The notes under the pieces were generated by a model, which saw only the letters and a program-made list of their open reading frames with translations, was not told the origin of the DNA and did not search any database. Shown one piece after another: positions 1 through 54,023 of a DNA stretch of 54,023 nt. This stretch comes from a virus, in the IMG/VR virus record IMGVR_UViG_3300035659_001009, positions 1 to 54,023 of that record. One strand, written 5' to 3'. Every line of letters begins with the position of its first letter. Positions within the stretch are counted from its first letter, which is position 1. The translations under genes and the position numbers were made by a program.

Positions 1-42
1 TGTGACCCCTGTTTCTATCAATAAGCGAATCGTGTGAGACAT
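1..42 (-). CDS. 5' end of the 777-residue tail protein (continues at 54023)
   Basis: On the minus strand an ATG at 42-40 follows AAGG with a 6-nt gap and opens a frame of 14 codons (starting MSHTIRLLIETGVT) that reaches position 1 without a stop. Joined to 54023 it enters, in phase, the long tail-protein frame ending at 51732, which has no start of its own inside the right edge. I infer that this is the true start of that gene and that the molecule is circular. If the window is only a fragment, this short frame would mean nothing. Confidence 0.6.
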   Translation of the reverse strand, partial: MSHTIRLLIETGVT

Positions 43-325
43 CAACTACCTTAAGCTCAGCATTCAACAGAAAGTGCTCGGGCGGGAAAGTAATCTCTAA
101 CACATCACCAAACTGCACTCCTGAAGCGGGCCACAGCATCATAAGCGAGTAAGTCTTGTCTGCCTCGATTCCTTGAGCAAGCAACAATAGGGGTGTGCTA
201 TTCTCCTCGATGCGAACGCTTACGCCTGTCGCGATACACGTCCCAGAGGGCATGGCACCACCGATGTCGTCGTCCATCGGGTTCCAGTATCGATAGATTA
301 CAACTTTAGCGTCTAAACCGACCAA
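1..325 (-). CDS. putative head-closure or connector protein (runs off window edge)
   Basis: A minus-strand frame starts at a TTG (325-323) placed 7 nt after AAAGGTG, inside the end of the 224-residue gene. It stays open to position 1 (108 codons). If the ends join, it stops 38 nt later at a TGA at 53988-53986, giving 120 residues and overlapping the start of the next gene. The protein is beta-rich with no recognisable motif. Its place between a putative connector and the long tail protein suggests a head-tail adaptor or stopper, but that is inferred from order only. A TTG start is less usual; no ATG or GTG with an SD fits better. Confidence 0.6.
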   Translation of the reverse strand, partial: MVGLDAKVVIYRYWNPMDDDIGGAMPSGTCIATGVSVRIEENSTPLLLLAQGIEADKTYSLMMLWPASGVQFGDVLEITFPPEHFLLNAELKVVDVSHDSLIDRNRGH

Positions 326-980
326 CTCGAAACACCTTTAGATGGGCTACAAGGCTTGCAATGAAGTTCGCACGAGCTGAAGAACCAAACGCTGTTTGCC
401 GCAACGGATAGCGCTTCTCGGAGTATCTCAAAGACGACCATTGTTGAACACCGATCTGCGCTTCTGTCGTTCCAGGTGCCACTAACTCATTGAGCACGAG
501 CTCGGTCGCCGCCGTGAGAGCCGTCAACAAACTCGGGTCGTTCAATGTGGTTCCGGTATCGTGACCAGCACAATACACAATCCGTACTTTGTATGGACCC
601 CAATCCTCCTCCCAATGAGACTTGTCCCAGTTCGGCACCGCATCAATATGCCCCGCCTCTGCATTTCGAATAAACAAGCGCACGGGTGTGGTTAGCTCGA
701 ATGAATTCGAATTGTCTGTCGGGATACTCAAGAGCGTACCAGTGATAAGGCGAAGCACGTTCCCAAACTCAAGCTCAATTGGATGGTCCCACCAGGGTGC
801 TTGATACTCACCGGTCACGGTCGTGGGCAGCATAAAGGTGTGCAACTCATTCGTCATCTGCTGCTCTGCGATCGTCATTGCAACTTGAACCAAAAACGCG
901 GAGGCAGTACCAGTATGTCCACCGTAGTCGACAAACTTCTGTACTGTCATTATTTGGGGTGTGCTATATGGATAGTACAT
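306..980 (-). CDS. putative head-tail connector / virion protein, 224 aa
   Basis: Unrecognised 224-residue protein, starting at ATG 980-978 a few bases after the preceding glycosyltransferase ends. It has no signal peptide, membrane segment or known motif. The C-terminus is basic (ending VGRFRR). It lies directly before the small adaptor-like gene and the tail protein, in the slot where tailed phages encode connector or tail-terminator proteins, so a structural role is likely but inferred from position. It could also be a capsid accessory protein. Confidence 0.6.
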   Translation of the reverse strand: MYYPYSTPQIMTVQKFVDYGGHTGTASAFLVQVAMTIAEQQMTNELHTFMLPTTVTGEYQAPWWDHPIELEFGNVLRLITGTLLSIPTDNSNSFELTTPVRLFIRNAEAGHIDAVPNWDKSHWEEDWGPYKVRIVYCAGHDTGTTLNDPSLLTALTAATELVLNELVAPGTTEAQIGVQQWSSLRYSEKRYPLRQTAFGSSARANFIASLVAHLKVFRVGRFRR

Positions 981-983
981 TTC

Positions 984-1778
984 TCACCAGAAGTGGTAAT
1001 CGTCATGCTCAACGAACTGGCGCATACGTGTAATGAAGACTTGGAAGTTACCGCGTAGATCGTAGCCCTTGCCGCCCGGTTGGCCGATGGCACTCGCTCC
1101 TACAACGTGTTCTCCAATGGCTTCCGGATTCACAACGATCTTGTGACCCAGCACCTTCCGCACGGTAAGACAGAACTCCACATCCTCGAACGTCCCCCTG
1201 CCATAAACTTCTTGAAAACCGCCGACCTTGCGCCACGTTGCGCGACGTGTGAGGAAACATGCTCCTGTTACGCAAGGCCAATCGTCCCGACGCCTTACGG
1301 CTCTCGGATTGTCAACGCTCCAACCCAAGAAGATATGAACGGGTGTTGCTGTAACGTTGAACGCCATTCCAACATGCTGTATCTTGCCTGCAGGTCCCAT
1401 AGGCGAGTTCTCGGCAAACAAAAGCATTGGTGCGGCAATGCCAACGTCAGGCGCCGCCATTTCGCTTATCAAGACTTCGAGTGCGTTAGGACGTAACATA
1501 ACATCACTGTTCAACAGAAGCATGAATGGCGCGTCGCACTTGCGTGCCCCTCGATTTACTGTCTTCGGAAAGCCTGAGTTGGCACTGTTGACAAATAAAC
1601 GTGCTTCATACTCTTTGCATAGCTCAGCAATGTTCTCGCTCACAAGGCCCTTTGGCGATGCATCGTCAACAACCGTGATCGCAAAGCTTGTAAATGTCTG
1701 TGCCTTGAGGGCTTCAAGACAACTTTTAAGCATGTCCGGCCTTCCATAGACCGGGATCACGACATCAACTTGCGACAT
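984..1778 (-). CDS. family 2 (GT-A) glycosyltransferase
   Basis: A 264-residue protein read from ATG 1778, which has GGGGGAGG just upstream; a TTG 24 nt further up is less likely. The N-terminus has the GT2 nucleotide-sugar fold signature (VDVVIPVYGRPDML, then VVDDASP), the middle has LLLNSDVML (the DxD-like region), and the end has CVTGACFLTRR and FEDVEFCLTVRK, typical of rhamnosyl/GT2 enzymes. It would transfer a sugar from a nucleotide donor. It is the last gene of the glycosyltransferase island and overlaps the neighbouring GT4 gene. The acceptor cannot be read from sequence; a virion surface protein is a reasonable guess. Confidence 0.88.
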   Translation of the reverse strand: MSQVDVVIPVYGRPDMLKSCLEALKAQTFTSFAITVVDDASPKGLVSENIAELCKEYEARLFVNSANSGFPKTVNRGARKCDAPFMLLLNSDVMLRPNALEVLISEMAAPDVGIAAPMLLFAENSPMGPAGKIQHVGMAFNVTATPVHIFLGWSVDNPRAVRRRDDWPCVTGACFLTRRATWRKVGGFQEVYGRGTFEDVEFCLTVRKVLGHKIVVNPEAIGEHVVGASAIGQPGGKGYDLRGNFQVFITRMRQFVEHDDYHFW

Positions 1779-2851
1779 ATGACCTCCCCCACCGCTTCCC
1801 AAGTTCGAGCCTTCACATACTCGAGTGCCCTGCTATGAACGTATTCTGAGTTCGCAAAGGCACATTCCAAGGCCCGCGCACCGTCTTCGATGTCTGCATA
1901 ATAGCGCCAGCCGTTACCAAACGGTTCTCGATCCGCGTAAGCGTAAGAAAACAGGTAACCTCTATCGCCGGATAGGTGTTCGTGGAACGCTGTATGATTA
2001 GGAGCTACAACAGATACACCACATGCCATAGCCTCAAGCACGGGCATGCCCAAGCCTTCAGCTTTTGACGTTATGAGAAATGCATCAGATGCTGCATACA
2101 AAGACCAAAGCTGTTTGAATGGTATGCCCCTCTCGACGATAGTTACCTTACCCGCCAGGCCCAACTCGACGATGTAGTCGTCCAAATACCACCCAACACC
2201 TGAGTCGCGCCGAGTAACCATATAGTACACGACGTTATCCATTCTTGCGATGATCTCGAGTGACGCACTAAGGAACTTACGTTCTTGGTTCTCGGCTACC
2301 GTGAGAACGACCCGCTGTCCCTCCGCAATACCCATTGCTTGTCGAATCGCGACACGTTCCTCAGGTGTCGGAGGTCTCCACGACTTCGTGTCGACTGGGA
2401 TCGCGACGTGTTCAGCAGCTAGTCCCACTTTGTGACACTCCTCGGTCCCGAACTCGGAGATCACAAAGCAACCTTTCAACTGATACAACGCCGCGGTCCA
2501 GTTCTGAGTCAGTGGCGGCGCTTCAACAGGAAACACCCCATAGTGGGGCAACTCGATTGTTGGCTGGGTCCCAAGCAATCGAATGATCATGGGAATGTCT
2601 AGCGCCACAATGGTTACGTCGAGAAGCTTCTCACGAATCAAGTTCCTCGCCATCGTATTCGCACCCTGTGTGAAGGACTGACGGGGCAGGGGTACAATTG
2701 AATATGGAAAGTGATGCTCCTCACCTCGATAACCAATGCCAAAGGCAATGACCTCATGTCCTCGACGAACTAACTCAGTCCCCAGGTTAGTCGCAATATG
2801 CAAGTACCCTGAACCCACAAAATCAAAGTCGGAGACGATTCCAATCTTCAT
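1757..2851 (-). CDS. GT-B fold (GT4-like) glycosyltransferase
   Basis: A 364-residue protein starting MKIGIVSDFDFVGSGY at ATG 2851, with GGGAGG upstream. The Rossmann N-terminus continues with LGTELVRRGHEVIAFG, and the C-terminal half carries the GT4 donor-site motif KAEGLGMPVLEAMACG followed by VVAPNHTAFHEHL. These are the hallmarks of retaining GT-B enzymes using nucleotide sugars. It overlaps both neighbours by a few bases, so translation is coupled within the island. The acceptor is unknown. Confidence 0.88.
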   Translation of the reverse strand: MKIGIVSDFDFVGSGYLHIATNLGTELVRRGHEVIAFGIGYRGEEHHFPYSIVPLPRQSFTQGANTMARNLIREKLLDVTIVALDIPMIIRLLGTQPTIELPHYGVFPVEAPPLTQNWTAALYQLKGCFVISEFGTEECHKVGLAAEHVAIPVDTKSWRPPTPEERVAIRQAMGIAEGQRVVLTVAENQERKFLSASLEIIARMDNVVYYMVTRRDSGVGWYLDDYIVELGLAGKVTIVERGIPFKQLWSLYAASDAFLITSKAEGLGMPVLEAMACGVSVVAPNHTAFHEHLSGDRGYLFSYAYADREPFGNGWRYYADIEDGARALECAFANSEYVHSRALEYVKARTWEAVGEVICRKLMS

Positions 2852-3879
2852 GATAGAACCGCCTCCCAGGGCACGGCGAGGATGTCCCAGTTGAACGCTG
2901 CTCTGCGAGAGTTCATACAAAGAGCCTGACGAATCGTTAGCGTATTAGGTGTCAGAAGCGTGTTGATAACTTCCTCTGCGAACGCTGCCTGCCACACAGC
3001 CGTCCTCGGATCTCCATCAAGTCGCTTGCCATACAAGTTCGTTGTTGCAAGGGCACCCATCGACGAAGTAATGGGCACTGCCCCCGCTACCTGACACTCA
3101 GCGACAGAGATACAAAACAACTCGTCGTAGATACAAGGATAGGGCTGCAGATCCGACGTCGACTGTAATAGTACCAATTGTGACCTAGGCACGCGACCGC
3201 AGTACTTGACATTCGGCGCACCCACCCACTCAAGTCGATGCGGCGTGATGCCTTCGTCAGCGGTTCCCCACATCCGATAATCGAACGTTATCACTAACGA
3301 CGCCCATGGCACCTCCTTGACGATGCGATCCCAAACGTTTCGTAGGATTCGTAAGCCCCTATCAGGAACGCTACAATAGATACATTGACCCTTGACCTTG
3401 GGAGCATTCGAAATATACTCCCACGTACGTACACCTAGGGTGATCACAGTCAGTCGCTCCTGAGATATTCCGTAGCGCCTTTCAAAGTCAGCTGCATGAT
3501 GAGGTGAGATACAAACAATACGCTCGGCGTGTGGAAAGATGTCCGCTGCGTAGTTGCCTGTCGTGAATTGATCACACGACCAGAAGACCCTTCTCCCTTT
3601 CGCACTTTGGAATCGCCTGTCGGGACACCTAAACAGGACAACCGCATCCCTATCAGCGTTCGGGTCAAACGCGCTTACTGCGCGGTAAGGCACACCCCCA
3701 TATGTACCTTCCTTTCTGGGAGAATTGAACACGGTCACGGTATGGCCCCTTCCCGTTAGCACTTCTGCTAAGGTCAAGAGAGCCAACTCAGCTCCACCAA
3801 CTCCGCGACCCCCGATGTCCTCTGGCATGACACCAATCGGAGACCCCGACGGGCATAAAAAGTCTACTTTCAATCCCAT
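2848..3879 (-). CDS. GT-B fold glycosyltransferase
   Basis: A 343-residue protein with a GT4-type N-terminus (GGRGVGGAELALLTLAEVLTGRGHTVTVF) and a middle segment IVCISPHHAADFERRYGI followed by LTVITLGV, which in GT4 enzymes links the two Rossmann domains. The C-terminal domain has a degenerate donor motif (YPCIYDELFCISVAECQ, then AVPITS). The ATG at 3879 overlaps the preceding methyltransferase. Likely a glycosyltransferase for a phage glycan; donor and acceptor unknown. Confidence 0.8.
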   Translation of the reverse strand: MGLKVDFLCPSGSPIGVMPEDIGGRGVGGAELALLTLAEVLTGRGHTVTVFNSPRKEGTYGGVPYRAVSAFDPNADRDAVVLFRCPDRRFQSAKGRRVFWSCDQFTTGNYAADIFPHAERIVCISPHHAADFERRYGISQERLTVITLGVRTWEYISNAPKVKGQCIYCSVPDRGLRILRNVWDRIVKEVPWASLVITFDYRMWGTADEGITPHRLEWVGAPNVKYCGRVPRSQLVLLQSTSDLQPYPCIYDELFCISVAECQVAGAVPITSSMGALATTNLYGKRLDGDPRTAVWQAAFAEEVINTLLTPNTLTIRQALCMNSRRAAFNWDILAVPWEAVLS

Positions 3880-4418
3880 TCCCCCACCTCCATAACTGCT
3901 AACCCCGCATCGACTGGCGGGTCAAAGTGCCTATGAAATGCGGGCAGCACCTCAACTCGAAATCCCAACGTTTCGAGTCCGGCTGAAGTCAATGTGCTCA
4001 GATGCCTCTGGTAGCCATTTCCATCAGACGGTCCTTGCTTGCACTCGCCGAGCGGTGAGAAGACAATGATTTTGCGGCGGGCGACATGCTTGCAAAGTCG
4101 CACCACGAACCCTGCTCGAGCCTGCTCAAAATGCTCGAGCAAATCGATTAGGAGCACCACATCATACTCACCCTCCGGTTGCTCAGCCAGCCACAATACG
4201 ACATCTTTACAAGTAAACTCAACAACCCCTGCCGCGAACTTTTGCGTTTGCAAGTAGTCGACGTAGGGCTTGTAGATGTCAACGTTCATCAAGAGCGCAC
4301 AATGCAGATAGCGAACTTGCAAGCTGACGGGTGAGTCGGACTTGCCGCTCCCCAAGTTCGCGATCCTCATCGACTCGATCCCTGGACCTATTATTTGTAA
4401 TAAGTTGGGTATGCCCAT
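3870..4418 (-). CDS. class I SAM-dependent methyltransferase
   Basis: About 182 residues from ATG 4418 (an in-frame ATG 16 codons downstream is also possible). Motif I for SAM binding is IANLGSGKS, followed by VDIYKPYVDYL, and the motif IV region is DVVLLIDLLEHF. The substrate cannot be seen. Because it is embedded among glycosyltransferase genes with overlapping ends, methylation of a sugar in the phage glycan is the natural inference, as with O-methylated capping sugars. A nucleic acid methyltransferase is less likely, because no target-recognition domain is present. Confidence 0.75.
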   Translation of the reverse strand: MGIPNLLQIIGPGIESMRIANLGSGKSDSPVSLQVRYLHCALLMNVDIYKPYVDYLQTQKFAAGVVEFTCKDVVLWLAEQPEGEYDVVLLIDLLEHFEQARAGFVVRLCKHVARRKIIVFSPLGECKQGPSDGNGYQRHLSTLTSAGLETLGFRVEVLPAFHRHFDPPVDAGLAVMEVGEWD

Positions 4419-5107
4419 TCCGGAAGCTCCACGAGCGGACCACTTGTCTCGGTCCAACTCTTTTGAATCATGCCGGCTGACCGATAAAGCGCGAGCTTAC
4501 GCGCCATGATCTCTGGCGTGAGGCAGAAGTAGTGTAGCAATGCGTAAGGATAGGTGATTCGCCGAATCGTCCATCCTGACTGAGGGGGTTGTATAACATC
4601 AGGACTCCAGGACTCGTCTTGATTATATGCTAACGGCACATCTCCTCGAACCGCCCACATTCCAGTCCAACCTTCTGGAGTGTAACCACTACCTCCGGTT
4701 AGATCGGGAAACCATTTATCCGTACCGAAGATATACATCCGCGGTGCAAATACAAACTGCTCGGCGGTGCTTTCGAGGATTGCACGACCATCTTGCCTGA
4801 GTGAGGGCGAAAGCGCCGAATCGGCTTCATCGATGATTATCCACGATGGGAAGGCATAACGTGCTTGTTCAAGCAGGAAGTTCATGTGGGGCCCTTCTGG
4901 ATTGCGCCTGCCCCCTTTTGCGTTCTCTACCCAGACGTTGAAGTGTTGCAATTCAACTTTAGGAGTATTTCGTGCGATCTCGCATGTGCGGTCGGTACTC
5001 CCACCATCTGCTATGATGATAAGATCAGCCCAGTCATATGCAGCCAAAAAGCGTGGAAGGTGAATCTCCTCGTTCAAGGTCCTCAGGAGCACAATGATCT
5101 TGCTCAT
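4391..5107 (-). CDS. family 2 glycosyltransferase
   Basis: A 238-residue GT-A protein: N-terminal KIIVLLRTLNEE, then IIIADGGSTDRT (nucleotide binding), then WIIIDEADSAL, where the Asp-Glu-Ala-Asp supplies the metal-binding acidic cluster. It resembles short GT2 enzymes of the WaaE/KdtX type. The start overlaps the stop of the upstream small gene and its end overlaps the methyltransferase, so it belongs to the same translationally coupled cluster. Confidence 0.85.
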   Translation of the reverse strand: MSKIIVLLRTLNEEIHLPRFLAAYDWADLIIIADGGSTDRTCEIARNTPKVELQHFNVWVENAKGGRRNPEGPHMNFLLEQARYAFPSWIIIDEADSALSPSLRQDGRAILESTAEQFVFAPRMYIFGTDKWFPDLTGGSGYTPEGWTGMWAVRGDVPLAYNQDESWSPDVIQPPQSGWTIRRITYPYALLHYFCLTPEIMARKLALYRSAGMIQKSWTETSGPLVELPEWAYPTYYK

Positions 5108-5361
5108 GACTGGTGCCTACCTGTACTCAAGAGGAACAGACACTGAAATCTGCCATTCGGGCCTCGAGGTACGACCCCCGCCGACGAACCGCAGGTGCAC
5201 ATGTACGATGGCTGATTCACAACACTGTTTGCATAGATAAAGTGCTTGTCGTACTGGGCAGTTGCAACCATTGCACCCCACTCCCGGACCCAAAGTGTAG
5301 TCTGGCGCTTTACTGTGGTACCGTTGGGAAGCATCACTGCCTGCTCAATGTCTCTAGACAT
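5104..5361 (-). CDS. hypothetical protein, 85 aa
   Basis: A small protein starting MSRDIEQAVMLPNGTTV at ATG 5361, overlapping the end of the glycosyltransferase before it and the start of the one after it. It has a CTCG pair and a cysteine further on but no recognisable domain. The tight overlaps argue that it is translated. Function unknown. Confidence 0.55.
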   Translation of the reverse strand: MSRDIEQAVMLPNGTTVKRQTTLWVREWGAMVATAQYDKHFIYANSVVNQPSYMCTCGSSAGVVPRGPNGRFQCLFLLSTGRHQS

Positions 5362-6238
5362 AGGACAATACCGTCTCGACTCGAGCGTCCCAAGTGTGTG
5401 GCGCCACGAACTCACAAGCCTGTTGACTGATTTCCTGCCACTTGCCAAGAGCCACTTTGAACTGGCTTAGCGCCTCGTCGAGGGAGTCGAAGCCCAAGTA
5501 GTGCTTGCCCTCGACGAAACCCATCTTCATGAGGTCCGGCACGCGATTCACAACCGGGCACAAGCCCATGGCCGCTACCTCGAAGACCCTCGCGCATAGG
5601 TCTTGTTGCGTTGACCAGTTCAGGCCGATCTTGCAGGTATGCAAAAGATCACGATACTCCCCGAATACAGGCCCGAAGCCAGGGAAGAGGATCTTGTGTC
5701 CCTGCGCTCGTAGGCTTTCGACGAGCCTTACTCGATTGATGTAAGGTGCTCCGATGAGGCCTCCATCATATGGTCGCTCCCTTGTACAGTCTGTATTCGG
5801 TGTGTGACACGAAGGATCGTACGCATATGGTAGCCAAATGTCATCAGGACGCATATACGGTGTCTGCATACAGAAGAACACGTCTGCCCATTGGCGAGCT
5901 TCATCATAGTTGATGCAGTGTGGATCGACACCGACGACAAAGTTCTTACCCTTAGACGGCTTGCCGATCAATCCTTCCGTCGAGTTGAGTTGAATCCACA
6001 CATCGGGCTTCCATAATAGGTGCGCCTCGACGTAACTGATTGGAGTACGAGAGCTGGTCAGTACCAGGTCGGGTGGCGGTGCGGATACATTGAGAATCAT
6101 ACCGCCATTCCACGGGATCGTCTTCCCAGTATAGCGGCCGACGGTACAGAGTTCGATGTCGTCCCTGCGTCGTAGCGCCCTTTCAAAGTAGCGCACGATG
6201 GCCATCGGGTAATACACACCACTAAGAACAACTTTCAT
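5354..6238 (-). CDS. glycosyltransferase, GT-B / CgeB-like
   Basis: A 294-residue protein from ATG 6238 with AAGGTGGG upstream. The C-terminal half contains RVRLVESLRAQGHKILFPG, IGLNWSTQQDLCARVFEVAA and MGLCPVVNRVPDLMKMGF, matching the spore-coat CgeB / GT-B glycosyltransferase pattern of domain swap, donor-binding Glu and capping helix. The N-terminal half is a Rossmann-like domain. Donor and acceptor are unknown. It belongs to the virion-glycosylation island. Confidence 0.8.
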   Translation of the reverse strand: MKVVLSGVYYPMAIVRYFERALRRRDDIELCTVGRYTGKTIPWNGGMILNVSAPPPDLVLTSSRTPISYVEAHLLWKPDVWIQLNSTEGLIGKPSKGKNFVVGVDPHCINYDEARQWADVFFCMQTPYMRPDDIWLPYAYDPSCHTPNTDCTRERPYDGGLIGAPYINRVRLVESLRAQGHKILFPGFGPVFGEYRDLLHTCKIGLNWSTQQDLCARVFEVAAMGLCPVVNRVPDLMKMGFVEGKHYLGFDSLDEALSQFKVALGKWQEISQQACEFVAPHTWDARVETVLSYV

Positions 6239-6256
6239 TCCCACCTTGTTTACTCC

Positions 6257-6481
6257 TTACTTACTGTGCTTCGACTCCGCCATTGCTTTGGTCGCTGTAA
6301 CGATGGCCCGTTGTGATTTCGTGCCAAACCAAAATCCCAACACCAACGTTGTGATCGCGCCGAGCAATTCAGGAATCGGCTTCCCGGTGATGAACATCGT
6401 ACAGAGAGTCACGACCAACACCAACGTCACAACACCTTGAATGATCACACTCTCTTGAAGCAACTCCCAAAACTTGATCAT
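6257..6481 (-). CDS. small membrane protein, holin-like
   Basis: A 74-residue protein from ATG 6481 with AAAGGAG 6 nt upstream. Two hydrophobic segments (about residues 14-32 and 38-54) are separated by a short turn (TGKPIPEL), and the tail is charged (TKAMAESKHSK). Size, two membrane spans and a charged C-terminus fit a phage holin or a similar small inner-membrane protein. The lysin lies 8-10 kb away across the presumed junction, so this is a candidate holin, not a certain one. Confidence 0.6.
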   Translation of the reverse strand: MIKFWELLQESVIIQGVVTLVLVVTLCTMFITGKPIPELLGAITTLVLGFWFGTKSQRAIVTATKAMAESKHSK

Positions 6482-6492
6482 GTTACACTCCT

Positions 6493-7131
6493 TTATGCAA
6501 AGCCCCATTTTTGGGCAAAGTACGCACGGTTGCGCATTGTAATAGCTTGTCTTCCAGGATTACCATTCCAATGGGCACCCCAGACATGACTCGCACGAAT
6601 TGGCAGTTCGCGTAGCTGCACGCCCTTCTGGGTTGCTGTATAACATAAATCAACATCCTCGTAGTCAGCCGGAACAATTTGAGGGTCGAATCCACCAATA
6701 ACGGTCCAGGTCGGACGCGTACACGCCAGGAAATACCCTTCTAAGTACGAGATGATCGTAGACCCAAACCGGTTCCAACTTGTGTCAAACGTAATGAGAC
6801 GTGCGCCATAGAGAGTTCCATCCGCTAGGTTCACAACTTTGGGGGTCACATCCTCCATAAAGGTAACATCGGGCTGTGTAAACACGAGAGTATTGTATTG
6901 CGCGAGACGAGCTCCTTGATTGCAAGCAGGACCGAAGCCAACGTTCGACTCGTTGAATGCAAGTCGTACTGGGCGCTGCTGGGAGATACCTTCAAGAACT
7001 CGTCGCGTCGTTTCACTTGGCATGTTGTCGACTACAACGTATTCATGCTTGCACGAGGGCGTTGGAATACAACCAAAGAACTTTGCAATTAGGTCCGGCC
7101 TGCCAAAAGTTACAATTACAATTGATACCAC
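6493..7131 (-). CDS. family 2 glycosyltransferase
   Basis: A 212-residue GT-A protein, GTG start at 7131 with AGAGGAAA upstream. N-terminal VSIVIVTFGRPDL, then YVVVDNMPSE, the NVGFGPACNQGA motif typical of rhamnosyltransferase-like GT2, FTQPDVTF at the DxD position, and GGFDPQIVPADYEDVDLCY, which carries the catalytic base region. One of the best-conserved enzymes of the island. Confidence 0.88.
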   Translation of the reverse strand: MVSIVIVTFGRPDLIAKFFGCIPTPSCKHEYVVVDNMPSETTRRVLEGISQQRPVRLAFNESNVGFGPACNQGARLAQYNTLVFTQPDVTFMEDVTPKVVNLADGTLYGARLITFDTSWNRFGSTIISYLEGYFLACTRPTWTVIGGFDPQIVPADYEDVDLCYTATQKGVQLRELPIRASHVWGAHWNGNPGRQAITMRNRAYFAQKWGFA

Positions 7132-8117
7132 CGAATTTCCTCTGATTGGTTTGCGGCGTGAAACTTCTTCCTCTTTGGCGCTTCACCGCAGCACGCACCC
7201 ATCATCTCGAGTAGTCTCGAAACGTCCTGTGGATCTACCGGTGACGCACAGATGTTGTTACGGCAATAAAAAATGTACTGTTTCTTGGTGACGGGGCCCT
7301 CGATAAGCTCGCGACCCAAGCCAAAACGTACTAGCAAGACTGCCGAAGTGGGTGCGGCCACTACCGGGGCTACTACTGTGCTTGCGATTGCTGGACTGGA
7401 CTCGCCAGTAAGACGTCGCGCGAGTTCAACAAACTCATTTAGCTGCTTTGCAGTTTCACTTTGTCGCTTACGATGAGCGGTAACAACTTCGACTCGATCG
7501 TACAGACGAGATCCTGGCTCAAGTACTGTCAAACACCCACAAAGTGCTGCCTCGACAGTCAATGAGGAATAATCGTCGTAAGTTACTAGGAGGGCTGCGG
7601 ACTGAAGTAATTTAGCAAGTTCGGCTCGAGTTGCGGGCCACCCAGCAGTAATCTCGACACCTTGCGGCTTCACTGGCCTTTGTCCCTTACCAACCCAATA
7701 GTACGTTCCTTCGCGCTGCACATCGCCCGGATCAAAGAATAACTCATCCTCAACGATTGATAGATACAATAGCCCATCAACGCGAGGGGCGGCGGCAGCA
7801 ATATCGCCGGAATAGGCAAAGACCAAATCACTACTTGGATACTCCTTCGGTCCACCAAGTCTGCCCTGATAGTTTAGTAACCAGCGAATGACGTACTTTG
7901 CATTGAGTGGATTGCCATGGACTACCTCAGGGTAGACAGCGATAAACGGATCACTTTGCGACTGCCATACTGGCTCATTCCACTCAGGATTGACGAGTGC
8001 TTGAGATGAGTACGCCGCCACGCCAAGAGCATTCAAACGATGCACAAGCAGGTGGCAAGCTCTCAAGCCTGCTGAACTATTTCTGTAGTAATAGGTATAG
8101 ACGACGAAAGGGTGCAT
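7116..8117 (-). CDS. probable GT-B-like glycosyltransferase with C-terminal extension
   Basis: A 333-residue protein. Residues 1-210 look like a GT-B fold: an N-terminal Rossmann-type region, then DLVFAYSGDI, and DDYSSLTVEAALCGCLTVLE, resembling the donor-site helix of WsaF-type enzymes. After about residue 245 comes an Ala/Val/Pro linker and a basic, Cys-containing tail (CRNNICASP; CCGEAPKRKKF) that I do not recognise. It sits between two GT2 genes and overlaps both. A glycosyltransferase role is likely but less certain than for its neighbours. Confidence 0.6.
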   Translation of the reverse strand: MHPFVVYTYYYRNSSAGLRACHLLVHRLNALGVAAYSSQALVNPEWNEPVWQSQSDPFIAVYPEVVHGNPLNAKYVIRWLLNYQGRLGGPKEYPSSDLVFAYSGDIAAAAPRVDGLLYLSIVEDELFFDPGDVQREGTYYWVGKGQRPVKPQGVEITAGWPATRAELAKLLQSAALLVTYDDYSSLTVEAALCGCLTVLEPGSRLYDRVEVVTAHRKRQSETAKQLNEFVELARRLTGESSPAIASTVVAPVVAAPTSAVLLVRFGLGRELIEGPVTKKQYIFYCRNNICASPVDPQDVSRLLEMMGACCGEAPKRKKFHAANQSEEIRWYQL

Positions 8118-8773
8118 ACTGCCTCGTAATCACATGGAAAGTTTGTTGCCACACGACGCTCGTAAGTCGCTTGGTCCTCATTCCAGAAAGCCGTTGCCCG
8201 CGTATATGTATCATCAAGACGGGCTTTGCCGTGAGCAGGATGTAGATGCTCTACTATTGCGTTGGGGCAATATTGAAACGCCCCAACTTGTCGTGCCCGA
8301 GCCAATATTTCATTGTCGGCGAAGAGATGTTTGTAATGGGGTGTGAAGATCACGCCACCGTTGACTTCAACAATAAACTGTCGTGTAAGCACAAAGTGTG
8401 TACAGTGCCTCTCTCCGTACTCGAGTGTATTCAGACCCACGAGTCCTGAACTGACCTTTGAAACTTCGTCGAGCCATCCATCATGCCAGCTAACGTCGTC
8501 GGCTCCGAGTACCACATGTGTCATGTTCGAGTCTTTCGCTGCTTCCCTAAGTCCTTCGTTCCACTTGTAAATTGGCGTAGCCGGAGGGGTTACTACTATC
8601 CGACGCACCTGCGGAAACAACTTGCGCACCGACTCGACGCTCTCCGTGTCGTCCGAATCAAACACTGCATACACCGTAATCTCGTGTTCCCGCACTGACT
8701 CGAACAGTCTCTGAGTCGCTTGAAGCATACGTGTTGATCGGTTTAGAGTTGGCGTTATAACTACGTAACTCAC
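8063..8773 (-). CDS. family 2 glycosyltransferase
   Basis: A 236-residue protein with a GTG start at 8773 (GAGGG upstream). The N-terminus is MSYVVITPTLNRSTRML, the metal-binding motif is VVLGADDVSW, and a late His-containing segment is IVEHLHPAHGK. First gene of the glycosyltransferase island downstream of the capsid gene. The two stacked hairpins between it and the capsid gene probably reduce read-through, so that the glycosyltransferases are made at lower levels than capsid. Confidence 0.82.
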   Translation of the reverse strand: MSYVVITPTLNRSTRMLQATQRLFESVREHEITVYAVFDSDDTESVESVRKLFPQVRRIVVTPPATPIYKWNEGLREAAKDSNMTHVVLGADDVSWHDGWLDEVSKVSSGLVGLNTLEYGERHCTHFVLTRQFIVEVNGGVIFTPHYKHLFADNEILARARQVGAFQYCPNAIVEHLHPAHGKARLDDTYTRATAFWNEDQATYERRVATNFPCDYEAVCTLSSSIPITTEIVQQA

Positions 8774-8783
8774 AGTTCCCTCA

Positions 8784-8868
8784 CTCCGCTCGCTATGAGA
8801 TGGTGGGGTATCTCACAGCGATTGGACTCTCATAGAGAGCGGAGTAAGGGCGAGCTTGCGGCTCGCCC
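8784..8868 (-). terminator. two stacked hairpins behind the capsid gene
   Basis: Read on the minus strand after the capsid stop, the first hairpin pairs 8861-8868 with 8848-8855 (8 bp, GC-rich, 5-nt loop). A second, longer one pairs 8837-8844 with 8784-8791 (8 bp) and, across a small internal loop, 8828-8833 with 8795-8800 (6 bp). The U-tract after the first is only two bases, so termination is probably partial or the structures protect the capsid mRNA 3' end. Confidence 0.6.
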
Positions 8869-8876
8869 ATACTTGG

Positions 8877-10076
8877 TTACAGGATTACTGGGCAGCAGGT
8901 TCGGATGTTGCCAGAGAAGACTGCGGAGTAGACGCTGTGAGCGCACTTGTGTTTGATGATGAGAGCGGTCTTCGCCCACATTTCGAACGCGATGGTGGTA
9001 CACCCGGGAGTCAGGTCCTTGAAGGCCAACGGAATCTGCGTAGCCCGGTACACCAACTTGACCCCGTTGTGAGTCATGCGCAGGCCATAGAGGCGAGCGG
9101 TAAACGTCCCGTTGAGGTTATCCGTCCGCGGGAAGTTGGTATCGCCAACGACTTGAATACGCCCGACTCCAGTGTTGACGAATGAGTCAAAGTTGTATCC
9201 TGGAGTGATGCGGTTGCCGTTGGGATAGGTGATGACTTGTATGGAACCATTACCGGTTCCAGCCCAACCGAGCGTAAAGAACGCAGACATCATCTCTTGG
9301 ATCGCGGCCGGGTGGCCCATGATGACCTGCGGCTTGATGCAGTTCTCGCCCAGGAAGCGGTTGTAGCTGAGAGCGTCGAACGTGCCCGTGGACGTCGCCG
9401 AGCACGAACCGGTTGCCAGGAGCTTGACGATGCCGTCGGGCTCGAGGGCATTGATGGTGTGGTCGCCGTTCACGAGAAGGTTGTCCCAGCCATTCAAGAC
9501 CAGGATCTCGCCTAGCTGCATCTCCTTCTCTTTCAGATTTGCGATGTTGGTCATCGTGAACGTGGCGACGTCACCGCCACCTGGCATGCCAGCACCCGAC
9601 GGATGCGGCCCGAGCAGGGCACTGATGCCATAGCCAGCGCCGATCGAGGCGACCGAGTGCATGATGTCGCTGAGGCCCAGAGTCTTCTTGATGCCGATGT
9701 TCTTGAGGTCAATGTACGAGTTGTCACCATCGTGTCGAAACTCTTCGGGGCATGTACCATCGGCAAAGCTGATTGACACCGAACCGGACGTGAACGCGAG
9801 CTCGTTTAGCTCACGCCATAGCACGGTCTTCAGACCCGTACCCTCTTCCGGGATGAACTTGAGCAGCGTCGTTTCCTCGCACATCGCGATGATTTCGGTA
9901 GTGTCGAGTGGTGTGGGGAACTGAGCCGCGAAGTCGATCGGCAGAGCATAGGGTGGGAAGATGTTAGGATCGGCGGAACGCATCACCACCGCGGCCGGCG
10001 CTTGGCCTGCCACGAACGTATCTTTGTGTCCAGCCGATGCGAGGTCGAGGATGAGTTCGCCCTGTAGATCAGACAT
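8877..10076 (-). CDS. major capsid protein (HK97-like)
   Basis: A 399-residue protein directly downstream of the protease-scaffold gene, ATG 10076 with GGGAGGGAG upstream. The length, the order protease-scaffold then capsid, and the sequence (many Gly/Asn/Thr-rich beta segments, the helix MGHPAAIQEMMSAFF and the domain around GRIQVVGDTNFPRT) fit an HK97-fold major capsid protein. It would assemble the icosahedral head after scaffold cleavage. Strong hairpins follow the gene. The cysteine content is notable (several single Cys and a late CC pair). Confidence 0.8.
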   Translation of the reverse strand: MSDLQGELILDLASAGHKDTFVAGQAPAAVVMRSADPNIFPPYALPIDFAAQFPTPLDTTEIIAMCEETTLLKFIPEEGTGLKTVLWRELNELAFTSGSVSISFADGTCPEEFRHDGDNSYIDLKNIGIKKTLGLSDIMHSVASIGAGYGISALLGPHPSGAGMPGGGDVATFTMTNIANLKEKEMQLGEILVLNGWDNLLVNGDHTINALEPDGIVKLLATGSCSATSTGTFDALSYNRFLGENCIKPQVIMGHPAAIQEMMSAFFTLGWAGTGNGSIQVITYPNGNRITPGYNFDSFVNTGVGRIQVVGDTNFPRTDNLNGTFTARLYGLRMTHNGVKLVYRATQIPLAFKDLTPGCTTIAFEMWAKTALIIKHKCAHSVYSAVFSGNIRTCCPVIL

Positions 10077-11775
10077 TGGGCACTCCCTCCCCGACTGGCA
10101 AACCGACGGACCGCCGAGCCAAATCTCTCAACTGGTTTGGCTTAGCGTCCGCCGCAGCAGTCGCTCTAAACGTCGCCGCCGCCTGAGGCTGAACTTGCCG
10201 AGGCGCTGGCGATTGTGATCCGTTAGCTACAGGAACCGATGCGGGCATGAACGCTGGCAGCATCTCACCCAGCACACGTCGAATTGTTTCCTCCACGTCC
10301 GCCGTGGAAGTCGGAGTCGACGCGTTCACTGCACTCCTGATCGTAAGACCCAGAGCATCCAGGGCCTTCTGGATCGGTTCGAACTTCTGAGTACGAGTGA
10401 GATCGCTCTTCATTACCACGCCGTCATAGGCCGTGGCGATTGCCTCCAGTTGAGCAGCTAACGGATGGTCAGATTTCAACATTGTTGACACCTCCGTTTG
10501 ACTTGTTACTGTTGGTACTACTGGTACTACTGGTACTGGAGTGGAGACTTTCGACAAGGCCATCAATGCTTCTTGTGAAAACTGGTCCTGCATCTCTCCT
10601 AGGATCCCTTCGATCGCGGCGGCTTTCTCAGACACCATAGGACTGTCGATTGCATTCCAGATCACATCGCGAACCGTCCAGAAGAGATCTGAAAACTTCC
10701 AGGTCAACCTCTGAGCAGTTATGTAATCCAAAGCTCCGGCCAAAGTCGTAGCACCACCATACGGCTTGTTAGCTGCGTCCACCACACTAACAACCGCTAC
10801 TGGCGTCGGTGTGACCACCGCGTCAGCCCGAATAACAACCGCAGCAGCACTCTTGTCGACGACCGTGCCTCGTTCTCGCTTGTCGAGCTCCTCCGCAAGG
10901 TCTTCACCAACAATCGCTGCGGCGTCGTCTTTCTTACTTTTGATAACACCGTCCACACTGGATCTCTCGATCATGATGGGCGTCCTCACGTTTATAGGCA
11001 CCCGCGTAAGGGCAAAGTGAACAAGTTGCCCCTTGACATACTCCTTGAGCTTCGCGCCGCGGATGCACACAGGGCACACCTCCACAATACTCTTGCGTGC
11101 GAAGTGTGTTCCGTCCGCATGGACATGTTCCCAATCGATGAACGCGATGCTAACACGTACCCGCTTTTCGTCGGGAACGTTGTCCGCAATGTCCGCTTTG
11201 ATTGCACCCCATGCCTTCTCAGCAAGGGCACTCTTGGCCATATCGGCTTTGAACCGAAAATGGTTATCGTCGACCCACACATTCGTCGGTGTACCAACGA
11301 CTGCCTGGCCACCCTGATCAAGATAGTGCGCGACGCTCAGGTAGGGCATACCACCTTTCCAAGCCGCCGAACCGTAGGGAGGTGGAGCTGGCATGTCCTC
11401 TGCAATTCGGGTCAGGAAGTCCTGGAAGAGAGATAGGGTCATCCGCTGTCCAAACGTGTCCTCAAAGGTGTCACTCGCGACGGCCTTGATACGACGCGTC
11501 CCGTCAGAGTCTTGCACTGCCTTCGTGATGAAGAGCGAACAGAATTGGATGTTCGAATCAGACTCCGCGAACAGTGGGGTGAGGTCGAGCTCATCTGGCA
11601 ACTCGAACTCGACAGTCGCTTCCACATCGATCGCGCTCTTCGCATTGGCATTCAGGGCGGCGAGGTAGGCCTTCTTCTTTGCCACCGTGGTACATCCTAC
11701 CTTTGCACCAGTATCCTTCTTGTAGACACAAACGGGAGTCTTCGCGGGACCATCTTCACGAACTGTGTATGGCAT
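10069..11775 (-). CDS. prohead protease fused to a scaffold-like region
   Basis: A 568-residue protein from ATG 11775 (AGAGAGG upstream). Residues about 70-270 look like a phage prohead protease: VRVSIAFIDWEHVHADGTHF with a candidate catalytic His, then RKSIVEVCPV and HFALTRVPIN, resembling the S78/XkdF-like capsid maturation proteases. The remaining 300 residues are Ala/Val/Thr-rich, low in Trp/Cys and helical, as expected for an internal scaffold that is degraded. The N-terminus has an unusual YTVREDGPAKTPVCVYKKDTG stretch. The gene overlaps the capsid gene by 8 nt. A protease-scaffold role is inferred from motifs plus position. Confidence 0.7.
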   Translation of the reverse strand: MPYTVREDGPAKTPVCVYKKDTGAKVGCTTVAKKKAYLAALNANAKSAIDVEATVEFELPDELDLTPLFAESDSNIQFCSLFITKAVQDSDGTRRIKAVASDTFEDTFGQRMTLSLFQDFLTRIAEDMPAPPPYGSAAWKGGMPYLSVAHYLDQGGQAVVGTPTNVWVDDNHFRFKADMAKSALAEKAWGAIKADIADNVPDEKRVRVSIAFIDWEHVHADGTHFARKSIVEVCPVCIRGAKLKEYVKGQLVHFALTRVPINVRTPIMIERSSVDGVIKSKKDDAAAIVGEDLAEELDKRERGTVVDKSAAAVVIRADAVVTPTPVAVVSVVDAANKPYGGATTLAGALDYITAQRLTWKFSDLFWTVRDVIWNAIDSPMVSEKAAAIEGILGEMQDQFSQEALMALSKVSTPVPVVPVVPTVTSQTEVSTMLKSDHPLAAQLEAIATAYDGVVMKSDLTRTQKFEPIQKALDALGLTIRSAVNASTPTSTADVEETIRRVLGEMLPAFMPASVPVANGSQSPAPRQVQPQAAATFRATAAADAKPNQLRDLARRSVGLPVGEGVPNV

Positions 11776-12046
11776 GGCCAAACCTCTCTTCCCACCCAAT
11801 ACGCGCTAAGTGCGTCGCAAACGACACGACTAGCCCCGTCGCGGCACATTGCACACCCTTAGGTAACTTCTCCGGCATGACGCTAGGCCTAAACCACCAA
11901 GCAAGAATGCTGAAGACCCAAACACCGAGACAGAAGTCACAGTTGAGCAGCTCCTGGATCTTCGGATACTTCCGGGCACCATCTAGCAGGGGTGTATTCT
12001 GCAGTGCCCAGATGAGGATCCTCCCTACGACGATGTAGGCGATCAA
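11756..12046 (-). CDS. small membrane protein, DUF1360-like
   Basis: A 96-residue protein with hydrophobic segments near residues 2-14, 38-52 and 68-80 and the motif LLNCDFCLGVWVFSILAWWF. The NCxxCLGVW signature is typical of the DUF1360 small membrane family found in phages and bacteria. Function unknown. It overlaps the protease gene start and the upstream gene end, within the head operon. Confidence 0.65.
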   Translation of the reverse strand: MIAYIVVGRILIWALQNTPLLDGARKYPKIQELLNCDFCLGVWVFSILAWWFRPSVMPEKLPKGVQCAATGLVVSFATHLARIGWEERFGHAIHSS

Positions 12047-12240
12047 GCTATGTCCTTCTCCATCAAGATGAACAACCGGACCGCTTCAGCATCGAAGCCC
12101 ATGGGTACGGCATTGATGACTTTCCACCCACTAGCCGCGAGCTTGTTGAGATGCTCCGTTACTTGGACCGCCGACATCACACCCGACTGCGGCTTTGCCT
12201 CGAGTCCGACCGAAACGACTACGATATGATACGCTTTCAT
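12043..12240 (-). CDS. DUF4177-like small protein
   Basis: A 65-residue protein (MKAYHIVVVSVG...) with the pattern of a short beta strand, a helix LNKLAASGWKVINAVPMG and a final strand FILMEKDIA, as in the DUF4177 family, whose members have a conserved GW in the same place. No known activity. SD AAAGGGG-like, overlapping the next gene. Confidence 0.6.
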   Translation of the reverse strand: MKAYHIVVVSVGLEAKPQSGVMSAVQVTEHLNKLAASGWKVINAVPMGFDAEAVRLFILMEKDIA

Positions 12241-12293
12241 TTCTACACCCCTTTCCAGAGATTTGTTGATAGCTGCCCCACCTCAGGGGCGGC

Positions 12294-13121
12294 TTAGATG
12301 AGCATTTCAGACGTTATAACTCTGATGACCCCATCCTTGTCTTCAAACACCACGCTTTGGACAACAACGCGTCTGTGAACGCCCGGTATCCATACGACTG
12401 GCGGCCATGACAGATCTGGTACGACCATGATAACTGGTACACCGAGTGCCTCTTCACTTTCAATCCCAATACACTGAATCGTCCAGGTCTGACTCTCCCA
12501 AGTAAGAGTGGGTGTGCCAACCTGTTCACTACTAACAACTCCCTGCAATCCTAAGTCAATAGTGATACTTGGTTGTCCAACAAACTCACCACTCGGAATC
12601 CCAATCAGGTTGACATCTGTACTCACGGAAGGGACACCAACATGTTCGCCGCTTACGATACCCACCAACGTCATGCTCACCGTAATAGTGGGTGTACCGA
12701 CCAGTTCTTCACTTGGTATTCCATTGACCTGCACAGAAACTGTGATGCTTGGTTGACCCACAACTTCCGCGCTTGCAATGCCCGATAATTGTAACGAACT
12801 CGCAATGGTCGGTTGCCCGATGATCTCACCACTTGCTATTCCGGTAGGCTTCACAACCGCTGCGACTGTTGGTTGTCCGACTGCCTCTGTGTTTGCAATA
12901 CCTACTGCAACAATGTTGACTGTCAAACTCGGATTGCCAACGGCCTCAGCACTGGGTATACCACCCACACCTACAATATCGGCGTAAACATCCCCACACC
13001 CCGGACTATTGATAATCCTTGACAATCCGGCATTGCTGGGCGGGTATATATTCTGCCGCCCACCCATGATACTGCGCGTGCTGAGAGTGGTGCTATTTAG
13101 CCAACGCGTTGAACGGATCAT
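12294..13121 (-). CDS. tandem-repeat virion protein (nine 20-residue repeats)
   Basis: A 275-residue protein. From about residue 54 it consists of nine consecutive units of about 20 residues with the core G-I-x-S-x-E-x-V-G-x-P-(S/T)-(I/L/V)-T, for example GIASAEVVGQPSITVSVQVN, ending in a non-repeat domain of about 55 residues. Similar GIPSAExxGxP repeats are widespread in phage virion proteins of unknown role and are predicted to form beta structure. The ATG overlaps the stop of the preceding gene. Likely a decoration or accessory head protein. The repeats have diverged in DNA sequence, so they are old. Confidence 0.72.
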   Translation of the reverse strand: MIRSTRWLNSTTLSTRSIMGGRQNIYPPSNAGLSRIINSPGCGDVYADIVGVGGIPSAEAVGNPSLTVNIVAVGIANTEAVGQPTVAAVVKPTGIASGEIIGQPTIASSLQLSGIASAEVVGQPSITVSVQVNGIPSEELVGTPTITVSMTLVGIVSGEHVGVPSVSTDVNLIGIPSGEFVGQPSITIDLGLQGVVSSEQVGTPTLTWESQTWTIQCIGIESEEALGVPVIMVVPDLSWPPVVWIPGVHRRVVVQSVVFEDKDGVIRVITSEMLI

Positions 13122-13553
13122 TCATTCGTCCCAGACCGCATAAAGGGATTGTGCCGATCCCGCCGCCCCGCCATGATTCCAAACGACAAGCCAGCCCGAA
13201 ACTGGAATCACAAGTCCATTCGGAAATGTCCAGATGCCACCCGCACCCACTGTGGCAGGTAGAACGATGCGCTGAAGCGGGTTGGTTCCAATAGTCGGCG
13301 CAGTGCTCCAGGCCGTGTCAATGTTTCCGGTCGCCGCCGCTTCGGCTGGATCATCGGCCTGCCCCAAAAGGGAAGTCGTGGCAACGGGCGTATTGCTAGG
13401 GCGGATGAGTTGGATGCTGGACGCCGTAGCCGCATTATTCGAGAATCCAATCTCAGAAATCACCAGTCGTCTGCTCGCCACTGCGTGAATGGTGGCATAC
13501 GTCGCACCTGATGCCGCCGCCGGAGTTGTGACTGCCGCTCTAAACCGTGCCAT
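13122..13553 (-). CDS. putative head decoration / virion protein, 143 aa
   Basis: Starts at ATG 13553 with GGAGGG 5 nt upstream; a longer in-frame extension lacks an SD. The sequence MARFRAAVTTPAAASG, ISEIGFSNNAATASSIQLIR, ending GGAAGSAQSLYAVWDE, is strand-rich with few charges, like small beta-sandwich virion proteins. It sits between the 134-residue gene and the repeat protein in the head operon. Exact role unknown. Confidence 0.6.
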   Translation of the reverse strand: MARFRAAVTTPAAASGATYATIHAVASRRLVISEIGFSNNAATASSIQLIRPSNTPVATTSLLGQADDPAEAAATGNIDTAWSTAPTIGTNPLQRIVLPATVGAGGIWTFPNGLVIPVSGWLVVWNHGGAAGSAQSLYAVWDE

Positions 13554-13611
13554 GTGTTCCCTCCACTGAAATACGCAAGTGCGACGATGGGAACGCCGCC
13601 GCGCCTTCTTT

Positions 13612-14016
13612 TTAGAGTTTGAAAACTTTATTCGCCCCGGTATCCCACAGGATATTAAGCGTTTGTCCCGCCGCTGGAGTAAACGGCAATCCACTGACTA
13701 CGGTGTCATCATAACAAATGACCCGCGCGGTCGCGTCGGAGCCTGTGTGCTTGACTACAACAATCGCACTCACCGGGACTGCCGCCGTAGCAACTATTGA
13801 TGTGTTTACTGCATTGAATATACCGTTTGTGAAAGTCTTTCCAGTCAGTGCGACAGAACGCCCATTGTCCACCGACCCCAAGTCAACAATGAATTTGTCC
13901 GTGATGTCAAATGAATAAGTAGACCTGATCAGTATGACACGAATATCATCTACACTCATCTCGATAGTGTCATCAAGAATTCCCTCACGGCCTGGATCGA
14001 ATAGTGCGTTAGACAT
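13612..14016 (-). CDS. virion-associated protein, 134 aa
   Basis: Directly after the portal gene. The N-terminus SNALFDPGREGILDD and the rest (SVDDIRVILIRSTYSFD, GKTFTNGIFNA) match a common phage family of small beta-strand proteins found beside portal genes, usually annotated as hypothetical or head-fibre/decoration proteins. The conserved (F/Y)DxGREG motif near the N-terminus is clear. No enzymatic residues are evident. Confidence 0.6.
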   Translation of the reverse strand: MSNALFDPGREGILDDTIEMSVDDIRVILIRSTYSFDITDKFIVDLGSVDNGRSVALTGKTFTNGIFNAVNTSIVATAAVPVSAIVVVKHTGSDATARVICYDDTVVSGLPFTPAAGQTLNILWDTGANKVFKL

Positions 14017-14017
14017 A

Positions 14018-15625
14018 CTAACTTCCCTTCCACAAACTAGTTGGTAACCGCCCTATCTCAGGAGACACTCTGGGGACGATCACTTGTTCAAGTTCATGAA
14101 TAAACTCTTTACCAGGGTCAACTTCCCCTGCATACTTCACATCAAGCAATGCTAGCTCGGCAAGGACGCCCTCGTCTGTGATGACGACAGTAGGGTCATC
14201 GGAAATAGGCTCGCCACCAGCTTCGACTACCGCAGCCTGGAGCTCACGGTTGAACTCTGTCGCGAACTCTTCTGCACGCTGAACAACAAGTGACTTTGCT
14301 GTACCGGGTGGTGTCTTGATCTCGCCTGCGCCTCCGTCTGAAGGTGCGACTGGCTTCTGTAGCTGCCCAGCCACAACGTGTACCGGCTGTTGTATACCAC
14401 CCACTACTGTAGATTTTGGTTCCTGCTCCGGCAACGTGGCTGTGACAGTAATCATCCCATCCGAAATCATCTGCTGCAATCCATCACCTGGCTCGAGCAT
14501 CTTGCCCTCGACCAGGTTTCGCAGCGCCATGGAGTTCGCAAGGCGTGCACGTCCCTTAGCAACCAAAGCTTCGTCATCACGTTCGATGAACTCAAATCTC
14601 AAGTACTTCGGAAGCATGCGGCACCAGTATGCCGTCATCTTCCGGCGTGCAACGCCAATACCCGTCCGCATCGAGCGACGTTCACTTCGGATCGCACCCG
14701 CTAATGTTCCTGACTCCCCCTCGACAATCCCAATGTCTGCTAAGGTCATACCGTACCCAGCAGAGACCACTTGCATGTAACGAAGCGTCGCCAACGGGTA
14801 GGCTATCTCGACAGGGGATCGTCCAAACGGAATAAACTTGGCGGCGACGGTGTGCTCGTACAGCACAGGCACCTTGAGGGCGTCGGTCCCAAAGAGTAGA
14901 GTTCGCCACGACTCGAGCCATTTCGTTGCTGAATCGAAGGACATATCGCCCAGGTCGAGAACACCTGCTTCGGGCGTGTCGAGGAGTAAGTTAGCGTAGT
15001 AGCGATCTCCACGAGCTAACATCTCGAAGGCCAGGTAGATACGTTCGGGTGGCGCCATGCCCCAACCCTTACGCATAAGCTCAGGACGAGGTGAATAATA
15101 AGCTCGATCGACTGCGTGCTTCGGAAAGTAGATGGGTTGGATCGTGTAGCTCCACTGCACCACGGGCCAGTCAAGAGCATACGTGGGCATCATCGTGGCT
15201 CCATCGACTCGCTGGAACCACAACACTTCACCGTCGGGTTGATCGCCCGCCCGACCAAGCTCTGAAGCCCCACCGAATGGGATGTCAAGCATGTCCTGTA
15301 AAATAAGCTCCGAGTGAACGTCGTACCCACCATCTCCGTTCTCAATCAACTCGGTATACTTGTCAATCTCATCCTGGTAGTCGTTCGTGGGGCTCTTCGA
15401 CGCAAGTCGCCACGGCATACTGACAACCGTGTCGATGATTGTCTGCCTGCAAATCATTGCAATGGGTTGATATCTTACGAGGGTACGCCATGAATCTGCG
15501 GGAAGGACTGAAGGCACAGACCAGGCAGGAACCTGCCGCATTAGGAACGGAGCTGTAACTGCTCTCTGTCCGGGTTCGGTAAACTTCGCTTTTTCTACAA
15601 GTGCAGAAACTTCATTGTTCGCCAT
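14018..15625 (-). CDS. portal protein
   Basis: A 535-residue protein immediately after terminase large (31-nt overlap). It shows portal-type features: an N-terminal wing (WRTLVRYQPIAMICRQTI), the stem/clip segments PVLYEHTVAAKFIPFGRSPVEIAYPLATLRYM and GYGMTLADIGIVEGESGTLAGA, and a C-terminal charged region. Twelve copies would form the ring at the packaging vertex through which terminase pumps DNA. Length and gene order fit well; the family was judged by pattern, not by search. Confidence 0.85.
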   Translation of the reverse strand: MANNEVSALVEKAKFTEPGQRAVTAPFLMRQVPAWSVPSVLPADSWRTLVRYQPIAMICRQTIIDTVVSMPWRLASKSPTNDYQDEIDKYTELIENGDGGYDVHSELILQDMLDIPFGGASELGRAGDQPDGEVLWFQRVDGATMMPTYALDWPVVQWSYTIQPIYFPKHAVDRAYYSPRPELMRKGWGMAPPERIYLAFEMLARGDRYYANLLLDTPEAGVLDLGDMSFDSATKWLESWRTLLFGTDALKVPVLYEHTVAAKFIPFGRSPVEIAYPLATLRYMQVVSAGYGMTLADIGIVEGESGTLAGAIRSERRSMRTGIGVARRKMTAYWCRMLPKYLRFEFIERDDEALVAKGRARLANSMALRNLVEGKMLEPGDGLQQMISDGMITVTATLPEQEPKSTVVGGIQQPVHVVAGQLQKPVAPSDGGAGEIKTPPGTAKSLVVQRAEEFATEFNRELQAAVVEAGGEPISDDPTVVITDEGVLAELALLDVKYAGEVDPGKEFIHELEQVIVPRVSPEIGRLPTSLWKGS

Positions 15626-18008
15626 TTAGGTGATGCCGCCATTCTGACGCCACCAGATATTGTATCTACCTGGTCGTCAGGAGTCTTTCCCATTCCGTCA
15701 AATAGTGAACACTCCGTGAGAAACGACTGAATCCATGGACCATTTACAAGATAAACCTGTCCCGCTTCTGCTTTCGACGACCAGTCTAAAGCCCTCGAAA
15801 GTTTGTCCGTGTCAACGTCGACACCGACGATCCGGTGACCAGTAAGTTCGGGATCCTTCATGAACGTTTGAACTGCAGCGATCCCGTGGAGTTTCTTCTC
15901 GATTCCCGTTTCGACAACAGTTTCGTCGCCTAAGATCGTTTGCTTGATGAGCTTTTCTTGATCCGGCCACTCAATCTTCTTCCGGATCATGTCCCGTATG
16001 ATGATGTCACCGGTCTTGGTAACTGCAACAGCTCCTGACGCAGTAAAGCTTGCACGTGCTTTGAGTGATGCTGCTAAGTCCCAATAACGGAACCACCTAA
16101 GTCCGGTGGGTACTTCGTTGATAACTTTGAACCAGTCTGCATGGAATACATTCCCCGCGGCGACAATATCCCAATCGCCCTCGGCCAATTGCATCCTGAT
16201 CACTAACGGTAAGCCCTGGAGACGAGCTTCATAACCAGGATCTACTTCCATCAGCTTAGGGTTGTCAAATCGACGAGACCGAATAAACGATCGAGATAAC
16301 GCGTCTTGGTCATCCCAAGTAGTTCGTATGTCTTTTTCGTCCTTAGTCTTGAAGTAGTGAACCTCTCCACTTGGCCATCTCGGTTCACCCTCAACTTCGA
16401 TGCGTGTCAACCAAGGCTTGTAACGATTGAAAACCCACTCATGCCCGACATTACCCGGGTTCGATGCCCACCGGACCCTTGCCGGAACTACTTGGTGTGT
16501 TATCGGGTCAATTGCAACAGTACGAACACGGCTCTGCATATACATAAACTGATATTCAGTAAACGATGTCAGTTCATCGAACCCTGCGTATGCGATCTCC
16601 GCTGACTGCCAATTGTGGACGTCCTCTTCGTGCTCTAAATGGCTAAACTGAAGTACTGAGCCACTGGGAAATGTCCATACATGATCCTGTTTATTGTAGG
16701 TACCCTTGAAGAGTGGACAAATCTCATGTGCTCTCGTGATTAGTCCTCGTGGTTGTGAAAGCTCTGGGAACGTTCGCCGGAAGAGAACTGCCGTGTATTT
16801 TGGGACATGCACATACCGAAGGGCCTCTACAAGGAGACTCTCCGAGTTGTGAGTCGGAATCATTGTACGTCCGACCAAAAACGTGTGACTCGGGTGCTTT
16901 ATACGTATACATTTCGTGGGGACAATGTCGGTCGACTCAATCGACTCAATCCAAACCGCAATGTCATGTTCCTTGGGAGGTGTCAGAATCTGACTCTCTC
17001 CCTTGCGTCTGATGTTGAAAACTTTGATTCTCGGTGTAAACGTCATTCGGTGCGATGGAAATGATTCTCCATTGAAGCTACTTGGTGCAACACTCCTACT
17101 ATACTTGAAACCCAGGGAAGACAGTAAAGTACATACATCATTAGCTAACGTTGTTTCAGTAAGACTAACCTCACATCGTCCACGTTCTTGACAATGCCCA
17201 TCACTATCCATCAACCCACGGAGTAATTCAAGACGTTGACTTCGCGATGCCATGAAGTACTGCAAGGGAATGTGCTTAACCTCGGGCACCGTTTCGCGCG
17301 TCTCACCTTGAAAACGAGTAACCTCGAGAGCGTCAAGGATGCGTTTGATTGACGGCTCAACCCTGTAGTTGTACTTTTGTGAAAGGTGTTCAAGCGTTAA
17401 TCCTCGAAGCTTGAACAGTTCGACCACTTCCTCTAGGTCTTGGTTTCCAATTGTAAAGTACCCAGTATGGACACTCCCGTCACCTAACCAGTACCCAAAG
17501 ACATATGGATCCACTGGTAAACTCTGCTGAGCTCCCTCGTATCCGTCCGTGTGGGGAAGCTTGAAACGTTTCGACAACTGTCCATGTCGGTTCTGTAGCT
17601 TAACGTAGACGCCTCTCGTCAACAGCTGTTCAGTTGTAAAGGTACCTTCGGTATAGTCGATGTACTGACGATGTTGCTTGAAGTGCTGCCCAGTTTCAAT
17701 TACCTTCCACAAATGATCTGCATCAGCAACGATCTCTTCACCGTTGCTAAATGCGACTTCATAGCACTTGTGGTCGGTGTATACTTCAGAGACATACTCG
17801 ATTTCTGACCAAGAACCGTCTACAGCAACAACACGATCCTCTGTCGTCAGATCTCCGATCGTCTGCCAAGCCTTGTCAGTCCAGATCGGTGTGTCAACTA
17901 GCAAGGCCTTGCCCCCCCCGCTTCGCCTCCGAACCCTAGTTCAAAGACACCTGATTTATGAAACGCCTCCTGGGGTCCCGGATTCGGTCTCCAGGTGAAC
18001 TGACTCAT
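15595..18008 (-). CDS. terL: terminase large subunit, intein-interrupted, apparent frameshift at G8
   Basis: The N-terminal part starts at ATG 18008 (GGAGG upstream) as MSQFTWRPNPGPQEAFHK and reaches the Walker A start GFGGEAG. There the frame is broken at a G8 run (17912-17919). With one more G, or a -1 slip, it continues as GGGK and enters the intein. After the intein the sequence SESLLVEALRYVHVP completes GGGK/S. Walker B lies in IAYAGFDELTSFTEYQF. The C-terminal nuclease domain follows, ending with DQVDTISGGVRMA. The enzyme cuts and translocates DNA into the prohead with the small subunit and portal. Confidence 0.88.
16846..17907 (-). other. intein with LAGLIDADG homing endonuclease inside terminase large
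   Basis: A 354-residue intein sits exactly inside the Walker A motif, between Lys and Ser. Block A is ALLVDTPIWTDKAWQTIGDL, so the first residue is Ala rather than Cys or Ser. Block B is ADADHLWKV (the TxxH position is DxxH). The endonuclease blocks are YVFGYWLGDGS and LLRGLMDSDGH, both with intact acidic residues. Blocks F/G are KHPSHTFLVG and TMIPTHN, followed by Ser as the +1 nucleophile. All splicing blocks are present. Terminase is inactive until splicing restores the P-loop. Confidence 0.88.
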
Positions 18009-18552
18009 TCTTTGCTTCCTCCACCGCAGGCAAATAGATTTGAGGCGCACGTACCTCTGTAATTGCAGTAGGTGCATTCGCCGCAAGACGCTGTAGTTCG
18101 GATCCAGCACGAGACGCTTGTGCTAGATGGGAGAGTGGAACGGAGAGCTTGACGAGCTTATCACCGTTGGCGGCAGTGAGAACCTCTATCTTCGTCTCGA
18201 AGTCGTCAAGGGCCCGGGCGACAACCTTACGAAGCTTGCCCCCGAGGAGCCAATCCTCCTCCAGGAGTTCCCGTTTACGTTCTTCCCACAAGATCTGGGT
18301 CTGAAGTCGGTCATCCCCTTCCCACTGCTTCGCACGCGCCTCCCAGAACCATTCCTTTGCGACACTCGCCCAAACTTGGATGGCTTCTCCAGTGGATTCG
18401 TCGAGTCTCTGCCGGATCAACTCAAGACGGAACAGGGTAAACGCCTTCTGGATCGTGTACTCGGTCCCAAGGGGTTTCGCGTATTTGACGAATCGGCCGA
18501 ACCACTTATCCGGTTCGTCCTTCATTCGGGTCCAAACGAAAACGGCTTCCAT
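17956..18552 (-). CDS. putative terminase small subunit
   Basis: A 198-residue protein, ATG 18552, ending inside the terminase large start (53-nt overlap). It is helical and highly charged. The N-terminus (MKDEPDKWFGRFVKYAKPLG) and the central helices resemble DNA-packaging recognition proteins; the C-terminus is proline-rich. The small subunit normally binds the packaging site and regulates the large subunit. The assignment rests mostly on position before terL and on general character. Confidence 0.68.
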   Translation of the reverse strand: MEAVFVWTRMKDEPDKWFGRFVKYAKPLGTEYTIQKAFTLFRLELIRQRLDESTGEAIQVWASVAKEWFWEARAKQWEGDDRLQTQILWEERKRELLEEDWLLGGKLRKVVARALDDFETKIEVLTAANGDKLVKLSVPLSHLAQASRAGSELQRLAANAPTAITEVRAPQIYLPAVEEAKNESVHLETESGTPGGVS

Positions 18553-18670
18553 ACAACCTCAGAATCTCCTGGTCGGCTTCTTCAGTCAGACCCAATGCCT
18601 TCCTGATCTTCCGCACAGTGAAACCTTCTTTGAATAATTTACGGATGGCCTGTCGCTGCTTATTACTCAT
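18506..18670 (-). CDS. small helix-turn-helix protein, 54 aa
   Basis: Starts MSNKQRQAIRKLFKEGF at ATG 18670, overlapping the HNH stop in an ATGAGTAA arrangement. The core IRKLFKEGFTVRKIRKALGLT is a clear Mor/resolvase-like HTH. Fifty-four residues is about the size of the DNA-binding domain usually found at the N-terminus of terminase small subunits, and the gene overlaps the start of the putative small subunit. It may be a split DNA-binding half of that protein or a late-operon regulator. Confidence 0.55.
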   Translation of the reverse strand: MSNKQRQAIRKLFKEGFTVRKIRKALGLTEEADQEILRLYGSRFRLDPNEGRTG

Positions 18671-19127
18671 TGCTTGCCCACTCATCGGCTCCTGGCCGAA
18701 AGTCGGTACTATCCACATGTTTGGTGTCATTACACTGTTTACACAATGGTTGGATATTAGAAATGTCGTTCGACCCACCCTTTGAAACTGGAATAACATG
18801 GTCTGCGACTAGCTTTACGTCATTATGACCACAACATAAACATCGATTGCCGTACTTCCTCCTGAGCTCTTTCCATCCTCTAGCAGTAAATGAACCACCG
18901 TTTCCAGCTACGCGAGCTCGGCGATTCTCCTGAGCAGACTTCACAACGTCAGGATGAGCGTCTTGCCACTTCTTAGCCTTCATCCTGTTTCTAAGTTCTT
19001 GATCAGGATACTTAGCCCTCTCCTTAGCGAGACGGTTGCGCTTCTCTATAATACGAAGCTCAACCTCTACCAGGTCAGGGTGCTCCGCCATCCATTCAGT
19101 TACGAACGCTAAGTAGTCAGAGTCCAT
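18663..19127 (-). CDS. HNH endonuclease
   Basis: A 154-residue protein counted from ATG 19127; the frame is open to a TTG at 19172, but that overlaps a -10-like element. A long charged helical N-terminus leads to an HNH domain at the C-terminus: CLCCG, then LVADHVIPVSKGG (catalytic His), then ISNIQPLCKQCNDTKH, with four zinc-binding Cys. First gene of the minus-strand unit, next to terminase, where free-standing HNH enzymes can assist cos cleavage or act as homing endonucleases. The two HNH genes at 25-26 kb share its N-terminal style. Confidence 0.85.
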   Translation of the reverse strand: MDSDYLAFVTEWMAEHPDLVEVELRIIEKRNRLAKERAKYPDQELRNRMKAKKWQDAHPDVVKSAQENRRARVAGNGGSFTARGWKELRRKYGNRCLCCGHNDVKLVADHVIPVSKGGSNDISNIQPLCKQCNDTKHVDSTDFRPGADEWASNE

Positions 19128-19171
19128 GGCTTGTAGGCAGAAGTCTCGAAATAGTTCTTTTTTACATATCA

Positions 19172-19177
19172 ATTATA
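19172..19177 (-). promoter_or_regulatory. possible -10 element for the late (minus) unit
   Basis: The minus strand reads TATAAT here, about 50 nt upstream of the HNH ATG. The best -35 candidate at 16-17 bp matches only TTG, so it is a weak sigma70 promoter or one that needs an activator, as is usual for late phage genes. Confidence 0.35.
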
Positions 19178-19243
19178 CGCTTTTTTCAAAATAAAGCAAG
19201 TGGCAACAGTGTTTTTGGTCCGTAGCAACCGTCTCGAAAAAGC

Positions 19244-19288
19244 TTGACAATTTATAAAAATTGTTGTATAATTTTTATAAATTGTCAA
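19244..19288 (+). promoter_or_regulatory. consensus sigma70 promoter inside a perfect 19-bp inverted repeat
   Basis: TTGACA (19244-19249), a 17-bp spacer and TATAAT (19267-19272) form an ideal sigma70 promoter. The same DNA is a perfect inverted repeat: 19244-19262 pairs with 19270-19288 around a 7-nt centre. A dimeric repressor binding this dyad would cover both promoter hexamers. It lies 15 nt upstream of the ATG of a probable HTH regulator and at the divergence point of the two transcription units, so it is probably the main early promoter and its operator. Confidence 0.85.
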
Positions 19289-19303
19289 AAACAGGAGGTT
19301 ACA

Positions 19304-20089
19304 ATGATTACAGGAATGTACGAACCCAACGAAGACGACATTGGCACCCAAGCACCAACAAGAGACGAGGAAGCAGTGGAGATGTATCTCCAAGGGATTC
19401 ATGTTGCAGACATTTGTGTCGAACTCGCCCTGAACCCACCGACTCTCTACCTTATTCTCCGGAGGGCTAGCGTACCAATCGACCGGAGAGGAGCACACCC
19501 CACAGGGTCTTCTCAGGACGCCACGCCCCGTCTGCTGCCAACCCTTGATAGGCCTTTTGGTGTTCATGATCCACGCGCAATTGGTAGACCTCCCAACTTG
19601 GTCACTGAAGAACTCCGCACTTTGATCCTTCACGACTATGAGACCTTTGGATCAGCTCGCAAAGTTGCACATCTCAATGGCCTGACGTACTGGATTGTGT
19701 TGAGGACGCTACGTGAGGAAGGAGTACCACTGTTTATTGGAGCGAAGAAGCAGCCTAGGCCCAGCATTACCGACCTCGCAGGACGGCCCTTGACTACTGA
19801 TGAGGTCTCCAGCATACAGCTAGGAATTGAAGCCGCTGCCGCTGATGACGCCGTATCGCTTGAAGACGTTGCTTTGGAATTTGGGGTAAGTCTGGCCGTC
19901 CTTACGACGATTATCTCGTTGGGCTCCGGGCCCGTTGCGGTGGTGTCAAAGAAGGAGAAGACCAAAGCGGCGCACGCAATGGCGTCGGTCTCCGTGGCTG
20001 ACACAATCACCGCGATTACAAGGGAGGTTGAGGCTAGGGTACGTCGAGATTCTTTGGTTGACTTGCAGCCTCCGCTTCTCGATGTTTGA
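19304..20089 (+). CDS. probable multi-HTH transcription regulator
   Basis: A 261-residue protein from ATG 19304 with AGGAGG 5 nt upstream. Three segments look like separate helix-turn-helix units: about residues 22-55 (AVEMYLQGIHVADICVELAL), 105-140 (LRTLILHDYETFGSARKVAH, then TYWIVLRTLREEG) and 170-205 (SLEDVALEFGVSLAVLTTII). No enzymatic domain was seen. As the first gene behind the palindromic promoter it is the obvious candidate to bind that operator and repress itself and perhaps the divergent unit. DNA binding is inferred. Confidence 0.6.
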   Translation: MITGMYEPNEDDIGTQAPTRDEEAVEMYLQGIHVADICVELALNPPTLYLILRRASVPIDRRGAHPTGSSQDATPRLLPTLDRPFGVHDPRAIGRPPNLVTEELRTLILHDYETFGSARKVAHLNGLTYWIVLRTLREEGVPLFIGAKKQPRPSITDLAGRPLTTDEVSSIQLGIEAAAADDAVSLEDVALEFGVSLAVLTTIISLGSGPVAVVSKKEKTKAAHAMASVSVADTITAITREVEARVRRDSLVDLQPPLLDV

Positions 20090-20202
20090 TCCTGTTTTGG
20101 GTGAATGCCCCTGAGTGACAGTAAAAATACTGTTACGGTTGTAAACCACGGGATATTGTATTCCGTGCTTTATGACCGCGCCCGTTGACCAGGGAGGCCA
20201 AC

Positions 20203-20406
20203 ATGTCAGGTAACACCAACAACCTAACCCACCTCAGCACCAACGCTTTGGTGGTGGTCCTTGGGATCCTCGATGCTACAACGCATCGATTGATCCAGGG
20301 CGGCCGGGTGAAAGCCGCCGGTGTCCTCTGGGGCATGCGACACGTAGCTTCGACAGAGCTACTGCATCGCACCGGGAAGGCTCTCGACCTGGCCCATAAA
20401 GCATAA
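20203..20406 (+). CDS. hypothetical protein, 67 aa
   Basis: Start MSGNTNNLTHLSTNALVVVLG at ATG 20203, with AGGGAGG 5 nt upstream. Mostly helical, with a hydrophobic first helix and a basic second half (GGRVKAAGVLWGMRHV). Not recognised. The 113 nt before it hold a 6-bp hairpin with an A4 loop (20138-20153) and no clear promoter. Confidence 0.55.
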   Translation: MSGNTNNLTHLSTNALVVVLGILDATTHRLIQGGRVKAAGVLWGMRHVASTELLHRTGKALDLAHKA

Positions 20407-20425
20407 GAGCAGATGCTACCTGCGA

Positions 20426-20593
20426 AGCTCAAGGAGCTGAGGTCGGTGTAATGCTGACTGACATTACTTGAGCTGTATCGGTGTGAAGCCGACAAGGTCA
20501 TCAAGGTATGCAACTGTGTAGGATTCTGTAAAGAATCCTTTATTGGTCCTGTCGGCATGAATGCTATGTAGCGTGAATGCCGACTGAGAGATC
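20426..20593 (+). promoter_or_regulatory. hairpin, terminator-like stem and 49-nt element copy A
   Basis: Between two small genes a compound hairpin pairs 20426-20433 with 20467-20474 and, inside it, 20449-20453 with 20462-20466. A second stem, 20520-20526 with 20533-20539, is followed by a T-rich stretch and looks like a weak intrinsic terminator. Then comes the first copy of a 49-nt conserved element (20545-20593, starting GGTCCTGTCGGC), 18 nt before the next ATG. Copies B and C are at 21491 and 23265. Confidence 0.6.
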
Positions 20594-20611
20594 TTGACCA
20601 GGGAGGTCAAC

Positions 20612-20800
20612 ATGACGCCATTCGTCCGAAGGGTGTATCGTGTCATCGATCGAAAGGTCGCTGACGTCCTCAATCGGGGCTCAGCAGCAATCATTACTGA
20701 GCCATTTGGAGATCGGCGGCCTGCAATCACAGCTAAGACTGTGGATCAGGAGTACGTCGACCGAATCAAGAGCCAACTGTGGGCGGAGTGGAGGGCATAA
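20612..20800 (+). CDS. hypothetical protein, 62 aa
   Basis: A small basic protein, ATG 20612 with GGGAGG upstream, behind conserved element A. The N-terminus is arginine-rich (MTPFVRRVYRVIDRKVAD), possibly nucleic-acid binding. Its stop overlaps the next start as TAATG, so translation is coupled. Not recognised. Confidence 0.6.
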   Translation: MTPFVRRVYRVIDRKVADVLNRGSAAIITEPFGDRRPAITAKTVDQEYVDRIKSQLWAEWRA

Positions 20801-21021
20801 TGTGGTACTGTGCGTCGTGTGGTAAGGTGATTTGCAGAGGTCACTTCGCAATCAGCGTGCACGGGAAGCTGTTCTGCAGCGACGCGTGCGAAGCCGTGTA
20901 CGAGAGTCGAGATGTCGCCAAGGTCATCGAGGCGAACCTCGACAACGACGGGGGAAGGAGGGTAACATGCCTGAGTTCTGGTGGGAAGACGCGGACGGGG
21001 TTGTCCGCGGAGTCGTCGTAG
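20800..21021 (+). CDS. small zinc-finger-like protein, 73 aa
   Basis: Begins MWYCASCGKVICRGHF; two CxxC-like pairs (CASC at the start and FCSDAC about 20 residues later) match a treble-clef or TRASH-type zinc knuckle. ATG 20800 overlaps the previous stop. Its last 18 codons overlap the next gene in another frame. Probably a small zinc protein that binds nucleic acid or protein; role unknown. Confidence 0.55.
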   Translation: MWYCASCGKVICRGHFAISVHGKLFCSDACEAVYESRDVAKVIEANLDNDGGRRVTCLSSGGKTRTGLSAESS

Positions 21022-21146
21022 TACGCGATGACCTAACGGCCAAGATGTTCAATGAACCGGGACACGAATACGTGTCAATACGAGTCGTCGACGAAGCTCG
21101 CCTCCACACGGCGATCGTCCGACTCGAGACCCTGGTCGCAATCTAA
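20967..21146 (+). CDS. hypothetical protein, 59 aa
   Basis: Starts MPEFWWEDADGVVRGVVVV at ATG 20967 with GGAGGG upstream. Acidic N-terminus, then a beta-rich middle and a helix at the end. It overlaps the preceding zinc protein gene by 55 nt. Not recognised. Confidence 0.55.
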   Translation: MPEFWWEDADGVVRGVVVVRDDLTAKMFNEPGHEYVSIRVVDEARLHTAIVRLETLVAI

Positions 21147-21157
21147 GGAGGCTGAAC

Positions 21158-21412
21158 ATGTCAGTCAAAGGAACAATCATGATCGTAGTTGCTGGTGCGA
21201 TGCTCCTCATCGCCAAGGACGCGTGCCAGAGTGGAGGCGGGGGTGGCCCGGACACCTTCAATAGCGATGTCGCAACGGCCGTGCCCCTCATTGGCGCGGC
21301 CCAGGATGTGTACAGTCGCGCCATTGACGGGGCGGCCAGTGCGTATGGCGAGGGGGTCCAGGGCTCCCTGGCACAGCAGGCCTGCGCTGCCGCTCCGGAT
21401 CTTTGCAGGTAG
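21158..21412 (+). CDS. small exported or membrane-anchored protein, 84 aa
   Basis: ATG 21158 with AGGAGG upstream. Residues 5-18 are hydrophobic (GTIMIVVAGAMLLIA), followed by KDACQSGGGGG, which could be a lipoprotein-like cleavage site or a simple membrane anchor. The remainder is small-residue-rich with two further Cys near the end. Likely in the cell envelope; possible roles include superinfection exclusion, but that is conjecture. Confidence 0.55.
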   Translation: MSVKGTIMIVVAGAMLLIAKDACQSGGGGGPDTFNSDVATAVPLIGAAQDVYSRAIDGAASAYGEGVQGSLAQQACAAAPDLCR

Positions 21413-21431
21413 ACGCTAGTACAATTGAATA

Positions 21432-21539
21432 GCAGAGCGTAGTAGAGTCTACTAAGTGAGGCTCGAGTCGCTCTGCCAAAGAATTTATTCGGTCCTGTCA
21501 GCGGACATGGTCTGTCGTGTGAATACCAACTGAGAGATT
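21432..21539 (+). promoter_or_regulatory. branched hairpin and 49-nt element copy B
   Basis: An outer 8-bp stem (21432-21439 with 21469-21476) encloses a 7-bp palindromic stem (21440-21446 with 21448-21454). Copy B of the 49-nt element follows at 21491-21539; it matches copy A at 37 of 49 positions without gaps and ends 17 nt before the next ATG. Unlike A and C, copy B cannot form the internal hairpin, which argues for recognition as DNA. Confidence 0.6.
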
Positions 21540-21556
21540 TCACTAAGGAGACTGAA

Positions 21557-21673
21557 ATGAAGAGGCAGATCGATCTCAAGCGTGCCGGTCGCCGGGCCGG
21601 AAAGACATTCAAGCCCAAGTATAGTGGCGGGACGCGTCGCATTGCACGAACCAAGAAACAGAGAGAAGGCTAG
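21557..21673 (+). CDS. very basic small protein, 38 aa
   Basis: Starts MKRQIDLKRAGRRAGKTF at ATG 21557 (AAGGAG upstream). About 14 of 38 residues are Lys or Arg, with no acidic cluster, so it should bind nucleic acid or another polyanion. It lies behind conserved element B. A similar basic peptide is encoded at 28617. No family recognised. Confidence 0.6.
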   Translation: MKRQIDLKRAGRRAGKTFKPKYSGGTRRIARTKKQREG

Positions 21674-21674
21674 T

Positions 21675-21923
21675 GTGTCGATCTCAGATCTGGGCAAGTT
21701 CCTGGAACTCCACAACGTAATGACCTACGGATTGCGGGGCCGTAGGGTTGCGCTAGAGACAACCCGCGTAGCATGGATTCGTAGAACCGGAACGCGAGTG
21801 ACGATCTACGATTGGACGGCCGCACTCGAAGAGGCCGGCCACGACGACACCAAAGAGGCTCTAATCCTGATGGGAGCCCAGGTGTACGATTCGCAACTTC
21901 AGACCATACCTAAGGAGGCATGA
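21675..21923 (+). CDS. hypothetical protein, 82 aa
   Basis: GTG start at 21675 just after the previous stop, with GAGAAGG upstream; a longer in-frame start would run through the basic-peptide gene and is rejected. The sequence SISDLGKFLELHNVMTYGLRG and VRWIRR-like basic stretches suggest a small alpha/beta fold. Its stop sits beside the SD of the next gene. Not recognised. Confidence 0.55.
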   Translation: MSISDLGKFLELHNVMTYGLRGRRVALETTRVAWIRRTGTRVTIYDWTAALEEAGHDDTKEALILMGAQVYDSQLQTIPKEA

Positions 21924-21924
21924 C

Positions 21925-22179
21925 ATGAGTAAGAGAATCGAATTCGCCAAGATCATTCGGCTTGCCAAAGAACAAACTGGCAAGCACCGACCCTCGACCG
22001 AAGAGATCATCAAACAGCTCCACGAAGGAGGGGCATATAAGCTGATCCACCAAACCGCACTCAACGTGCTCACCAACGACAAAGACCCCATCGCCGACGA
22101 CAACTACGCCCACTACGCGGTCGAGGAGGTGATCGGATTAGCCTGCGTCGAGTATTTAGAGGACAAGCGGACCGCCTAA
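21925..22179 (+). CDS. hypothetical protein, 84 aa
   Basis: ATG 21925 with TAAGGAGG. A helical charged protein: MSKRIEFAKIIRLAKEQTGK, then EEIIKQLHEGG, then HYAVEEVIGLACVEYLED. No motif known. Part of a run of short genes with nearly identical SDs in which the stop and SD often overlap. Confidence 0.55.
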   Translation: MSKRIEFAKIIRLAKEQTGKHRPSTEEIIKQLHEGGAYKLIHQTALNVLTNDKDPIADDNYAHYAVEEVIGLACVEYLEDKRTA

Positions 22180-22188
22180 GGAGACATG

Positions 22189-22419
22189 ATGGCAACAAGA
22201 ATAACACTTCAAGAACTCCACTCGTGGATTCTAGAAGCTCGAGAAATCCTATACGATGAGAAACACGAGGGCGTGACGTCACCAAAAAACCTCGTCCTTA
22301 CAGGCGAATTAGCCGACTCGTTCGTAGACGTTCTCGAAGTACAAGAATCGTTCTGCAAAGTATTAGAGGCAGTCGATAACCTTGACTGCCTCTTCCACGA
22401 CAAGTTCGATTGCCGATAA
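22189..22419 (+). CDS. hypothetical protein, 76 aa
   Basis: Two adjacent ATGs (22186, 22189); the second has the better distance from AAGGAG. A helical acidic protein, MATRITLQELHSWILEAREIL, ending LDCLFHDKFDCR. Not recognised. Confidence 0.55.
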   Translation: MATRITLQELHSWILEAREILYDEKHEGVTSPKNLVLTGELADSFVDVLEVQESFCKVLEAVDNLDCLFHDKFDCR

Positions 22420-22430
22420 GGAGGCATGAA

Positions 22431-22850
22431 ATGGCAAACCGATGGTACACGAAGAAGGAAGCAATGGGGAAGTTGGGCCTCGCTCCCAACAACAACACCC
22501 AGCTGATGTCGATCATCCGGTCGCAGGAAGTCGAGTACACGTACATCTTCGACGACGTGCGACACATTCAGCGTCTGATGGTTGACGCGGACGCGATCGA
22601 CGGATACCAGATCCGCCACCGCGACCCGGACGGCGCCCACGAATGGAGCATTCGCATGACCGAGGACGCCCGCGATGCGTTCCTCAAGCTGGCGAACAAG
22701 TTCCACCCCATCGAGGAAGAGCCCACAAGAGCGCTCGCCGAGGTCATCAACGCGATCTACGACGCCGAAGACCTCACGGAGAAGCGTCGCCGCTACAACG
22801 CCAGCCGCAAGGTTGACACTGTCGCGCCCGCCAAGCTCCACGACGCCTAG
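22431..22850 (+). CDS. hypothetical protein, 139 aa
   Basis: ATG 22431 with AAGGAGG. The N-terminus MANRWYTKKEAMGKLGLAPN is reminiscent of a helix-turn-helix (KKEAMGKLGL) followed by a two-strand region, VEYTYIFDDVRHIQRLM; the C-terminus is highly charged. It may be a small DNA-binding protein. No enzymatic residues identified. It is followed by a strong hairpin. Confidence 0.55.
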   Translation: MANRWYTKKEAMGKLGLAPNNNTQLMSIIRSQEVEYTYIFDDVRHIQRLMVDADAIDGYQIRHRDPDGAHEWSIRMTEDARDAFLKLANKFHPIEEEPTRALAEVINAIYDAEDLTEKRRRYNASRKVDTVAPAKLHDA

Positions 22851-22862
22851 AACCTTCCCCAC

Positions 22863-22924
22863 AACCAAATACATTGTAGGAGTGGAACCTACGACGACCT
22901 AAGAGTCATGAATAGGTTCCACTC
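22863..22924 (+). promoter_or_regulatory. AAYYAAATA motif followed by a 12-bp perfect hairpin
   Basis: ACAACCAAATA (22861-22871) is followed by a perfect stem, 22880-22891 with 22913-22924, with a 21-nt loop. No U-tract follows, so it is not a classical terminator. The same layout recurs at 21421, 23181, 24352 and perhaps 24755. Confidence 0.6.
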
Positions 22925-22956
22925 ACGGTTTCGAGCAGACACCTAAGGAGACTAGA

Positions 22957-23172
22957 ATGTCTAGCGTATCAAAGACACAAGGAACGTTTGGTGCAACACT
23001 GTCGGCCGCAGTCCTGCACGACATGGATGACGGCCACAAAGCCGCGATCGTTTACCAGTACCACATCGAGTTCGAGGGTGCACCAGAAGAACTCGCAAAG
23101 GCGATCGCAGCACTACCCATGGTCGAAGAAGTCGCCAAGCTTGAAATAGGAAAGGGCATCGGCGAGAGGTAG
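22957..23172 (+). CDS. hypothetical protein, 71 aa
   Basis: ATG 22957 with TAAGGAG. Beta strand at residues 25-36 (KAAIVYQYHIEFEG), a helix (EELAKAIAALPMVEEVAKLE), and a short basic end. Looks like a small ferredoxin-like or ACT-like half fold but is not assignable. It is followed by another motif-plus-hairpin module. Confidence 0.5.
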   Translation: MSSVSKTQGTFGATLSAAVLHDMDDGHKAAIVYQYHIEFEGAPEELAKAIAALPMVEEVAKLEIGKGIGER

Positions 23173-23180
23173 TCTCTCCA

Positions 23181-23313
23181 CAACTAAATAACAGATAGGA
23201 GTCACCCACTCAGGAATGATGTTGAGTGACTCCTATCGAAGACTGAAGCACAAAGAACCGATTTGGTCCTGTCGGCGTTCATGTTAGATAGAGTGATCGC
23301 CGGCAGGTAGATC
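23181..23313 (+). promoter_or_regulatory. motif-plus-hairpin module and 49-nt element copy C
   Basis: ACAACTAAATA is followed by a perfect 12-bp stem (23194-23205 with 23226-23237). Copy C of the 49-nt element lies at 23265-23313, matching copy A at 36 of 49 positions ungapped, 19 nt before the next ATG. The gap from GGTCC to the ATG is 68 nt here, against 67 (A) and 66 (B), so position relative to the gene is held almost constant. Confidence 0.6.
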
Positions 23314-23332
23314 TCGATAAGGAAGGTTTGAA

Positions 23333-23672
23333 ATGGCTACGAACACAGTAATGAAAGCCCTTGCAGCACTGCAAGGCAAGTACGAATGGTTCACGCTGAG
23401 CACGGGTGGCCAGTTCACCCCAAATCCACTGACCAAGGAGCAGTGGCTGGCAACAGCGTTTGGCCCCCCCAGGGAACGAAGACGCCATGAGCGACCTGCT
23501 CTGTGAAATTGTCAACTGGACGGTGAAGCATGCCCGCGTCGACGCAATCCTTGCAAACGTGCCGGCCGACTACGAGTGGAGCAGTGACACAGGCGACAAC
23601 CCCACGAAAGCGACGCTCGCGTGGTGGTACCTGTGGGATCAACTCACTGAGTGGACCGAGGAGGCAAAGTGA
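23333..23672 (+). pseudogene. small gene split by a frameshift at C7
   Basis: ATG 23333 (GGAAGG upstream) opens MATNTVMKALAALQGKYEWF and runs to FGPP at a run of seven C (23464-23470), after which this frame ends at 23510. The +1 frame continues at once as GNEDAMSDLLCEIVNWTVKH to a stop at 23672. With one C fewer, a single protein of about 112 residues results. Either a sequencing indel, a real mutation, or a programmed shift. The product, helical and Trp-rich, is not recognised. Confidence 0.7.
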
Positions 23673-23929
23673 AACTTGTCGCGTACTTCGAGAACGGAAT
23701 GGAGGGCGTCACCCTAACACCCAAACAACTTGAATTGATTCGTAGAGGCGTCGCTTGCCTCTACGAAGATCGTAAGGATGAAGCGGCTCGCATCGACACC
23801 GATCTCCACTTGACGCCACGCGAGCACCTCATCATCAGCAACGAGAACGACGCCGACATCGAAGCAATTGAGCAACTCCGTGAAATCCTATATCAACAGG
23901 AAGTCTACGAAAAGGCTAAGGAGGCCTGA
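23669..23929 (+). CDS. hypothetical protein, 86 aa
   Basis: GTG 23669 overlaps the preceding TGA (GTGA), with GAGGAGG in front. Sequence MKLVAYFENGMEGVTLTPKQL followed by charged helices ending YEKAKEA. The next gene ends in the similar EQAKEA, because both C-termini encode the SD of the following gene (GCTAAGGAGGCC). Not recognised. Confidence 0.55.
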   Translation: MKLVAYFENGMEGVTLTPKQLELIRRGVACLYEDRKDEAARIDTDLHLTPREHLIISNENDADIEAIEQLREILYQQEVYEKAKEA

Positions 23930-23930
23930 C

Positions 23931-24140
23931 ATGAGCAAGTACGTGGACATGGAAGCAGAAGTAAAGAACGCGAGAAGGATTCGACAACTGGCGCAGGTCG
24001 TTGTGGACGCGTGGTCGCATGGCAGGACCGACATGCGATTCCATGAGTCAATGTCGAAGCTCAAAGCAGCACTGGACGCATCCAGAGTTTACGAACGACG
24101 CTGGGGCGGCGTAGTCGCAGAACAGGCTAAGGAGGCCTAA
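23931..24140 (+). CDS. hypothetical protein, 69 aa
   Basis: ATG 23931 with AAGGAGG. A single long charged helix pattern, MEAEVKNARRIRQLAQVVVD then MSKLKAALDASRVYERRWG. Possibly coiled-coil. Not recognised. Confidence 0.55.
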   Translation: MSKYVDMEAEVKNARRIRQLAQVVVDAWSHGRTDMRFHESMSKLKAALDASRVYERRWGGVVAEQAKEA

Positions 24141-24141
24141 C

Positions 24142-24354
24142 ATGCGCAAGCAACAACTGTACAAGGACATCATCACGGCGTGCAAAGCGTACAACGCAGA
24201 GACCGACGACGAGGACGACCAGATCGTCCCGATCCACCTCGGTGACATCCCACAAGATGGGATACTAACGGCCTACGGAGAGACCCTCGTCGAGGTGGGC
24301 ATCTTAGACGAGGACACCGACGAGCAGATCGCGCTACGTAGTAGCGCCAACTAA
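24142..24354 (+). CDS. acidic hypothetical protein, 70 aa
   Basis: ATG 24142 directly behind the previous stop, SD AAGGAGG. Acidic (TDDEDDQIVPIHLGD, DEDTDEQIA). Such small acidic proteins in early phage regions may inhibit host nucleic-acid-binding proteins by DNA mimicry, but nothing specific supports that here. Confidence 0.55.
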   Translation: MRKQQLYKDIITACKAYNAETDDEDDQIVPIHLGDIPQDGILTAYGETLVEVGILDEDTDEQIALRSSAN

Positions 24355-24419
24355 CTAAATAGTTCGTAAGTAACAACCGACGGCTCGAGGCGTGTGCAAC
24401 TTCGAGCCGTCTCTGTTAC
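24352..24419 (+). promoter_or_regulatory. motif followed by nested hairpin
   Basis: CTAACTAAATA overlaps the previous stop. A 10-bp perfect stem (24379-24388 with 24402-24411) sits inside a further 6-bp stem (24370-24375 with 24414-24419). Fourth copy of the motif-plus-hairpin layout. Confidence 0.55.
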
Positions 24420-24459
24420 CTACGAGCGTACGTAGGAACTGCGACCTAAGGAGGTCAAG

Positions 24460-24687
24460 ATGGCAACGTTACGTGTCAACACCGAGTTCGTCAGACGACA
24501 GGTATTCGCGTCGCAGCAGTACATACTCTTCATGAGCTACGAAGAGCTTACCCAACTCGCGGCGATAGTCGTCATCGCCACCGAGACCTTTTGGGAATCC
24601 CACGACGGCAACAACGAAGAGCATCGTGTCAAGTTCTTCCAACTCGCAAGTCTAGCAAACGAGTTGGAAGCCGCACTCAAGGCGTAA
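24460..24687 (+). CDS. hypothetical protein, 75 aa
   Basis: ATG 24460 with AAGGAGG. Helical with a hydrophobic centre (YILFMSYEELTQLAAIVVIA) and ending LASLANELEAALKA. Possibly a small helical bundle; not recognised. Confidence 0.55.
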   Translation: MATLRVNTEFVRRQVFASQQYILFMSYEELTQLAAIVVIATETFWESHDGNNEEHRVKFFQLASLANELEAALKA

Positions 24688-24714
24688 CAAAGGTTAGTAC
24701 GTAAGGAGACCAAG

Positions 24715-24738
24715 ATGGCTAGAGCACCGCCGCACTAG
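24715..24738 (+). CDS. seven-codon minigene or truncated leader (MARAPPH)
   Basis: ATG 24715 lies 5 nt after an SD (AAGGAG) as good as that of the neighbouring genes, but the frame ends after seven codons within a 14-bp palindrome (24735-24748). It may be a leader peptide (Pro-Pro could slow ribosomes), a minigene, or the remnant of a gene disrupted where the non-coding stretch begins. Confidence 0.4.
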   Translation: MARAPPH

Positions 24739-24748
24739 ACGCGTCTAG
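24735..24748. repeat. 14-bp perfect palindrome
   Basis: CTAGACGCGTCTAG is fully self-complementary and covers the stop of the minigene. Such palindromes are typical binding sites of dimeric proteins; the ligand is unknown. Confidence 0.6.
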
Positions 24749-25431
24749 TAGGATAACTGAATACGTACCCACGGCAGCCGTTGGGATCCGGGCGCAACAG
24801 CCTGAGGCGTGCCGAGCTTGGAAGGAGTACCCAGGCCACCCGTCTGCCTAGTTGCCGGCGAGATCACGGGCCCCCTCCCATCACCCATCTCGGGATGCAC
24901 CGCTTCATGACTAGGGCTCCCCCACCATGTTTACTGGATCGGTGGCTGGTTGCTGTGGCGTTGGCTGGCTGGGGTGGCACACCCCAATCTTCTCAGGGCG
25001 GACAGGGGATCGTGGCGGAGACGAGTATGTTTGGATGGCATTGCGAGGGGGGGGGAGAACATGTTTGCGTAAGCCAGCGAGGGGAGAACGGAAACAATTT
25101 TTCATAGCTTTGTAGGACCCGAAATCATGCACGGGGACACATGAATGTAAAATAACTCATTGTTGTCGATGTTCATTTAAAAAAAGGAGGGGTTAGATGT
25201 AAAGTAAACGACTGGTTTAGGTCTATAGTAGAAGAAATTAAAATAAACATATACAACTATATTATATATATTATACAGTATTTCTTGGGAAGGATCCAAT
25301 CAAAAACAAAGGTCCAACGTCACAGAAACGTCAGGGTACCGTCACATAAAAATCCCTTCAAATGCCACTTACGGAAATACAAAAAGTGTTATATAATAAA
25401 ATCATGGCGCACTCATTGCAGGGAGCTAACC
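24739..25431. other. 690-nt non-coding stretch, GC-rich then AT-rich
   Basis: No convincing gene on either strand. The first part (to about 25130) is GC-rich and can form several hairpins (for example 24836-24841 region with 24816-24821, 24859-24866 region with 24887-24892, and a 6-bp stem at 24972-24984), with a G9 run (25047-25055) and a repeated GCGAGGGG(n)AGAAC at 25043 and 25077. The second part (25130-25300) is very AT-rich. A strong SD followed by ATG-TAA lies at 25184-25202. Iteron-like repeats follow at 25318-25344. Compositionally foreign to its surroundings; an origin or an inserted element are both possible. Confidence 0.5.
25318..25344. repeat. three CGTCA iterons spaced exactly 11 bp, next to AT-rich DNA
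   Basis: CGTCA occurs at 25318, 25329 and 25340, that is once per helical turn and on the same face of DNA, beside the AT-richest part of the window (about 25200-25290). This is the look of a replication origin (iterons plus unwinding element) or of a cooperative regulator site. A -10-like TATAAT is at 25392-25397. Confidence 0.45.
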
Positions 25432-25935
25432 ATGAAACAAGGTAGACCTACCCCACTTCAGTCAGCGTGGAAGAGAGCCTACTACTGGTACATGTCACTA
25501 CAGACACCAGAAGCAAAGGCAACGCTCGACCGCATCGAAGCCGAGTGCAATGCACTGGGCCTTGAGCTACCTTCGGTAACCGGGAGACACGAGTGTTCTC
25601 CCTCACGGTACAACTATCTAGCCCGTATATACAACATAGAAGGCCAAGTCACGGCTGAGGAGTGGGAGAGTCTCAAAGAACGATACGGCTATCAGTGTCT
25701 TTGCTGCCATACTGGGGACATTGTACTTGTGCCAGACTTCATCATCTCCTGGAGCAACAAGGGAACCAACACCATCGAAAACGTTCAACCACTGTGCCCA
25801 AAGTGCAATAAGCTCAAAGGTCGCCGACAGTATGACTATCGCATCCAATGGCTTACAGAAGAGGTCCGAGACATCGAAGATCGAACCAAGGTCGGGTCGG
25901 AGGCGGACATGGTTCAGCTTGAGTTGGGCCTGTGA
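25432..25935 (+). CDS. degenerate HNH protein (catalytic His replaced)
   Basis: A 167-residue protein, ATG 25432 with GGGAG upstream. The C-terminal half keeps the zinc Cys pairs and fold of HNH enzymes: CLCCHTGDIVLV, then NVQPLCPKCNKLKGRR. The catalytic box normally reading (A)DHVIP, as in the genes at 18.7 and 26.3 kb, is PDFIIS here, so the first His is lost. It is probably inactive as a nuclease, possibly a DNA-binding remnant or regulator. It pairs with the intact HNH gene 10 nt downstream. Confidence 0.75.
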   Translation: MKQGRPTPLQSAWKRAYYWYMSLQTPEAKATLDRIEAECNALGLELPSVTGRHECSPSRYNYLARIYNIEGQVTAEEWESLKERYGYQCLCCHTGDIVLVPDFIISWSNKGTNTIENVQPLCPKCNKLKGRRQYDYRIQWLTEEVRDIEDRTKVGSEADMVQLELGL

Positions 25936-25944
25936 GAGATTTCG

Positions 25945-26508
25945 ATGGCACTTAGTGACTTAGAACTAGCATTCAGGGCAGCCCGAAAACTATGGCGTGA
26001 AGACTCCTCCCCTGCGAACAAGGTCGAAATGGACCGTCTCGGGAAAGAACGAAACGCCGTGCGCATCGCAAAACAAAAGGACTCAATGGAAGCCAGTCAC
26101 AAAAGGTGCCAGGAAAGACGGGCAAAACATGAACAGGTGAAAAAGGACCGAGTTTCCACGTACCACGACCGGTGGTTAGAGGCAAGGAAACAAGTCAAAC
26201 AATGGAGAGCTGAGCACCCACGCAAGACTTACATAACCACCCAAGTACGAGCCAACGCAGCACGAAGAGCACGTAAACATGGCACTGAGGGTTCGTACAC
26301 GAACGAAGAATGGCAAACACTACTCGAGAAGTATGACAACAAGTGTATTTGTTGTGGAAAGGGAGACGAAGACCTTACTGCTGACCACGTCATACCTATT
26401 GCCGAAGGGGGAACCGACTTTATCACAAACATCCAGCCACTATGCCAGTCCTGTAACTCACGCAAGGGCACTCATCATACGGACTTTAGAAAGGAGTACC
26501 CAAAATAA
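25945..26508 (+). CDS. HNH endonuclease
   Basis: A 187-residue protein with a long basic helical N-terminus (about 125 residues, likely DNA-binding) and a C-terminal HNH domain: CICCGKGDEDL, TADHVIPIAEGGT with intact His, NIQPLCQSCNSRKGTHH. Very similar in the HNH part to the late-unit enzyme at 18663-19127, so probably a free-standing homing endonuclease related to it. It follows the compositionally odd non-coding stretch. Confidence 0.85.
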   Translation: MALSDLELAFRAARKLWREDSSPANKVEMDRLGKERNAVRIAKQKDSMEASHKRCQERRAKHEQVKKDRVSTYHDRWLEARKQVKQWRAEHPRKTYITTQVRANAARRARKHGTEGSYTNEEWQTLLEKYDNKCICCGKGDEDLTADHVIPIAEGGTDFITNIQPLCQSCNSRKGTHHTDFRKEYPK

Positions 26509-26663
26509 ACAACGCATATGACAAAGATCACCCAAATTTGATGACCTTCAGTACGGTGAATCAAACAACGGTTCCTATATAATCATATCATCAAGCGCGC
26601 GCATCGCACGCGTGCCACAATCACAACAAGGGCTAGACGCCCAAAAGAGAGGATGAAGGTAAC

Positions 26664-27167
26664 ATGGACAAGGTCGATGGAAAGACGCTGTACGACATCA
26701 CGGGAGCTGCGGATTACGTAGACCTGGACACAGGCACGCTTCGCCAGCTCATGGCCAAGTTCGAGATGCAATCGGCCGCACACAAAGCGTTCGCGGCCGG
26801 CCTGGTCCCGAACGACACCCCAATCACCGGCATCAAGTCGGAATGGGCCACGTCGCTGAAGACGGGCAAGCCAGTCCGGGCCTTCCGCCTGGCCGACCTG
26901 GAAGCGTACCTGGTTCGCCCGAAGACGCAGGGTCGCAGTGGCGCGCCGGGCGGGGTCAAGTGGATGAAGGTCCAAGCCACCCCTCAGGCACTGGAAGCAA
27001 TCCGCAACATGGAAGGCGTGAAGGAACTCAAGTCCGCCTTCAACTACGACCCCGTCCGCAACAAGAAGTACCGCATCGAACGCCAGCAGAGGGCCCGCCT
27101 GGCGAAAGCCGCCAAGACCATCGTCGTGCCGAGCGCCGAAGCCGCCGAAGTCTTCGCCGCCAAGTAG
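26664..27167 (+). CDS. putative DNA-binding protein with winged-helix/MerR-like N-terminus
   Basis: A 167-residue protein, ATG 26664 with AGAGGATGAAGG upstream. Residues 8-30 (LYDITGAADYVDLDTGTLRQLMAKFEM) look like the HTH of MerR/excisionase-type proteins, completed by the wing AFRLADLEAYLV near residue 75. The rest is basic and Ala-rich. No integrase is present, so regulation rather than excision is likelier. The 155 nt before it contain TATAAT at 26578-26583 without a good -35. Confidence 0.55.
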   Translation: MDKVDGKTLYDITGAADYVDLDTGTLRQLMAKFEMQSAAHKAFAAGLVPNDTPITGIKSEWATSLKTGKPVRAFRLADLEAYLVRPKTQGRSGAPGGVKWMKVQATPQALEAIRNMEGVKELKSAFNYDPVRNKKYRIERQQRARLAKAAKTIVVPSAEAAEVFAAK

Positions 27168-27191
27168 CCGACCAGTTCGCCGACGCATACA

Positions 27192-27264
27192 CGGCCGGCG
27201 TCACACGAACTACGTCGGCCGTACAATCGAGTGTAAGTGCCAGCAGAGATGCTGGCCTTCACTC
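27192..27264 (+). promoter_or_regulatory. two strong hairpins between genes
   Basis: Stem one: 27192-27201 with 27212-27221 (10 bp, one G-U). Stem two: 27229-27233 with 27260-27264, 27235-27237 with 27257-27259 and 27239-27245 with 27250-27256, closing on a GAGA tetraloop. No U-tract follows. They fit RNA stability or processing elements. Confidence 0.6.
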
Positions 27265-27292
27265 TTCACCGCCGAACCATTGGAGTTCGACG

Positions 27293-27319
27293 ATGAAGCG
27301 TGAACAACGAGCACACTAA
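27293..27319 (+). CDS. eight-codon minigene (MKREQRAH)
   Basis: ATG 27293 follows TTGGAG and ends in TAAGGAGG, where the stop overlaps the SD of the 75-residue gene. It could act as a translational coupler or leader. Expression is uncertain. Confidence 0.3.
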   Translation: MKREQRAH

Positions 27320-27330
27320 GGAGGTGCATC

Positions 27331-27558
27331 ATGGACCAGGAGTTGAAGTTAGTAAAGGTCAAAAGCCGCACAGGCAGTCGCGGCGACGTCCACGATACGT
27401 ACTCGCTAGTCGACGTAGTAACCAACACAACCCTCATGACCTTCAAACACTACGTTGAGTATTCGCTGGGAGAAGTTCCAGTATGTTACACCATCAAAGC
27501 GCCAGCGTCGATCGTGTCCGACGACGAGTTTGATGCGGGCGCACTCGCACCGGCTTGA
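27331..27558 (+). CDS. hypothetical protein, 75 aa
   Basis: ATG 27331 with AAGGAGG. A beta-rich small protein (ELKLVKVKSRTGSRGDVHDT, YSLVDVVTNTTLM) with an acidic end. Not recognised. Last gene before the large structured RNA region. Confidence 0.55.
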   Translation: MDQELKLVKVKSRTGSRGDVHDTYSLVDVVTNTTLMTFKHYVEYSLGEVPVCYTIKAPASIVSDDEFDAGALAPA

Positions 27559-27591
27559 ACCCCCTAACAACTTGTCTTTAGGTGTTGGCTC

Positions 27592-28190
27592 AGGTAAGGG
27601 CGACGCTTCCAGGCTTCATACAAGTAGGCCGAAGGTGCTCCGGGAATGGAGTAGCTAAGGGAATAGAGCAAATAGCGTCGTCCTTACTTAGAGTAAGGCT
27701 AAAGGCGTCCTGTGAAGTTACATGGGGGTGTGCTCTGCGCATTCGATGGACACGCAGGTCGCCCGCGCCGATCTCTAGTGATCAGTAGGTACGTGGCCGG
27801 GCCTGTTGGAGTAAATGACCTGCAAGTCCACGTTCCTCTTACTGGCGGGAGTCGGGCTCACGAAACGTTTGTGGTTGGTCAGGCCTAGCTAGCCATACGC
27901 CACACAGATACGTAAAGCCGTTGCCCTAGAAGAACTGGTGATCACTAGAGATCGGCGACGACGACGAAGGTCGCTTAGCCTCCTTAGCAACTTAACAGGT
28001 CAGCAATGGTGACAGCCAGGCTGGGTGTTCTAGGCCATAGCAGGCCTGTTAGGTTGACAATGAAGGGAGAACGGGAACGACGGTATCAAGAGTCCAGGCT
28101 AGGGCCGACTCCCTGGCATACAAACAAACCTTTCCCGTTCTCCCTAACAAATAGCAAGTGAGCATTGCCTGAGTTGTGCAGACTCGGGCT
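27592..28190 (+). ncRNA. large, highly structured non-coding RNA candidate (about 0.55-0.6 kb)
   Basis: The 659 nt between two genes carry no gene but long helices: P-A 27592-27607 with 27674-27689 (16 bp, two G-U); P-B 27766-27784 with 27939-27957 (19 bp, perfect, enclosing 154 nt); P-E 27989-28001 with 28043-28055 (13 bp, three G-U), extended by 28003-28004/28040-28041 and 28006-28009/28035-28038; P-F 28064-28077 with 28132-28145 (14 bp); P-G 28168-28173 with 28183-28188. Inside P-B, 27791-27796/27828-27833 and 27800-27805/27880-27885 would form a pseudoknot. Size, multi-domain layout and phage location recall the GOLLD and ROOL classes, but no family match is claimed. Strand assigned from flanking genes. 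Confidence 0.75.
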
Positions 28191-28217
28191 ATTATACTTT
28201 GACAAAGGAGTGATACC

Positions 28218-28496
28218 ATGTCGAACATAACTGGACAAAGCGCCAAGGAGGTTTTGGCAACGGAGGAGGGTTTCTACGCTCTCCTATCACAATCGACCCG
28301 AGACGAACTCGAGGCTAAGCTCCCCGAGAGCGTCACGCCCCTGCTTCCCGAAGTGCTCAATGCACTTCAGGCACTGGGCGAAGTGGCGGACGCCGAAAAG
28401 TCCGGGGAGACGTTCACCCTCCAAGACTTCGCCCTCTACGTTAGCCTTGCCGAAGACGAAGACGAAGACGACGACGAAGACGAGGGCGGCGAGTAG
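28218..28496 (+). CDS. acidic protein, 92 aa
   Basis: ATG 28218 with AAAGGAG. Residues 1-75 are helical (ELEAKLPESVTPLLPEVLNALQAL); the last 17 are almost entirely Asp/Glu. Highly acidic tails of this type occur in SSB-like and DNA-mimic proteins. Not assignable. Confidence 0.6.
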   Translation: MSNITGQSAKEVLATEEGFYALLSQSTRDELEAKLPESVTPLLPEVLNALQALGEVADAEKSGETFTLQDFALYVSLAEDEDEDDDEDEGGE

Positions 28497-28560
28497 GCGA
28501 TGTTGGGTCTCTGCCATCGACGTCTGGGCAGGCGTCCGGGTGGTGGGGCCCTTGTCGGTA

Positions 28561-28596
28561 GCCGGGCGGCTTCTTTGTCTGCCGAGGTCGCCCGGC
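28561..28596 (+). promoter_or_regulatory. 8-bp GC hairpin before the basic peptide gene
   Basis: 28561-28568 pairs perfectly with 28589-28596 (GCCGGGCG/CGCCCGGC, 20-nt loop). It lies 20 nt before the ATG and its SD. No U-tract. Confidence 0.5.
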
Positions 28597-28616
28597 CATG
28601 CCACTAAGGAGGTAGT

Positions 28617-28745
28617 ATGTCGTACAACAGTAGACGTGTTAGCTGGAGCGCAGCCCACAAACGTGAGTTAGCTCGGAAGCACAAACGCCAAGTCGAGAAG
28701 AAGACCCGGCGACGGAACACCCGGAGTACCTACAACCGCCACTAA
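28617..28745 (+). CDS. very basic peptide, 42 aa
   Basis: ATG 28617 with AAGGAGG; sequence MSYNSRRVSWSAAHKRELAR, then KKTRRRNTRSTYNRH. Eighteen of 42 residues are Lys/Arg/His-type basic and none form an acidic patch. Probably binds nucleic acid; it might neutralise the acidic protein just upstream or the structured RNA. Unrecognised. Confidence 0.6.
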   Translation: MSYNSRRVSWSAAHKRELARKHKRQVEKKTRRRNTRSTYNRH

Positions 28746-28754
28746 GGAGGTAGC

Positions 28755-29069
28755 ATGGTCAACTGGGAATTTACGCACGAAGACCTTATGGAAGCCGTTT
28801 TGATCATCCAGAAGCACACCTCCATCCTTCCTCAGATCGGGTTCAGCGAGGAAGGCGAACTCCAACTCATCCTCAGGTGTACCAACGAACTCGCCCGCAG
28901 CCCCCTTTGGGTAGAACTCTCAGACGCACGACTTCCAATGCTCCTCGTTCCCGGAGATCCTTACTCTACACTCTACATCGGTGGCAAGCGGCACGACGAG
29001 CCAATCACCACTTGGCCATCTGAAGAGTTCTGTGAGAGGGCCGACCAGCTATACGACAGGAGAGGTTAA
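28755..29069 (+). CDS. hypothetical protein, 104 aa
   Basis: ATG 28755 with AAGGAGG. Mixed alpha/beta: MVNWEFTHEDLMEAVLIIQK, QLILRCTNELARSPLWVELS, then LYIGGKRHDEPITTWP. No motif identified. Confidence 0.55.
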   Translation: MVNWEFTHEDLMEAVLIIQKHTSILPQIGFSEEGELQLILRCTNELARSPLWVELSDARLPMLLVPGDPYSTLYIGGKRHDEPITTWPSEEFCERADQLYDRRG

Positions 29070-29071
29070 CA

Positions 29072-29191
29072 ATGATAGACACACACACAATCGTCGCGTT
29101 CGTTCTGTTTGTTGCCCTAATAGCCTGCGGGTTGTGCGTTCTCGCATACGGGGTCAACGCCCTCGTGTTGCTCCCCATAACCGGAGGGTAA
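29072..29191 (+). CDS. one-span membrane peptide, 39 aa
   Basis: ATG 29072 with AGGAGAGG. Almost the whole peptide is one hydrophobic segment (IVAFVLFVALIACGLCVLAYG) with short ends. First of a run of tiny membrane proteins. Confidence 0.55.
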   Translation: MIDTHTIVAFVLFVALIACGLCVLAYGVNALVLLPITGG

Positions 29192-29192
29192 T

Positions 29193-29318
29193 ATGTTACT
29201 ACAGGGTGGCATCATCACTGGAGCCGAGATCAACCCAACTGACATGATCAGCGGACTCACAGTCGTGCTGATCATCGTCGTAGTCCTCTTCGTTGTAACC
29301 GTTCTCGTTTCGCACTAA
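29193..29318 (+). CDS. one-span membrane peptide, 41 aa
   Basis: ATG 29193 one base after the previous stop, GGAGGG in front. A polar N-terminus of about 20 residues precedes a strong transmembrane helix (LTVVLIIVVVLFVVTVLVS). Function unknown. Confidence 0.55.
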   Translation: MLLQGGIITGAEINPTDMISGLTVVLIIVVVLFVVTVLVSH

Positions 29319-29336
29319 AGAAGGTGGGGTACAACT

Positions 29337-29630
29337 ATGACAGACAAGGTCCGAGATATTCTCAACGAGAAGGCAAAGGACTACGACACTCCTGCAGGCC
29401 AAGCTTGGGAGATAGTAGGCCAACTCCTCACTTGGTTCCAAGTACACGGATTACTTGACAAGATCCTACCAAGCGGATGGGGCTTTGTGTGGATCATCAT
29501 CCTCGTCAAGCTAGTCAGACTGAGTCAGAGCCCCAATCACGCCGACAGCTGGCTTGACATTGCTGGGTACGCTACGCTCGTCTCGGACCGCCTCACCAAG
29601 GAACAAGTCAGCCAATGCAATACTATGTAG
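29337..29630 (+). CDS. DUF6378-like phage protein
   Basis: A 97-residue protein. The C-terminal segment with KLVRLSQSPNHADSWLDIAG followed by YATLVSDRL matches the conserved K-x-x-R-L...H-x-D-S-W-x-D-I-A-G-Y signature of a widespread small phage family (DUF6378), of unknown function and often near nucleotide-metabolism genes. It overlaps the next gene. Confidence 0.7.
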   Translation: MTDKVRDILNEKAKDYDTPAGQAWEIVGQLLTWFQVHGLLDKILPSGWGFVWIIILVKLVRLSQSPNHADSWLDIAGYATLVSDRLTKEQVSQCNTM

Positions 29631-29839
29631 TTAGCGTCTGTATTACACTAGTCGCGCTATTGTCTGGATACTTCTACGGACGCAGAAGCTGGCTTGGAGC
29701 TGCAGTTGGTTTAGTCGGGAACATTCTCTGGATCGCATACTTCGTATGGATCGGACAGTATCCATTGATTCTATCGACCTGTCCGTTTCTGATCCAAAAC
29801 GTTTGGAACCTTCACGTAATGCGCAAGAAATCGAGATAA
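29615..29839 (+). CDS. three-span membrane protein, paralogue of the one at 42131
   Basis: A 74-residue protein with three hydrophobic stretches and the core YGRRSWLGAAVGLVGNILWI, then GQYPLILST, NVWNLHVMRKK. The gene at 42131 encodes YGKRSILGPWISILSCIIWC, QYPLLISV and NLWRMSK, clearly the same family. Possibly an envelope protein for exclusion or transport; function unknown. Confidence 0.65.
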   Translation: MQYYVVSVCITLVALLSGYFYGRRSWLGAAVGLVGNILWIAYFVWIGQYPLILSTCPFLIQNVWNLHVMRKKSR

Positions 29840-29935
29840 GGCACCCACCTTACCTGGATCAGAGTCAAAAGATCGTCTTGTGAATCACAACAGTGGGGTG
29901 TGCTATGTGCGCTCCGCAAAGGAAGGTGTAACACG

Positions 29936-30076
29936 ATAGCAAACGCTCTTATGCTCCTTGCGATAGCAGCAGGAATCTGGATTTTGGTAGTATCACTTGG
30001 ACCGCTTGCGCCGTTCATACTTATCGGCGGAGCGATCATAGCGCTCATTGCCCTTCTGTTATGGAGGCAGACATGA
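29936..30076 (+). CDS. two-span membrane peptide, possibly ATA start
   Basis: The frame (IANALMLLAIAAGIWILVVS, then PFILIGGAIIALIALLLW) ends in TGA overlapping the next ATG. The only in-frame ATG (29951) has no SD, whereas GGAAGG is 9 nt before an ATA at 29936. The RecB-like gene at 32962 shows the same pattern (AGGTGT..., GATAG). Either ATA initiates, or 29951 is used (41 residues). Confidence 0.5.
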   Translation: MANALMLLAIAAGIWILVVSLGPLAPFILIGGAIIALIALLLWRQT

Positions 30077-30822
30077 CAAAGTTGTATGTCGTTGGAAGCA
30101 AAGTAGAGCCACTACTCACGTTCTCGTCTCCACACAATACGGCCTTCTTCCAAGCGTCGTGGTGTCCGCAACCTTTTGCCTCGCTTCCAAAGGTACTCAA
30201 AAGGTGTCGGGTTATCCTCGACGTACAGCACATCTCCGATCACAGTGTTGCCGTTGCAAGTATGGAAGAGGTCGAGACGGCTATCAACGTTCTAAATCCC
30301 AACCTCGTTGTCATCCCCGACGTGCTCATGGACGCCGAAGCAACACTTCAGTCGGCAGTCACCTTCTTCGGAGAGATTCGTAAACTGTTCCCTCATCCAT
30401 CTTTCAACTTCATGTTCGTTCCGCAGGGCAGTACTCTCCCCGAATGGAGACGTTGCCTTTGTGAGTTCTTCGGCTTGCCATTGTGGGGTACTAAACTTGT
30501 AACCACAATTGGTATCCCAAAGATCCTCCACAAGGTCGCAATCAACCAGGGTATCTCCGACTTCCACCGTTTCGAACTCCTTGGCTTCATTCCAAAACCC
30601 CTCAACATACACATGCTTGGGTGTTGGGGTGGTTGGCAAGAAATGGAAGGTCACCAATGTGTCGCGTCCTGGGACACCTCGTTGCCCGTTGCAGCCGCAC
30701 AACGCAACCACTTTATGGCAACGGGAGACGTAAAATGGCAACTCCTCGAAGACGTAGAGGTTGAAGATCCTCGCGTCGTCACATCGAATGCACAGTTCCT
30801 AGCAGAGCGGTTGGGAGGCTAA
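30073..30822 (+). CDS. dpdA: DpdA-like DNA 7-deazaguanine transglycosylase
   Basis: A 249-residue protein, ATG 30073 with GGAGG 6 nt upstream. The TIM-barrel pattern of tRNA-guanine transglycosylase relatives is seen: LVVIPDVLMD (Asp83, base-pocket Asp of the family), FMFVPQGSTLPEW, TTIGIPKILHK, HMLGCWGGWQEM and VASWDTSLPVAAAQ (Asp201, probable nucleophile). Phage DpdA proteins of this size exchange guanine in DNA for a 7-deazaguanine base. With QueC, QueD, QueE and FolE encoded 9-12 kb downstream the pathway is complete. It lacks the zinc site of tRNA enzymes, as expected for DpdA. Confidence 0.75.
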   Translation: MTKLYVVGSKVEPLLTFSSPHNTAFFQASWCPQPFASLPKVLKRCRVILDVQHISDHSVAVASMEEVETAINVLNPNLVVIPDVLMDAEATLQSAVTFFGEIRKLFPHPSFNFMFVPQGSTLPEWRRCLCEFFGLPLWGTKLVTTIGIPKILHKVAINQGISDFHRFELLGFIPKPLNIHMLGCWGGWQEMEGHQCVASWDTSLPVAAAQRNHFMATGDVKWQLLEDVEVEDPRVVTSNAQFLAERLGG

Positions 30823-30823
30823 T

Positions 30824-31039
30824 ATGTGGATCTACATTGATAGCAACTTCGTAACCAAAGTGGCTATTTGGATAATCGTAGTAGCCATAGCAACACTGGT
30901 CGAGAATCTCATTATCAAAGAGGCCGGCGTACAGCTCCCATCAAATCGCACGATACGCATTACGTATCTCCTTGCGGTCAAGGTACCATTTGCGTTCGTT
31001 GCCATACTTGCTGTTGTGCTCTTCTGGAAAGTGGGCTAA
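30824..31039 (+). CDS. two-span membrane protein, 71 aa
   Basis: ATG 30824 right behind dpdA, SD GGGAGG. Hydrophobic segments at about residues 10-30 (VAIWIIVVAIATLVENLII) and 50-68 (VPFAFVAILAVVLFW). Unrecognised. Confidence 0.55.
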   Translation: MWIYIDSNFVTKVAIWIIVVAIATLVENLIIKEAGVQLPSNRTIRITYLLAVKVPFAFVAILAVVLFWKVG

Positions 31040-31087
31040 CTTGGTCATGTCGGAGGGTCATGTTTCTTCTGTTGATGAGAGGTAGCA

Positions 31088-31525
31088 ATGTACATACATG
31101 CATTCGATCCTGGAGAGAACACCGGCTACTGTCTACTTCAGTGCTGTTTAGGGGTAGGTCACATTCATGTTACTGGATCCAAAACGCTGACCCTCTATCA
31201 GGAGCTTGCCTGGGTTGCTGAAACCTTTCAGTCCACGAAGCCCAACATTGTCGTCATCGAGGCTTGGAGACTTTACCCGCACAAGGCGTTGAGCCAGATC
31301 GGATCGAAGATGCCAGCAGCGGAACAGGCAGGCATCATCAAGTACTTGTGTTGGCTGCACAATATCGAGTGGGTCGAACAAATGGCGTCGTGCAAGCAGG
31401 CGTTTGAGAGTCCGAACGTGATCGCACAGGTACTTCCAGGATACACGTTGCCAAAGTCCGAGCACGAGAAGGACGCACTGCGTCATGCGTTGTACTATTG
31501 GTTCAACACAGGGAGACACCAGTGA
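31088..31525 (+). CDS. RuvC-like (RNase H-fold) nuclease
   Basis: A 145-residue protein. It shows the RuvC active-site plan: FDPGENTG with Asp7, NIVVIEAW with Glu58, and SEHEKDALRHALYYW with Asp129 and nearby His residues. It should be a Holliday-junction resolvase or related branch nuclease acting on replication or packaging intermediates. The stop overlaps the helicase start (GTGA). Confidence 0.82.
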   Translation: MYIHAFDPGENTGYCLLQCCLGVGHIHVTGSKTLTLYQELAWVAETFQSTKPNIVVIEAWRLYPHKALSQIGSKMPAAEQAGIIKYLCWLHNIEWVEQMASCKQAFESPNVIAQVLPGYTLPKSEHEKDALRHALYYWFNTGRHQ

Positions 31526-32913
31526 GCAATCAACTCCTTCCACTCCAAGAAGAGGGTGCAAACTTTCTTGCCAAGAGGATGGGTGCATTACTCGAGGACG
31601 AGATGGGTGTAGGCAAGACAGTTCAAGCCATCGTAGGAGCGATGCGGGTGCCCATCGCAGGCCCTATTCTCGTGATCTCTAGACCACTCAACATTGAGTT
31701 CTGGACGAAGACTATCAACACGTGGGATCCGTACGCTGAGGTCGAGGTCGCTACGGGAGGCGAGTTTGATTACAGTAAAGTCCATAGCTGGTTCAGTGGC
31801 AACGGAAGTGGTAGACGACACTACCTCATTATCTACCACGAGATGTTGATGACGCCACGCTCCAGACAAACACACGTTGTCCTCAACGACAGGGCTGCCA
31901 TCCTTAGGCAACTTGGTGTGTGGAGTCTCATTATTGCCGATGAAGCACACCGCTTTGCCTCACGCTCAGCGCAGATGACGAAGTCCTTGTTATCCCTTCA
32001 GACCCTACGCAAGTGGGCACTTACAGGGACGATGATGGACAAGTCGCCCAGAGATTACTGGACAATCCTCCATTGGTTCAACAAGGAGAGATTTGGGTCG
32101 TTTTGGACATTCGCCAAGATGTACACAAAGGAGAGATGGTACAAGCATCGGAAGACTCTTGTGTCAATCAACACCCAAGCATTTGCCAGGGAGCTCGAGC
32201 CATACCGCCTGCGTCGAACTAAAGTCGACGTGAGACCTGACATTCCCACAATCACAAGTGCCGTCGTCAAGGTCGCAATGACGGAGGAGCAAGCCGCTCT
32301 CTACAAGAAAGCTAAGGTTGAGACCTTCCTGCCAACGCACCCTGACCTTGACGATCCCTTGTTTATCAGTGGTGCACTAGCAAGGATTGCCTACCTTAGA
32401 CAGATTGCATTGGACCCTGGTCTCGTGGGAGCAGTTGACATCATCTCTGGTAAGGCAATGTGGCTCTACGACTTCTGTGCGCAACATGGTGAGCCCATGG
32501 TAATCTTCACTACGTCAAGGGAGTTTGCGAATACCCTTCCGACTTTACTCGATGGCTTCGAGGCGATCAGTGGTAGCGTGAAGGTCTTTCAGCGAATGCA
32601 GGTCGTTAAGAGATTCCGAAGTGGAGCCATCCGTGGTATCGTAGGTACAATCGCAACGATGTCCGAGTCGATCAACCTCAAAGAGGCTAAGATGGCGATC
32701 TTTGCTGACTCGCACTGGTCGACAAGATCAATGGATCAAGCCGCAGCCCGTATCCATCGCATCGACTCGGAACATCCCGTCGAGATCTTATACTTGCAGA
32801 CTCCAGGAACGGTCGATACTCTTATCGCCAGTACGATCGACGAAAAGAGATCGGTAAGGTATCTTCTCGAATCCTACCTCAAACACATTAGAGAGGAACG
32901 TCGCATCCTATGA
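31522..32913 (+). CDS. SNF2/DEAD-type superfamily 2 helicase
   Basis: A 463-residue protein; GTG 31522 with AGGGAG upstream chosen over a TTG 8 codons earlier. Motif I EDEMGVGKT (residues 25-33), motif II IIADEAHRF (DEAH at 140-143), motif III ALTGT, motif V/VI TMSESINL and QAAARIHRID. This is the compact SNF2-like helicase common in phage replication modules; it translocates on duplex DNA and may remodel forks or restart replication. Confidence 0.88.
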   Translation: MSNQLLPLQEEGANFLAKRMGALLEDEMGVGKTVQAIVGAMRVPIAGPILVISRPLNIEFWTKTINTWDPYAEVEVATGGEFDYSKVHSWFSGNGSGRRHYLIIYHEMLMTPRSRQTHVVLNDRAAILRQLGVWSLIIADEAHRFASRSAQMTKSLLSLQTLRKWALTGTMMDKSPRDYWTILHWFNKERFGSFWTFAKMYTKERWYKHRKTLVSINTQAFARELEPYRLRRTKVDVRPDIPTITSAVVKVAMTEEQAALYKKAKVETFLPTHPDLDDPLFISGALARIAYLRQIALDPGLVGAVDIISGKAMWLYDFCAQHGEPMVIFTTSREFANTLPTLLDGFEAISGSVKVFQRMQVVKRFRSGAIRGIVGTIATMSESINLKEAKMAIFADSHWSTRSMDQAAARIHRIDSEHPVEILYLQTPGTVDTLIASTIDEKRSVRYLLESYLKHIREERRIL

Positions 32914-32961
32914 GACGATGTTTCAAGTTCCTATGTACACAGTATAGATAGGAGGTGTGAG

Positions 32962-34065
32962 ATAGAATTCCATATTTCAGACATCAAGAAGTTTAAGGCA
33001 TGTAGGCAGGACTGGAACTACTCTAGTCCCTTGAGAATGAACCTAGCGCTACACAGGACACCGATTCACTTCTTTCTTGGTAAGGGTGTGCACTATGCGC
33101 TCGCCAGTTACTATGAAACGGGTGAGACTCCCGTCGACGCCTTCGATAGGTGCGTCGCGTTCTTCAAGCAGCGTGAAGGTCATCTCTGGGGGGCAAAGAC
33201 TGTTGAAGCGGTTCATCTTGGGCATGCAATGTGCATGTCATACCATTCATGGGTCACGGGCCCTCTGCAACCAGACTTGAAGTGGAAAGTTCTCGCAACG
33301 GAGATCTCCTTCGGACCAATACGGCTTCCCGTTCCCTATGCACCATACTACAGCATGAAGTACAAGCTCTCAGGTCGCTTCGACCAAGTCCTAGAAGACA
33401 AGGATGATGGTAACCTTTGGCTTCGCGAGTTCAAGACGACGTCCAGAGCACCCGTTCAGAGTTGGTTGGACAACGACGACCAGCTAACTAGTTATGCGTG
33501 GGCAATACAGCAAGTGCTTGGTAAGCCGGTGGTAGGAATCCAGTACCGCTTCTTGATGAAAAAGGCACCCGAGAGCCCTCCGCTAGTACAGAACGGTAGC
33601 CGCCTGAGCAAGGCTATACACTCTAACCTGGCGACGACTTACGACCTCTACCTGGCTGCAATCAAGGAGCATGGCTTCAACGAGGCCGACTACAGAACCG
33701 AACTTGACGAACTGTTGTGGAAGGGATGGAGCGAGTACATCTTCGAGATTCCATCCATGCGTAGTCAGAGTGCTCTACAGGTCGCCGCCGGCAACCTCTA
33801 CCTGACGGCTCACGACATGGACCACAACCCAACTATCTATCCTTCGCCGGATTGGATACGTTGTCTGTGGTGTTCATTCAACTCACCATGCCAGGCAGCT
33901 CAGGAGGGCCATCCGGAGTTAGAGGAGAAGATCCTGGCCGAGGAGTACGGCCCCCAGTACCGCGAGAAGACCGAAGAGATTGATGCCTTCATACCAGGCG
34001 ACGAAGGTGACGGGATCGACGCAGACCTTGTTGCACAAGAAATAACCTTTGACGAAGGAGGATGA
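32962..34065 (+). CDS. RecB/Cas4-like PD-(D/E)XK nuclease with Fe-S cysteines, apparent ATA start
   Basis: The conserved part starts before any ATG: IEFHISDIKKFKACRQDWNY is the usual N-terminus of this family including the first cluster Cys. The only SD-matched codon in phase is ATA 32962, 6 nt after GGAGG. Nuclease motifs: SGRFDQVLED (metal Asp) and WLREFKTT (E-x-K). The C-terminal CLWCSFNSPC supplies the other three Cys for a 4Fe-4S cluster. About 367 residues. Such exonucleases trim ends for recombination together with the neighbouring Sak4-like ATPase. Confidence 0.82.
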   Translation: MEFHISDIKKFKACRQDWNYSSPLRMNLALHRTPIHFFLGKGVHYALASYYETGETPVDAFDRCVAFFKQREGHLWGAKTVEAVHLGHAMCMSYHSWVTGPLQPDLKWKVLATEISFGPIRLPVPYAPYYSMKYKLSGRFDQVLEDKDDGNLWLREFKTTSRAPVQSWLDNDDQLTSYAWAIQQVLGKPVVGIQYRFLMKKAPESPPLVQNGSRLSKAIHSNLATTYDLYLAAIKEHGFNEADYRTELDELLWKGWSEYIFEIPSMRSQSALQVAAGNLYLTAHDMDHNPTIYPSPDWIRCLWCSFNSPCQAAQEGHPELEEKILAEEYGPQYREKTEEIDAFIPGDEGDGIDADLVAQEITFDEGG

Positions 34066-34066
34066 A

Positions 34067-34357
34067 GTGAACCGAATCGTGTCGTTGGTTTTGCTAGTCG
34101 CATTCTTACTAACCTTCGCAACCGCGTGCGATGACGAACCAGAGTTCTGTAAGGGAGATGCCGTGTGTACGAGTGGGGCATGTGGTGGTTGCGAAGCCAA
34201 GATTGTACTAGGAGGTGCATTATGCACCCTGGCAGCTTACCTCAGCTGGGTAGTATCTACCCAAAGGCAAAGTTTTGGGTCTTTGCACGTGGCCCATTCT
34301 GTGTCTCTGGCACAGTTACTTGGGTTCACGCTGACGAAGACAAGAACATCGTCTTAG
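34067..34357 (+). CDS. putative lipoprotein, 96 aa
   Basis: GTG 34067 with AAGGAGG. N-terminal signal MNRIVSLVLLVAFLLTFATA is followed by Cys (lipobox TATAC-like: FATAC), then an acidic Cys-rich stretch (DDEPEFC, CTSGACGGC) and a second hydrophobic segment. Its last 45 codons overlap the next gene in another frame, so its true end may matter less than its start. Envelope location likely; function unknown. Confidence 0.5.
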   Translation: MNRIVSLVLLVAFLLTFATACDDEPEFCKGDAVCTSGACGGCEAKIVLGGALCTLAAYLSWVVSTQRQSFGSLHVAHSVSLAQLLGFTLTKTRTSS

Positions 34358-34473
34358 GTAACGGGTTTGCAGGGGCGTTTGATTGCATCGCCTCCCTGTT
34401 CGACGGCGAAAGGGCAGAGTTCGACGTTGCGGGTGGTCGTCTGAGCTTGTACCTAACACTTGGTGTGGGATGA
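34222..34473 (+). CDS. hypothetical protein, 83 aa
   Basis: ATG 34222 with AGGAGG 6 nt upstream, overlapping the lipoprotein gene. Beta-rich with aromatic strands (AKFWVFARGPFCVSGTVTWV) and GERAEFDVAGGRLSLYLTLG. Its stop overlaps the HNH start (ATGA). Unrecognised. Confidence 0.5.
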   Translation: MHPGSLPQLGSIYPKAKFWVFARGPFCVSGTVTWVHADEDKNIVLGNGFAGAFDCIASLFDGERAEFDVAGGRLSLYLTLGVG

Positions 34474-34847
34474 ACAGGGATGACGTGTGGGTTGTCGACG
34501 ATAAGCCAGGTAAGTACCAGAAGGAAGCCATACGAGATGGCTATCTATGGGACGAGGTCCGTGGGCTCCCTGTTCATCGAGCCCTTGCCATCGACTTTGT
34601 AGACTCCCGGACCTTGGAATCGTGGGAGCATGTCCACCACATAGATGGTATCAAGTCGAACAACGACCCACACAATCTCATCATCATTCACAAGTGGATA
34701 CACCTAGCGATACACGCAACAATCGCGATGGCACCGTATTTGCTACGGTCCGGGATTTCACCGATGCAACTAAGAGGTCCGGATTCGCTAGTCGGGCTCT
34801 TGCGAGAGGCAGGAGTACCGTTCATCTGGCTAGGAGAAAAGAAATGA
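34470..34847 (+). CDS. HNH endonuclease (HNH_3 type)
   Basis: A 125-residue protein from ATG 34470. The core WEHVHHIDGIKSNNDPHNLI, then HKWIHLAIH is the His-His/Asn/His pattern of phage HNH_3 homing endonucleases without zinc Cys. The N-terminal segment with RDGYLWDEVRGLPVHRALA carries the domain that precedes HNH in these enzymes. It overlaps both neighbours by 4 nt, so it is embedded in the recombination operon. Confidence 0.8.
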   Translation: MNRDDVWVVDDKPGKYQKEAIRDGYLWDEVRGLPVHRALAIDFVDSRTLESWEHVHHIDGIKSNNDPHNLIIIHKWIHLAIHATIAMAPYLLRSGISPMQLRGPDSLVGLLREAGVPFIWLGEKK

Positions 34848-35644
34848 GGTCATTCAAACCTGAATCGGCGTTCGCGAAAATTATGTTCTATGGTGACCCA
34901 GGAACAGGAAAGACAACGCTCCTGGGGACGGGGATGGAAGATCCTCGTACGACTCCAATGCTTTGGTTAGATTGTGGTGGCAACCCGGAATCGATCCGCC
35001 ACAATGCACACCTACCAACCATCCTTCATATTGACAGAATCGACGACCTCAACGCTCCGCATGACTGGCTGCTCAAAGGTCAACCCGACAAGCACCCTTT
35101 CGTCACCATGTGCGAGAAGCTCGAGGTCCAGCTCACACCCCCATACAAATCTATCGTTGCCGTCGATTGTATGACTGAACTCCAACGCATGTACATCAAG
35201 AAGTTCTCCGGCAACGCTGACAAGCATCCCGGCGACGAGCTAGCGGCGGTGGAGCTCCGCGAGTGGGGTACCACTCTGATGGCGCTCATCAACATGATCT
35301 CGCAGTACAAACAGCTACCGATGCACGTTTTCACTACATGCCACGAGGACGAGCGGAGGGACAAGAGTGGTGCCTACCTTCGTTCTACTGTCTGGCTATG
35401 GGGTCAGGGTAGGGTCGAAGTTCCTGCCTACATGTTAGCACAGATCCGCCTCGTCCGCACAAATGAGATCCCGGCCGACATGAGGACCAAGCTGGCTGAG
35501 CGTGGCCAATCCGACGCAATCAACATCGCGTACTTTGATCAGCTAGGTCCATTCGACGCCAAGCAACAGTACGTGGCAAAGAGACTAGGATGGATGCCTG
35601 CTCCAACCCTGAGCAAGGTCCTAGACGTACTGGAGATCAAGTAG
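34844..35644 (+). CDS. RecA-fold AAA ATPase, Sak4-like
   Basis: A 266-residue protein, ATG 34844 with TAGGAGAAAAG. Walker A FYGDPGTGKTTLL (residues 16-28), then LWLDCGGNPESI, and Walker B SIVAVDCMTEL. This is the short single-domain RecA-like ATPase that phages encode beside an SSB-like protein; Sak4 members anneal single strands. It lies between the RecB-like nuclease and the SSB-like gene, consistent with a phage recombination module. Confidence 0.78.
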   Translation: MRSFKPESAFAKIMFYGDPGTGKTTLLGTGMEDPRTTPMLWLDCGGNPESIRHNAHLPTILHIDRIDDLNAPHDWLLKGQPDKHPFVTMCEKLEVQLTPPYKSIVAVDCMTELQRMYIKKFSGNADKHPGDELAAVELREWGTTLMALINMISQYKQLPMHVFTTCHEDERRDKSGAYLRSTVWLWGQGRVEVPAYMLAQIRLVRTNEIPADMRTKLAERGQSDAINIAYFDQLGPFDAKQQYVAKRLGWMPAPTLSKVLDVLEIK

Positions 35645-35651
35645 CGTGTTC

Positions 35652-35689
35652 AGCCGTGGACCTCGGGATAGGACGAGGCTCCTACGGCT
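35652..35689 (+). promoter_or_regulatory. hairpin before the SSB-like gene
   Basis: AGCCGT (35652-35657) pairs with ACGGCT (35684-35689), enclosing a CCTCG/CGAGG stem. It may separate expression of the ATPase from the abundant SSB-like protein. No U-tract. Confidence 0.5.
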
Positions 35690-35729
35690 TGCACAAACCA
35701 AACCCAAACGAAAAAAGGAGTAACTGAAC

Positions 35730-36233
35730 ATGTCTGACCTTACCGTTCATGATCCAATCTTCCCCGTTCCCAGCGCGACTATCGAGGAAGAGTTCGTAGT
35801 CATCACACCTGCCGGCGGCGGGGCCGAGAACGATGCCGACGAGTTCGTGGTCGACTTTACCGGTGTTGGTGAGATTCCGGTGGGAGTTGCCCTCCTAAAG
35901 GTTACCGGCATGAAGGGTGCAACCTCAACAGCCGGCAACAGGATGATCAACATGGAGTTCACCATCATCGACATGCCAGCATCGCCCCAGTTCATCAACA
36001 AGAAAGTCTGGGAGACTTGGATGCTCGAGACGGACGCCAAGTTCCGGACCTACGACGGCTACGAAGCCTTCACCGGCGTCGAGCCCGAGAAGGGTTCCTT
36101 CCGTATCGTCAAGAGCGAGGTTCTGGGGCAAGAAGCTTGGTGCCGACTGGAGTTCAAGAAGGCGGCCAAAGCCGAGTACCGCGACGCAGCCCGCATCGCC
36201 AGGTACGGCGCCAAGTCACCTTACGACGCCTAA
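35730..36233 (+). CDS. DUF669/SSB-like protein
   Basis: A 167-residue protein, ATG 35730 with AAAAGGAG. After an acidic N-terminus, the beta-barrel-like region GVALLKVTGMKGATS, NRMINMEFTIID, FINKKVWETWML resembles the DUF669 / gp2.5-like proteins encoded after Sak4-type ATPases. It probably coats single-stranded DNA during replication and recombination. The C-terminus is not acidic, unlike bacterial SSB; assignment is by position and pattern. Confidence 0.6.
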   Translation: MSDLTVHDPIFPVPSATIEEEFVVITPAGGGAENDADEFVVDFTGVGEIPVGVALLKVTGMKGATSTAGNRMINMEFTIIDMPASPQFINKKVWETWMLETDAKFRTYDGYEAFTGVEPEKGSFRIVKSEVLGQEAWCRLEFKKAAKAEYRDAARIARYGAKSPYDA

Positions 36234-36255
36234 ACCCAAACTCACCTAGAATCCA

Positions 36256-36279
36256 GGGAGCCAGCCTATCCTGGCTCCC
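36256..36279 (+). promoter_or_regulatory. 9-bp perfect hairpin before the primase gene
   Basis: GGGAGCCAG (36256-36264) and CTGGCTCCC (36271-36279) form a perfect stem with a 6-nt loop. It ends 10 nt before the ATG of the primase gene, so it overlaps the ribosome landing area and could limit initiation or attenuate transcription. Confidence 0.6.
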
Positions 36280-36289
36280 ACGAGGCATC

Positions 36290-38683
36290 ATGTTTGATAT
36301 CATCTTCAAGGATCCACCTCAGGGTACGTTCATAGAGATATGGCAACCAGCGATCAGCCCCCCTCGCAGGTACATTCCAGCTTCAACGGAATTCATCGAT
36401 ACAGGTAACACAGAGATAGACACATACTTCGGTGTCGCCCTTCGTAAATCTCGAGGGTCCGAGAAGGCCGACGTCTACGGAACTAGAGTTCTCTGGGTCG
36501 ACGTCGACAATACAGAGTTCAACATCAACCAATGTACCTATCCACCAAGTATCATCGTGCACAGTGGTGGTGGATGGCATCTGTACTGGGCGCTCACTAC
36601 CTGGTGTGTTGACCAGGAGGTTATCGAAAATGCAAACAAAGCTCTTGCTGACGACGTTGGGGGTGATTCGTGTTTCAACGTCAATCGTTTTCTACGTGTT
36701 CCAGGTACAATCAATACGAAATATTCTGGTGTTCGGGCTCAGCTTCGCCAGCAACGCCAAGTGGCGTATGACATTTGCGACTTCAAGGTACTTGCAGCTC
36801 TCGATGGTAAGACGAGACATAAGGTTAGAACTGGAGACACCAGAGGTTATGGAGGTGATCGATCGCGCCGTGACTGGGCAATCATTACATCTCTTCTCAA
36901 TAGTGGAGCGTCAGAACGACTTATCCGAACGCTTTATACGTTTCAACCCTGCGGCGATAAGTATCGTGATCCCCATACTAACGCCGAAGACTATATTGTA
37001 CATACTTTGGAACGGGCTCACGCGAAGGGTGAGGCCAAGAAAACGTTCGGGATAACAGAAACCGATACAGGTTACTTCATAGAAACAGCCAAGGGTCGCC
37101 GTCCCCTATCGACATTCATCTTAGTGCCCACTCTACTCTTGCAGGGTGATACCGATGAAGACAAGAATGCAGAAGATGCAATAGTATGTGATGTCAAAGC
37201 AGAAGGTCATGTATGGATGGAAGTCAAGTTCCGTCGTAGTGCTTTCAACAGTCGTAGAGACATTGACAAGACGCTGAACGCGTTGGCGTGGGTTTGGCTT
37301 GGTAAGGACGATGACATCAGAGCGCTACTCCCGTACTTACTTCAACAACTCCAAGATAAGGGCCTACCCAAGACCCGAGCAACCACAGTCCTCGGTCGTC
37401 ACAAGGAGTACTATGTTGGGCCAACACAATGTATCTCCAAAGATACTTGTGTCGATGGTGTACAGGCTCCCTACGTGTATCTCGACCTCGGAAGGGAACA
37501 TCCTCGTACTCGGTATATCCCCGACGAGGGGGGTGTTGACTGGAAAACAATTCCGCAGATCAACGTCCCTGAAGTCATTTGGCCAATTATTGGTTGGTAC
37601 ATGGCCTGTCCGTACAAGACCCACTTCGAAGCCGAGAACCTTAGGTTCCCCATTCTGAACTTGTATGGAACCAAAGGCTCCGGGAAGACCGCGACCCTAC
37701 GCATAATGCAGCGCCTAATGGGGTACTGTGAACCGCGTACATGGGATTGCACCACGACACGCTTTTCGATGTTGGCGATACTAGGCTCGTCGAATACAAC
37801 TCCCGTCTCGTTCTCTGAATATAGAGCATCAATCCAACAGACGATATTGCGGTTCATCCTTATGGCATACGACTCTGGTCATGACGTTAGAGGTCGTGCC
37901 GACCAGACAACAACCGACTACCCACTCATTGCTCCATTCACAGTCGATGGTGAGGACCAGGTTGCAGACGCTGCAGCTATGGAAAGGATAATAGCAGTCC
38001 ACCCCTCTCCATCGACAATCGTAGAGGGGTCTGAACATTACCATCAGTTCCTTGCCTTGGAGTCTCAACCTCTTGAACAGTTCGCGCTTGGGTATATCCA
38101 ACATACACTGAAAACAGCACTTAGCCCTTATCTTATTCGGGCCCGAGAGTTAGTACTCAAAGCGTTTCCCATGCCGCTACCGACTCGTGTCAGGAACAAC
38201 ATGATTGTGATCACCGTCGGCGTCCTTTCATTTTGCGAACATACAAACGTATTGGTACCTGACATGGGGGTGTGCCTTGACCACGCTCTAAGGAGCGTCT
38301 GGACGCCGGAGATGGGTCGCGGCAAAGTGGCAGCAGATGAGTTCATCGAGGCTGTCGTGAACAATGCGGCACGGAGGAGGACTGACTTCTTCTGGAAAAT
38401 GGAAGGTTCGGGGATACTTCGTTTCCAACTGGCTACGGCGTACTTCTGGTGGCAAAGGAATCGTAGGCTTGCTGGTGCCCCCGTACTCGACCGAGAAGCA
38501 ATCAAGCAACAGCTGTATGAACGAGACGTCGCCACAGGGAACAAGGGCCAGTACATAGTCAAGCCCACGAATGTAGATGGTATGTGGGCCTTCGGGATTG
38601 ACCTGACTAAAGCGGCCGAGTCGGGTCTTGACATCTCCACCAACATTCTCCGGGCCAATGTCGAGACATTCGAGGTGACATAA
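36290..38683 (+). CDS. archaeo-eukaryotic-type primase fused to helicase
   Basis: A 797-residue protein from ATG 36290; the much longer open frame upstream only shadows the SSB gene. The primase part has WVDVDNTE (metal Asp71 and Asp73), the nucleotide-binding His motif SGGGWHLYW (92-100), and NRFLRVPGTINTK. A middle region follows, then an ATPase with Walker A LYGTKGSGKT (458-467) and a Walker B-like VSFSEYRASI. It should make primers and unwind DNA at the fork together with PolA. Confidence 0.82.
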   Translation: MFDIIFKDPPQGTFIEIWQPAISPPRRYIPASTEFIDTGNTEIDTYFGVALRKSRGSEKADVYGTRVLWVDVDNTEFNINQCTYPPSIIVHSGGGWHLYWALTTWCVDQEVIENANKALADDVGGDSCFNVNRFLRVPGTINTKYSGVRAQLRQQRQVAYDICDFKVLAALDGKTRHKVRTGDTRGYGGDRSRRDWAIITSLLNSGASERLIRTLYTFQPCGDKYRDPHTNAEDYIVHTLERAHAKGEAKKTFGITETDTGYFIETAKGRRPLSTFILVPTLLLQGDTDEDKNAEDAIVCDVKAEGHVWMEVKFRRSAFNSRRDIDKTLNALAWVWLGKDDDIRALLPYLLQQLQDKGLPKTRATTVLGRHKEYYVGPTQCISKDTCVDGVQAPYVYLDLGREHPRTRYIPDEGGVDWKTIPQINVPEVIWPIIGWYMACPYKTHFEAENLRFPILNLYGTKGSGKTATLRIMQRLMGYCEPRTWDCTTTRFSMLAILGSSNTTPVSFSEYRASIQQTILRFILMAYDSGHDVRGRADQTTTDYPLIAPFTVDGEDQVADAAAMERIIAVHPSPSTIVEGSEHYHQFLALESQPLEQFALGYIQHTLKTALSPYLIRARELVLKAFPMPLPTRVRNNMIVITVGVLSFCEHTNVLVPDMGVCLDHALRSVWTPEMGRGKVAADEFIEAVVNNAARRRTDFFWKMEGSGILRFQLATAYFWWQRNRRLAGAPVLDREAIKQQLYERDVATGNKGQYIVKPTNVDGMWAFGIDLTKAAESGLDISTNILRANVETFEVT

Positions 38684-38802
38684 TGGCTGACACACTAGCA
38701 GAAAAGGCAAAGAGACAAGAAGCACAAAGGCTCGCGAAGCTAAAGGCTGAGCTCGCGAAGATGAGGAAAGAGAAGCGACCCAAACCTAAACAAGGAGGTT
38801 GA
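38683..38802 (+). CDS. lysine-rich helical peptide, 39 aa
   Basis: ATG 38683 overlaps the primase stop (TAATG). Sequence MADTLAEKAKRQEAQRLAKL then RKEKRPKPKQGG is a charged amphipathic helix with a basic end. The last codons form the SD of the next gene. Unrecognised. Confidence 0.55.
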   Translation: MADTLAEKAKRQEAQRLAKLKAELAKMRKEKRPKPKQGG

Positions 38803-38803
38803 A

Positions 38804-38998
38804 ATGGATGTCAGAGATCGCTACATTCTGAGGAGTTGGTGGAAGAAACTAGAGGAACTGGGTTCCGCCGCTACTGAGTTGGAATCCCCATATCAGGCAG
38901 AAAAAGCAAACGTACGGGCAGAGGTCGTCGTAGACGGTGAGACGAGGATCTACCAACTCAATCGTGGTACTCTTCAATTCAACAAAGTACGGAAGTAG
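38804..38998 (+). CDS. hypothetical protein, 64 aa
   Basis: ATG 38804 with AAGGAGG. A helical first half (RDRYILRSWWKKLEELGSAA) and strands at the end (AEVVVDGETRIYQLNR). Not recognised; it precedes the preQ0 gene cluster. Confidence 0.55.
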   Translation: MDVRDRYILRSWWKKLEELGSAATELESPYQAEKANVRAEVVVDGETRIYQLNRGTLQFNKVRK

Positions 38999-39043
38999 CC
39001 ACGCCAACGGCTTGTTGGCCATTCGGTTCGAAAGGGTGCAAAA

Positions 39044-39814
39044 ATGTCGAAAGCAATGGTTCTATTATCGGGTGGGATCGACTCAGCGACGACCCTCGCT
39101 ATGGCGCTGAGGGCCTGTGACGAGGCTGAGGCCGCGTCGTTCTACTATGGGTCGAAGCACAACAACGTGGAGTCAGACGCAGCTCTGGCTGTCGCAAAGT
39201 ATTATAAGATCAAGAGGCACTACATCGTGTTACCGGACATCTTCGGTGGTGCGGGGAGTGCTTTGATGGGCGAAGTCGAAATGCCTGTCTTGACTTACAA
39301 GGAGATTGACGAGGGCGTTGGCCCCTCGCCGACCGTCGTGCCGTTTCGCAACGCCAACATGCTCTCCATGGCAACAACGCTTGCGATTACCAACAAGTGC
39401 GACTTCGTCTACGCTGGCATGCATGCAGAAGACGCACACCACTGGGCTTACCCAGATTGTAGCCCGGAATTCATCGGTGCGATGGCCAACGCCATCTATG
39501 TGGGCAGCTACCACGAAGTTCGCCTCATAACTCCCATTGAATGGATGATGAAGGCTGATGTTGTGTACTCCGCACTCCACTTGAAGGTGCCGCTAGGTTT
39601 GACCTGGTCGTGTTACGATCCCAAATTACAGACCGAACCCAGTACAATCAAAGGATACCTACCAGTGGCATGTGGCAAATGTCCGACTTGCGTGGAACGA
39701 ATCAACGCCTTCAAGGTGAATGAACTGATCGACCCAATCGTGTACGACATCCCAATCGAGTGGCCAGACTGGTTTTGTCGCTACCCACGGTTTCCAGGTA
39801 GCGAGGAGGTTTGA
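39044..39814 (+). CDS. queC: 7-cyano-7-deazaguanine (preQ0) synthase QueC
   Basis: A 256-residue protein. PP-loop ATP pyrophosphatase motif LLSGGIDSATT (residues 7-17), then YYGSKHN, PFRNANMLSMA, and the zinc site from WSCYDP plus CGKCPTC near residue 220. It converts 7-carboxy-7-deazaguanine to preQ0 with ATP and ammonia. It is the first of four clustered preQ0 genes. No amidotransferase fusion is present, so preQ0 rather than the archaeosine-type base is the expected product. Confidence 0.92.
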   Translation: MSKAMVLLSGGIDSATTLAMALRACDEAEAASFYYGSKHNNVESDAALAVAKYYKIKRHYIVLPDIFGGAGSALMGEVEMPVLTYKEIDEGVGPSPTVVPFRNANMLSMATTLAITNKCDFVYAGMHAEDAHHWAYPDCSPEFIGAMANAIYVGSYHEVRLITPIEWMMKADVVYSALHLKVPLGLTWSCYDPKLQTEPSTIKGYLPVACGKCPTCVERINAFKVNELIDPIVYDIPIEWPDWFCRYPRFPGSEEV

Positions 39815-39815
39815 C

Positions 39816-40265
39816 ATGCCATACATGCGAATAGGTAAATCGTATACTTTCGATGCTGCACATCAGCTCGAAGGGCACATGGGCAAGTGTCGTAACTTGC
39901 ATGGTCACACCTACACCGTCGAGGTCTGGCTTAAAGGAAGCGTTTACAAAGTGCCTGGGGCCACCGATGATGGAATGGTGATGGACTACGGCGAGCTCGA
40001 TTCGTTTGTGAAACCGATCATCGATGCCATGGACCACTCCTTCCTCACCAACGACTACGAGTCCACGTACTTAGCGTTGATCCTCCAGGGAACAGAACTC
40101 AAGTATTTCCACTTGGGCGCGCGAACCACGGCCGAGAACATTGCGACCTACATTGGAGATGCATTAGTCAAGGCTATGCCATCCAACATCAAAACGCTAG
40201 GCGTGCGCGTCTCGGAGACCCCAAAGTCGTTTGCTGAGTACGTCGTGAGGGTAGACCAATGTTGA
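39816..40265 (+). CDS. queD: 6-carboxy-tetrahydropterin synthase QueD
   Basis: A 149-residue protein. Zinc His residues at 16 (FDAAHQL), 29 and 31 (CRNLHGHTY), catalytic Cys25, then MVMDYGELDSF, MDHSFLT, ARTTAENIA and RVSETPKSF, which carries the pterin-binding Glu. It turns dihydroneopterin triphosphate, made by FolE, into 6-carboxy-tetrahydropterin. Translationally close to queC (1-nt gap). Confidence 0.92.
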   Translation: MPYMRIGKSYTFDAAHQLEGHMGKCRNLHGHTYTVEVWLKGSVYKVPGATDDGMVMDYGELDSFVKPIIDAMDHSFLTNDYESTYLALILQGTELKYFHLGARTTAENIATYIGDALVKAMPSNIKTLGVRVSETPKSFAEYVVRVDQC

Positions 40266-40327
40266 TCTGGATTGGCGTTGTTATATTTGTCATTGTACTC
40301 TTTGCAGTGATCTCGGCAGGAGGCTAA
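40259..40327 (+). CDS. single-span membrane micropeptide, 22 aa
   Basis: ATG 40259 overlaps the queD stop. MLIWIGVVIFVIVLFAVISA is one transmembrane helix; the last codons GGAGGC form the SD of the next gene. It could be only a coupling element, but codon order and composition fit a membrane peptide. Confidence 0.4.
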   Translation: MLIWIGVVIFVIVLFAVISAGG

Positions 40328-40328
40328 C

Positions 40329-40586
40329 ATGAAGGTCACACTTCGATTTAGTAATGGCAACCACGCTTCGACTCTCGATGTCGACTGCATTGAAGTAATC
40401 CCAGAACCCAATACCAACATCGAGATTCACAACGGGTTCTTTGCTAACCGACTCATAGATGTTACCTTTCCTCGAGGTCAAGGGGTCGTCATCGAGTATG
40501 CACAACTGATAGGCCCCGAGGCAGCGAGAATCACGGTACACGCGATGAACGAGGAGGCTAAGCATGAACACATATCCGATCAATGA
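40329..40586 (+). CDS. hypothetical protein, 85 aa
   Basis: ATG 40329 with AGGAGGC. Mostly beta strands (KVTLRFSNGNHASTLDVDCI, RLIDVTFPRGQGVVIEYAQL), ending EEAKHEHISDQ across the start of queE. No known motif. Confidence 0.5.
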   Translation: MKVTLRFSNGNHASTLDVDCIEVIPEPNTNIEIHNGFFANRLIDVTFPRGQGVVIEYAQLIGPEAARITVHAMNEEAKHEHISDQ

Positions 40587-41319
40587 GGTGTTTGGCCCAA
40601 CGTTGCAAGGCGAGGGTGTGTTCGTTGGTCAGATCGTGAAGTTTGTACGATTTACTGGTTGCAACTTTAGCTGCGATTGGTGTGACACCAAGTACGCAGT
40701 CGACCCAAAGTACCCGGGATGGAGCGTAATCCATATGACAGTCGGCGAGATCGTCGAATCGCTCAGGGTACTCCCCGGCGAAGCAGGCTGGGTTGTACTC
40801 TCGGGAGGGAACCCCTCACTATTCCTCGACGACGAGTTGGTGATGGCCTTACACCAAGCGGGCTACAAGATATCGATGGAGACACAGTGGATTCCCAAGT
40901 ACACCAACGCCGTCATCGCTATCGACCACTTGGTCTATTCACCAAAGCCTCCCAGTAGCGGAATGAGATCGATGTACGACAGAGAACAATGGGATATCAT
41001 CGCACAGGTCGTCGTCGATCGCTGTATCAAGAGGGGTAAGGGCTCAACATCGATAAAGACTGTCATCTTCACTCGCGACGATCTTGGGTTCGCGAAGATG
41101 GCTGAGGAGGAGATCACAGTCCGTGTACCCATGGATGACGGCTGGATTCCATTGGTTCTCTCCGTAGGCACACCCCTACAATCAGACAACATTGTCACCG
41201 ACATTGTTGCGTCAACCCTCAAGATTCTCGACATGGTCAAGGCGGATCCGTACTTCAAGAACCATAGGATCGTGCCCCAGTTACATGCAATGCTCTGGGG
41301 CCGAAGAAGAGGAGTATAG
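40564..41319 (+). CDS. queE: 7-carboxy-7-deazaguanine synthase QueE (radical SAM)
   Basis: A 251-residue protein. N-terminal EVFGPTLQGEGVFVGQ, then the cluster loop CNFSCDWCDTKY with Cys33, Cys37 and Cys40 in the short-form CxxxCxxC spacing, WVVLSGGNPSL (SAM binding) and METQWIPKY. It converts 6-carboxy-tetrahydropterin to 7-carboxy-7-deazaguanine, the QueC substrate. Confidence 0.92.
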   Translation: MNTYPINEVFGPTLQGEGVFVGQIVKFVRFTGCNFSCDWCDTKYAVDPKYPGWSVIHMTVGEIVESLRVLPGEAGWVVLSGGNPSLFLDDELVMALHQAGYKISMETQWIPKYTNAVIAIDHLVYSPKPPSSGMRSMYDREQWDIIAQVVVDRCIKRGKGSTSIKTVIFTRDDLGFAKMAEEEITVRVPMDDGWIPLVLSVGTPLQSDNIVTDIVASTLKILDMVKADPYFKNHRIVPQLHAMLWGRRRGV

Positions 41320-41423
41320 TGGATTACTTACTCTATGGATTGTGTGTTATAATCTCGGTAGAGTTCGCCATACTCAACTGGCTTGCTGACAAAGTAACGA
41401 AGCTGTTCAGAAGGCGGCGATGA
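41319..41423 (+). CDS. single-span membrane peptide, 34 aa
   Basis: GTG 41319 overlaps the queE stop, GGAG upstream. A transmembrane helix (LLYGLCVIISVEFAILNWLA) followed by a basic end (KLFRRRR), so the C-terminus faces the cytoplasm. Unrecognised. Confidence 0.5.
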   Translation: MDYLLYGLCVIISVEFAILNWLADKVTKLFRRRR

Positions 41424-41593
41424 ACCTCGGGGCCTACACGACGATGGGTGGACTCGTCGGACTGACCCTCATAGTTATGTTACTCGTCATTGCAGCCGAG
41501 GGGGTGGTTAGCCAGACCATCGACTGGTTAACAGTACAATATAGGAGATGGAAACATGACAAAAAGAAAGCCCAACACCGCCACGAAAAGTGA
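41420..41593 (+). CDS. single-span membrane protein, 57 aa
   Basis: ATG 41420 overlaps the previous stop. A hydrophobic segment (GGLVGLTLIVMLLVIAAEGV) and a strongly basic cytoplasmic tail (YRRWKHDKKKAQHRHEK) that overlaps the folE start in another frame. Unrecognised. Confidence 0.5.
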   Translation: MNLGAYTTMGGLVGLTLIVMLLVIAAEGVVSQTIDWLTVQYRRWKHDKKKAQHRHEK

Positions 41594-42134
41594 CCAGGAT
41601 CTTATGGTGACCATCCTGAACCACATGTTCCCAGAGTTCAGGTGGGATGACTCAGTAGAGCGTACGGCGGAGAGATTCCTCGCGTACCTCGAAGAGTACT
41701 CGATGGCGGCAACGTTCGAGCCACCTTTCCAAGCCACAGTATTCCCTACCAAAGTGAACCAGATGATTGCTGCTGGTCCAATATCCTTCAGTTCCATATG
41801 TAAACACCATCTATTGCCCTACGTGGGCTATGCATGGACAGCATACCTCCCCAACAAGCTCATGATTGGTGCAAGCAAGATGCCCCGCATCGTTCAATGG
41901 TGCGCGACAAAGCCCACGACACAGGAAGAGCTCACCGCCGAGATCGCAACGTACCTAAAGAACAAACTCGAAGCCCAGGGTGTTGCTGTCATCATGGTGG
42001 CCAAGCATACCTGTATGTCGTGTCGTGGAGTTCGTGAACGCGAGGCCAATCTCGTTACGTCCGAGATGCGGGGGGCCTTCCTAAGCAATGCAGCCGCCAA
42101 GGCCGAGTTCATGCACTTCGTGAGGCTGCCATGA
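41556..42134 (+). CDS. folE: GTP cyclohydrolase I FolE
   Basis: A 192-residue protein, shorter than the bacterial enzyme (about 220). Signatures: SSICKHHLLPYVGYAW with zinc ligands Cys82 and His85, IGASKMPRIVQW, and AKHTCMSCRGV with Cys153. It makes 7,8-dihydroneopterin triphosphate from GTP, the first step of preQ0 synthesis. ATG 41556 with TAGGAGATGG. It overlaps the membrane protein downstream. Confidence 0.92.
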   Translation: MTKRKPNTATKSDQDLMVTILNHMFPEFRWDDSVERTAERFLAYLEEYSMAATFEPPFQATVFPTKVNQMIAAGPISFSSICKHHLLPYVGYAWTAYLPNKLMIGASKMPRIVQWCATKPTTQEELTAEIATYLKNKLEAQGVAVIMVAKHTCMSCRGVREREANLVTSEMRGAFLSNAAAKAEFMHFVRLP

Positions 42135-42364
42135 GCTGGTTTCTATCGGGATTGGCGACGGGAGTAGGACTGCTCTCAATGTGGTACTACGGAAAGAGAT
42201 CCATACTGGGACCTTGGATCAGCATACTCTCGTGCATCATCTGGTGTGTGTTCATTGGCTACACCCAACAGTACCCGTTGCTAATCTCGGTAGTACTCAA
42301 CCTCATCATAAGCCTTGTGAATTTGTGGAGGATGTCGAAGAATGGAAAAGGCCCCACACGCTAA
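42131..42364 (+). CDS. three-span membrane protein, paralogue of the one at 29615
   Basis: A 77-residue protein. MWYYGKRSILGPWISILSCI and GYTQQYPLLISV followed by NLWRMSKNGKG align with the 74-residue protein at 29615-29839. Two copies in one phage, both in the early unit, suggest a function in pairs or in different complexes. Unknown role. Confidence 0.65.
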   Translation: MSWFLSGLATGVGLLSMWYYGKRSILGPWISILSCIIWCVFIGYTQQYPLLISVVLNLIISLVNLWRMSKNGKGPTR

Positions 42365-44684
42365 CTGTGATGCATGTCCTCTCCGACAGCAACCCATGGT
42401 TCCGACGGAGCTGCATGAGGGTGCTAAGTACTGGATTGTTGCCGAGTCGCCGTGGAAGACCGAAGTAGATCAAGGATTAGCCCTAGTAGGTCAGTCAGGA
42501 CAGTTCTTCTGGAAGACGTCAGGCCTGTCTCGTGAAGAATGCAACATCACGAACGCAGTATTATGTATGCCTCCAGCACTCGATGAAACTAAGAAAGAGA
42601 TTCTGGAAGCTGCGGCTTCGTGCTGCCGCCCTCGTCTCTTATCCGAGCTCACACCCCTACCTACTCTTATCACTGGTGAAGTTGCACGCGATGCTGTTCT
42701 AGGTCCTGAGGACAAGCACACCTCCAAGACAACAATCCATGGCCGCTGGGTTGGCAATGCACTGAGCACATATCATCCCAGTGCGGTTATGCGTGACCCC
42801 GATATTGCCCGAGATTATCTTACAGATTTGCGTAAGTTCAAAAAAGGCCCAAAATCGCCTTTATCTACACCAGGTTTTGAAGTAATAAAAGACTTAGGCA
42901 AATTACTAGGATTTTCTGAATATTCGTATGACCTAGAGACCGACCAGACGAACTTCATGTCTGATGACATTCTCTGCATGGCGGTTGCCGTCGAAACAGG
43001 AAAGGTCTTTATCGTCCCCGGAGCACACCCCCAGACTCCAGGTGACCTCCTCTACTCCACTAAAGACTCCGTGTTCTGGAAAACGTTCTGGTCTCAGCCA
43101 CAGGCACAATACATTGGACACAATGCCAAGTTCGATATGAAGTTCCTTCGCTACCAACTCGAACATGGCGCCGTGTGTACTTTTGATACGATGCTTGCAC
43201 ACAATGCACTGGACGATCGATCCGAAAAGGAAGAAGGATCCGCGACTCGGGCTCGGTCATATCATGACCTAAAGGGCCTAGCTGCTAAGCACCTCGATGT
43301 TCCTGACTACGAAGTCGGACTCCATCAGTATCTCAAGAGCCGGAACGATCAGTACTCTAAGATACCATGGGGTGTGCTCTGCCAGTACGTCGCATGGGAC
43401 GTCACGTGTACACTTGGCCTCAAGCACATATTTGAGGCCCAGCTTCGGGGAACACCTCCCGGTAAACTCTTCTACGAGACCCTTATGCCTATGGAGGAGA
43501 TGTACACCCAGGCTGAGATTGAGGGACTGCAGGTTGACAGAGAGTACCTCCAGAAGGAAGGTGACGAGTTCAATGTAGAGCTCGCCCAGATCGAGAACGA
43601 GTTCCTTGCTATGGCCTCTCCCCACGTTACGAACCTGAACTCTCCACCTCAGATGTCCCACTACTTCTACGACGTACTTGGGCTACCACATCCTGAGGGT
43701 CGAAAGGTAAAACCTAACTCGACGAATAAGGACGCTCTGATGCAACTAAAGGGCAAGCATCCTGCGGTCAGCCTCCTGTCAAGGCATCGTAAGATCGAGA
43801 AGATGAGGGCGTCATATGCTGACAACCTTCTCGAGGTACTCGACTACTACGACTTGGCGCACTACGACACCAAGATTGGTGGAACGGAAGTGGGTAGGAT
43901 CTCGGTTAGAAACCCTGCGATCCAGACCGTTCCCCGTTCGGGTGAACCCTATGGCAAGTTAGTCAAAGATGCGTATATTGCCCGGAAGGGGTGTGTCCTC
44001 CTTGCTGCAGACGTCTCCCAGGCTGAACTAAGAGTTGCAGCGGCCTACTGTGGAGATCCGTTCCTCATTGGTGTATATCGGGATGGTAGGGACCTTCATA
44101 CTGAAGTTGCCATCGCAATGTATGGTCTGAAGTATACCAAGGAACAGCGAGTCCTGTGCAAGATGTTCAACTTCTCGTGGGTGTACGGTGGCAACGAGTT
44201 TAGCTTTGCGCAGGATGCTGGCTTACCTATTGACGTTGCTAGAAACTTCGTTGCTAAGTATAACAAGCTTATGCCCGTTCTCGTCGCGTTCAAAGGAGAG
44301 TGCTTCGATACAATGAAGAAGAAGGGGTATGTCGAGTCGAGGTTTGGTAGGCGCCGCCGAATCCCTTACATCAACGACGTAAACATCAAAGATGCAAGGA
44401 AAGCGGCTCTGCACGCGTTGGTGGCAGGCTCTGCCTCTGATATGGTTGAGCATGCAGCGCTAGACATTAGACCCGTGATTGCTGATGTGTGTCATGGCAA
44501 CTTTAGAATGTCCGTCCACGATTCAATCATATTTGAGGTACCAGAGCAGTATAAGGACGAAGCTGCTAGACTGGCTGTGGGGGCTCTACTCGATGCGGGA
44601 GGTAAGTACTTCCCTGAAGTAGTGTGGAAGGCAGATGCGGAGGTTGGTTATAGATGGGGTACAATGGAAAAGATGCACGTATAA
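42342..44684 (+). CDS. polA: family A DNA polymerase with N-terminal uracil-DNA-glycosylase-like domain
   Basis: A 780-residue protein. Residues 1-165 resemble a family 4 uracil-DNA glycosylase: CDACPL (Cys9, Cys12), VAESPWKTEVDQ and LVGQSGQFFWK, NAVLCMPP (Cys75), SCCRP, TYHPSAVMRD. The 3'-5' exonuclease follows: SYDLETDQ (Asp197, Glu199), YIGHNAKFD (Asp265), YVAWD (Asp353). Polymerase motif A is LLAADVSQAELR (Asp557), motif B RVLCKMFNFSWVYG (Arg603, Lys607, Phe611), motif C VHDSIIFEV (His726, Asp727). Phe611 suggests normal dideoxynucleotide discrimination. A similar fusion is known from phage SPO1. Replicative polymerase. Confidence 0.9.
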   Translation: MEKAPHANCDACPLRQQPMVPTELHEGAKYWIVAESPWKTEVDQGLALVGQSGQFFWKTSGLSREECNITNAVLCMPPALDETKKEILEAAASCCRPRLLSELTPLPTLITGEVARDAVLGPEDKHTSKTTIHGRWVGNALSTYHPSAVMRDPDIARDYLTDLRKFKKGPKSPLSTPGFEVIKDLGKLLGFSEYSYDLETDQTNFMSDDILCMAVAVETGKVFIVPGAHPQTPGDLLYSTKDSVFWKTFWSQPQAQYIGHNAKFDMKFLRYQLEHGAVCTFDTMLAHNALDDRSEKEEGSATRARSYHDLKGLAAKHLDVPDYEVGLHQYLKSRNDQYSKIPWGVLCQYVAWDVTCTLGLKHIFEAQLRGTPPGKLFYETLMPMEEMYTQAEIEGLQVDREYLQKEGDEFNVELAQIENEFLAMASPHVTNLNSPPQMSHYFYDVLGLPHPEGRKVKPNSTNKDALMQLKGKHPAVSLLSRHRKIEKMRASYADNLLEVLDYYDLAHYDTKIGGTEVGRISVRNPAIQTVPRSGEPYGKLVKDAYIARKGCVLLAADVSQAELRVAAAYCGDPFLIGVYRDGRDLHTEVAIAMYGLKYTKEQRVLCKMFNFSWVYGGNEFSFAQDAGLPIDVARNFVAKYNKLMPVLVAFKGECFDTMKKKGYVESRFGRRRRIPYINDVNIKDARKAALHALVAGSASDMVEHAALDIRPVIADVCHGNFRMSVHDSIIFEVPEQYKDEAARLAVGALLDAGGKYFPEVVWKADAEVGYRWGTMEKMHV

Positions 44685-45019
44685 CCGAACTACTCAGTAG
44701 GACACACTTCTATGTTGATCCTAGGGGATATATATGTGTCCATCTGTACACCTCATCACAAATGGATGCAGACTGTTTTGCTAGGACCTTCGATGGCAAT
44801 GTGAGTAGGCACAAAGAAATCTTCGATGTGTCACTCTACCACAGATCGAAGATTGAGAAGCTCTGTTTGAGAGTCGTAGATTCTCAGGGGCTAGAACCTG
44901 AGTTTGTTGCCATCGCGAAGCTCGTTCTCCTTTACTGCAGAGAAACGGATCCCACTAAAAGGATTGTTATATCAGTAGTAATCAAAGCTGCCCTAGCACC
45001 TGTGGGATCTGTGTCATAA
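44654..45019 (+). CDS. hypothetical protein, 121 aa
   Basis: ATG 44654 lies inside the polymerase 3' end. Sequence THFYVDPRGYICVHLYTSSQ, FDVSLYHRSKIEKLCLRVVD, LEPEFVAIAKLVLLY has the strand-strand-helix rhythm of LAGLIDADG-type halves, but acidic catalytic residues are not evident, so this is only a resemblance. It ends 38 nt inside the convergent lysin gene, at the meeting point of the two transcription units. Confidence 0.5.
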   Translation: MGYNGKDARITELLSRTHFYVDPRGYICVHLYTSSQMDADCFARTFDGNVSRHKEIFDVSLYHRSKIEKLCLRVVDSQGLEPEFVAIAKLVLLYCRETDPTKRIVISVVIKAALAPVGSVS

Positions 45020-47288
45020 CACCATCCCTGACCCACCCTTCATGATTCGTGTCTTTGCCTGGCCATGCCAGACAGAATGCGTATGCTGCTTTCATACCTT
45101 TCAACTTCTTTAGAAACTCGGTGTACATCAGTGCCTTGTCTACATCTGGTACGATGGGGCTGTTACAGCTGTACTCTGTAAGCATCAGGAGTTTGTTCGG
45201 GAACAGCCTCTGTACCGATCGCCAATACATCCCGCCATCCTCGGAGTCCATCTGCCAGTGACCAACTCCTCGATCTTGCCAGTACGAATGCACCCCAAAC
45301 CAATCGGCCCCCGCAACCGCTGCGCTGGCTTCTTGTATGAACCTGTCACTCGCAGCGCACCAGTCTGTATTCGTGAACTGAGGCGATAGTCCAGGAAAGC
45401 CAAATAATGCATTCGGCATTGTGCGTCGCAGGATAAGGCACACCTCATTGAACCATTCCCCAAACTTCGCTCCGTTGGCCCAGTTCCACTTCCAACCTTC
45501 TCCAAGCAGATTCGGTTCGTTGTGCACCTCGAAGTATCGAATCCCTTCACTGTAAAAGACAAGCGCAGGAGTACCGCAGTAGTCAACGAATTGTTGGGAT
45601 GTGAATGGGCTGTCGACATTTGCGGGGAACATCAAGCGTGCGATTACAGACTTGATGCTTGCAACACTTCGTACCTGGTCAACAAGTACACGCGCTTCCT
45701 CTGGATCCTGGACCGTGAGCAATTTGGCAGTTGGCACCCTGCTGACACGTAATGCTTCAATTTCTACTGAGGTCAGAGGACGTGCTTCTGCAGTACTAAC
45801 TCCGCTCAGTGCGGTCGTGGTGGTTGGTGGCTCTATAGGAGGTTCTATGGGTGTGCCTTTGTGAAGCACCAACATGGCACGGTCGGGATTGTTGTCCTGC
45901 TCGTGACACTCGCCCCACGCCACGTCGAGGTTAGGCTGAACGACCGCCGGCAAGTTATTCGGGTCGTGAACTTTGATCGTACCATCTGATAGGTATCCGA
46001 CAGGTACGACGTAGTGAGGGCCTAAGTAGGGTGTGCTCTTGCCCGGTTGATTGATATATCGCGCGTTGACCAATAAGATTATGCGTGCACCATCTCGAAG
46101 CATCGCTCGCAAGATGTACAGTGTCTGGTCACGCTTGTCTTCGAGATAGTATCCAAAGGCAACTGCCGCAGTTTGCAGTTGTGCAAATGAGATTGGTTGG
46201 CCAGGTTGAGCACCGGTCTTGCGAAACACGTCGTTGACGGTGACATCCTCGTCATAACTGTTCAGGCCCATTGCCAGACAGGCAGCTCCACAATCTGTAG
46301 ACGAGTCATTTGCGGACACTTTGTTGTTCTGAGACATGTACGGAATGCCTACCTGAACATCACTGTCAACTGGAGTCTCTGGTGCTATTGGGATCAACTG
46401 CGTCACAATCTCCTGGAGCGTCGGGATCGCGTTTTCAAGGTTCACGCTCCCGCCACCAAAATTGTAATCACCAAGCTCAAACATGGCCGTGCCAAGCAAG
46501 TATGCATCTTTAGCAGCTTCCTGCAAATACCAGAACATATCTTGCTGTCTGATTGACTTGCCATACTCATGATAAAACTCTGGGCAATATGTTTCGGTGC
46601 TGTAGACATAAGGCATTAGCCGATTATTGGCGTCTTGTATGGATTTCCACAAGCGCCAGCGCAAGGCCGAGCCTGCAACATAAGCGTCTTTGAATAGAAC
46701 ATACTCAGGCGTTGCTGCTCCGTCATGCAGGGCGAGAATGTGCCCGCGCTGCGCCATCTCATCCAGGAGTGGCGACATCATTTCTATGAATACCTCTGTC
46801 GGCGTTCCGCTTGAAAAGCCGCCAATGGCAAGTTTGATTCCACCATATTGTGTGTCGGCCAATCTCATGCACTCGCGCGAAAATGCAATGAGATTTGTCA
46901 TTTGCAAAACGTTGGATGGATTGGGTTCATTGTATGGCTCGTAAAAATGTGCCTTGTTGAATCGCCAGATTCGCCAGCAGCCCTCCATCCAACCTTTTGC
47001 TATCGTTGCAGATTGGTCAGGAGGCCACGAGTAATCATAGGGTGGGTTATCACTGTACTCATCCCATTTTCCATTCGGAAAGTGGTATTGAGCGTCTGTA
47101 CGCCATACCACATAGCTTTTGTCAGAAGCTGTCGTAGTTTCGAGTCCCCCACCATTCTTGAAACATTTTGTCCCGCTGACAGCGCGACCAGCGACAGCAC
47201 AGTTTCTTAGGAAATCACTAAAGCCGTTGCGTGAACCGATGCTTACATGAAATCCAAACATGGTTGGTGGACGAATGTATCCAATCAT
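44982..47288 (-). CDS. multidomain lysin: glycoside hydrolase - C39-like peptidase - glycoside hydrolase
   Basis: A 768-residue protein. Residues about 1-300: TIM-barrel of clan GH-A type with FYEPYNEPNP (acid/base Glu) and VYSTETYCPEFY (nucleophile candidate). Residues about 330-480: C39-like cysteine peptidase, STDCGAACLAMGL with catalytic Cys, HYVVPVGYLSDG with His and VHDPNN with Asp. Then a Pro-rich linker. Residues about 510-768: second barrel with YFEVHNEPNLLGEGW and LMLTEYSCNSP. It probably degrades a cell-wall or surface polymer from the virion or at lysis. The first codon overlaps the lipoprotein stop. Confidence 0.8.
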   Translation of the reverse strand: MIGYIRPPTMFGFHVSIGSRNGFSDFLRNCAVAGRAVSGTKCFKNGGGLETTTASDKSYVVWRTDAQYHFPNGKWDEYSDNPPYDYSWPPDQSATIAKGWMEGCWRIWRFNKAHFYEPYNEPNPSNVLQMTNLIAFSRECMRLADTQYGGIKLAIGGFSSGTPTEVFIEMMSPLLDEMAQRGHILALHDGAATPEYVLFKDAYVAGSALRWRLWKSIQDANNRLMPYVYSTETYCPEFYHEYGKSIRQQDMFWYLQEAAKDAYLLGTAMFELGDYNFGGGSVNLENAIPTLQEIVTQLIPIAPETPVDSDVQVGIPYMSQNNKVSANDSSTDCGAACLAMGLNSYDEDVTVNDVFRKTGAQPGQPISFAQLQTAAVAFGYYLEDKRDQTLYILRAMLRDGARIILLVNARYINQPGKSTPYLGPHYVVPVGYLSDGTIKVHDPNNLPAVVQPNLDVAWGECHEQDNNPDRAMLVLHKGTPIEPPIEPPTTTTALSGVSTAEARPLTSVEIEALRVSRVPTAKLLTVQDPEEARVLVDQVRSVASIKSVIARLMFPANVDSPFTSQQFVDYCGTPALVFYSEGIRYFEVHNEPNLLGEGWKWNWANGAKFGEWFNEVCLILRRTMPNALFGFPGLSPQFTNTDWCAASDRFIQEASAAVAGADWFGVHSYWQDRGVGHWQMDSEDGGMYWRSVQRLFPNKLLMLTEYSCNSPIVPDVDKALMYTEFLKKLKGMKAAYAFCLAWPGKDTNHEGWVRDGVMTQIPQVLGQL

Positions 47289-48277
47289 TTGCTATTCCTC
47301 TTCACAAGAGGCAACCTGATGTAGTTGAGTGGATAGTAGACAAGAACACGTAGTTGCGTTTGATCCACATAGACGTCTTGATTCCACCTAGCATAGTTAC
47401 CATCGTACAATGCAGGCCAGAGTGTTGATGGTTGCGACCAATCTGGTCGAGAATAGATGAACACTGTCACATTCCGAGCGACAGCGGTTGCCGTAGCAGC
47501 AAACGAATACCAAATATTAGGTGAATTCTTATCGATTCGTTGGGCGTCGCCTTCAGGTGACCAGACAACATTTGTGCTAGAAGGTGACGTACCACCCATT
47601 GGATCAATGCCAACTTTGAGGTGCATCGCAGTTGGTCGGTCACTTCGCTGACCTTTCGAACAGTTTGCCCAGTCCAAACACTGGAACGCTTGAATATACG
47701 CACTGAACGTCCCCACGTTTCCTTTTCCGACTTCGACTGTTTGGAAATACCAGAACTCGCATTGCCTTCCTACACATATCACTTTGGCGCTTGCATCGCC
47801 CTCTTTAGTTCTGAGACCTCCATGCTCAATAGCAAGTACTCGATCGGCTTCTGGCATCATCCAACTGCACCCCTCATCGTTAGAACACTTACCACTCTCC
47901 TGGACACAATTCAGTGGGCAAGTGTAGGTGCATCCTGGTTGATCATGAGTACAAGGCGGATGAGGCGACCATCCAAACGACCAACCCCAAGGGAGTTTAA
48001 CTGTTGAATAATCTCGTGTTTCTTCGTATGGCGAGTTCATTCCACCATTAGTCGTGGCATCTGCTATAACGATTGGTACTTGTAGTGGCTGAACAACCAC
48101 TACCGGAGGTAGAGTAGCTGGTACCGCCGGCGTTGCCAAAGGAGATACAGGAGGTGTCAGCGTGACCAACGGACTAACAGGCGGCGTGACCGAAGGCGTG
48201 ATGGGAGCAGGCGTGACAGTGGGTGTGCATGCCCCAACAAGCAAGACAAATACAAGGAACATCATAAAGTGTTTCAT
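47285..48277 (-). CDS. secreted lipoprotein with Pro/Thr linker
   Basis: A 330-residue protein. Signal peptide MKHFMMFLVFVLLVGAC gives a lipobox VGAC, then about 50 residues of TPPVSPL / TPAV-type low-complexity linker, then a beta-rich domain with many Cys (CTHDQPGCTYTCPLNC, CSNDEGC) and aromatic strands. Such linkers after the lipidated Cys are very common in Chloroflexota secreted proteins. Encoded beside the lysin and fibre; it may be a surface exclusion protein or a virion carbohydrate-binding protein. Confidence 0.7.
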   Translation of the reverse strand: MKHFMMFLVFVLLVGACTPTVTPAPITPSVTPPVSPLVTLTPPVSPLATPAVPATLPPVVVVQPLQVPIVIADATTNGGMNSPYEETRDYSTVKLPWGWSFGWSPHPPCTHDQPGCTYTCPLNCVQESGKCSNDEGCSWMMPEADRVLAIEHGGLRTKEGDASAKVICVGRQCEFWYFQTVEVGKGNVGTFSAYIQAFQCLDWANCSKGQRSDRPTAMHLKVGIDPMGGTSPSSTNVVWSPEGDAQRIDKNSPNIWYSFAATATAVARNVTVFIYSRPDWSQPSTLWPALYDGNYARWNQDVYVDQTQLRVLVYYPLNYIRLPLVKRNSK

Positions 48278-48600
48278 TTCTTCTCCTTTGCCAGTTTGGT
48301 AGTAGTTACTTTGTCACAGAGTGTGGAAATCCACTCTGCCCACGCGCCAAGCCAATCATTCTTGTTGGCACACAGGTCAGCAAGCCACTGGAAAGCGTCT
48401 TCTGGGAAGTCGCAGTCTATAGTTACACCACCCGACTTGCCTAGTTCTCTGAGATCGACCTGTGCAGGAATCTCCTGTGCAGCGATAGCATACTTGGCTC
48501 GCTTCACTGTTCGCATCACGGACTGTGGACCTTTCGTCTCAATGCACAATTGATTGACCACGATCCGTTCACCTAAGTTGAGTTGCAAAGTAGTTTCCAT
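48274..48600 (-). CDS. hypothetical protein, 108 aa
   Basis: ATG 48600 with AAAGGAG 8 nt upstream; the longer frame upstream overlaps the fibre gene and is rejected. It has METTLQLNLGERIVVNQLCI and a helical C-terminus (FPEDAFQWLADLCANKNDWL, AWAEWISTLCDKVTTTK). It overlaps the lipoprotein start (ATGA). It may be a fibre chaperone or tail-assembly protein, given its place after the fibre gene, but this is conjecture. Confidence 0.55.
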   Translation of the reverse strand: METTLQLNLGERIVVNQLCIETKGPQSVMRTVKRAKYAIAAQEIPAQVDLRELGKSGGVTIDCDFPEDAFQWLADLCANKNDWLGAWAEWISTLCDKVTTTKLAKEKK

Positions 48601-48647
48601 TTGACTTCTCCTTTCAATACCCACCGCATTTGGCGCGGCGTCAACTA

Positions 48648-51600
48648 TCACGCACTGAAATACGTTATACTGAACATGAGTTGTGTGTTGGCCTGGATGT
48701 CGGCAGCCAAGGCCGCTGGATTGCCCGCTGACCACTTTTGTACAATAGCAGTAGTAGTGTTTATAGCCACATATCCTGTCAGCATCGTTGTGGCGGTATT
48801 GATCAGATTCGAGCCATAGACCGCGACTGCTGAATAAAACTGAATTCCATTTGCGCAAGTGAATGGAAGCCCGTTGAGAGTCAAGATTCCAACCGGACTA
48901 GATACCGACGAAACATTCAATAGGCCAGTCACCGTCACCAGTCGTCCTATTTTCGTATAGGACAGTGTATTGATGTTGAGGGTGACCGTGCCACTCGTGC
49001 CGCACGTCAGTGTCACGGTGACTGTGCCTTCTTCATAGTCATCCAGTGTATTGACGCCAGCCGATGCCGCCTGCACTGCCGGGAATGTAATCTGTCCACC
49101 CGTGACTGTCAACACTCCATCTATAATCAGGGAATCAGGCGTTCGCCATGTATCCGCCCCACCCCGATACCACAACACGTCACTGACAGAACCGGCCTGC
49201 AATCCGCCTGTCGCTCCATCAGTCAAGGCAGTCAGAAATTTGCCACTGGCTATCGTGTTGCTATCTGTGAACGCGTTGGCCGTTCCGAGCAAGGCCGCCG
49301 TGCCCGTTGCGGGGACAGTTAGAGTAGCGGTAGCACTTGCCGCGAGAGTTAGGACATTCGCGCCACTCATAATCAATACAGACTCTTGGATTTGATAGGT
49401 TCCTGTCCAGCTTGCAATACGTCCCGCCGTCACAGAGCCTATCTGCGTAACATAGGCAGACGCATCTGCCCATGACATATTACCAGCGCCATCATTGGTC
49501 AGCACGCCTACTGCGTTGATGGGAATCGTCCAGACAGTTGCCGCCGCTGCCCCCGTTGCCAGAGTCAGCGTGTTTGTGCCGGTCTTGATTAGGGTACTAG
49601 CCTGTAGTGTGTTGACATCAGTCACCCATTCTGCAATACGCCCTGCTGTGCCTGTACCCGTCACTGCCGTGCCTGTTTTGGGCACGGTCAGCGTATATGT
49701 TCCAAGTGCAAGCGTGCCCCCACCCGAGATAGTGGTTGCTGCATTGGGCAAGGTCAGACTACAGGATGTGCCACCGCCCAATAGAGAGAAGCCTGTGGCG
49801 GCAAGAGTCAACGATCCAGTATTTTCTAAGGTAATGGCGGCATTCGCCAGAGTGGTCGAACCAGTTACCGTCAAAGTCTTGGCCGATGTGATATTCAAAT
49901 ATCCAGCAGACCAGCCTGGATTGAATGGAGTAGCCCCCGTCACCAGAAATTGATACTGAACCGTGCCCACTCCAACCAATGCGGGTGCAACAGTGATTGC
50001 ATGAGTGTGAGTCGTCGTTGTTACAGCATTGGTTGTAGCACTCGTTAGGGTGCTTGGCGTCCCTAGAGTGATAACTTGGTTTGTGAGTCCAAGTCCATGA
50101 TTGGGAGAGGCCAGAGTAACATCACCCGTATTTGTGCCCGAGAGTGTCACTACTCCAGCAGAGTTCATCACACGAATCTCACCTGATGCACTATAGAGCG
50201 ATACTCCATTCGCCAAAGTGCCCACCGGAGCCGTACCGTTGAACAGGTCTAGATGAGTTGTGCCTTCGGTTGTTGCACGGAGCGCATTGCTACCAAGCTT
50301 GAGATTTGCCGTTGGAATGTAGACATAGGAAGCCAATATTGACAGTGGAATAAAGGCATTGTCCGCAGTGTTTCTAGCGTACCAATACGCGCCATACGTT
50401 GAATTGAAATATGGACTGAATCTAAGGTTGCCAGATGCCCCCGCCAGGGTCAGGGCGACAACCATGTCCGCCACAGTGACAGTTTGACCTACCGTGAACG
50501 CATTAGCAGTCCCGAGCAGGGCGGTCGTGCCCGTAGCGGGAACAGTTAGTGTAAACGCACCCGCGAATGACAATGCGCCCGTGCTCCATAACACATCTGT
50601 TGCGTCGCGGGTGACAACACTCCCTGTGATGCCACTTAGCGCCATGCGAGTTAGTGTGGGAACAACACCTTGTCCAGTTGGGATGTCACCTCTCACAATT
50701 GTATCCGGAGTAGTTTGGAGGTGCGTTGTACTAAGGATTGCGTGGTCGCCCACGCCAGTTGATCCAGTAAACCATGGAAGGTCGCTCGAACCGATCGTAC
50801 GCCAAGTAGGTTTAGCCGCTACCCCGCCCGTTGGACCGGCCCAGAACTCATGAGGGTCTTGAACCTGGACATCAAGTTGCTGCCCATTCAGTATGAATGT
50901 CAGGCCTGCGTCAACTGATAAAGTTACGGGTGGATGTGTGCCTGTCCCAGGATCGCCATAGCCTTGTACGACTGAGCGCATGTCCCAAATGTAACCCCAA
51001 TCGATTGTGCTATAATGACCATTGAGGAGCATCGCGGCCAACACGATTCCTGCTCCTACAGGCGGAATGCCGACCACGGGCTCCGGGTTGATTATTGCGC
51101 CAGTGTATGCAAATAGAGACCCTGTTACATATCCCAGGTTCTCAGATGCATCAATGTATACTGTAACGAATCGAGCTTGAGCACTGCTTGCTGGTACCAA
51201 GGCTGTCATGTCGGCAGTGTCCGTACCAGGATACCAATGGTATACACCAGCCCACATATAATAGTCACCCCACACTCGCGCTCTCATCGAAGCCGGTGTA
51301 GTAGGAACAACATTGAGTGGCATCCACTGTTGCTTGTTTACCCAAACGACATCGTCACCAACCGCGTAGTTAGTTCCTGTTCCGCCATAGAACATATGTT
51401 GCAAAGCATGGTTTGGTAAGAACGGCTGTCCACCAAAGCCCCCTGGAGAACCGCCAGTGTTACGCCCTACTACCTCCCACCGACCACTTATCCATACCAC
51501 CTTTATTGGTGTGTTGAATCTTCGAAGGACTGTGTCGTTGAAGACTTTTACAACCTCAGCATCATTCCCACGTAGGCGTGCATAGCAGTAGTCAGGGTTG

Positions 51601-51731
51601 CCTGGTACGGCAATCAGAGTGCCCTGAGCCGTATATGCACCCAGGAGGGCGGGTACTTCGTCCGCAACGTCTTGCTTCTCGTTGAGGACCCTTGCGAGTT
51701 CGTTTCGTAGGATGACTTGTGTTGGTCTCAT
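48648..51731 (-). CDS. tail fibre / receptor-binding protein
   Basis: A 1027-residue protein. The N-terminal 280 residues (MRPTQVILRNELARVLNEKQ, GGTGTNYAVGDDVVWVN) probably attach to the tail. Residues 280-880 are a long Thr/Gly/Ala-rich beta-repeat shaft with units such as TVPATGTTALLGTANAFT (twice), TVPKTGTAV and LTLATGAAAATVW. The C-terminal domain has SYTKIGRLVTVTGLL and FYSAVAVYGSN, which is typical of phage receptor-binding tips. It binds the host surface. No reverse transcriptase or template repeat for diversification was seen nearby. Confidence 0.82.
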   Translation of the reverse strand: MRPTQVILRNELARVLNEKQDVADEVPALLGAYTAQGTLIAVPGNPDYCYARLRGNDAEVVKVFNDTVLRRFNTPIKVVWISGRWEVVGRNTGGSPGGFGGQPFLPNHALQHMFYGGTGTNYAVGDDVVWVNKQQWMPLNVVPTTPASMRARVWGDYYMWAGVYHWYPGTDTADMTALVPASSAQARFVTVYIDASENLGYVTGSLFAYTGAIINPEPVVGIPPVGAGIVLAAMLLNGHYSTIDWGYIWDMRSVVQGYGDPGTGTHPPVTLSVDAGLTFILNGQQLDVQVQDPHEFWAGPTGGVAAKPTWRTIGSSDLPWFTGSTGVGDHAILSTTHLQTTPDTIVRGDIPTGQGVVPTLTRMALSGITGSVVTRDATDVLWSTGALSFAGAFTLTVPATGTTALLGTANAFTVGQTVTVADMVVALTLAGASGNLRFSPYFNSTYGAYWYARNTADNAFIPLSILASYVYIPTANLKLGSNALRATTEGTTHLDLFNGTAPVGTLANGVSLYSASGEIRVMNSAGVVTLSGTNTGDVTLASPNHGLGLTNQVITLGTPSTLTSATTNAVTTTTHTHAITVAPALVGVGTVQYQFLVTGATPFNPGWSAGYLNITSAKTLTVTGSTTLANAAITLENTGSLTLAATGFSLLGGGTSCSLTLPNAATTISGGGTLALGTYTLTVPKTGTAVTGTGTAGRIAEWVTDVNTLQASTLIKTGTNTLTLATGAAAATVWTIPINAVGVLTNDGAGNMSWADASAYVTQIGSVTAGRIASWTGTYQIQESVLIMSGANVLTLAASATATLTVPATGTAALLGTANAFTDSNTIASGKFLTALTDGATGGLQAGSVSDVLWYRGGADTWRTPDSLIIDGVLTVTGGQITFPAVQAASAGVNTLDDYEEGTVTVTLTCGTSGTVTLNINTLSYTKIGRLVTVTGLLNVSSVSSPVGILTLNGLPFTCANGIQFYSAVAVYGSNLINTATTMLTGYVAINTTTAIVQKWSAGNPAALAADIQANTQLMFSITYFSA

Positions 51732-54023
51732 TTAGATTGTTTGTGTAACGATAGTAGGATAGTGCCCAGCACCATGCCGACCAGCCCAGTTAGCCCCCAT
51801 CTTGGCGACCCAGTCACCGTCCTTGACAACCCACTCAGTTTCGCCTGTTGCACGATAAATGATAAAGTTAGCTGCGGCCCCCTCTACAGCACATGCTAAT
51901 AATTCGCCATAGCCCGCTGTACCAAGACAAAACGACGCAAAAGACCGATTTGCAATTCCAAAGGCGTGTAATGGTGTGTCTAAGGCAGATGCACCATTCA
52001 TTAGCATCCCATCTGATGCCCGAACGGTCAGTACATTTCCTCCATCGGAGATAATCGGTCCCCCTCCAACGCCAGTATATACTAACGTGGCAGTTGCTCC
52101 ACCATCTACATAGGAATACAAGTTATTACTCCAGACAATAAAACCAGTGGCTACCTTGGATGGGTCGCCTTGTGGACCGGGGACATAGAGAACATTCGCA
52201 TTCGCAGCCCCATCTAACTCTCTTACTCCGATGGCGGGCACGCCTCCCGCTCCTAGCGCGAGTCTTACACTTACGCCAGAGGAGATGGAATACTGAAGGG
52301 CTCCAACTGGCAGTGTTGGACCAGTAGCAACTGCTAGTCCGGTCTTGCCATATAAGTAATGTCCTTGCGGATTACCTGTCCAACCCGAAGAGTAGACGAT
52401 TCCATCATCACCGCAACCCAAAGACACAAGTCCAACACCATCTAGAGCGATAGCCTGATTGTGAGAAACGATTAGACTGAATAACGGCACGGCAGCAGCA
52501 GTATCGCTACAGTACCATAATCCGTCCGTATCGCTAGCACTCCCGGCTCCGGTTATCAACCACGCTTCGCCAGTAAGCGAGAGCACTAAGTTGCAGAAGT
52601 CACCCACAGCAGGATTTGCCAATGCACCGATTTTCAGGTTCGTCCAGATAGTAGGCTCGCTAGCATAGAAGTTCGTGGACCGCCCCAGTTGACTGTAATT
52701 CATTGCAAGAACGATAGGTGTAACTGTGGGAGGTATTGGTGGTATGATGATTGGCGGCTCGACACTGTTAATGGGCCCCGGGGGTATAACAGGAATCTGC
52801 TTCGAGAAGCCGGGAGGTCCCCACGCCTCTGCAAACGCCTCGAGGTCGCTTAGTACATGTTGCTGCCTCGCATTGTAAATGTGTCGTATACGACTAACCT
52901 GTATCCGAGAACTCACAATGTATGGGAAGCCCCGAACTTGGGCCCATTGTTGCGGAGCGATATCGGCCTTTGTCCACCTTCCTACGACAGGTATTTGAAT
53001 TCGGGGATAACGATTGATGCGATCAGCATATATGAACCCAGCAATCTCGTTTAGCCACGTTTGAGAGTTTACATTCGAAGGCAGTGACAGTCCTTCGACA
53101 GTCTCGGAAGAACCATACCTATCCGGAACCGGACCAGGCACACTCGACAAGTAAGCATTGAACGTTCCGGTTGCACCCAAGAATGCGAGACCACCAACCT
53201 CCATATAAGAGACATCGGGGATCGCAGCCTCATCGACTTGAGGTTCCGCACGCCAATCTTCTCGCTCGATAATATAACTGGTTCCTTTGCGACTAGCTAG
53301 TGCAAGGGTATTCTGGTCTCTCTCGCACCAGAGCGTTCCCTGGGCATCGCAAACCATGTCACCCCGTAAGGCTACTTTGAGAAAGTCCCTTACCGGACTG
53401 AATCCTCCACCCCGTGCAAAGTCAGCCTTTTGAATTGCATACGTGTTCGTGATTGGTCTAACATCTGCAATCTGGAGTACGGTAGTCTTCCATCTGAGGT
53501 GTGCTGCAACGGCTGAGTCAAGGTCCATGTTACGAACGTCGTTCCACGTATATGGCCCCGTTGCTCTGTAGGCGAGTGAGGAACCAAACACGTCAAGTTT
53601 ATTTAGTACGAGCGAAAGGCTAACTGCTGTAAACTCTGTTCGATTCTTTGCGTAGTCGAACTTGATCGTGTTCTCTTGTACATACCCAACGAAAGCGGTG
53701 TATGGCCGAGCCCCGGTGCCCACAGGCTTCTTCCAACGCAACATGATAATAGCGCCATCGTGCAAGTCGCTCCAAGTCTCAGTAGTCCAGCAACGTACCG
53801 TGTAACCACCAGTTGGGCGAGCACCCTCGAATGAACTAATCCCCCAACGTCTCTTAGGTTCTCCAATAAATATGTGACGATATCCCGTAAATGACCTGCC
53901 CAAACTATCATGGACGTGGCACCAAGCGAGCCATGAGCCTGGAGTATCAAACCTGAAGAGATCCGTTCCAATTAGCGTCCCACTCTCACAGCCAAATGTT
54001 GCTGTGCCAAATGTTGCCCCACC
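51732..54023 (-). CDS. large tail protein (hub or baseplate-like), 5' end across the junction
   Basis: The frame is open from the right edge to 51732 (763 codons) and has no credible start inside: a TTG at 53903 lacks an SD and useful sequence precedes it (GTDLFRFDTPGSWLAWCHVH). With 14 codons at 42-1 it makes 777 residues. The N-terminal 450 residues (IFIGEPKRRWGISSFEGARP, MLRWKKPVG, TEFTAVSLSLVLNKLDVFGS) look like a tail hub or baseplate protein with several beta domains. A Pro-rich linker (PVIPPGP, PPIIIPPIPPTVTP) precedes a beta-propeller or lectin-like C-terminus. It is the attachment point for the fibre encoded next. Confidence 0.75.
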   Translation of the reverse strand, partial: GGATFGTATFGCESGTLIGTDLFRFDTPGSWLAWCHVHDSLGRSFTGYRHIFIGEPKRRWGISSFEGARPTGGYTVRCWTTETWSDLHDGAIIMLRWKKPVGTGARPYTAFVGYVQENTIKFDYAKNRTEFTAVSLSLVLNKLDVFGSSLAYRATGPYTWNDVRNMDLDSAVAAHLRWKTTVLQIADVRPITNTYAIQKADFARGGGFSPVRDFLKVALRGDMVCDAQGTLWCERDQNTLALASRKGTSYIIEREDWRAEPQVDEAAIPDVSYMEVGGLAFLGATGTFNAYLSSVPGPVPDRYGSSETVEGLSLPSNVNSQTWLNEIAGFIYADRINRYPRIQIPVVGRWTKADIAPQQWAQVRGFPYIVSSRIQVSRIRHIYNARQQHVLSDLEAFAEAWGPPGFSKQIPVIPPGPINSVEPPIIIPPIPPTVTPIVLAMNYSQLGRSTNFYASEPTIWTNLKIGALANPAVGDFCNLVLSLTGEAWLITGAGSASDTDGLWYCSDTAAAVPLFSLIVSHNQAIALDGVGLVSLGCGDDGIVYSSGWTGNPQGHYLYGKTGLAVATGPTLPVGALQYSISSGVSVRLALGAGGVPAIGVRELDGAANANVLYVPGPQGDPSKVATGFIVWSNNLYSYVDGGATATLVYTGVGGGPIISDGGNVLTVRASDGMLMNGASALDTPLHAFGIANRSFASFCLGTAGYGELLACAVEGAAANFIIYRATGETEWVVKDGDWVAKMGANWAGRHGAGHYPTIVTQTI

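Follow-up and report, generated by a model that had tools for sequence, protein, structure and literature searches.

A Repeated 49-nt Element Preceding Small-Gene Clusters in a Phage Genome as a Candidate Lineage-Specific Early Leader

Copies of the Element

Three copies of a 49-nt element precede small genes in a 54-kb phage window (the whole stretch of DNA analyzed), raising the question of whether they represent promoters, operators, RNA leaders or a repeat without function. The copies C1 (20545–20593), C2 (21491–21539), and C3 (23265–23313) share one orientation (+) and can be aligned along all 49 nt with no gap, with identities of 37/49 for C1–C2, 36/49 for C1–C3 and 31/49 for C2–C3 (63–76%). 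This alignment confirms the positions and the identities to C1 given in the first-pass annotation. The family, which extends to 65 nt, is the top direct-repeat family in the whole window. In leave-one-out tests, a matrix made from any two copies scored the third at 51.6 (C1), 37.8 (C2), and 34.7 (C3) bits, the next unrelated windows reaching about 4–6 bits or less; maxima of the full matrix in shuffled windows did not exceed 4.1 bits. The three-copy repeat is thus real and far above chance. The conserved 49-bp pattern reads GGTCCTGTCRGC...ATGnT...GTGA...CC...AGAT, and a nine-base block is invariant in all copies despite their moderate identity. C1 contains a dyad with the arms GTCGGCAT (20551–20558) and ATGCCGAC (20577–20584), and C3 one with the arms GTCGGCG and CGCCGGC; in C2 the dyad is broken, with three G-to-A differences from C1 within the arms.

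A matrix scan compared with shuffled sequences revealed no further significant copy in the window. Two weaker look-alikes on the same strand are candidate decayed copies: one at 20087–20122, before the gene at 20203, whose ATG leader agrees with that of C1 at 20 of 21 bases, and another at 31041–31085 (TTGGTCATGTCGGAGGGTCATGTT...AGGTAG), which stops 2 nt short of the ATG at 31088. Both failed the shuffle test and, together with a candidate at 25893, were rejected as extra copies, their scores being within or near the shuffle range.

Genomic Setting

Each copy opens a cluster of small genes after an intergenic gap with a stem-loop. The elements end 17–19 nt before ATG codons at 20612, 21557, and 23333, and an AAAGAA box and a hairpin precede each of them, all as described earlier. 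The boxes, identified in the sequence and for C1 also in the alignment, are located at 20530–20535, 21478–21483, and 23252–23257 (all +); their distance to the first G of the element is 15 nt for C1 and 13 nt for both C2 and C3. The stem-loop before C1 (20520–20539, +) overlaps the AAAGAA box with its 3′ arm and is followed by TTATT; it is the only one of the three to match a terminator pattern and to carry a T-rich run, which is missing after those before C2 (21432–21476, +) and C3 (23194–23237, +). Other gaps of the early arm also contain stem-loops, so these structures are not peculiar to the gaps with elements.

The clusters occupy positions 20612–21412, 21557–22850, and 23333–24354 (all +), with first ORFs of 62, 38 (K/R-rich), and 57 aa. 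No family matches or detectable relatives were found for the small genes of these clusters, including the 62-aa first ORF behind C1. The Shine–Dalgarno sequences of the three leaders (AGGGAGG, AAGGAGA, and AAGGAAG) are ordinary, and a hairpin, TTGACC-AGGGA-GGTCAA, is located at the ribosome-binding site before the ATG of the C1 cluster. A short motif common to the gaps, CAACYAAATA, is not significant. Because the first ORFs behind C1, C2, and C3 are mutually unrelated, the leader was reused rather than copied along with a gene, and duplication of the element together with genes was rejected.

The copies could, in principle, be recent intergenic duplicates spread by recombination, kept by chance and now decaying, as in C2. 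Consistent with this, clear copies number only three, the differences between C2 and C1 in the dyad arms are partly transitions, and a near-identical assembly of this phage lacks the element region, one contig ending at 20319 and another beginning at 24928 (20320–24927 absent), as could occur in a strain-variable region. However, copies of this divergence retain the nine-base block, the AAAGAA box, the orientation and the distance to the ATG, amid unrelated flanks and downstream genes, which suggests selection and makes a non-functional repeat very improbable.

Promoters of the Phage and the Sigma70 Question

The window contains a consensus promoter, PR (TTGACA-17-TATAAT, 19244–19272, +), with a 12/12 match and the top score in the window (17.2 bits). 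A 45-bp palindrome encloses it, and a helix-turn-helix gene (19304–20089) follows. A divergent promoter, PL (TTGCTT-16-TATAAT, 19172–19199, −), directed toward the left arm, scores 12.1 bits. Neither matrix scoring nor a promoter pattern search found sigma70 −35/−10 hexamers with 16–18 bp spacing common to the copies. Their best shared register averages 2.1 bits, compared with the values for PR and PL and with 10–13 bits for the leaders of phage Adephagia known as ESAS (see below), and with these internal and external controls a plain sigma70 promoter was rejected, in agreement with the first-pass annotation.

The elements could still be ordinary sigma70 promoters that have diverged, of the form T(T/C)GGTC-16-TATGTA/TCTGTC/TAGATA, the −10 being preceded by a TG. 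In this register the conserved ATGnT falls at the extended −10 position, and AAAGAA stands 33–35 nt ahead of ATGnT, as in the relative G004 (IMGVR_UViG_3300035659_000022). Set against the 10–17 bits of real and control promoters, the low mean score renders this explanation quite unlikely. The spacing typical of sigma54 (GG-N10-GC) did not fit by inspection, and a promoter for a phage RNA polymerase was rejected, as no polymerase or sigma gene was found among the larger proteins scanned.

The dyad and the location of the helix-turn-helix gene just upstream are compatible with a pure operator, where a phage repressor or activator would bind the dyad (GTCRGC...GYYGGY on two strands) and tune or silence the early clusters, transcription of which would begin outside the elements, from PR or from weak sites. 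The dyad is traceable in every copy if its arms are allowed to be degenerate, and the Adephagia ESAS join a promoter and a dyad, for which a regulator has been proposed (PMC11373665). However, an AT-rich palindrome that differs from the dyad is present at the promoter of the helix-turn-helix gene itself, the 28-bp distance between arm centers is a non-integer number of helical turns, and the right arm of C2 is poor. A pure operator is considered improbable.

RNA Folding

The predicted folding of C1 and C3 is strong (z −4.5 and −4.35, respectively, with 0 of 200 shuffles in each case). The C1 fold spans exactly the 49 nt, from one end of the element to the other; C2 shows no such tendency (z −0.3). 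These structures raise the possibility that the element acts after transcription as a 5′ or intercistronic stem-loop, in a transcript reading through from PR or begun at the AAAGAA box, where recognition by a protein, an RNase or the ribosome would control stability or translation of the downstream cluster. Several observations are in line with such a role: the pair 13–34 switches from A-U in C1 to G-C in C3, early leaders of a relative have stem-loops of differing stem sequence right before the ribosome-binding site, and with AAAGAA taken as the −10 the conserved block starts at +1 in C2 and C3. On the other hand, forcing C2 into the structure of C1 gives +5.3 kcal/mol, substitutions preserve pairs no better than random in a pair-by-pair test (P = 0.88 for C2 and P = 0.14 for C3), conserved bases occur also outside the stems, and no Rfam 15 covariance model matches over the element. 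A conserved RNA hairpin was rejected for lack of pairing support and of an Rfam match, and an RNA leader in the broader sense is possible but rather unlikely. The earlier argument that the fold pattern favors a DNA site is a weak one with three copies; its conclusion is in line with the lack of pairing support.

The Element and Early Leaders in Other Genomes

Exact-pattern scans of IMG/VR yielded 65 single matches, about the number expected from the pattern length, and a second scan yielded 4; the matches examined look like chance, with no genuine copy of the element among them. It was likewise not found in phage GenBank or, by pattern search, in 11 relatives. Searches at the protein level in IMG/VR and the GTDB genome collection detected no close relatives, nor did a scan with the helicase profile add any, its matches being mostly generic SNF2-type helicases. 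The first-pass annotation had counted missing conservation in relatives against a regulatory role; the sequence was indeed not found in IMG/VR or the relatives, and only its architecture recurs.

A DNA polymerase profile led to relatives with the gene order helicase-exo-Sak4-primase-QueC-QueE-GCH-pol, the same as in the window. The early region of one of them, G012 (IMGVR_UViG_3300032046_000032), contains ten leaders with GACCCTTATG-N18-TATAAT (0 in 20 shuffles), and that of G004 five leaders with AAAGAG-N27-30-TATAAT. Across 20 relatives, the pattern AAAGA-N4..8-TTG-N18..22-TATAAT occurs 6 times, versus 0.2 in shuffles. A short stem-loop between the −10 and the ribosome-binding site is present in 8/10 leaders of G012 and 2/5 of G004. 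Like the window elements, these leaders are located upstream of the helicase module, are repeated before early genes and combine a lineage-specific upstream box, often a leader stem-loop, and then a Shine–Dalgarno sequence and ATG. They differ in having a clear −10 TATAATTAT and different boxes; the arrangement box-N-TATAATTAT does not occur in the window elements. The AAAGAA spacing hinted at homology to the promoters of the relatives, but matrix ranking did not support it, placing the elements about 900th to 6,200th of 108,000 positions. Since obvious promoters recur in the corresponding early region of the relatives, a promoter role of the window elements becomes more likely.

Comparison with Known Systems

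Among the closest parallels are the extended start-associated sequences (ESAS) of cluster K mycobacteriophages (PMC3203893; PMC11373665). Like the window element, they are about 50 bp long and occur in several intergenic copies, in one orientation, just upstream of starts of non-structural genes; their imperfect inverted repeat does not behave as an RNA hairpin, and a preceding stem-loop is possible (PMC3203893; PMC11373665). However, ESAS contain TTGACA-17/18-TACTGT or TATTGT, whereas the window element lacks SigA-like −35/−10 hexamers. In addition, the inverted repeat of these 46–50 bp elements spans 15–17 bp, in contrast to arms of 8 bp in C1 and 7 bp in C3 and the broken dyad of C2, and ESAS mostly precede the 13-bp start-associated sequence GGGATAGGAGCCC or a near variant, absent after the window element.

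In T4-type phages, promoter early stem-loops (PeSLs; Arbiol 2010; Comeau 2014, both via PMC4503421) likewise combine a stem-loop with a promoter-like leader and are repeated among small genes without known function, in an early region that is variable. PeSLs have a recognizable early promoter and terminator (PMC4503421), whereas the window elements lack a sigma70 promoter and only the stem-loop of C1 is terminator-like. A further PeSL trait is the shuffling of genes among relatives; no relative close enough for this comparison was found, and the near-identical assembly lacks 20320–24927. In archaeal viruses, a conserved regulatory sequence precedes early anti-defense genes (PMC11065993), and HGTV-1 has a motif of a TATA box plus inverted repeat (PMC3950731). 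As in the window, one regulatory sequence is common to many small unrelated early genes; these, however, are archaeal TATA/BRE promoters, while the promoter at 19244 in this phage matches the bacterial consensus.

Proposed Function

The reading that we favor, with about an even chance of being correct, is that the elements represent a lineage-specific early promoter/operator leader, PeSL- or ESAS-like and recognized by a putative factor. The window layout of box, element with dyad, Shine–Dalgarno sequence and ATG parallels the leaders of the relatives. On this reading, a single regulatory leader of early genes is present three times; each copy stands behind a stem-loop that parts it from the preceding cluster, and the copy would set the expression of the following one. 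Together with the AAAGAA box, the 49 conserved bp most likely form a DNA recognition site, either a phage-type early promoter or a promoter plus operator. Host RNA polymerase would use this site aided by a regulator from the phage or the host, and not by way of plain sigma70 hexamers. The DNA of two copies would, in addition, encode a 5′ stem-loop of the mRNA. Transcription would start at the elements, where the regulator would bind, and the upstream stem-loops could end or process the previous transcript. Two promoter registers are possible, with the −10 at element positions 21–26, or at AAAGAA with the start at GGTCC.

Against the promoter/operator leader, the perfect PR could transcribe the whole right arm, making internal promoters unneeded; two of the three copies fold strongly as RNA and none has a recognizable −35/−10; the element sequence was not found in any relative; and matrix ranking did not support homology to their promoters. 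A requirement of AAAGAA or GGTCCTGTC for activity would favor the promoter reading.

Of the first-pass proposal of a phage-specific promoter or operator class distinct from plain sigma70, the missing sigma70 register, the reuse of the leader and the analogous promoters of relatives speak in favor, whereas initiation and binding are only inferred. More specifically, the elements may form a class of early promoters that is phage-specific and lacks sigma70 hexamers, served by host RNA polymerase and a putative phage or host factor, with each relative bearing a private box on similar leaders and specificity changing between relatives; this we regard as doubtful. The leader has the appearance of a gene-switch cassette that can be reused and is peculiar to this phage; cassettes of a similar general type are known in other phages.

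A shared leader would mark small unrelated early genes as one regulatory group; comparable groups in other viruses include host-takeover and anti-defense genes, and functional tests could use the element to pick out about a dozen unknown genes. Comparison among the relatives also suggests that this phage group keeps the architecture of a repeated early leader, stem-loop and Shine–Dalgarno sequence and swaps the recognition sequence; such a turnover of phage regulation would be tractable to study.

Genome Setting and Divergent Promoters

The 54-kb window encodes a terminase, glycosyltransferase, helicase, exonuclease, Sak4-like protein, primase and family-A DNA polymerase, along with the 7-deazaguanine-pathway enzymes QueC, QueE and GTP cyclohydrolase. 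From about 19.2 kb the genes point left, and those between 19.3 and 45 kb point right. Two sites lie between the arms: TTGACA-17-TATAAT at 19244, which ranks first among the sigma70-like sites in the window and is enclosed by a 45-bp palindrome, and a divergent site ranked sixth (-10 at 19172–19177), indicating that the phage uses a bacterial sigma70-type promoter. The consensus promoter, a perfect match, lies within the palindrome (19-bp arms, 19244–19288) and directly precedes a gene whose 261-aa product gives weak helix-turn-helix matches, an arrangement that suggests autoregulation.

A DNA-level search against annotated phages gave no match to the window. A 99.98% identical assembly of this phage is present in IMG/VR as two contigs; one stops at 20319 and the other starts at 24928, and the element region is therefore absent from both. 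The missing stretch, 20320–24927, is exactly that of the elements and small genes, and strain differences there are perhaps the cause of the contig breaks.

The Three-Copy Element

Three plus-strand copies of a 49-nt element, at 20545–20593 (C1), 21491–21539 (C2) and 23265–23313 (C3), make up its highest-ranking repeat family. The first-pass annotation had located all three exactly, and alignment confirmed the identities it gave between copies. A matrix built from two copies recovers the third at 35–52 bits, while unrelated windows reach about 6; the full three-copy matrix attains a maximum of 4 bits on shuffled windows. The bases invariant across the copies are, in order, GGTCCTGTC, GC, ATG, T, T, G, GTGA, CC, C, G and AGAT. 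AAAGAA precedes each copy, as annotated, and lies 13–15 nt ahead of the first G of the element. Downstream, 17–19 nt separate the end of the element from the ATG of a small gene.

The claim that the element does not match plain sigma70 promoters also held. In any register common to the copies the sigma70 matrix averages at most 2.1 bits. The divergent promoters of the phage itself reach 17.2 and 12.1 bits, and the control, seven extended start-associated sequences (ESAS) of the cluster K mycobacteriophage Adephagia, 10.1–13.1 bits. As promoters, the elements would have to be of a type other than plain sigma70.

The main rival explanation is that the element acts as RNA. C1 and C3 indeed fold strongly; C2, as previously noted, does not, and imposed on the C1 structure it gives +5.3 kcal/mol. 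Random substitution at the paired positions of C1 retains pairs as well as C2 (P 0.88) and C3 (P 0.14) do. The substitution pattern gives no support to a conserved hairpin, which agrees with the earlier preference for a DNA site, but three sequences lend this comparison little power. One way to read the dyad is as half-sites in DNA, of degenerate sequence.

A cluster of short genes begins after each copy, and the preceding gap contains a stem-loop. The hairpin reported ahead of each copy is thus present in all three gaps, but gaps devoid of the element have them too, and only that of C1 resembles a terminator. The first genes after C1, C2 and C3 show no similarity to one another, so that the leader is reused ahead of different genes; a family search with the small genes tested returned no convincing match for any. 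The gaps at 22862 and 23181 start alike (CCACAACYAAATA...TAGGAGT, running into a stem-loop), and their short core motif, tested alone, was not significant. A run of seven C residues (region 23460–23510) near the end of ORF 23333–23506, ahead of the overlapping ORF 23487–23672 in another frame, is possibly a sequencing frameshift or a programmed one.

A repeated early regulatory leader best fits the evidence. Judged from sequence, it would most likely be DNA that serves as both promoter and operator, and two of the copies also encode a stem-loop. Transcription might start in the register of a weak extended -10 inside the element; alternatively, the AAAGAA box would lie at -10 and the conserved block would start at +1. 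The nearest described kinds are ESAS and the promoter early stem-loops (PeSLs) of T4-type phages. Defining features of each kind are lacking here, and on that basis the element is filed under neither.

Early Leaders in Related Phages

A polymerase profile built from the window and one relative found further relatives, the closest of them 31–48% identical; the relatives have a common gene order, helicase-exo-Sak4-primase-QueC-QueE-GCH-pol. Leaders were compared within each relative separately, with a clear outcome in one, IMGVR_UViG_3300032046_000032 (G012, L166–L168). Ten of its early leaders upstream of the helicase (record positions 26647–37411) carry GACCCTTATG-N18-TATAAT, a set found in none of 20 shuffles. 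Eight of the ten have a stem-loop after the -10 and ahead of the ribosome-binding site; the stem sequences of these eight vary from copy to copy with pairing kept. Five leaders of IMGVR_UViG_3300035659_000022 (G004) carry AAAGAG-N27-30-TATAAT. Thus, at least two of these relatives have early leaders in multiple copies, with a box specific to the lineage.

Across 20 relatives there are 6 occurrences of AAAGA-N4..8-TTG-N18..22-TATAAT (0.2 in shuffles) and 39 of TATAATTAT (4.5 in shuffles). A control set of unrelated phage loci (1,139 kb) contained the former once and the latter 31 times, which makes TATAATTAT alone less specific. The window elements equal the relatives' leaders in position but differ in sequence: the relatives' promoter matrix ranks them about 900 to 6,200 of 108,000 positions, and the 49-nt element was present in none of the relatives searched.

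Other Features of the Window

The 24720–26508 region, perhaps an intron or homing region, comprises a GC-rich stretch, non-coding in appearance, and after it two HNH endonuclease genes side by side (25285–25935 and 25945–26508). Another region of 660 nt, 27559–28217, is poor in coding sequence, contains an inverted repeat of 27 nt (27758–27784/27939–27965), and looks like structured RNA. Rfam searches of both regions gave no match. Counted over both strands, the window has 14 copies of the 9-mer GGGTGTGCY, compared with 1.1 expected; 0 of 100 shuffles reach 14. Its sites (191, 957, 3689, 12510, 19492, 24976, 27726, 29896, 38268, 41167, 43022, 43370, 45849 and 46029) fall in genes and gaps alike, and could be scattered binding sites for a protein.

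Follow-up and report, generated by a model that had tools for sequence, protein, structure and literature searches.

In the phages CAjan and Rosebush, which have genes for the synthesis of 7-cyano-7-deazaguanine (preQ0) and a DpdA but no amidotransferase, dPreQ0 is given at ~32% and ~28% of the guanines, respectively, in PMC6884629. In Campylobacter phage CP220, 100% of dG is replaced by dADG, according to a passage of PMC8306585, which gives complete guanine replacement for CP220 and CPt10 only. The modification system is a known one, and the DpdA of the locus described here is a divergent new member.

The sequence analysed is a linear virus record of 54,023 nt (IMG/VR record IMGVR_UViG_3300035659_001009; hereafter the window), which may be a fragment. 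We propose, with a probability of roughly 0.87, that this virus synthesises a 7-deazaguanine base for itself and, by means of a small DpdA, exchanges guanines of its own DNA for it, as a protection against restriction.

The preQ0 gene cluster

Intact and neighbouring folE, queD, queE and queC genes occupy positions 39044–42134 of the window, all on the plus strand and all above the Pfam curated cut-offs, as the initial annotation had described for the 39–42 kb interval. They are queC (7-cyano-7-deazaguanine synthase, 256 aa; 39044..39814; Pfam QueC E-value 1.1e-47), queD (6-carboxytetrahydropterin synthase; 39816..40265; PTPS 1.7e-32, with CRNLHGH), queE (7-carboxy-7-deazaguanine synthase, a radical SAM protein; 40564..41319; Radical_SAM 7.5e-7 and PHROG 'QueE-like' 4.1e-32, with CNFSCDWC) and folE (GTP cyclohydrolase I; 41556..42134; GTP_cyclohydroI 1.2e-45). 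The queD–queE interval contains an 85-aa ORF of unknown function on the same strand (40329..40586), with no family match in Pfam or PHROGs. From the known chemistry of these families, FolE, QueD, QueE and QueC would together convert GTP to preQ0.

The window QueC retains the motifs SGGIDS, VPFRN, YPDC, CY and CGKCPTC, as defined in PMC13329287, together with the equivalents of Y35, R99, Y131 and Y189, which the same paper describes as essential in E. coli QueC; its first and second zinc cysteines are 19 residues apart, compared with the usual ~8. Neither QueF model (PF14819 and PF14489, 0/1 each) finds a match within the window, and the 256-aa QueC has no fused amidotransferase domain, in line with the initial annotation; because the record may be a fragment, both absences apply to the window alone. 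With neither function seen in the window, the base should stay as dPreQ0 or its amide dADG, and of the two we regard preQ0, which had been the expected base from the start, as the likeliest, with ADG as the alternative.

Type IV CBASS offers a different use for such proteins: Cap9 is QueC-like and Cap10 belongs to the TGT family (PMC11996544 and PMC13329287), and by analogy the QueC and the TGT-like protein of the window could attach a deazaguanine to a protein. This we consider extremely improbable, given a complete FolE–QueD–QueE–QueC set, a QueC that keeps its canonical signature, and replication genes as neighbours.

A small DNA-guanine transglycosylase candidate

The candidate dpdA (30073..30822, plus strand) is separated by 8 kb from the que cluster downstream and encodes a 249-aa protein, a putative small DNA-guanine transglycosylase by family profile, fold and conserved residues. 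The start at 30073 is preferred over that of the longer ORF at 30061 because a GGAGG ribosome-binding site (30063..30067, plus strand), read directly in the sequence, sits five bases upstream of the ATG.

Single-sequence searches with this protein found nothing in Pfam, PHROGs or the PDB: it falls below the curated Pfam models for DpdA (PF23859) and TGT (PF01702; 0/1 each at E≤1) and matches no PHROG at E≤0.001. A tblastn search matched one of 50,697 phage records, Chryseobacterium phage MA9V-3 (27.7%), which provided the entry point to a family with members in Cellulophaga phage phiST, MA9V-3, Flavobacterium phage immuto, CP220 and Bacillus phage BSP7. A profile of 16 phage relatives, with the window protein and its closest relative left out, finds the 30073 ORF with an E-value of 1.1e-23 and no other ORF of the window, in a search space of 1,252 six-frame frames that included reversed decoys (best decoy E-value 8). 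The 9g DpdA ORF was unmatched in this test, and nt-1 DpdA2 matched at 0.0032. The 18-member family profile finds PDB entry 7ui4, 'DNA-guanine transglycosylase', at 6.8e-7, the runner-up being at 0.12. When the family profile was aligned by hhalign with the single sequences of E. coli TGT, 9g DpdA and nt-1 DpdA2, all matches were weak; the aligned segments fit the motif mapping and are no proof by themselves.

An AlphaFold2 model of the 30073 protein (pLDDT 82.2, pTM 0.84) resembles tRNA-guanine transglycosylase (TGT) with a best Z of 16.0 (rmsd 3.6, 229 residues aligned), and every one of the 50 Foldseek and 50 VIA-align matches listed for it is a TGT. Failure to match a DpdA or TGT fold had been named at the outset as evidence against the pathway; the comparison was made, and the match held by profile, by 7ui4 and by fold. 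The small, distant DpdA called in the initial annotation is thereby borne out, and judged by its sequence and predicted structure the protein is a divergent member of a small DpdA-like family.

The fold is that of a tRNA enzyme, and phages with que genes and without a recognised DpdA have been proposed to boost host queuosine (PMC6884629), which suggests that the que genes might raise the queuosine of host tRNA, with the TGT-like protein acting on tRNA. Several features make this very unlikely: the protein is 249 aa long, compared with ~370 for TGT; bacterial TGT uses preQ1, yet QueF was not found in the window; and the best solved match to the family profile is a DNA-guanine transglycosylase. 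Direct inspection of the 249 residues also shows that CxCxxC, the zinc motif of TGT, is missing, with only a CLC at 128–130.

Active-site residues

Nine residues—D50, D83, T91, R166, H180, L182, G183, D201 and N239—are invariant in all 18 aligned family members, the window included, and the window DpdA retains D50, D83, Q118-G119, H180-x-L-G183 and D201. Working by TGT-type chemistry, the small DpdA would replace guanines of the viral DNA with preQ0; alignment and fold point to D201 as the likely nucleophile, to D50 as the likely general acid/base, and to D83 and Q118 as residues that may hold the base, the roles of all four presumably being carried over from TGT.

A D-N-[GS] motif is present in 16 of the 18 members and is replaced by D-[VW]-Q-H in the window and its closest relative: D-V-Q-H in the window, D-W-Q-H in the related loci L026 and L027. 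The change is located at D50, the presumed catalytic residue, and might therefore alter activity or specificity. Together with the long terminal branch of the window DpdA in the tree (1.46 changes per column), it is also what a catalytically dead relic might show, in which case the DNA would either lack the modification or owe it to an enzyme of the host. We think a relic very unlikely indeed: the 30073 ORF is open, and L026 shares D-x-Q-H and the remaining active-site residues with the window at 37% identity, so the change looks selected rather than decayed. The D-x-Q-H pattern was recovered at three loci in viral_contigs, namely a record near-identical to the window and two copies already known, and in genome_contigs none of 82 pattern matches is a D-x-Q-H bacterial relative.

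On its sequence, D-[VW]-Q-H may be the one concrete sign of the new target specificity that had been suggested for this DpdA. A bolder and doubtful suggestion is that D-[VW]-Q-H marks a sub-lineage of DNA-guanine transglycosylases with a function of their own: the fold and both catalytic Asp residues would be kept, and a rebuilt loop at the catalytic Asp would give a base or DNA context other than that of every characterised DpdA.

Relatives and gene neighbourhood

Either folE, queE or both lie near the same gene in the isolates MA9V-3, phiST, immuto, BSP7, Youna2 and StAshley, and the immuto family member carries its depositors' DpdA annotation. A primase relative of near-full length is present at 14 loci, several of which are copies of one virus. 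Two or more que/folE genes accompany it at all 14, and a small dpdA at 10; in the four without dpdA (L012, L029, L031 and L033) the contig stops near the place where dpdA is expected. PHROG 20335 is matched by 14 of the 18 family members and PHROG 19058 by eight; both are labelled 'unknown function', and from these matches both can be read as putative DNA-guanine transglycosylases.

In the tree, nine DpdA1 rows (9g/CAjan type) form a separate clade with 100/100 support, with the window outside it; nt-1 DpdA2 is a single row on a branch of length 4.62 and has no settled place. We take the small phage family to be the 'DpdA3' of Cui et al. 2023, which is said to be linked to full guanine replacement.

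Extent and targets of modification

The initial annotation described such 7-deazaguanine pathways of phages as replacing part of the guanines. The pathway stands, and the word 'part' is doubtful, as CP220, in which replacement is reported to be complete, carries a member of the same family. Modification confined to short motifs, as in phages of the CAjan type and with about one guanine in three exchanged for preQ0, has somewhat less than an even chance: gene content alone groups the window with CAjan and Rosebush, whereas the window DpdA lies outside the CAjan/9g clade and groups with the family of CP220, whose DNA is reported as fully replaced. For palindromic hexamers the observed/expected ratio is 0.78 in 9g and 0.74 in CAjan, a depletion that the window (0.94) hardly shows; the comparison is weak because relatives range from 0.68 to 1.06, and palindrome avoidance was too variable among relatives to mark full or partial replacement and was dropped.

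Since the window protein belongs to CP220's family, we expect extensive replacement and not one limited to some long motif; by this analogy the odds are about even, and it is the least certain step of the proposal. Near-complete replacement would be at least as likely as motif-limited replacement.

The octamer GGGTGTGC had been put forward as a possible DpdA target motif. Its over-representation is confirmed, with 17 copies in the window where Markov models of order 2 and order 4 predict 1.5–3.1, and it is also enriched in the L012 record (5 in 11.8 kb). As a target it was rejected, being near-absent (0 and 1 copies) from the two records whose dpdA is the closest and dense in viral records G001 (30 in 47.8 kb) and G002 (15 in 25.9 kb), in which there is no QueC match and no small-DpdA match, the latter search lacking a positive control and so being the weaker absence. 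G001 and G002 are not independent, because the stretches compared share 13,090 bases at 100% identity.

Comparison with known systems

The locus would extend DNA modification of the preQ0 type to virus lineages whose key enzyme escapes every curated model. The purpose of the modification here is probably protection from host restriction enzymes, by analogy with CAjan and 9g, and many of these would fail to cut a genome in which replacement is heavy. At 249 aa the enzyme is a small DpdA and a natural active-site variant for comparison with the D-N-[GS] forms.

Like the window, CAjan and 9g combine FolE–QueD–QueE–QueC with a DpdA, and CAjan has no amidotransferase (PMC6884629), none being seen in the window either; their DpdA is larger and forms its own clade (100/100), and 9g has Gat-QueC, which was not seen in the window, and makes dG+ (PMC6884629). 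The bacterial DpdA 7ui4 is matched by the family profile over residues 176–289, including HLLG and SIDS, but it is a 436-aa chain reached through the family profile and not by the window protein alone. Zymomonas mobilis TGT shares the fold (Z 16.0, 229 residues) at only 9–10% identity, the window protein being ~120 residues shorter with no CxCxxC read. Another close system is the small phage DpdA family, whose members are of similar length (~240–290 aa) and have the nine invariant residues in common with the window; they usually adjoin folE/queE and DNA polymerase, whereas the window dpdA stands apart from its que cluster and is only 18–23% identical to the members in isolates.

A complete preQ0 pathway in the window, and que genes in its relatives

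The initial annotation placed every gene of a preQ0 pathway at 39-42 kb, which the genes bear out: queC (39044-39814), queD (39816-40265), queE (40564-41319) and folE (41556-42134) are intact, contiguous and on the same strand, all score above the Pfam curated cut-offs, and their PHROGs names agree with the Pfam assignments. No QueF was found in the window. The predicted QueC retains SGGxDS, VPxRN, YPDC and the tyrosine following the first zinc cysteine, all canonical according to PMC13329287; the canonical YxQxHxxE of that paper reads YGSKHNNVE, of which YGSKH also occurs in further phage QueCs that were aligned. A 19-residue loop, in place of one of about 8, separates the first zinc cysteine from the second, and it is likewise expanded in L012, a relative with the same gene order. 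We conclude that the 7-deazaguanine pathway is real.

Primase alignment identified 19 loci, of which five with matches of about 70-116 residues were excluded from the que/dpdA co-occurrence count. In each of the other 14, which have near-full-length matches, two or more que/folE genes are present, and ten carry a small dpdA, eight detected with the window query (E≤1e-3) and two (L035 and L037) solely with the family panel (E≤0.05); these 14 are not independent viruses, as L025 is a near-identical record of the window, the L026 and L027 DpdA proteins are identical, and so are the queC matches of L028/L029 and of L033/L035. The four loci without dpdA (L012, L029, L031 and L033) are on contigs that stop near its expected position, and the L034 record gave no match to QueC.

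Several other features of the window were also noted. Two small membrane proteins, paralogs with 37.5% identity, are encoded at 29615-29839, directly upstream of dpdA, and at 42131-42364, overlapping the end of folE; they are weakly PnuC-like (PF04973, E 0.0028 for the latter), and the pair turned up in none of the loci compared from other viruses. At 42342-44684 a DNA polymerase A is fused to an N-terminal uracil-DNA-glycosylase-superfamily domain (PF03167, E 3.2e-16), and genes resembling glycosyltransferases (GT2, GT4-like and others) lie in series at 984-8773 on the minus strand.

A small DpdA family

Searched alone, the 249-residue product of 30073-30822 (plus strand) matched no Pfam family and no solved structure, and PHROGs gave no match better than E 0.03. 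Among phage records, tblastn returned a sole match, in Chryseobacterium phage MA9V-3 (27.7%, 7e-5), where folE lies about 3 kb from the small dpdA. MA9V-3 as a starting point led to Cellulophaga phage phiST, Flavobacterium phage immuto (whose protein is already annotated as DNA guanine transglycosylase, DpdA) and Bacillus phage BSP7, and BSP7 in turn to Weizmannia phage Youna2, Campylobacter phages including CP220, and Brevundimonas phages. Genes of the que/folE set lie within a few kb of the small dpdA in seven of eight phage records examined: MA9V-3, phiST, immuto, BSP7, Youna2, StAshley and Vibrio phage D479 (folE about 2 kb away). In the eighth record, that of CP220, no such gene lies close by, but QueC is matched at another place. 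Since the phiST record gave no match to QueC, the family may not be restricted to a single base.

We built a profile from 16 family members, without the window or its relative L026 and so holding no letters of the window protein, and ran it over 1,252 six-frame frames from the window, L026, 9g, nt-1, E. coli and L013, with reversed decoys. L026 (4.8e-41) and the window ORF (1.1e-23) were matched, followed by nt-1 DpdA2 (0.0032) and all others at 1.8 or above; the 9g DpdA ORF was unmatched, and the choice of members is partly dependent, some having first been detected by the window query. An 18-member profile matched PDB 7ui4, a DNA-guanine transglycosylase, at 6.8e-7 (second match 0.12). With an AlphaFold2 model of the window protein (10 sequences, pLDDT 82.2, pTM 0.84), all 50 matches listed by Foldseek (best E 1e-7) and all 50 listed by VIA-align (Z 15.3-16.0 over 229-233 residues) are tRNA-guanine transglycosylases (TGT); because high scores are common in VIA-align (Z of at least 8 in 960 of 999 chains), the weight rests on the TGT-only top matches and the profile jointly. 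BFVD ranks the phiST protein first (1.5e-11) and has nt-1 DpdA2 among its matches as well. The small DpdA-like protein proposed at 30.1 kb is thereby upheld by both profile and predicted fold, and it is with high probability a DNA-guanine transglycosylase.

In the tree, nine DpdA1 sequences form a single clade (100/100) and the window pairs with L026 (100/96); within the small family few inner branches are resolved, and nt-1 falls in this part of the tree with a branch of great length. The window protein is a divergent member of an already known kind.

A rebuilt active-site loop

Nine residues are invariant in the 18 aligned members: D50, D83, T91, R166, H180, L182, G183, D201 and N239 (window numbering). 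In weak pairwise alignments D201 aligns with the FDCV motif of E. coli TGT, D50 with LDSG of 9g DpdA, and D83 falls near LDGIGD of 9g; the aligned residues presumably have the catalytic roles of TGT chemistry. D-N-[GS] is found at D50 in 16 of 18 members, the exceptions being the window (D-V-Q-H) and L026 (D-W-Q-H). Because the two proteins share the change at 37% identity, the replacement is old and has been conserved; no third lineage with D-x-Q-H was found among genome or viral contigs. This rebuilt loop is the sole unusual trait of the window DpdA.

An octamer that does not track dpdA

The octamer GGGTGTGC (extended form GGGGTGTGC[TC]), which the initial annotation put forward as a possible DpdA target, occurs 17 times in the window against 1.5-3.1 expected, scattered on both strands from 191 to 48228. 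Its density is as high or higher in the L012 record and in two other virus records, G001 (30 in 47.8 kb) and G002 (15 in 25.9 kb; reversed-pattern control, one in each), which overlap each other and gave no match to QueC or small DpdA. The L026 and L027 records hold zero and one copies. Its distribution does not track dpdA, and its role as a target motif is not supported; it is probably a separate signal, and may be host-linked (Chi-like) or viral. Besides the window, the records in which it is over-represented (L012, L040 and L041) thus comprise one relative, with proteins about 50% identical, and the overlapping pair; other relatives do not show the enrichment. A ribosome-binding-site-like octamer, CTAAGGAG, is over-represented in the window too (14 against 1.0 expected), and repeats D2 and D4, related to it, lie at 21896-28757.

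Comparison with known systems

Cui et al. reportedly described, in 2023, a DpdA3 subfamily associated with complete replacement. Among phages of like gene content lacking an amidotransferase, dPreQ0 replaces about 32% of Gs in CAjan and about 28% in Rosebush (PMC6884629), although the CAjan DpdA is larger and 9g-type, whereas that of the window groups with the small family. The same 2019 paper lists Campylobacter phages among those without DpdA; they do have one by sequence, since a CP220 'hypothetical protein' (locus L044, 4932-5708) belongs to the same small family as the window protein. In CP220 and CPt10, dADG replaces 100% of dG (PMC8306585). By analogy with these systems, we expect the base in the window virus to be preQ0 or ADG, and lean slightly towards near-complete replacement of guanine.
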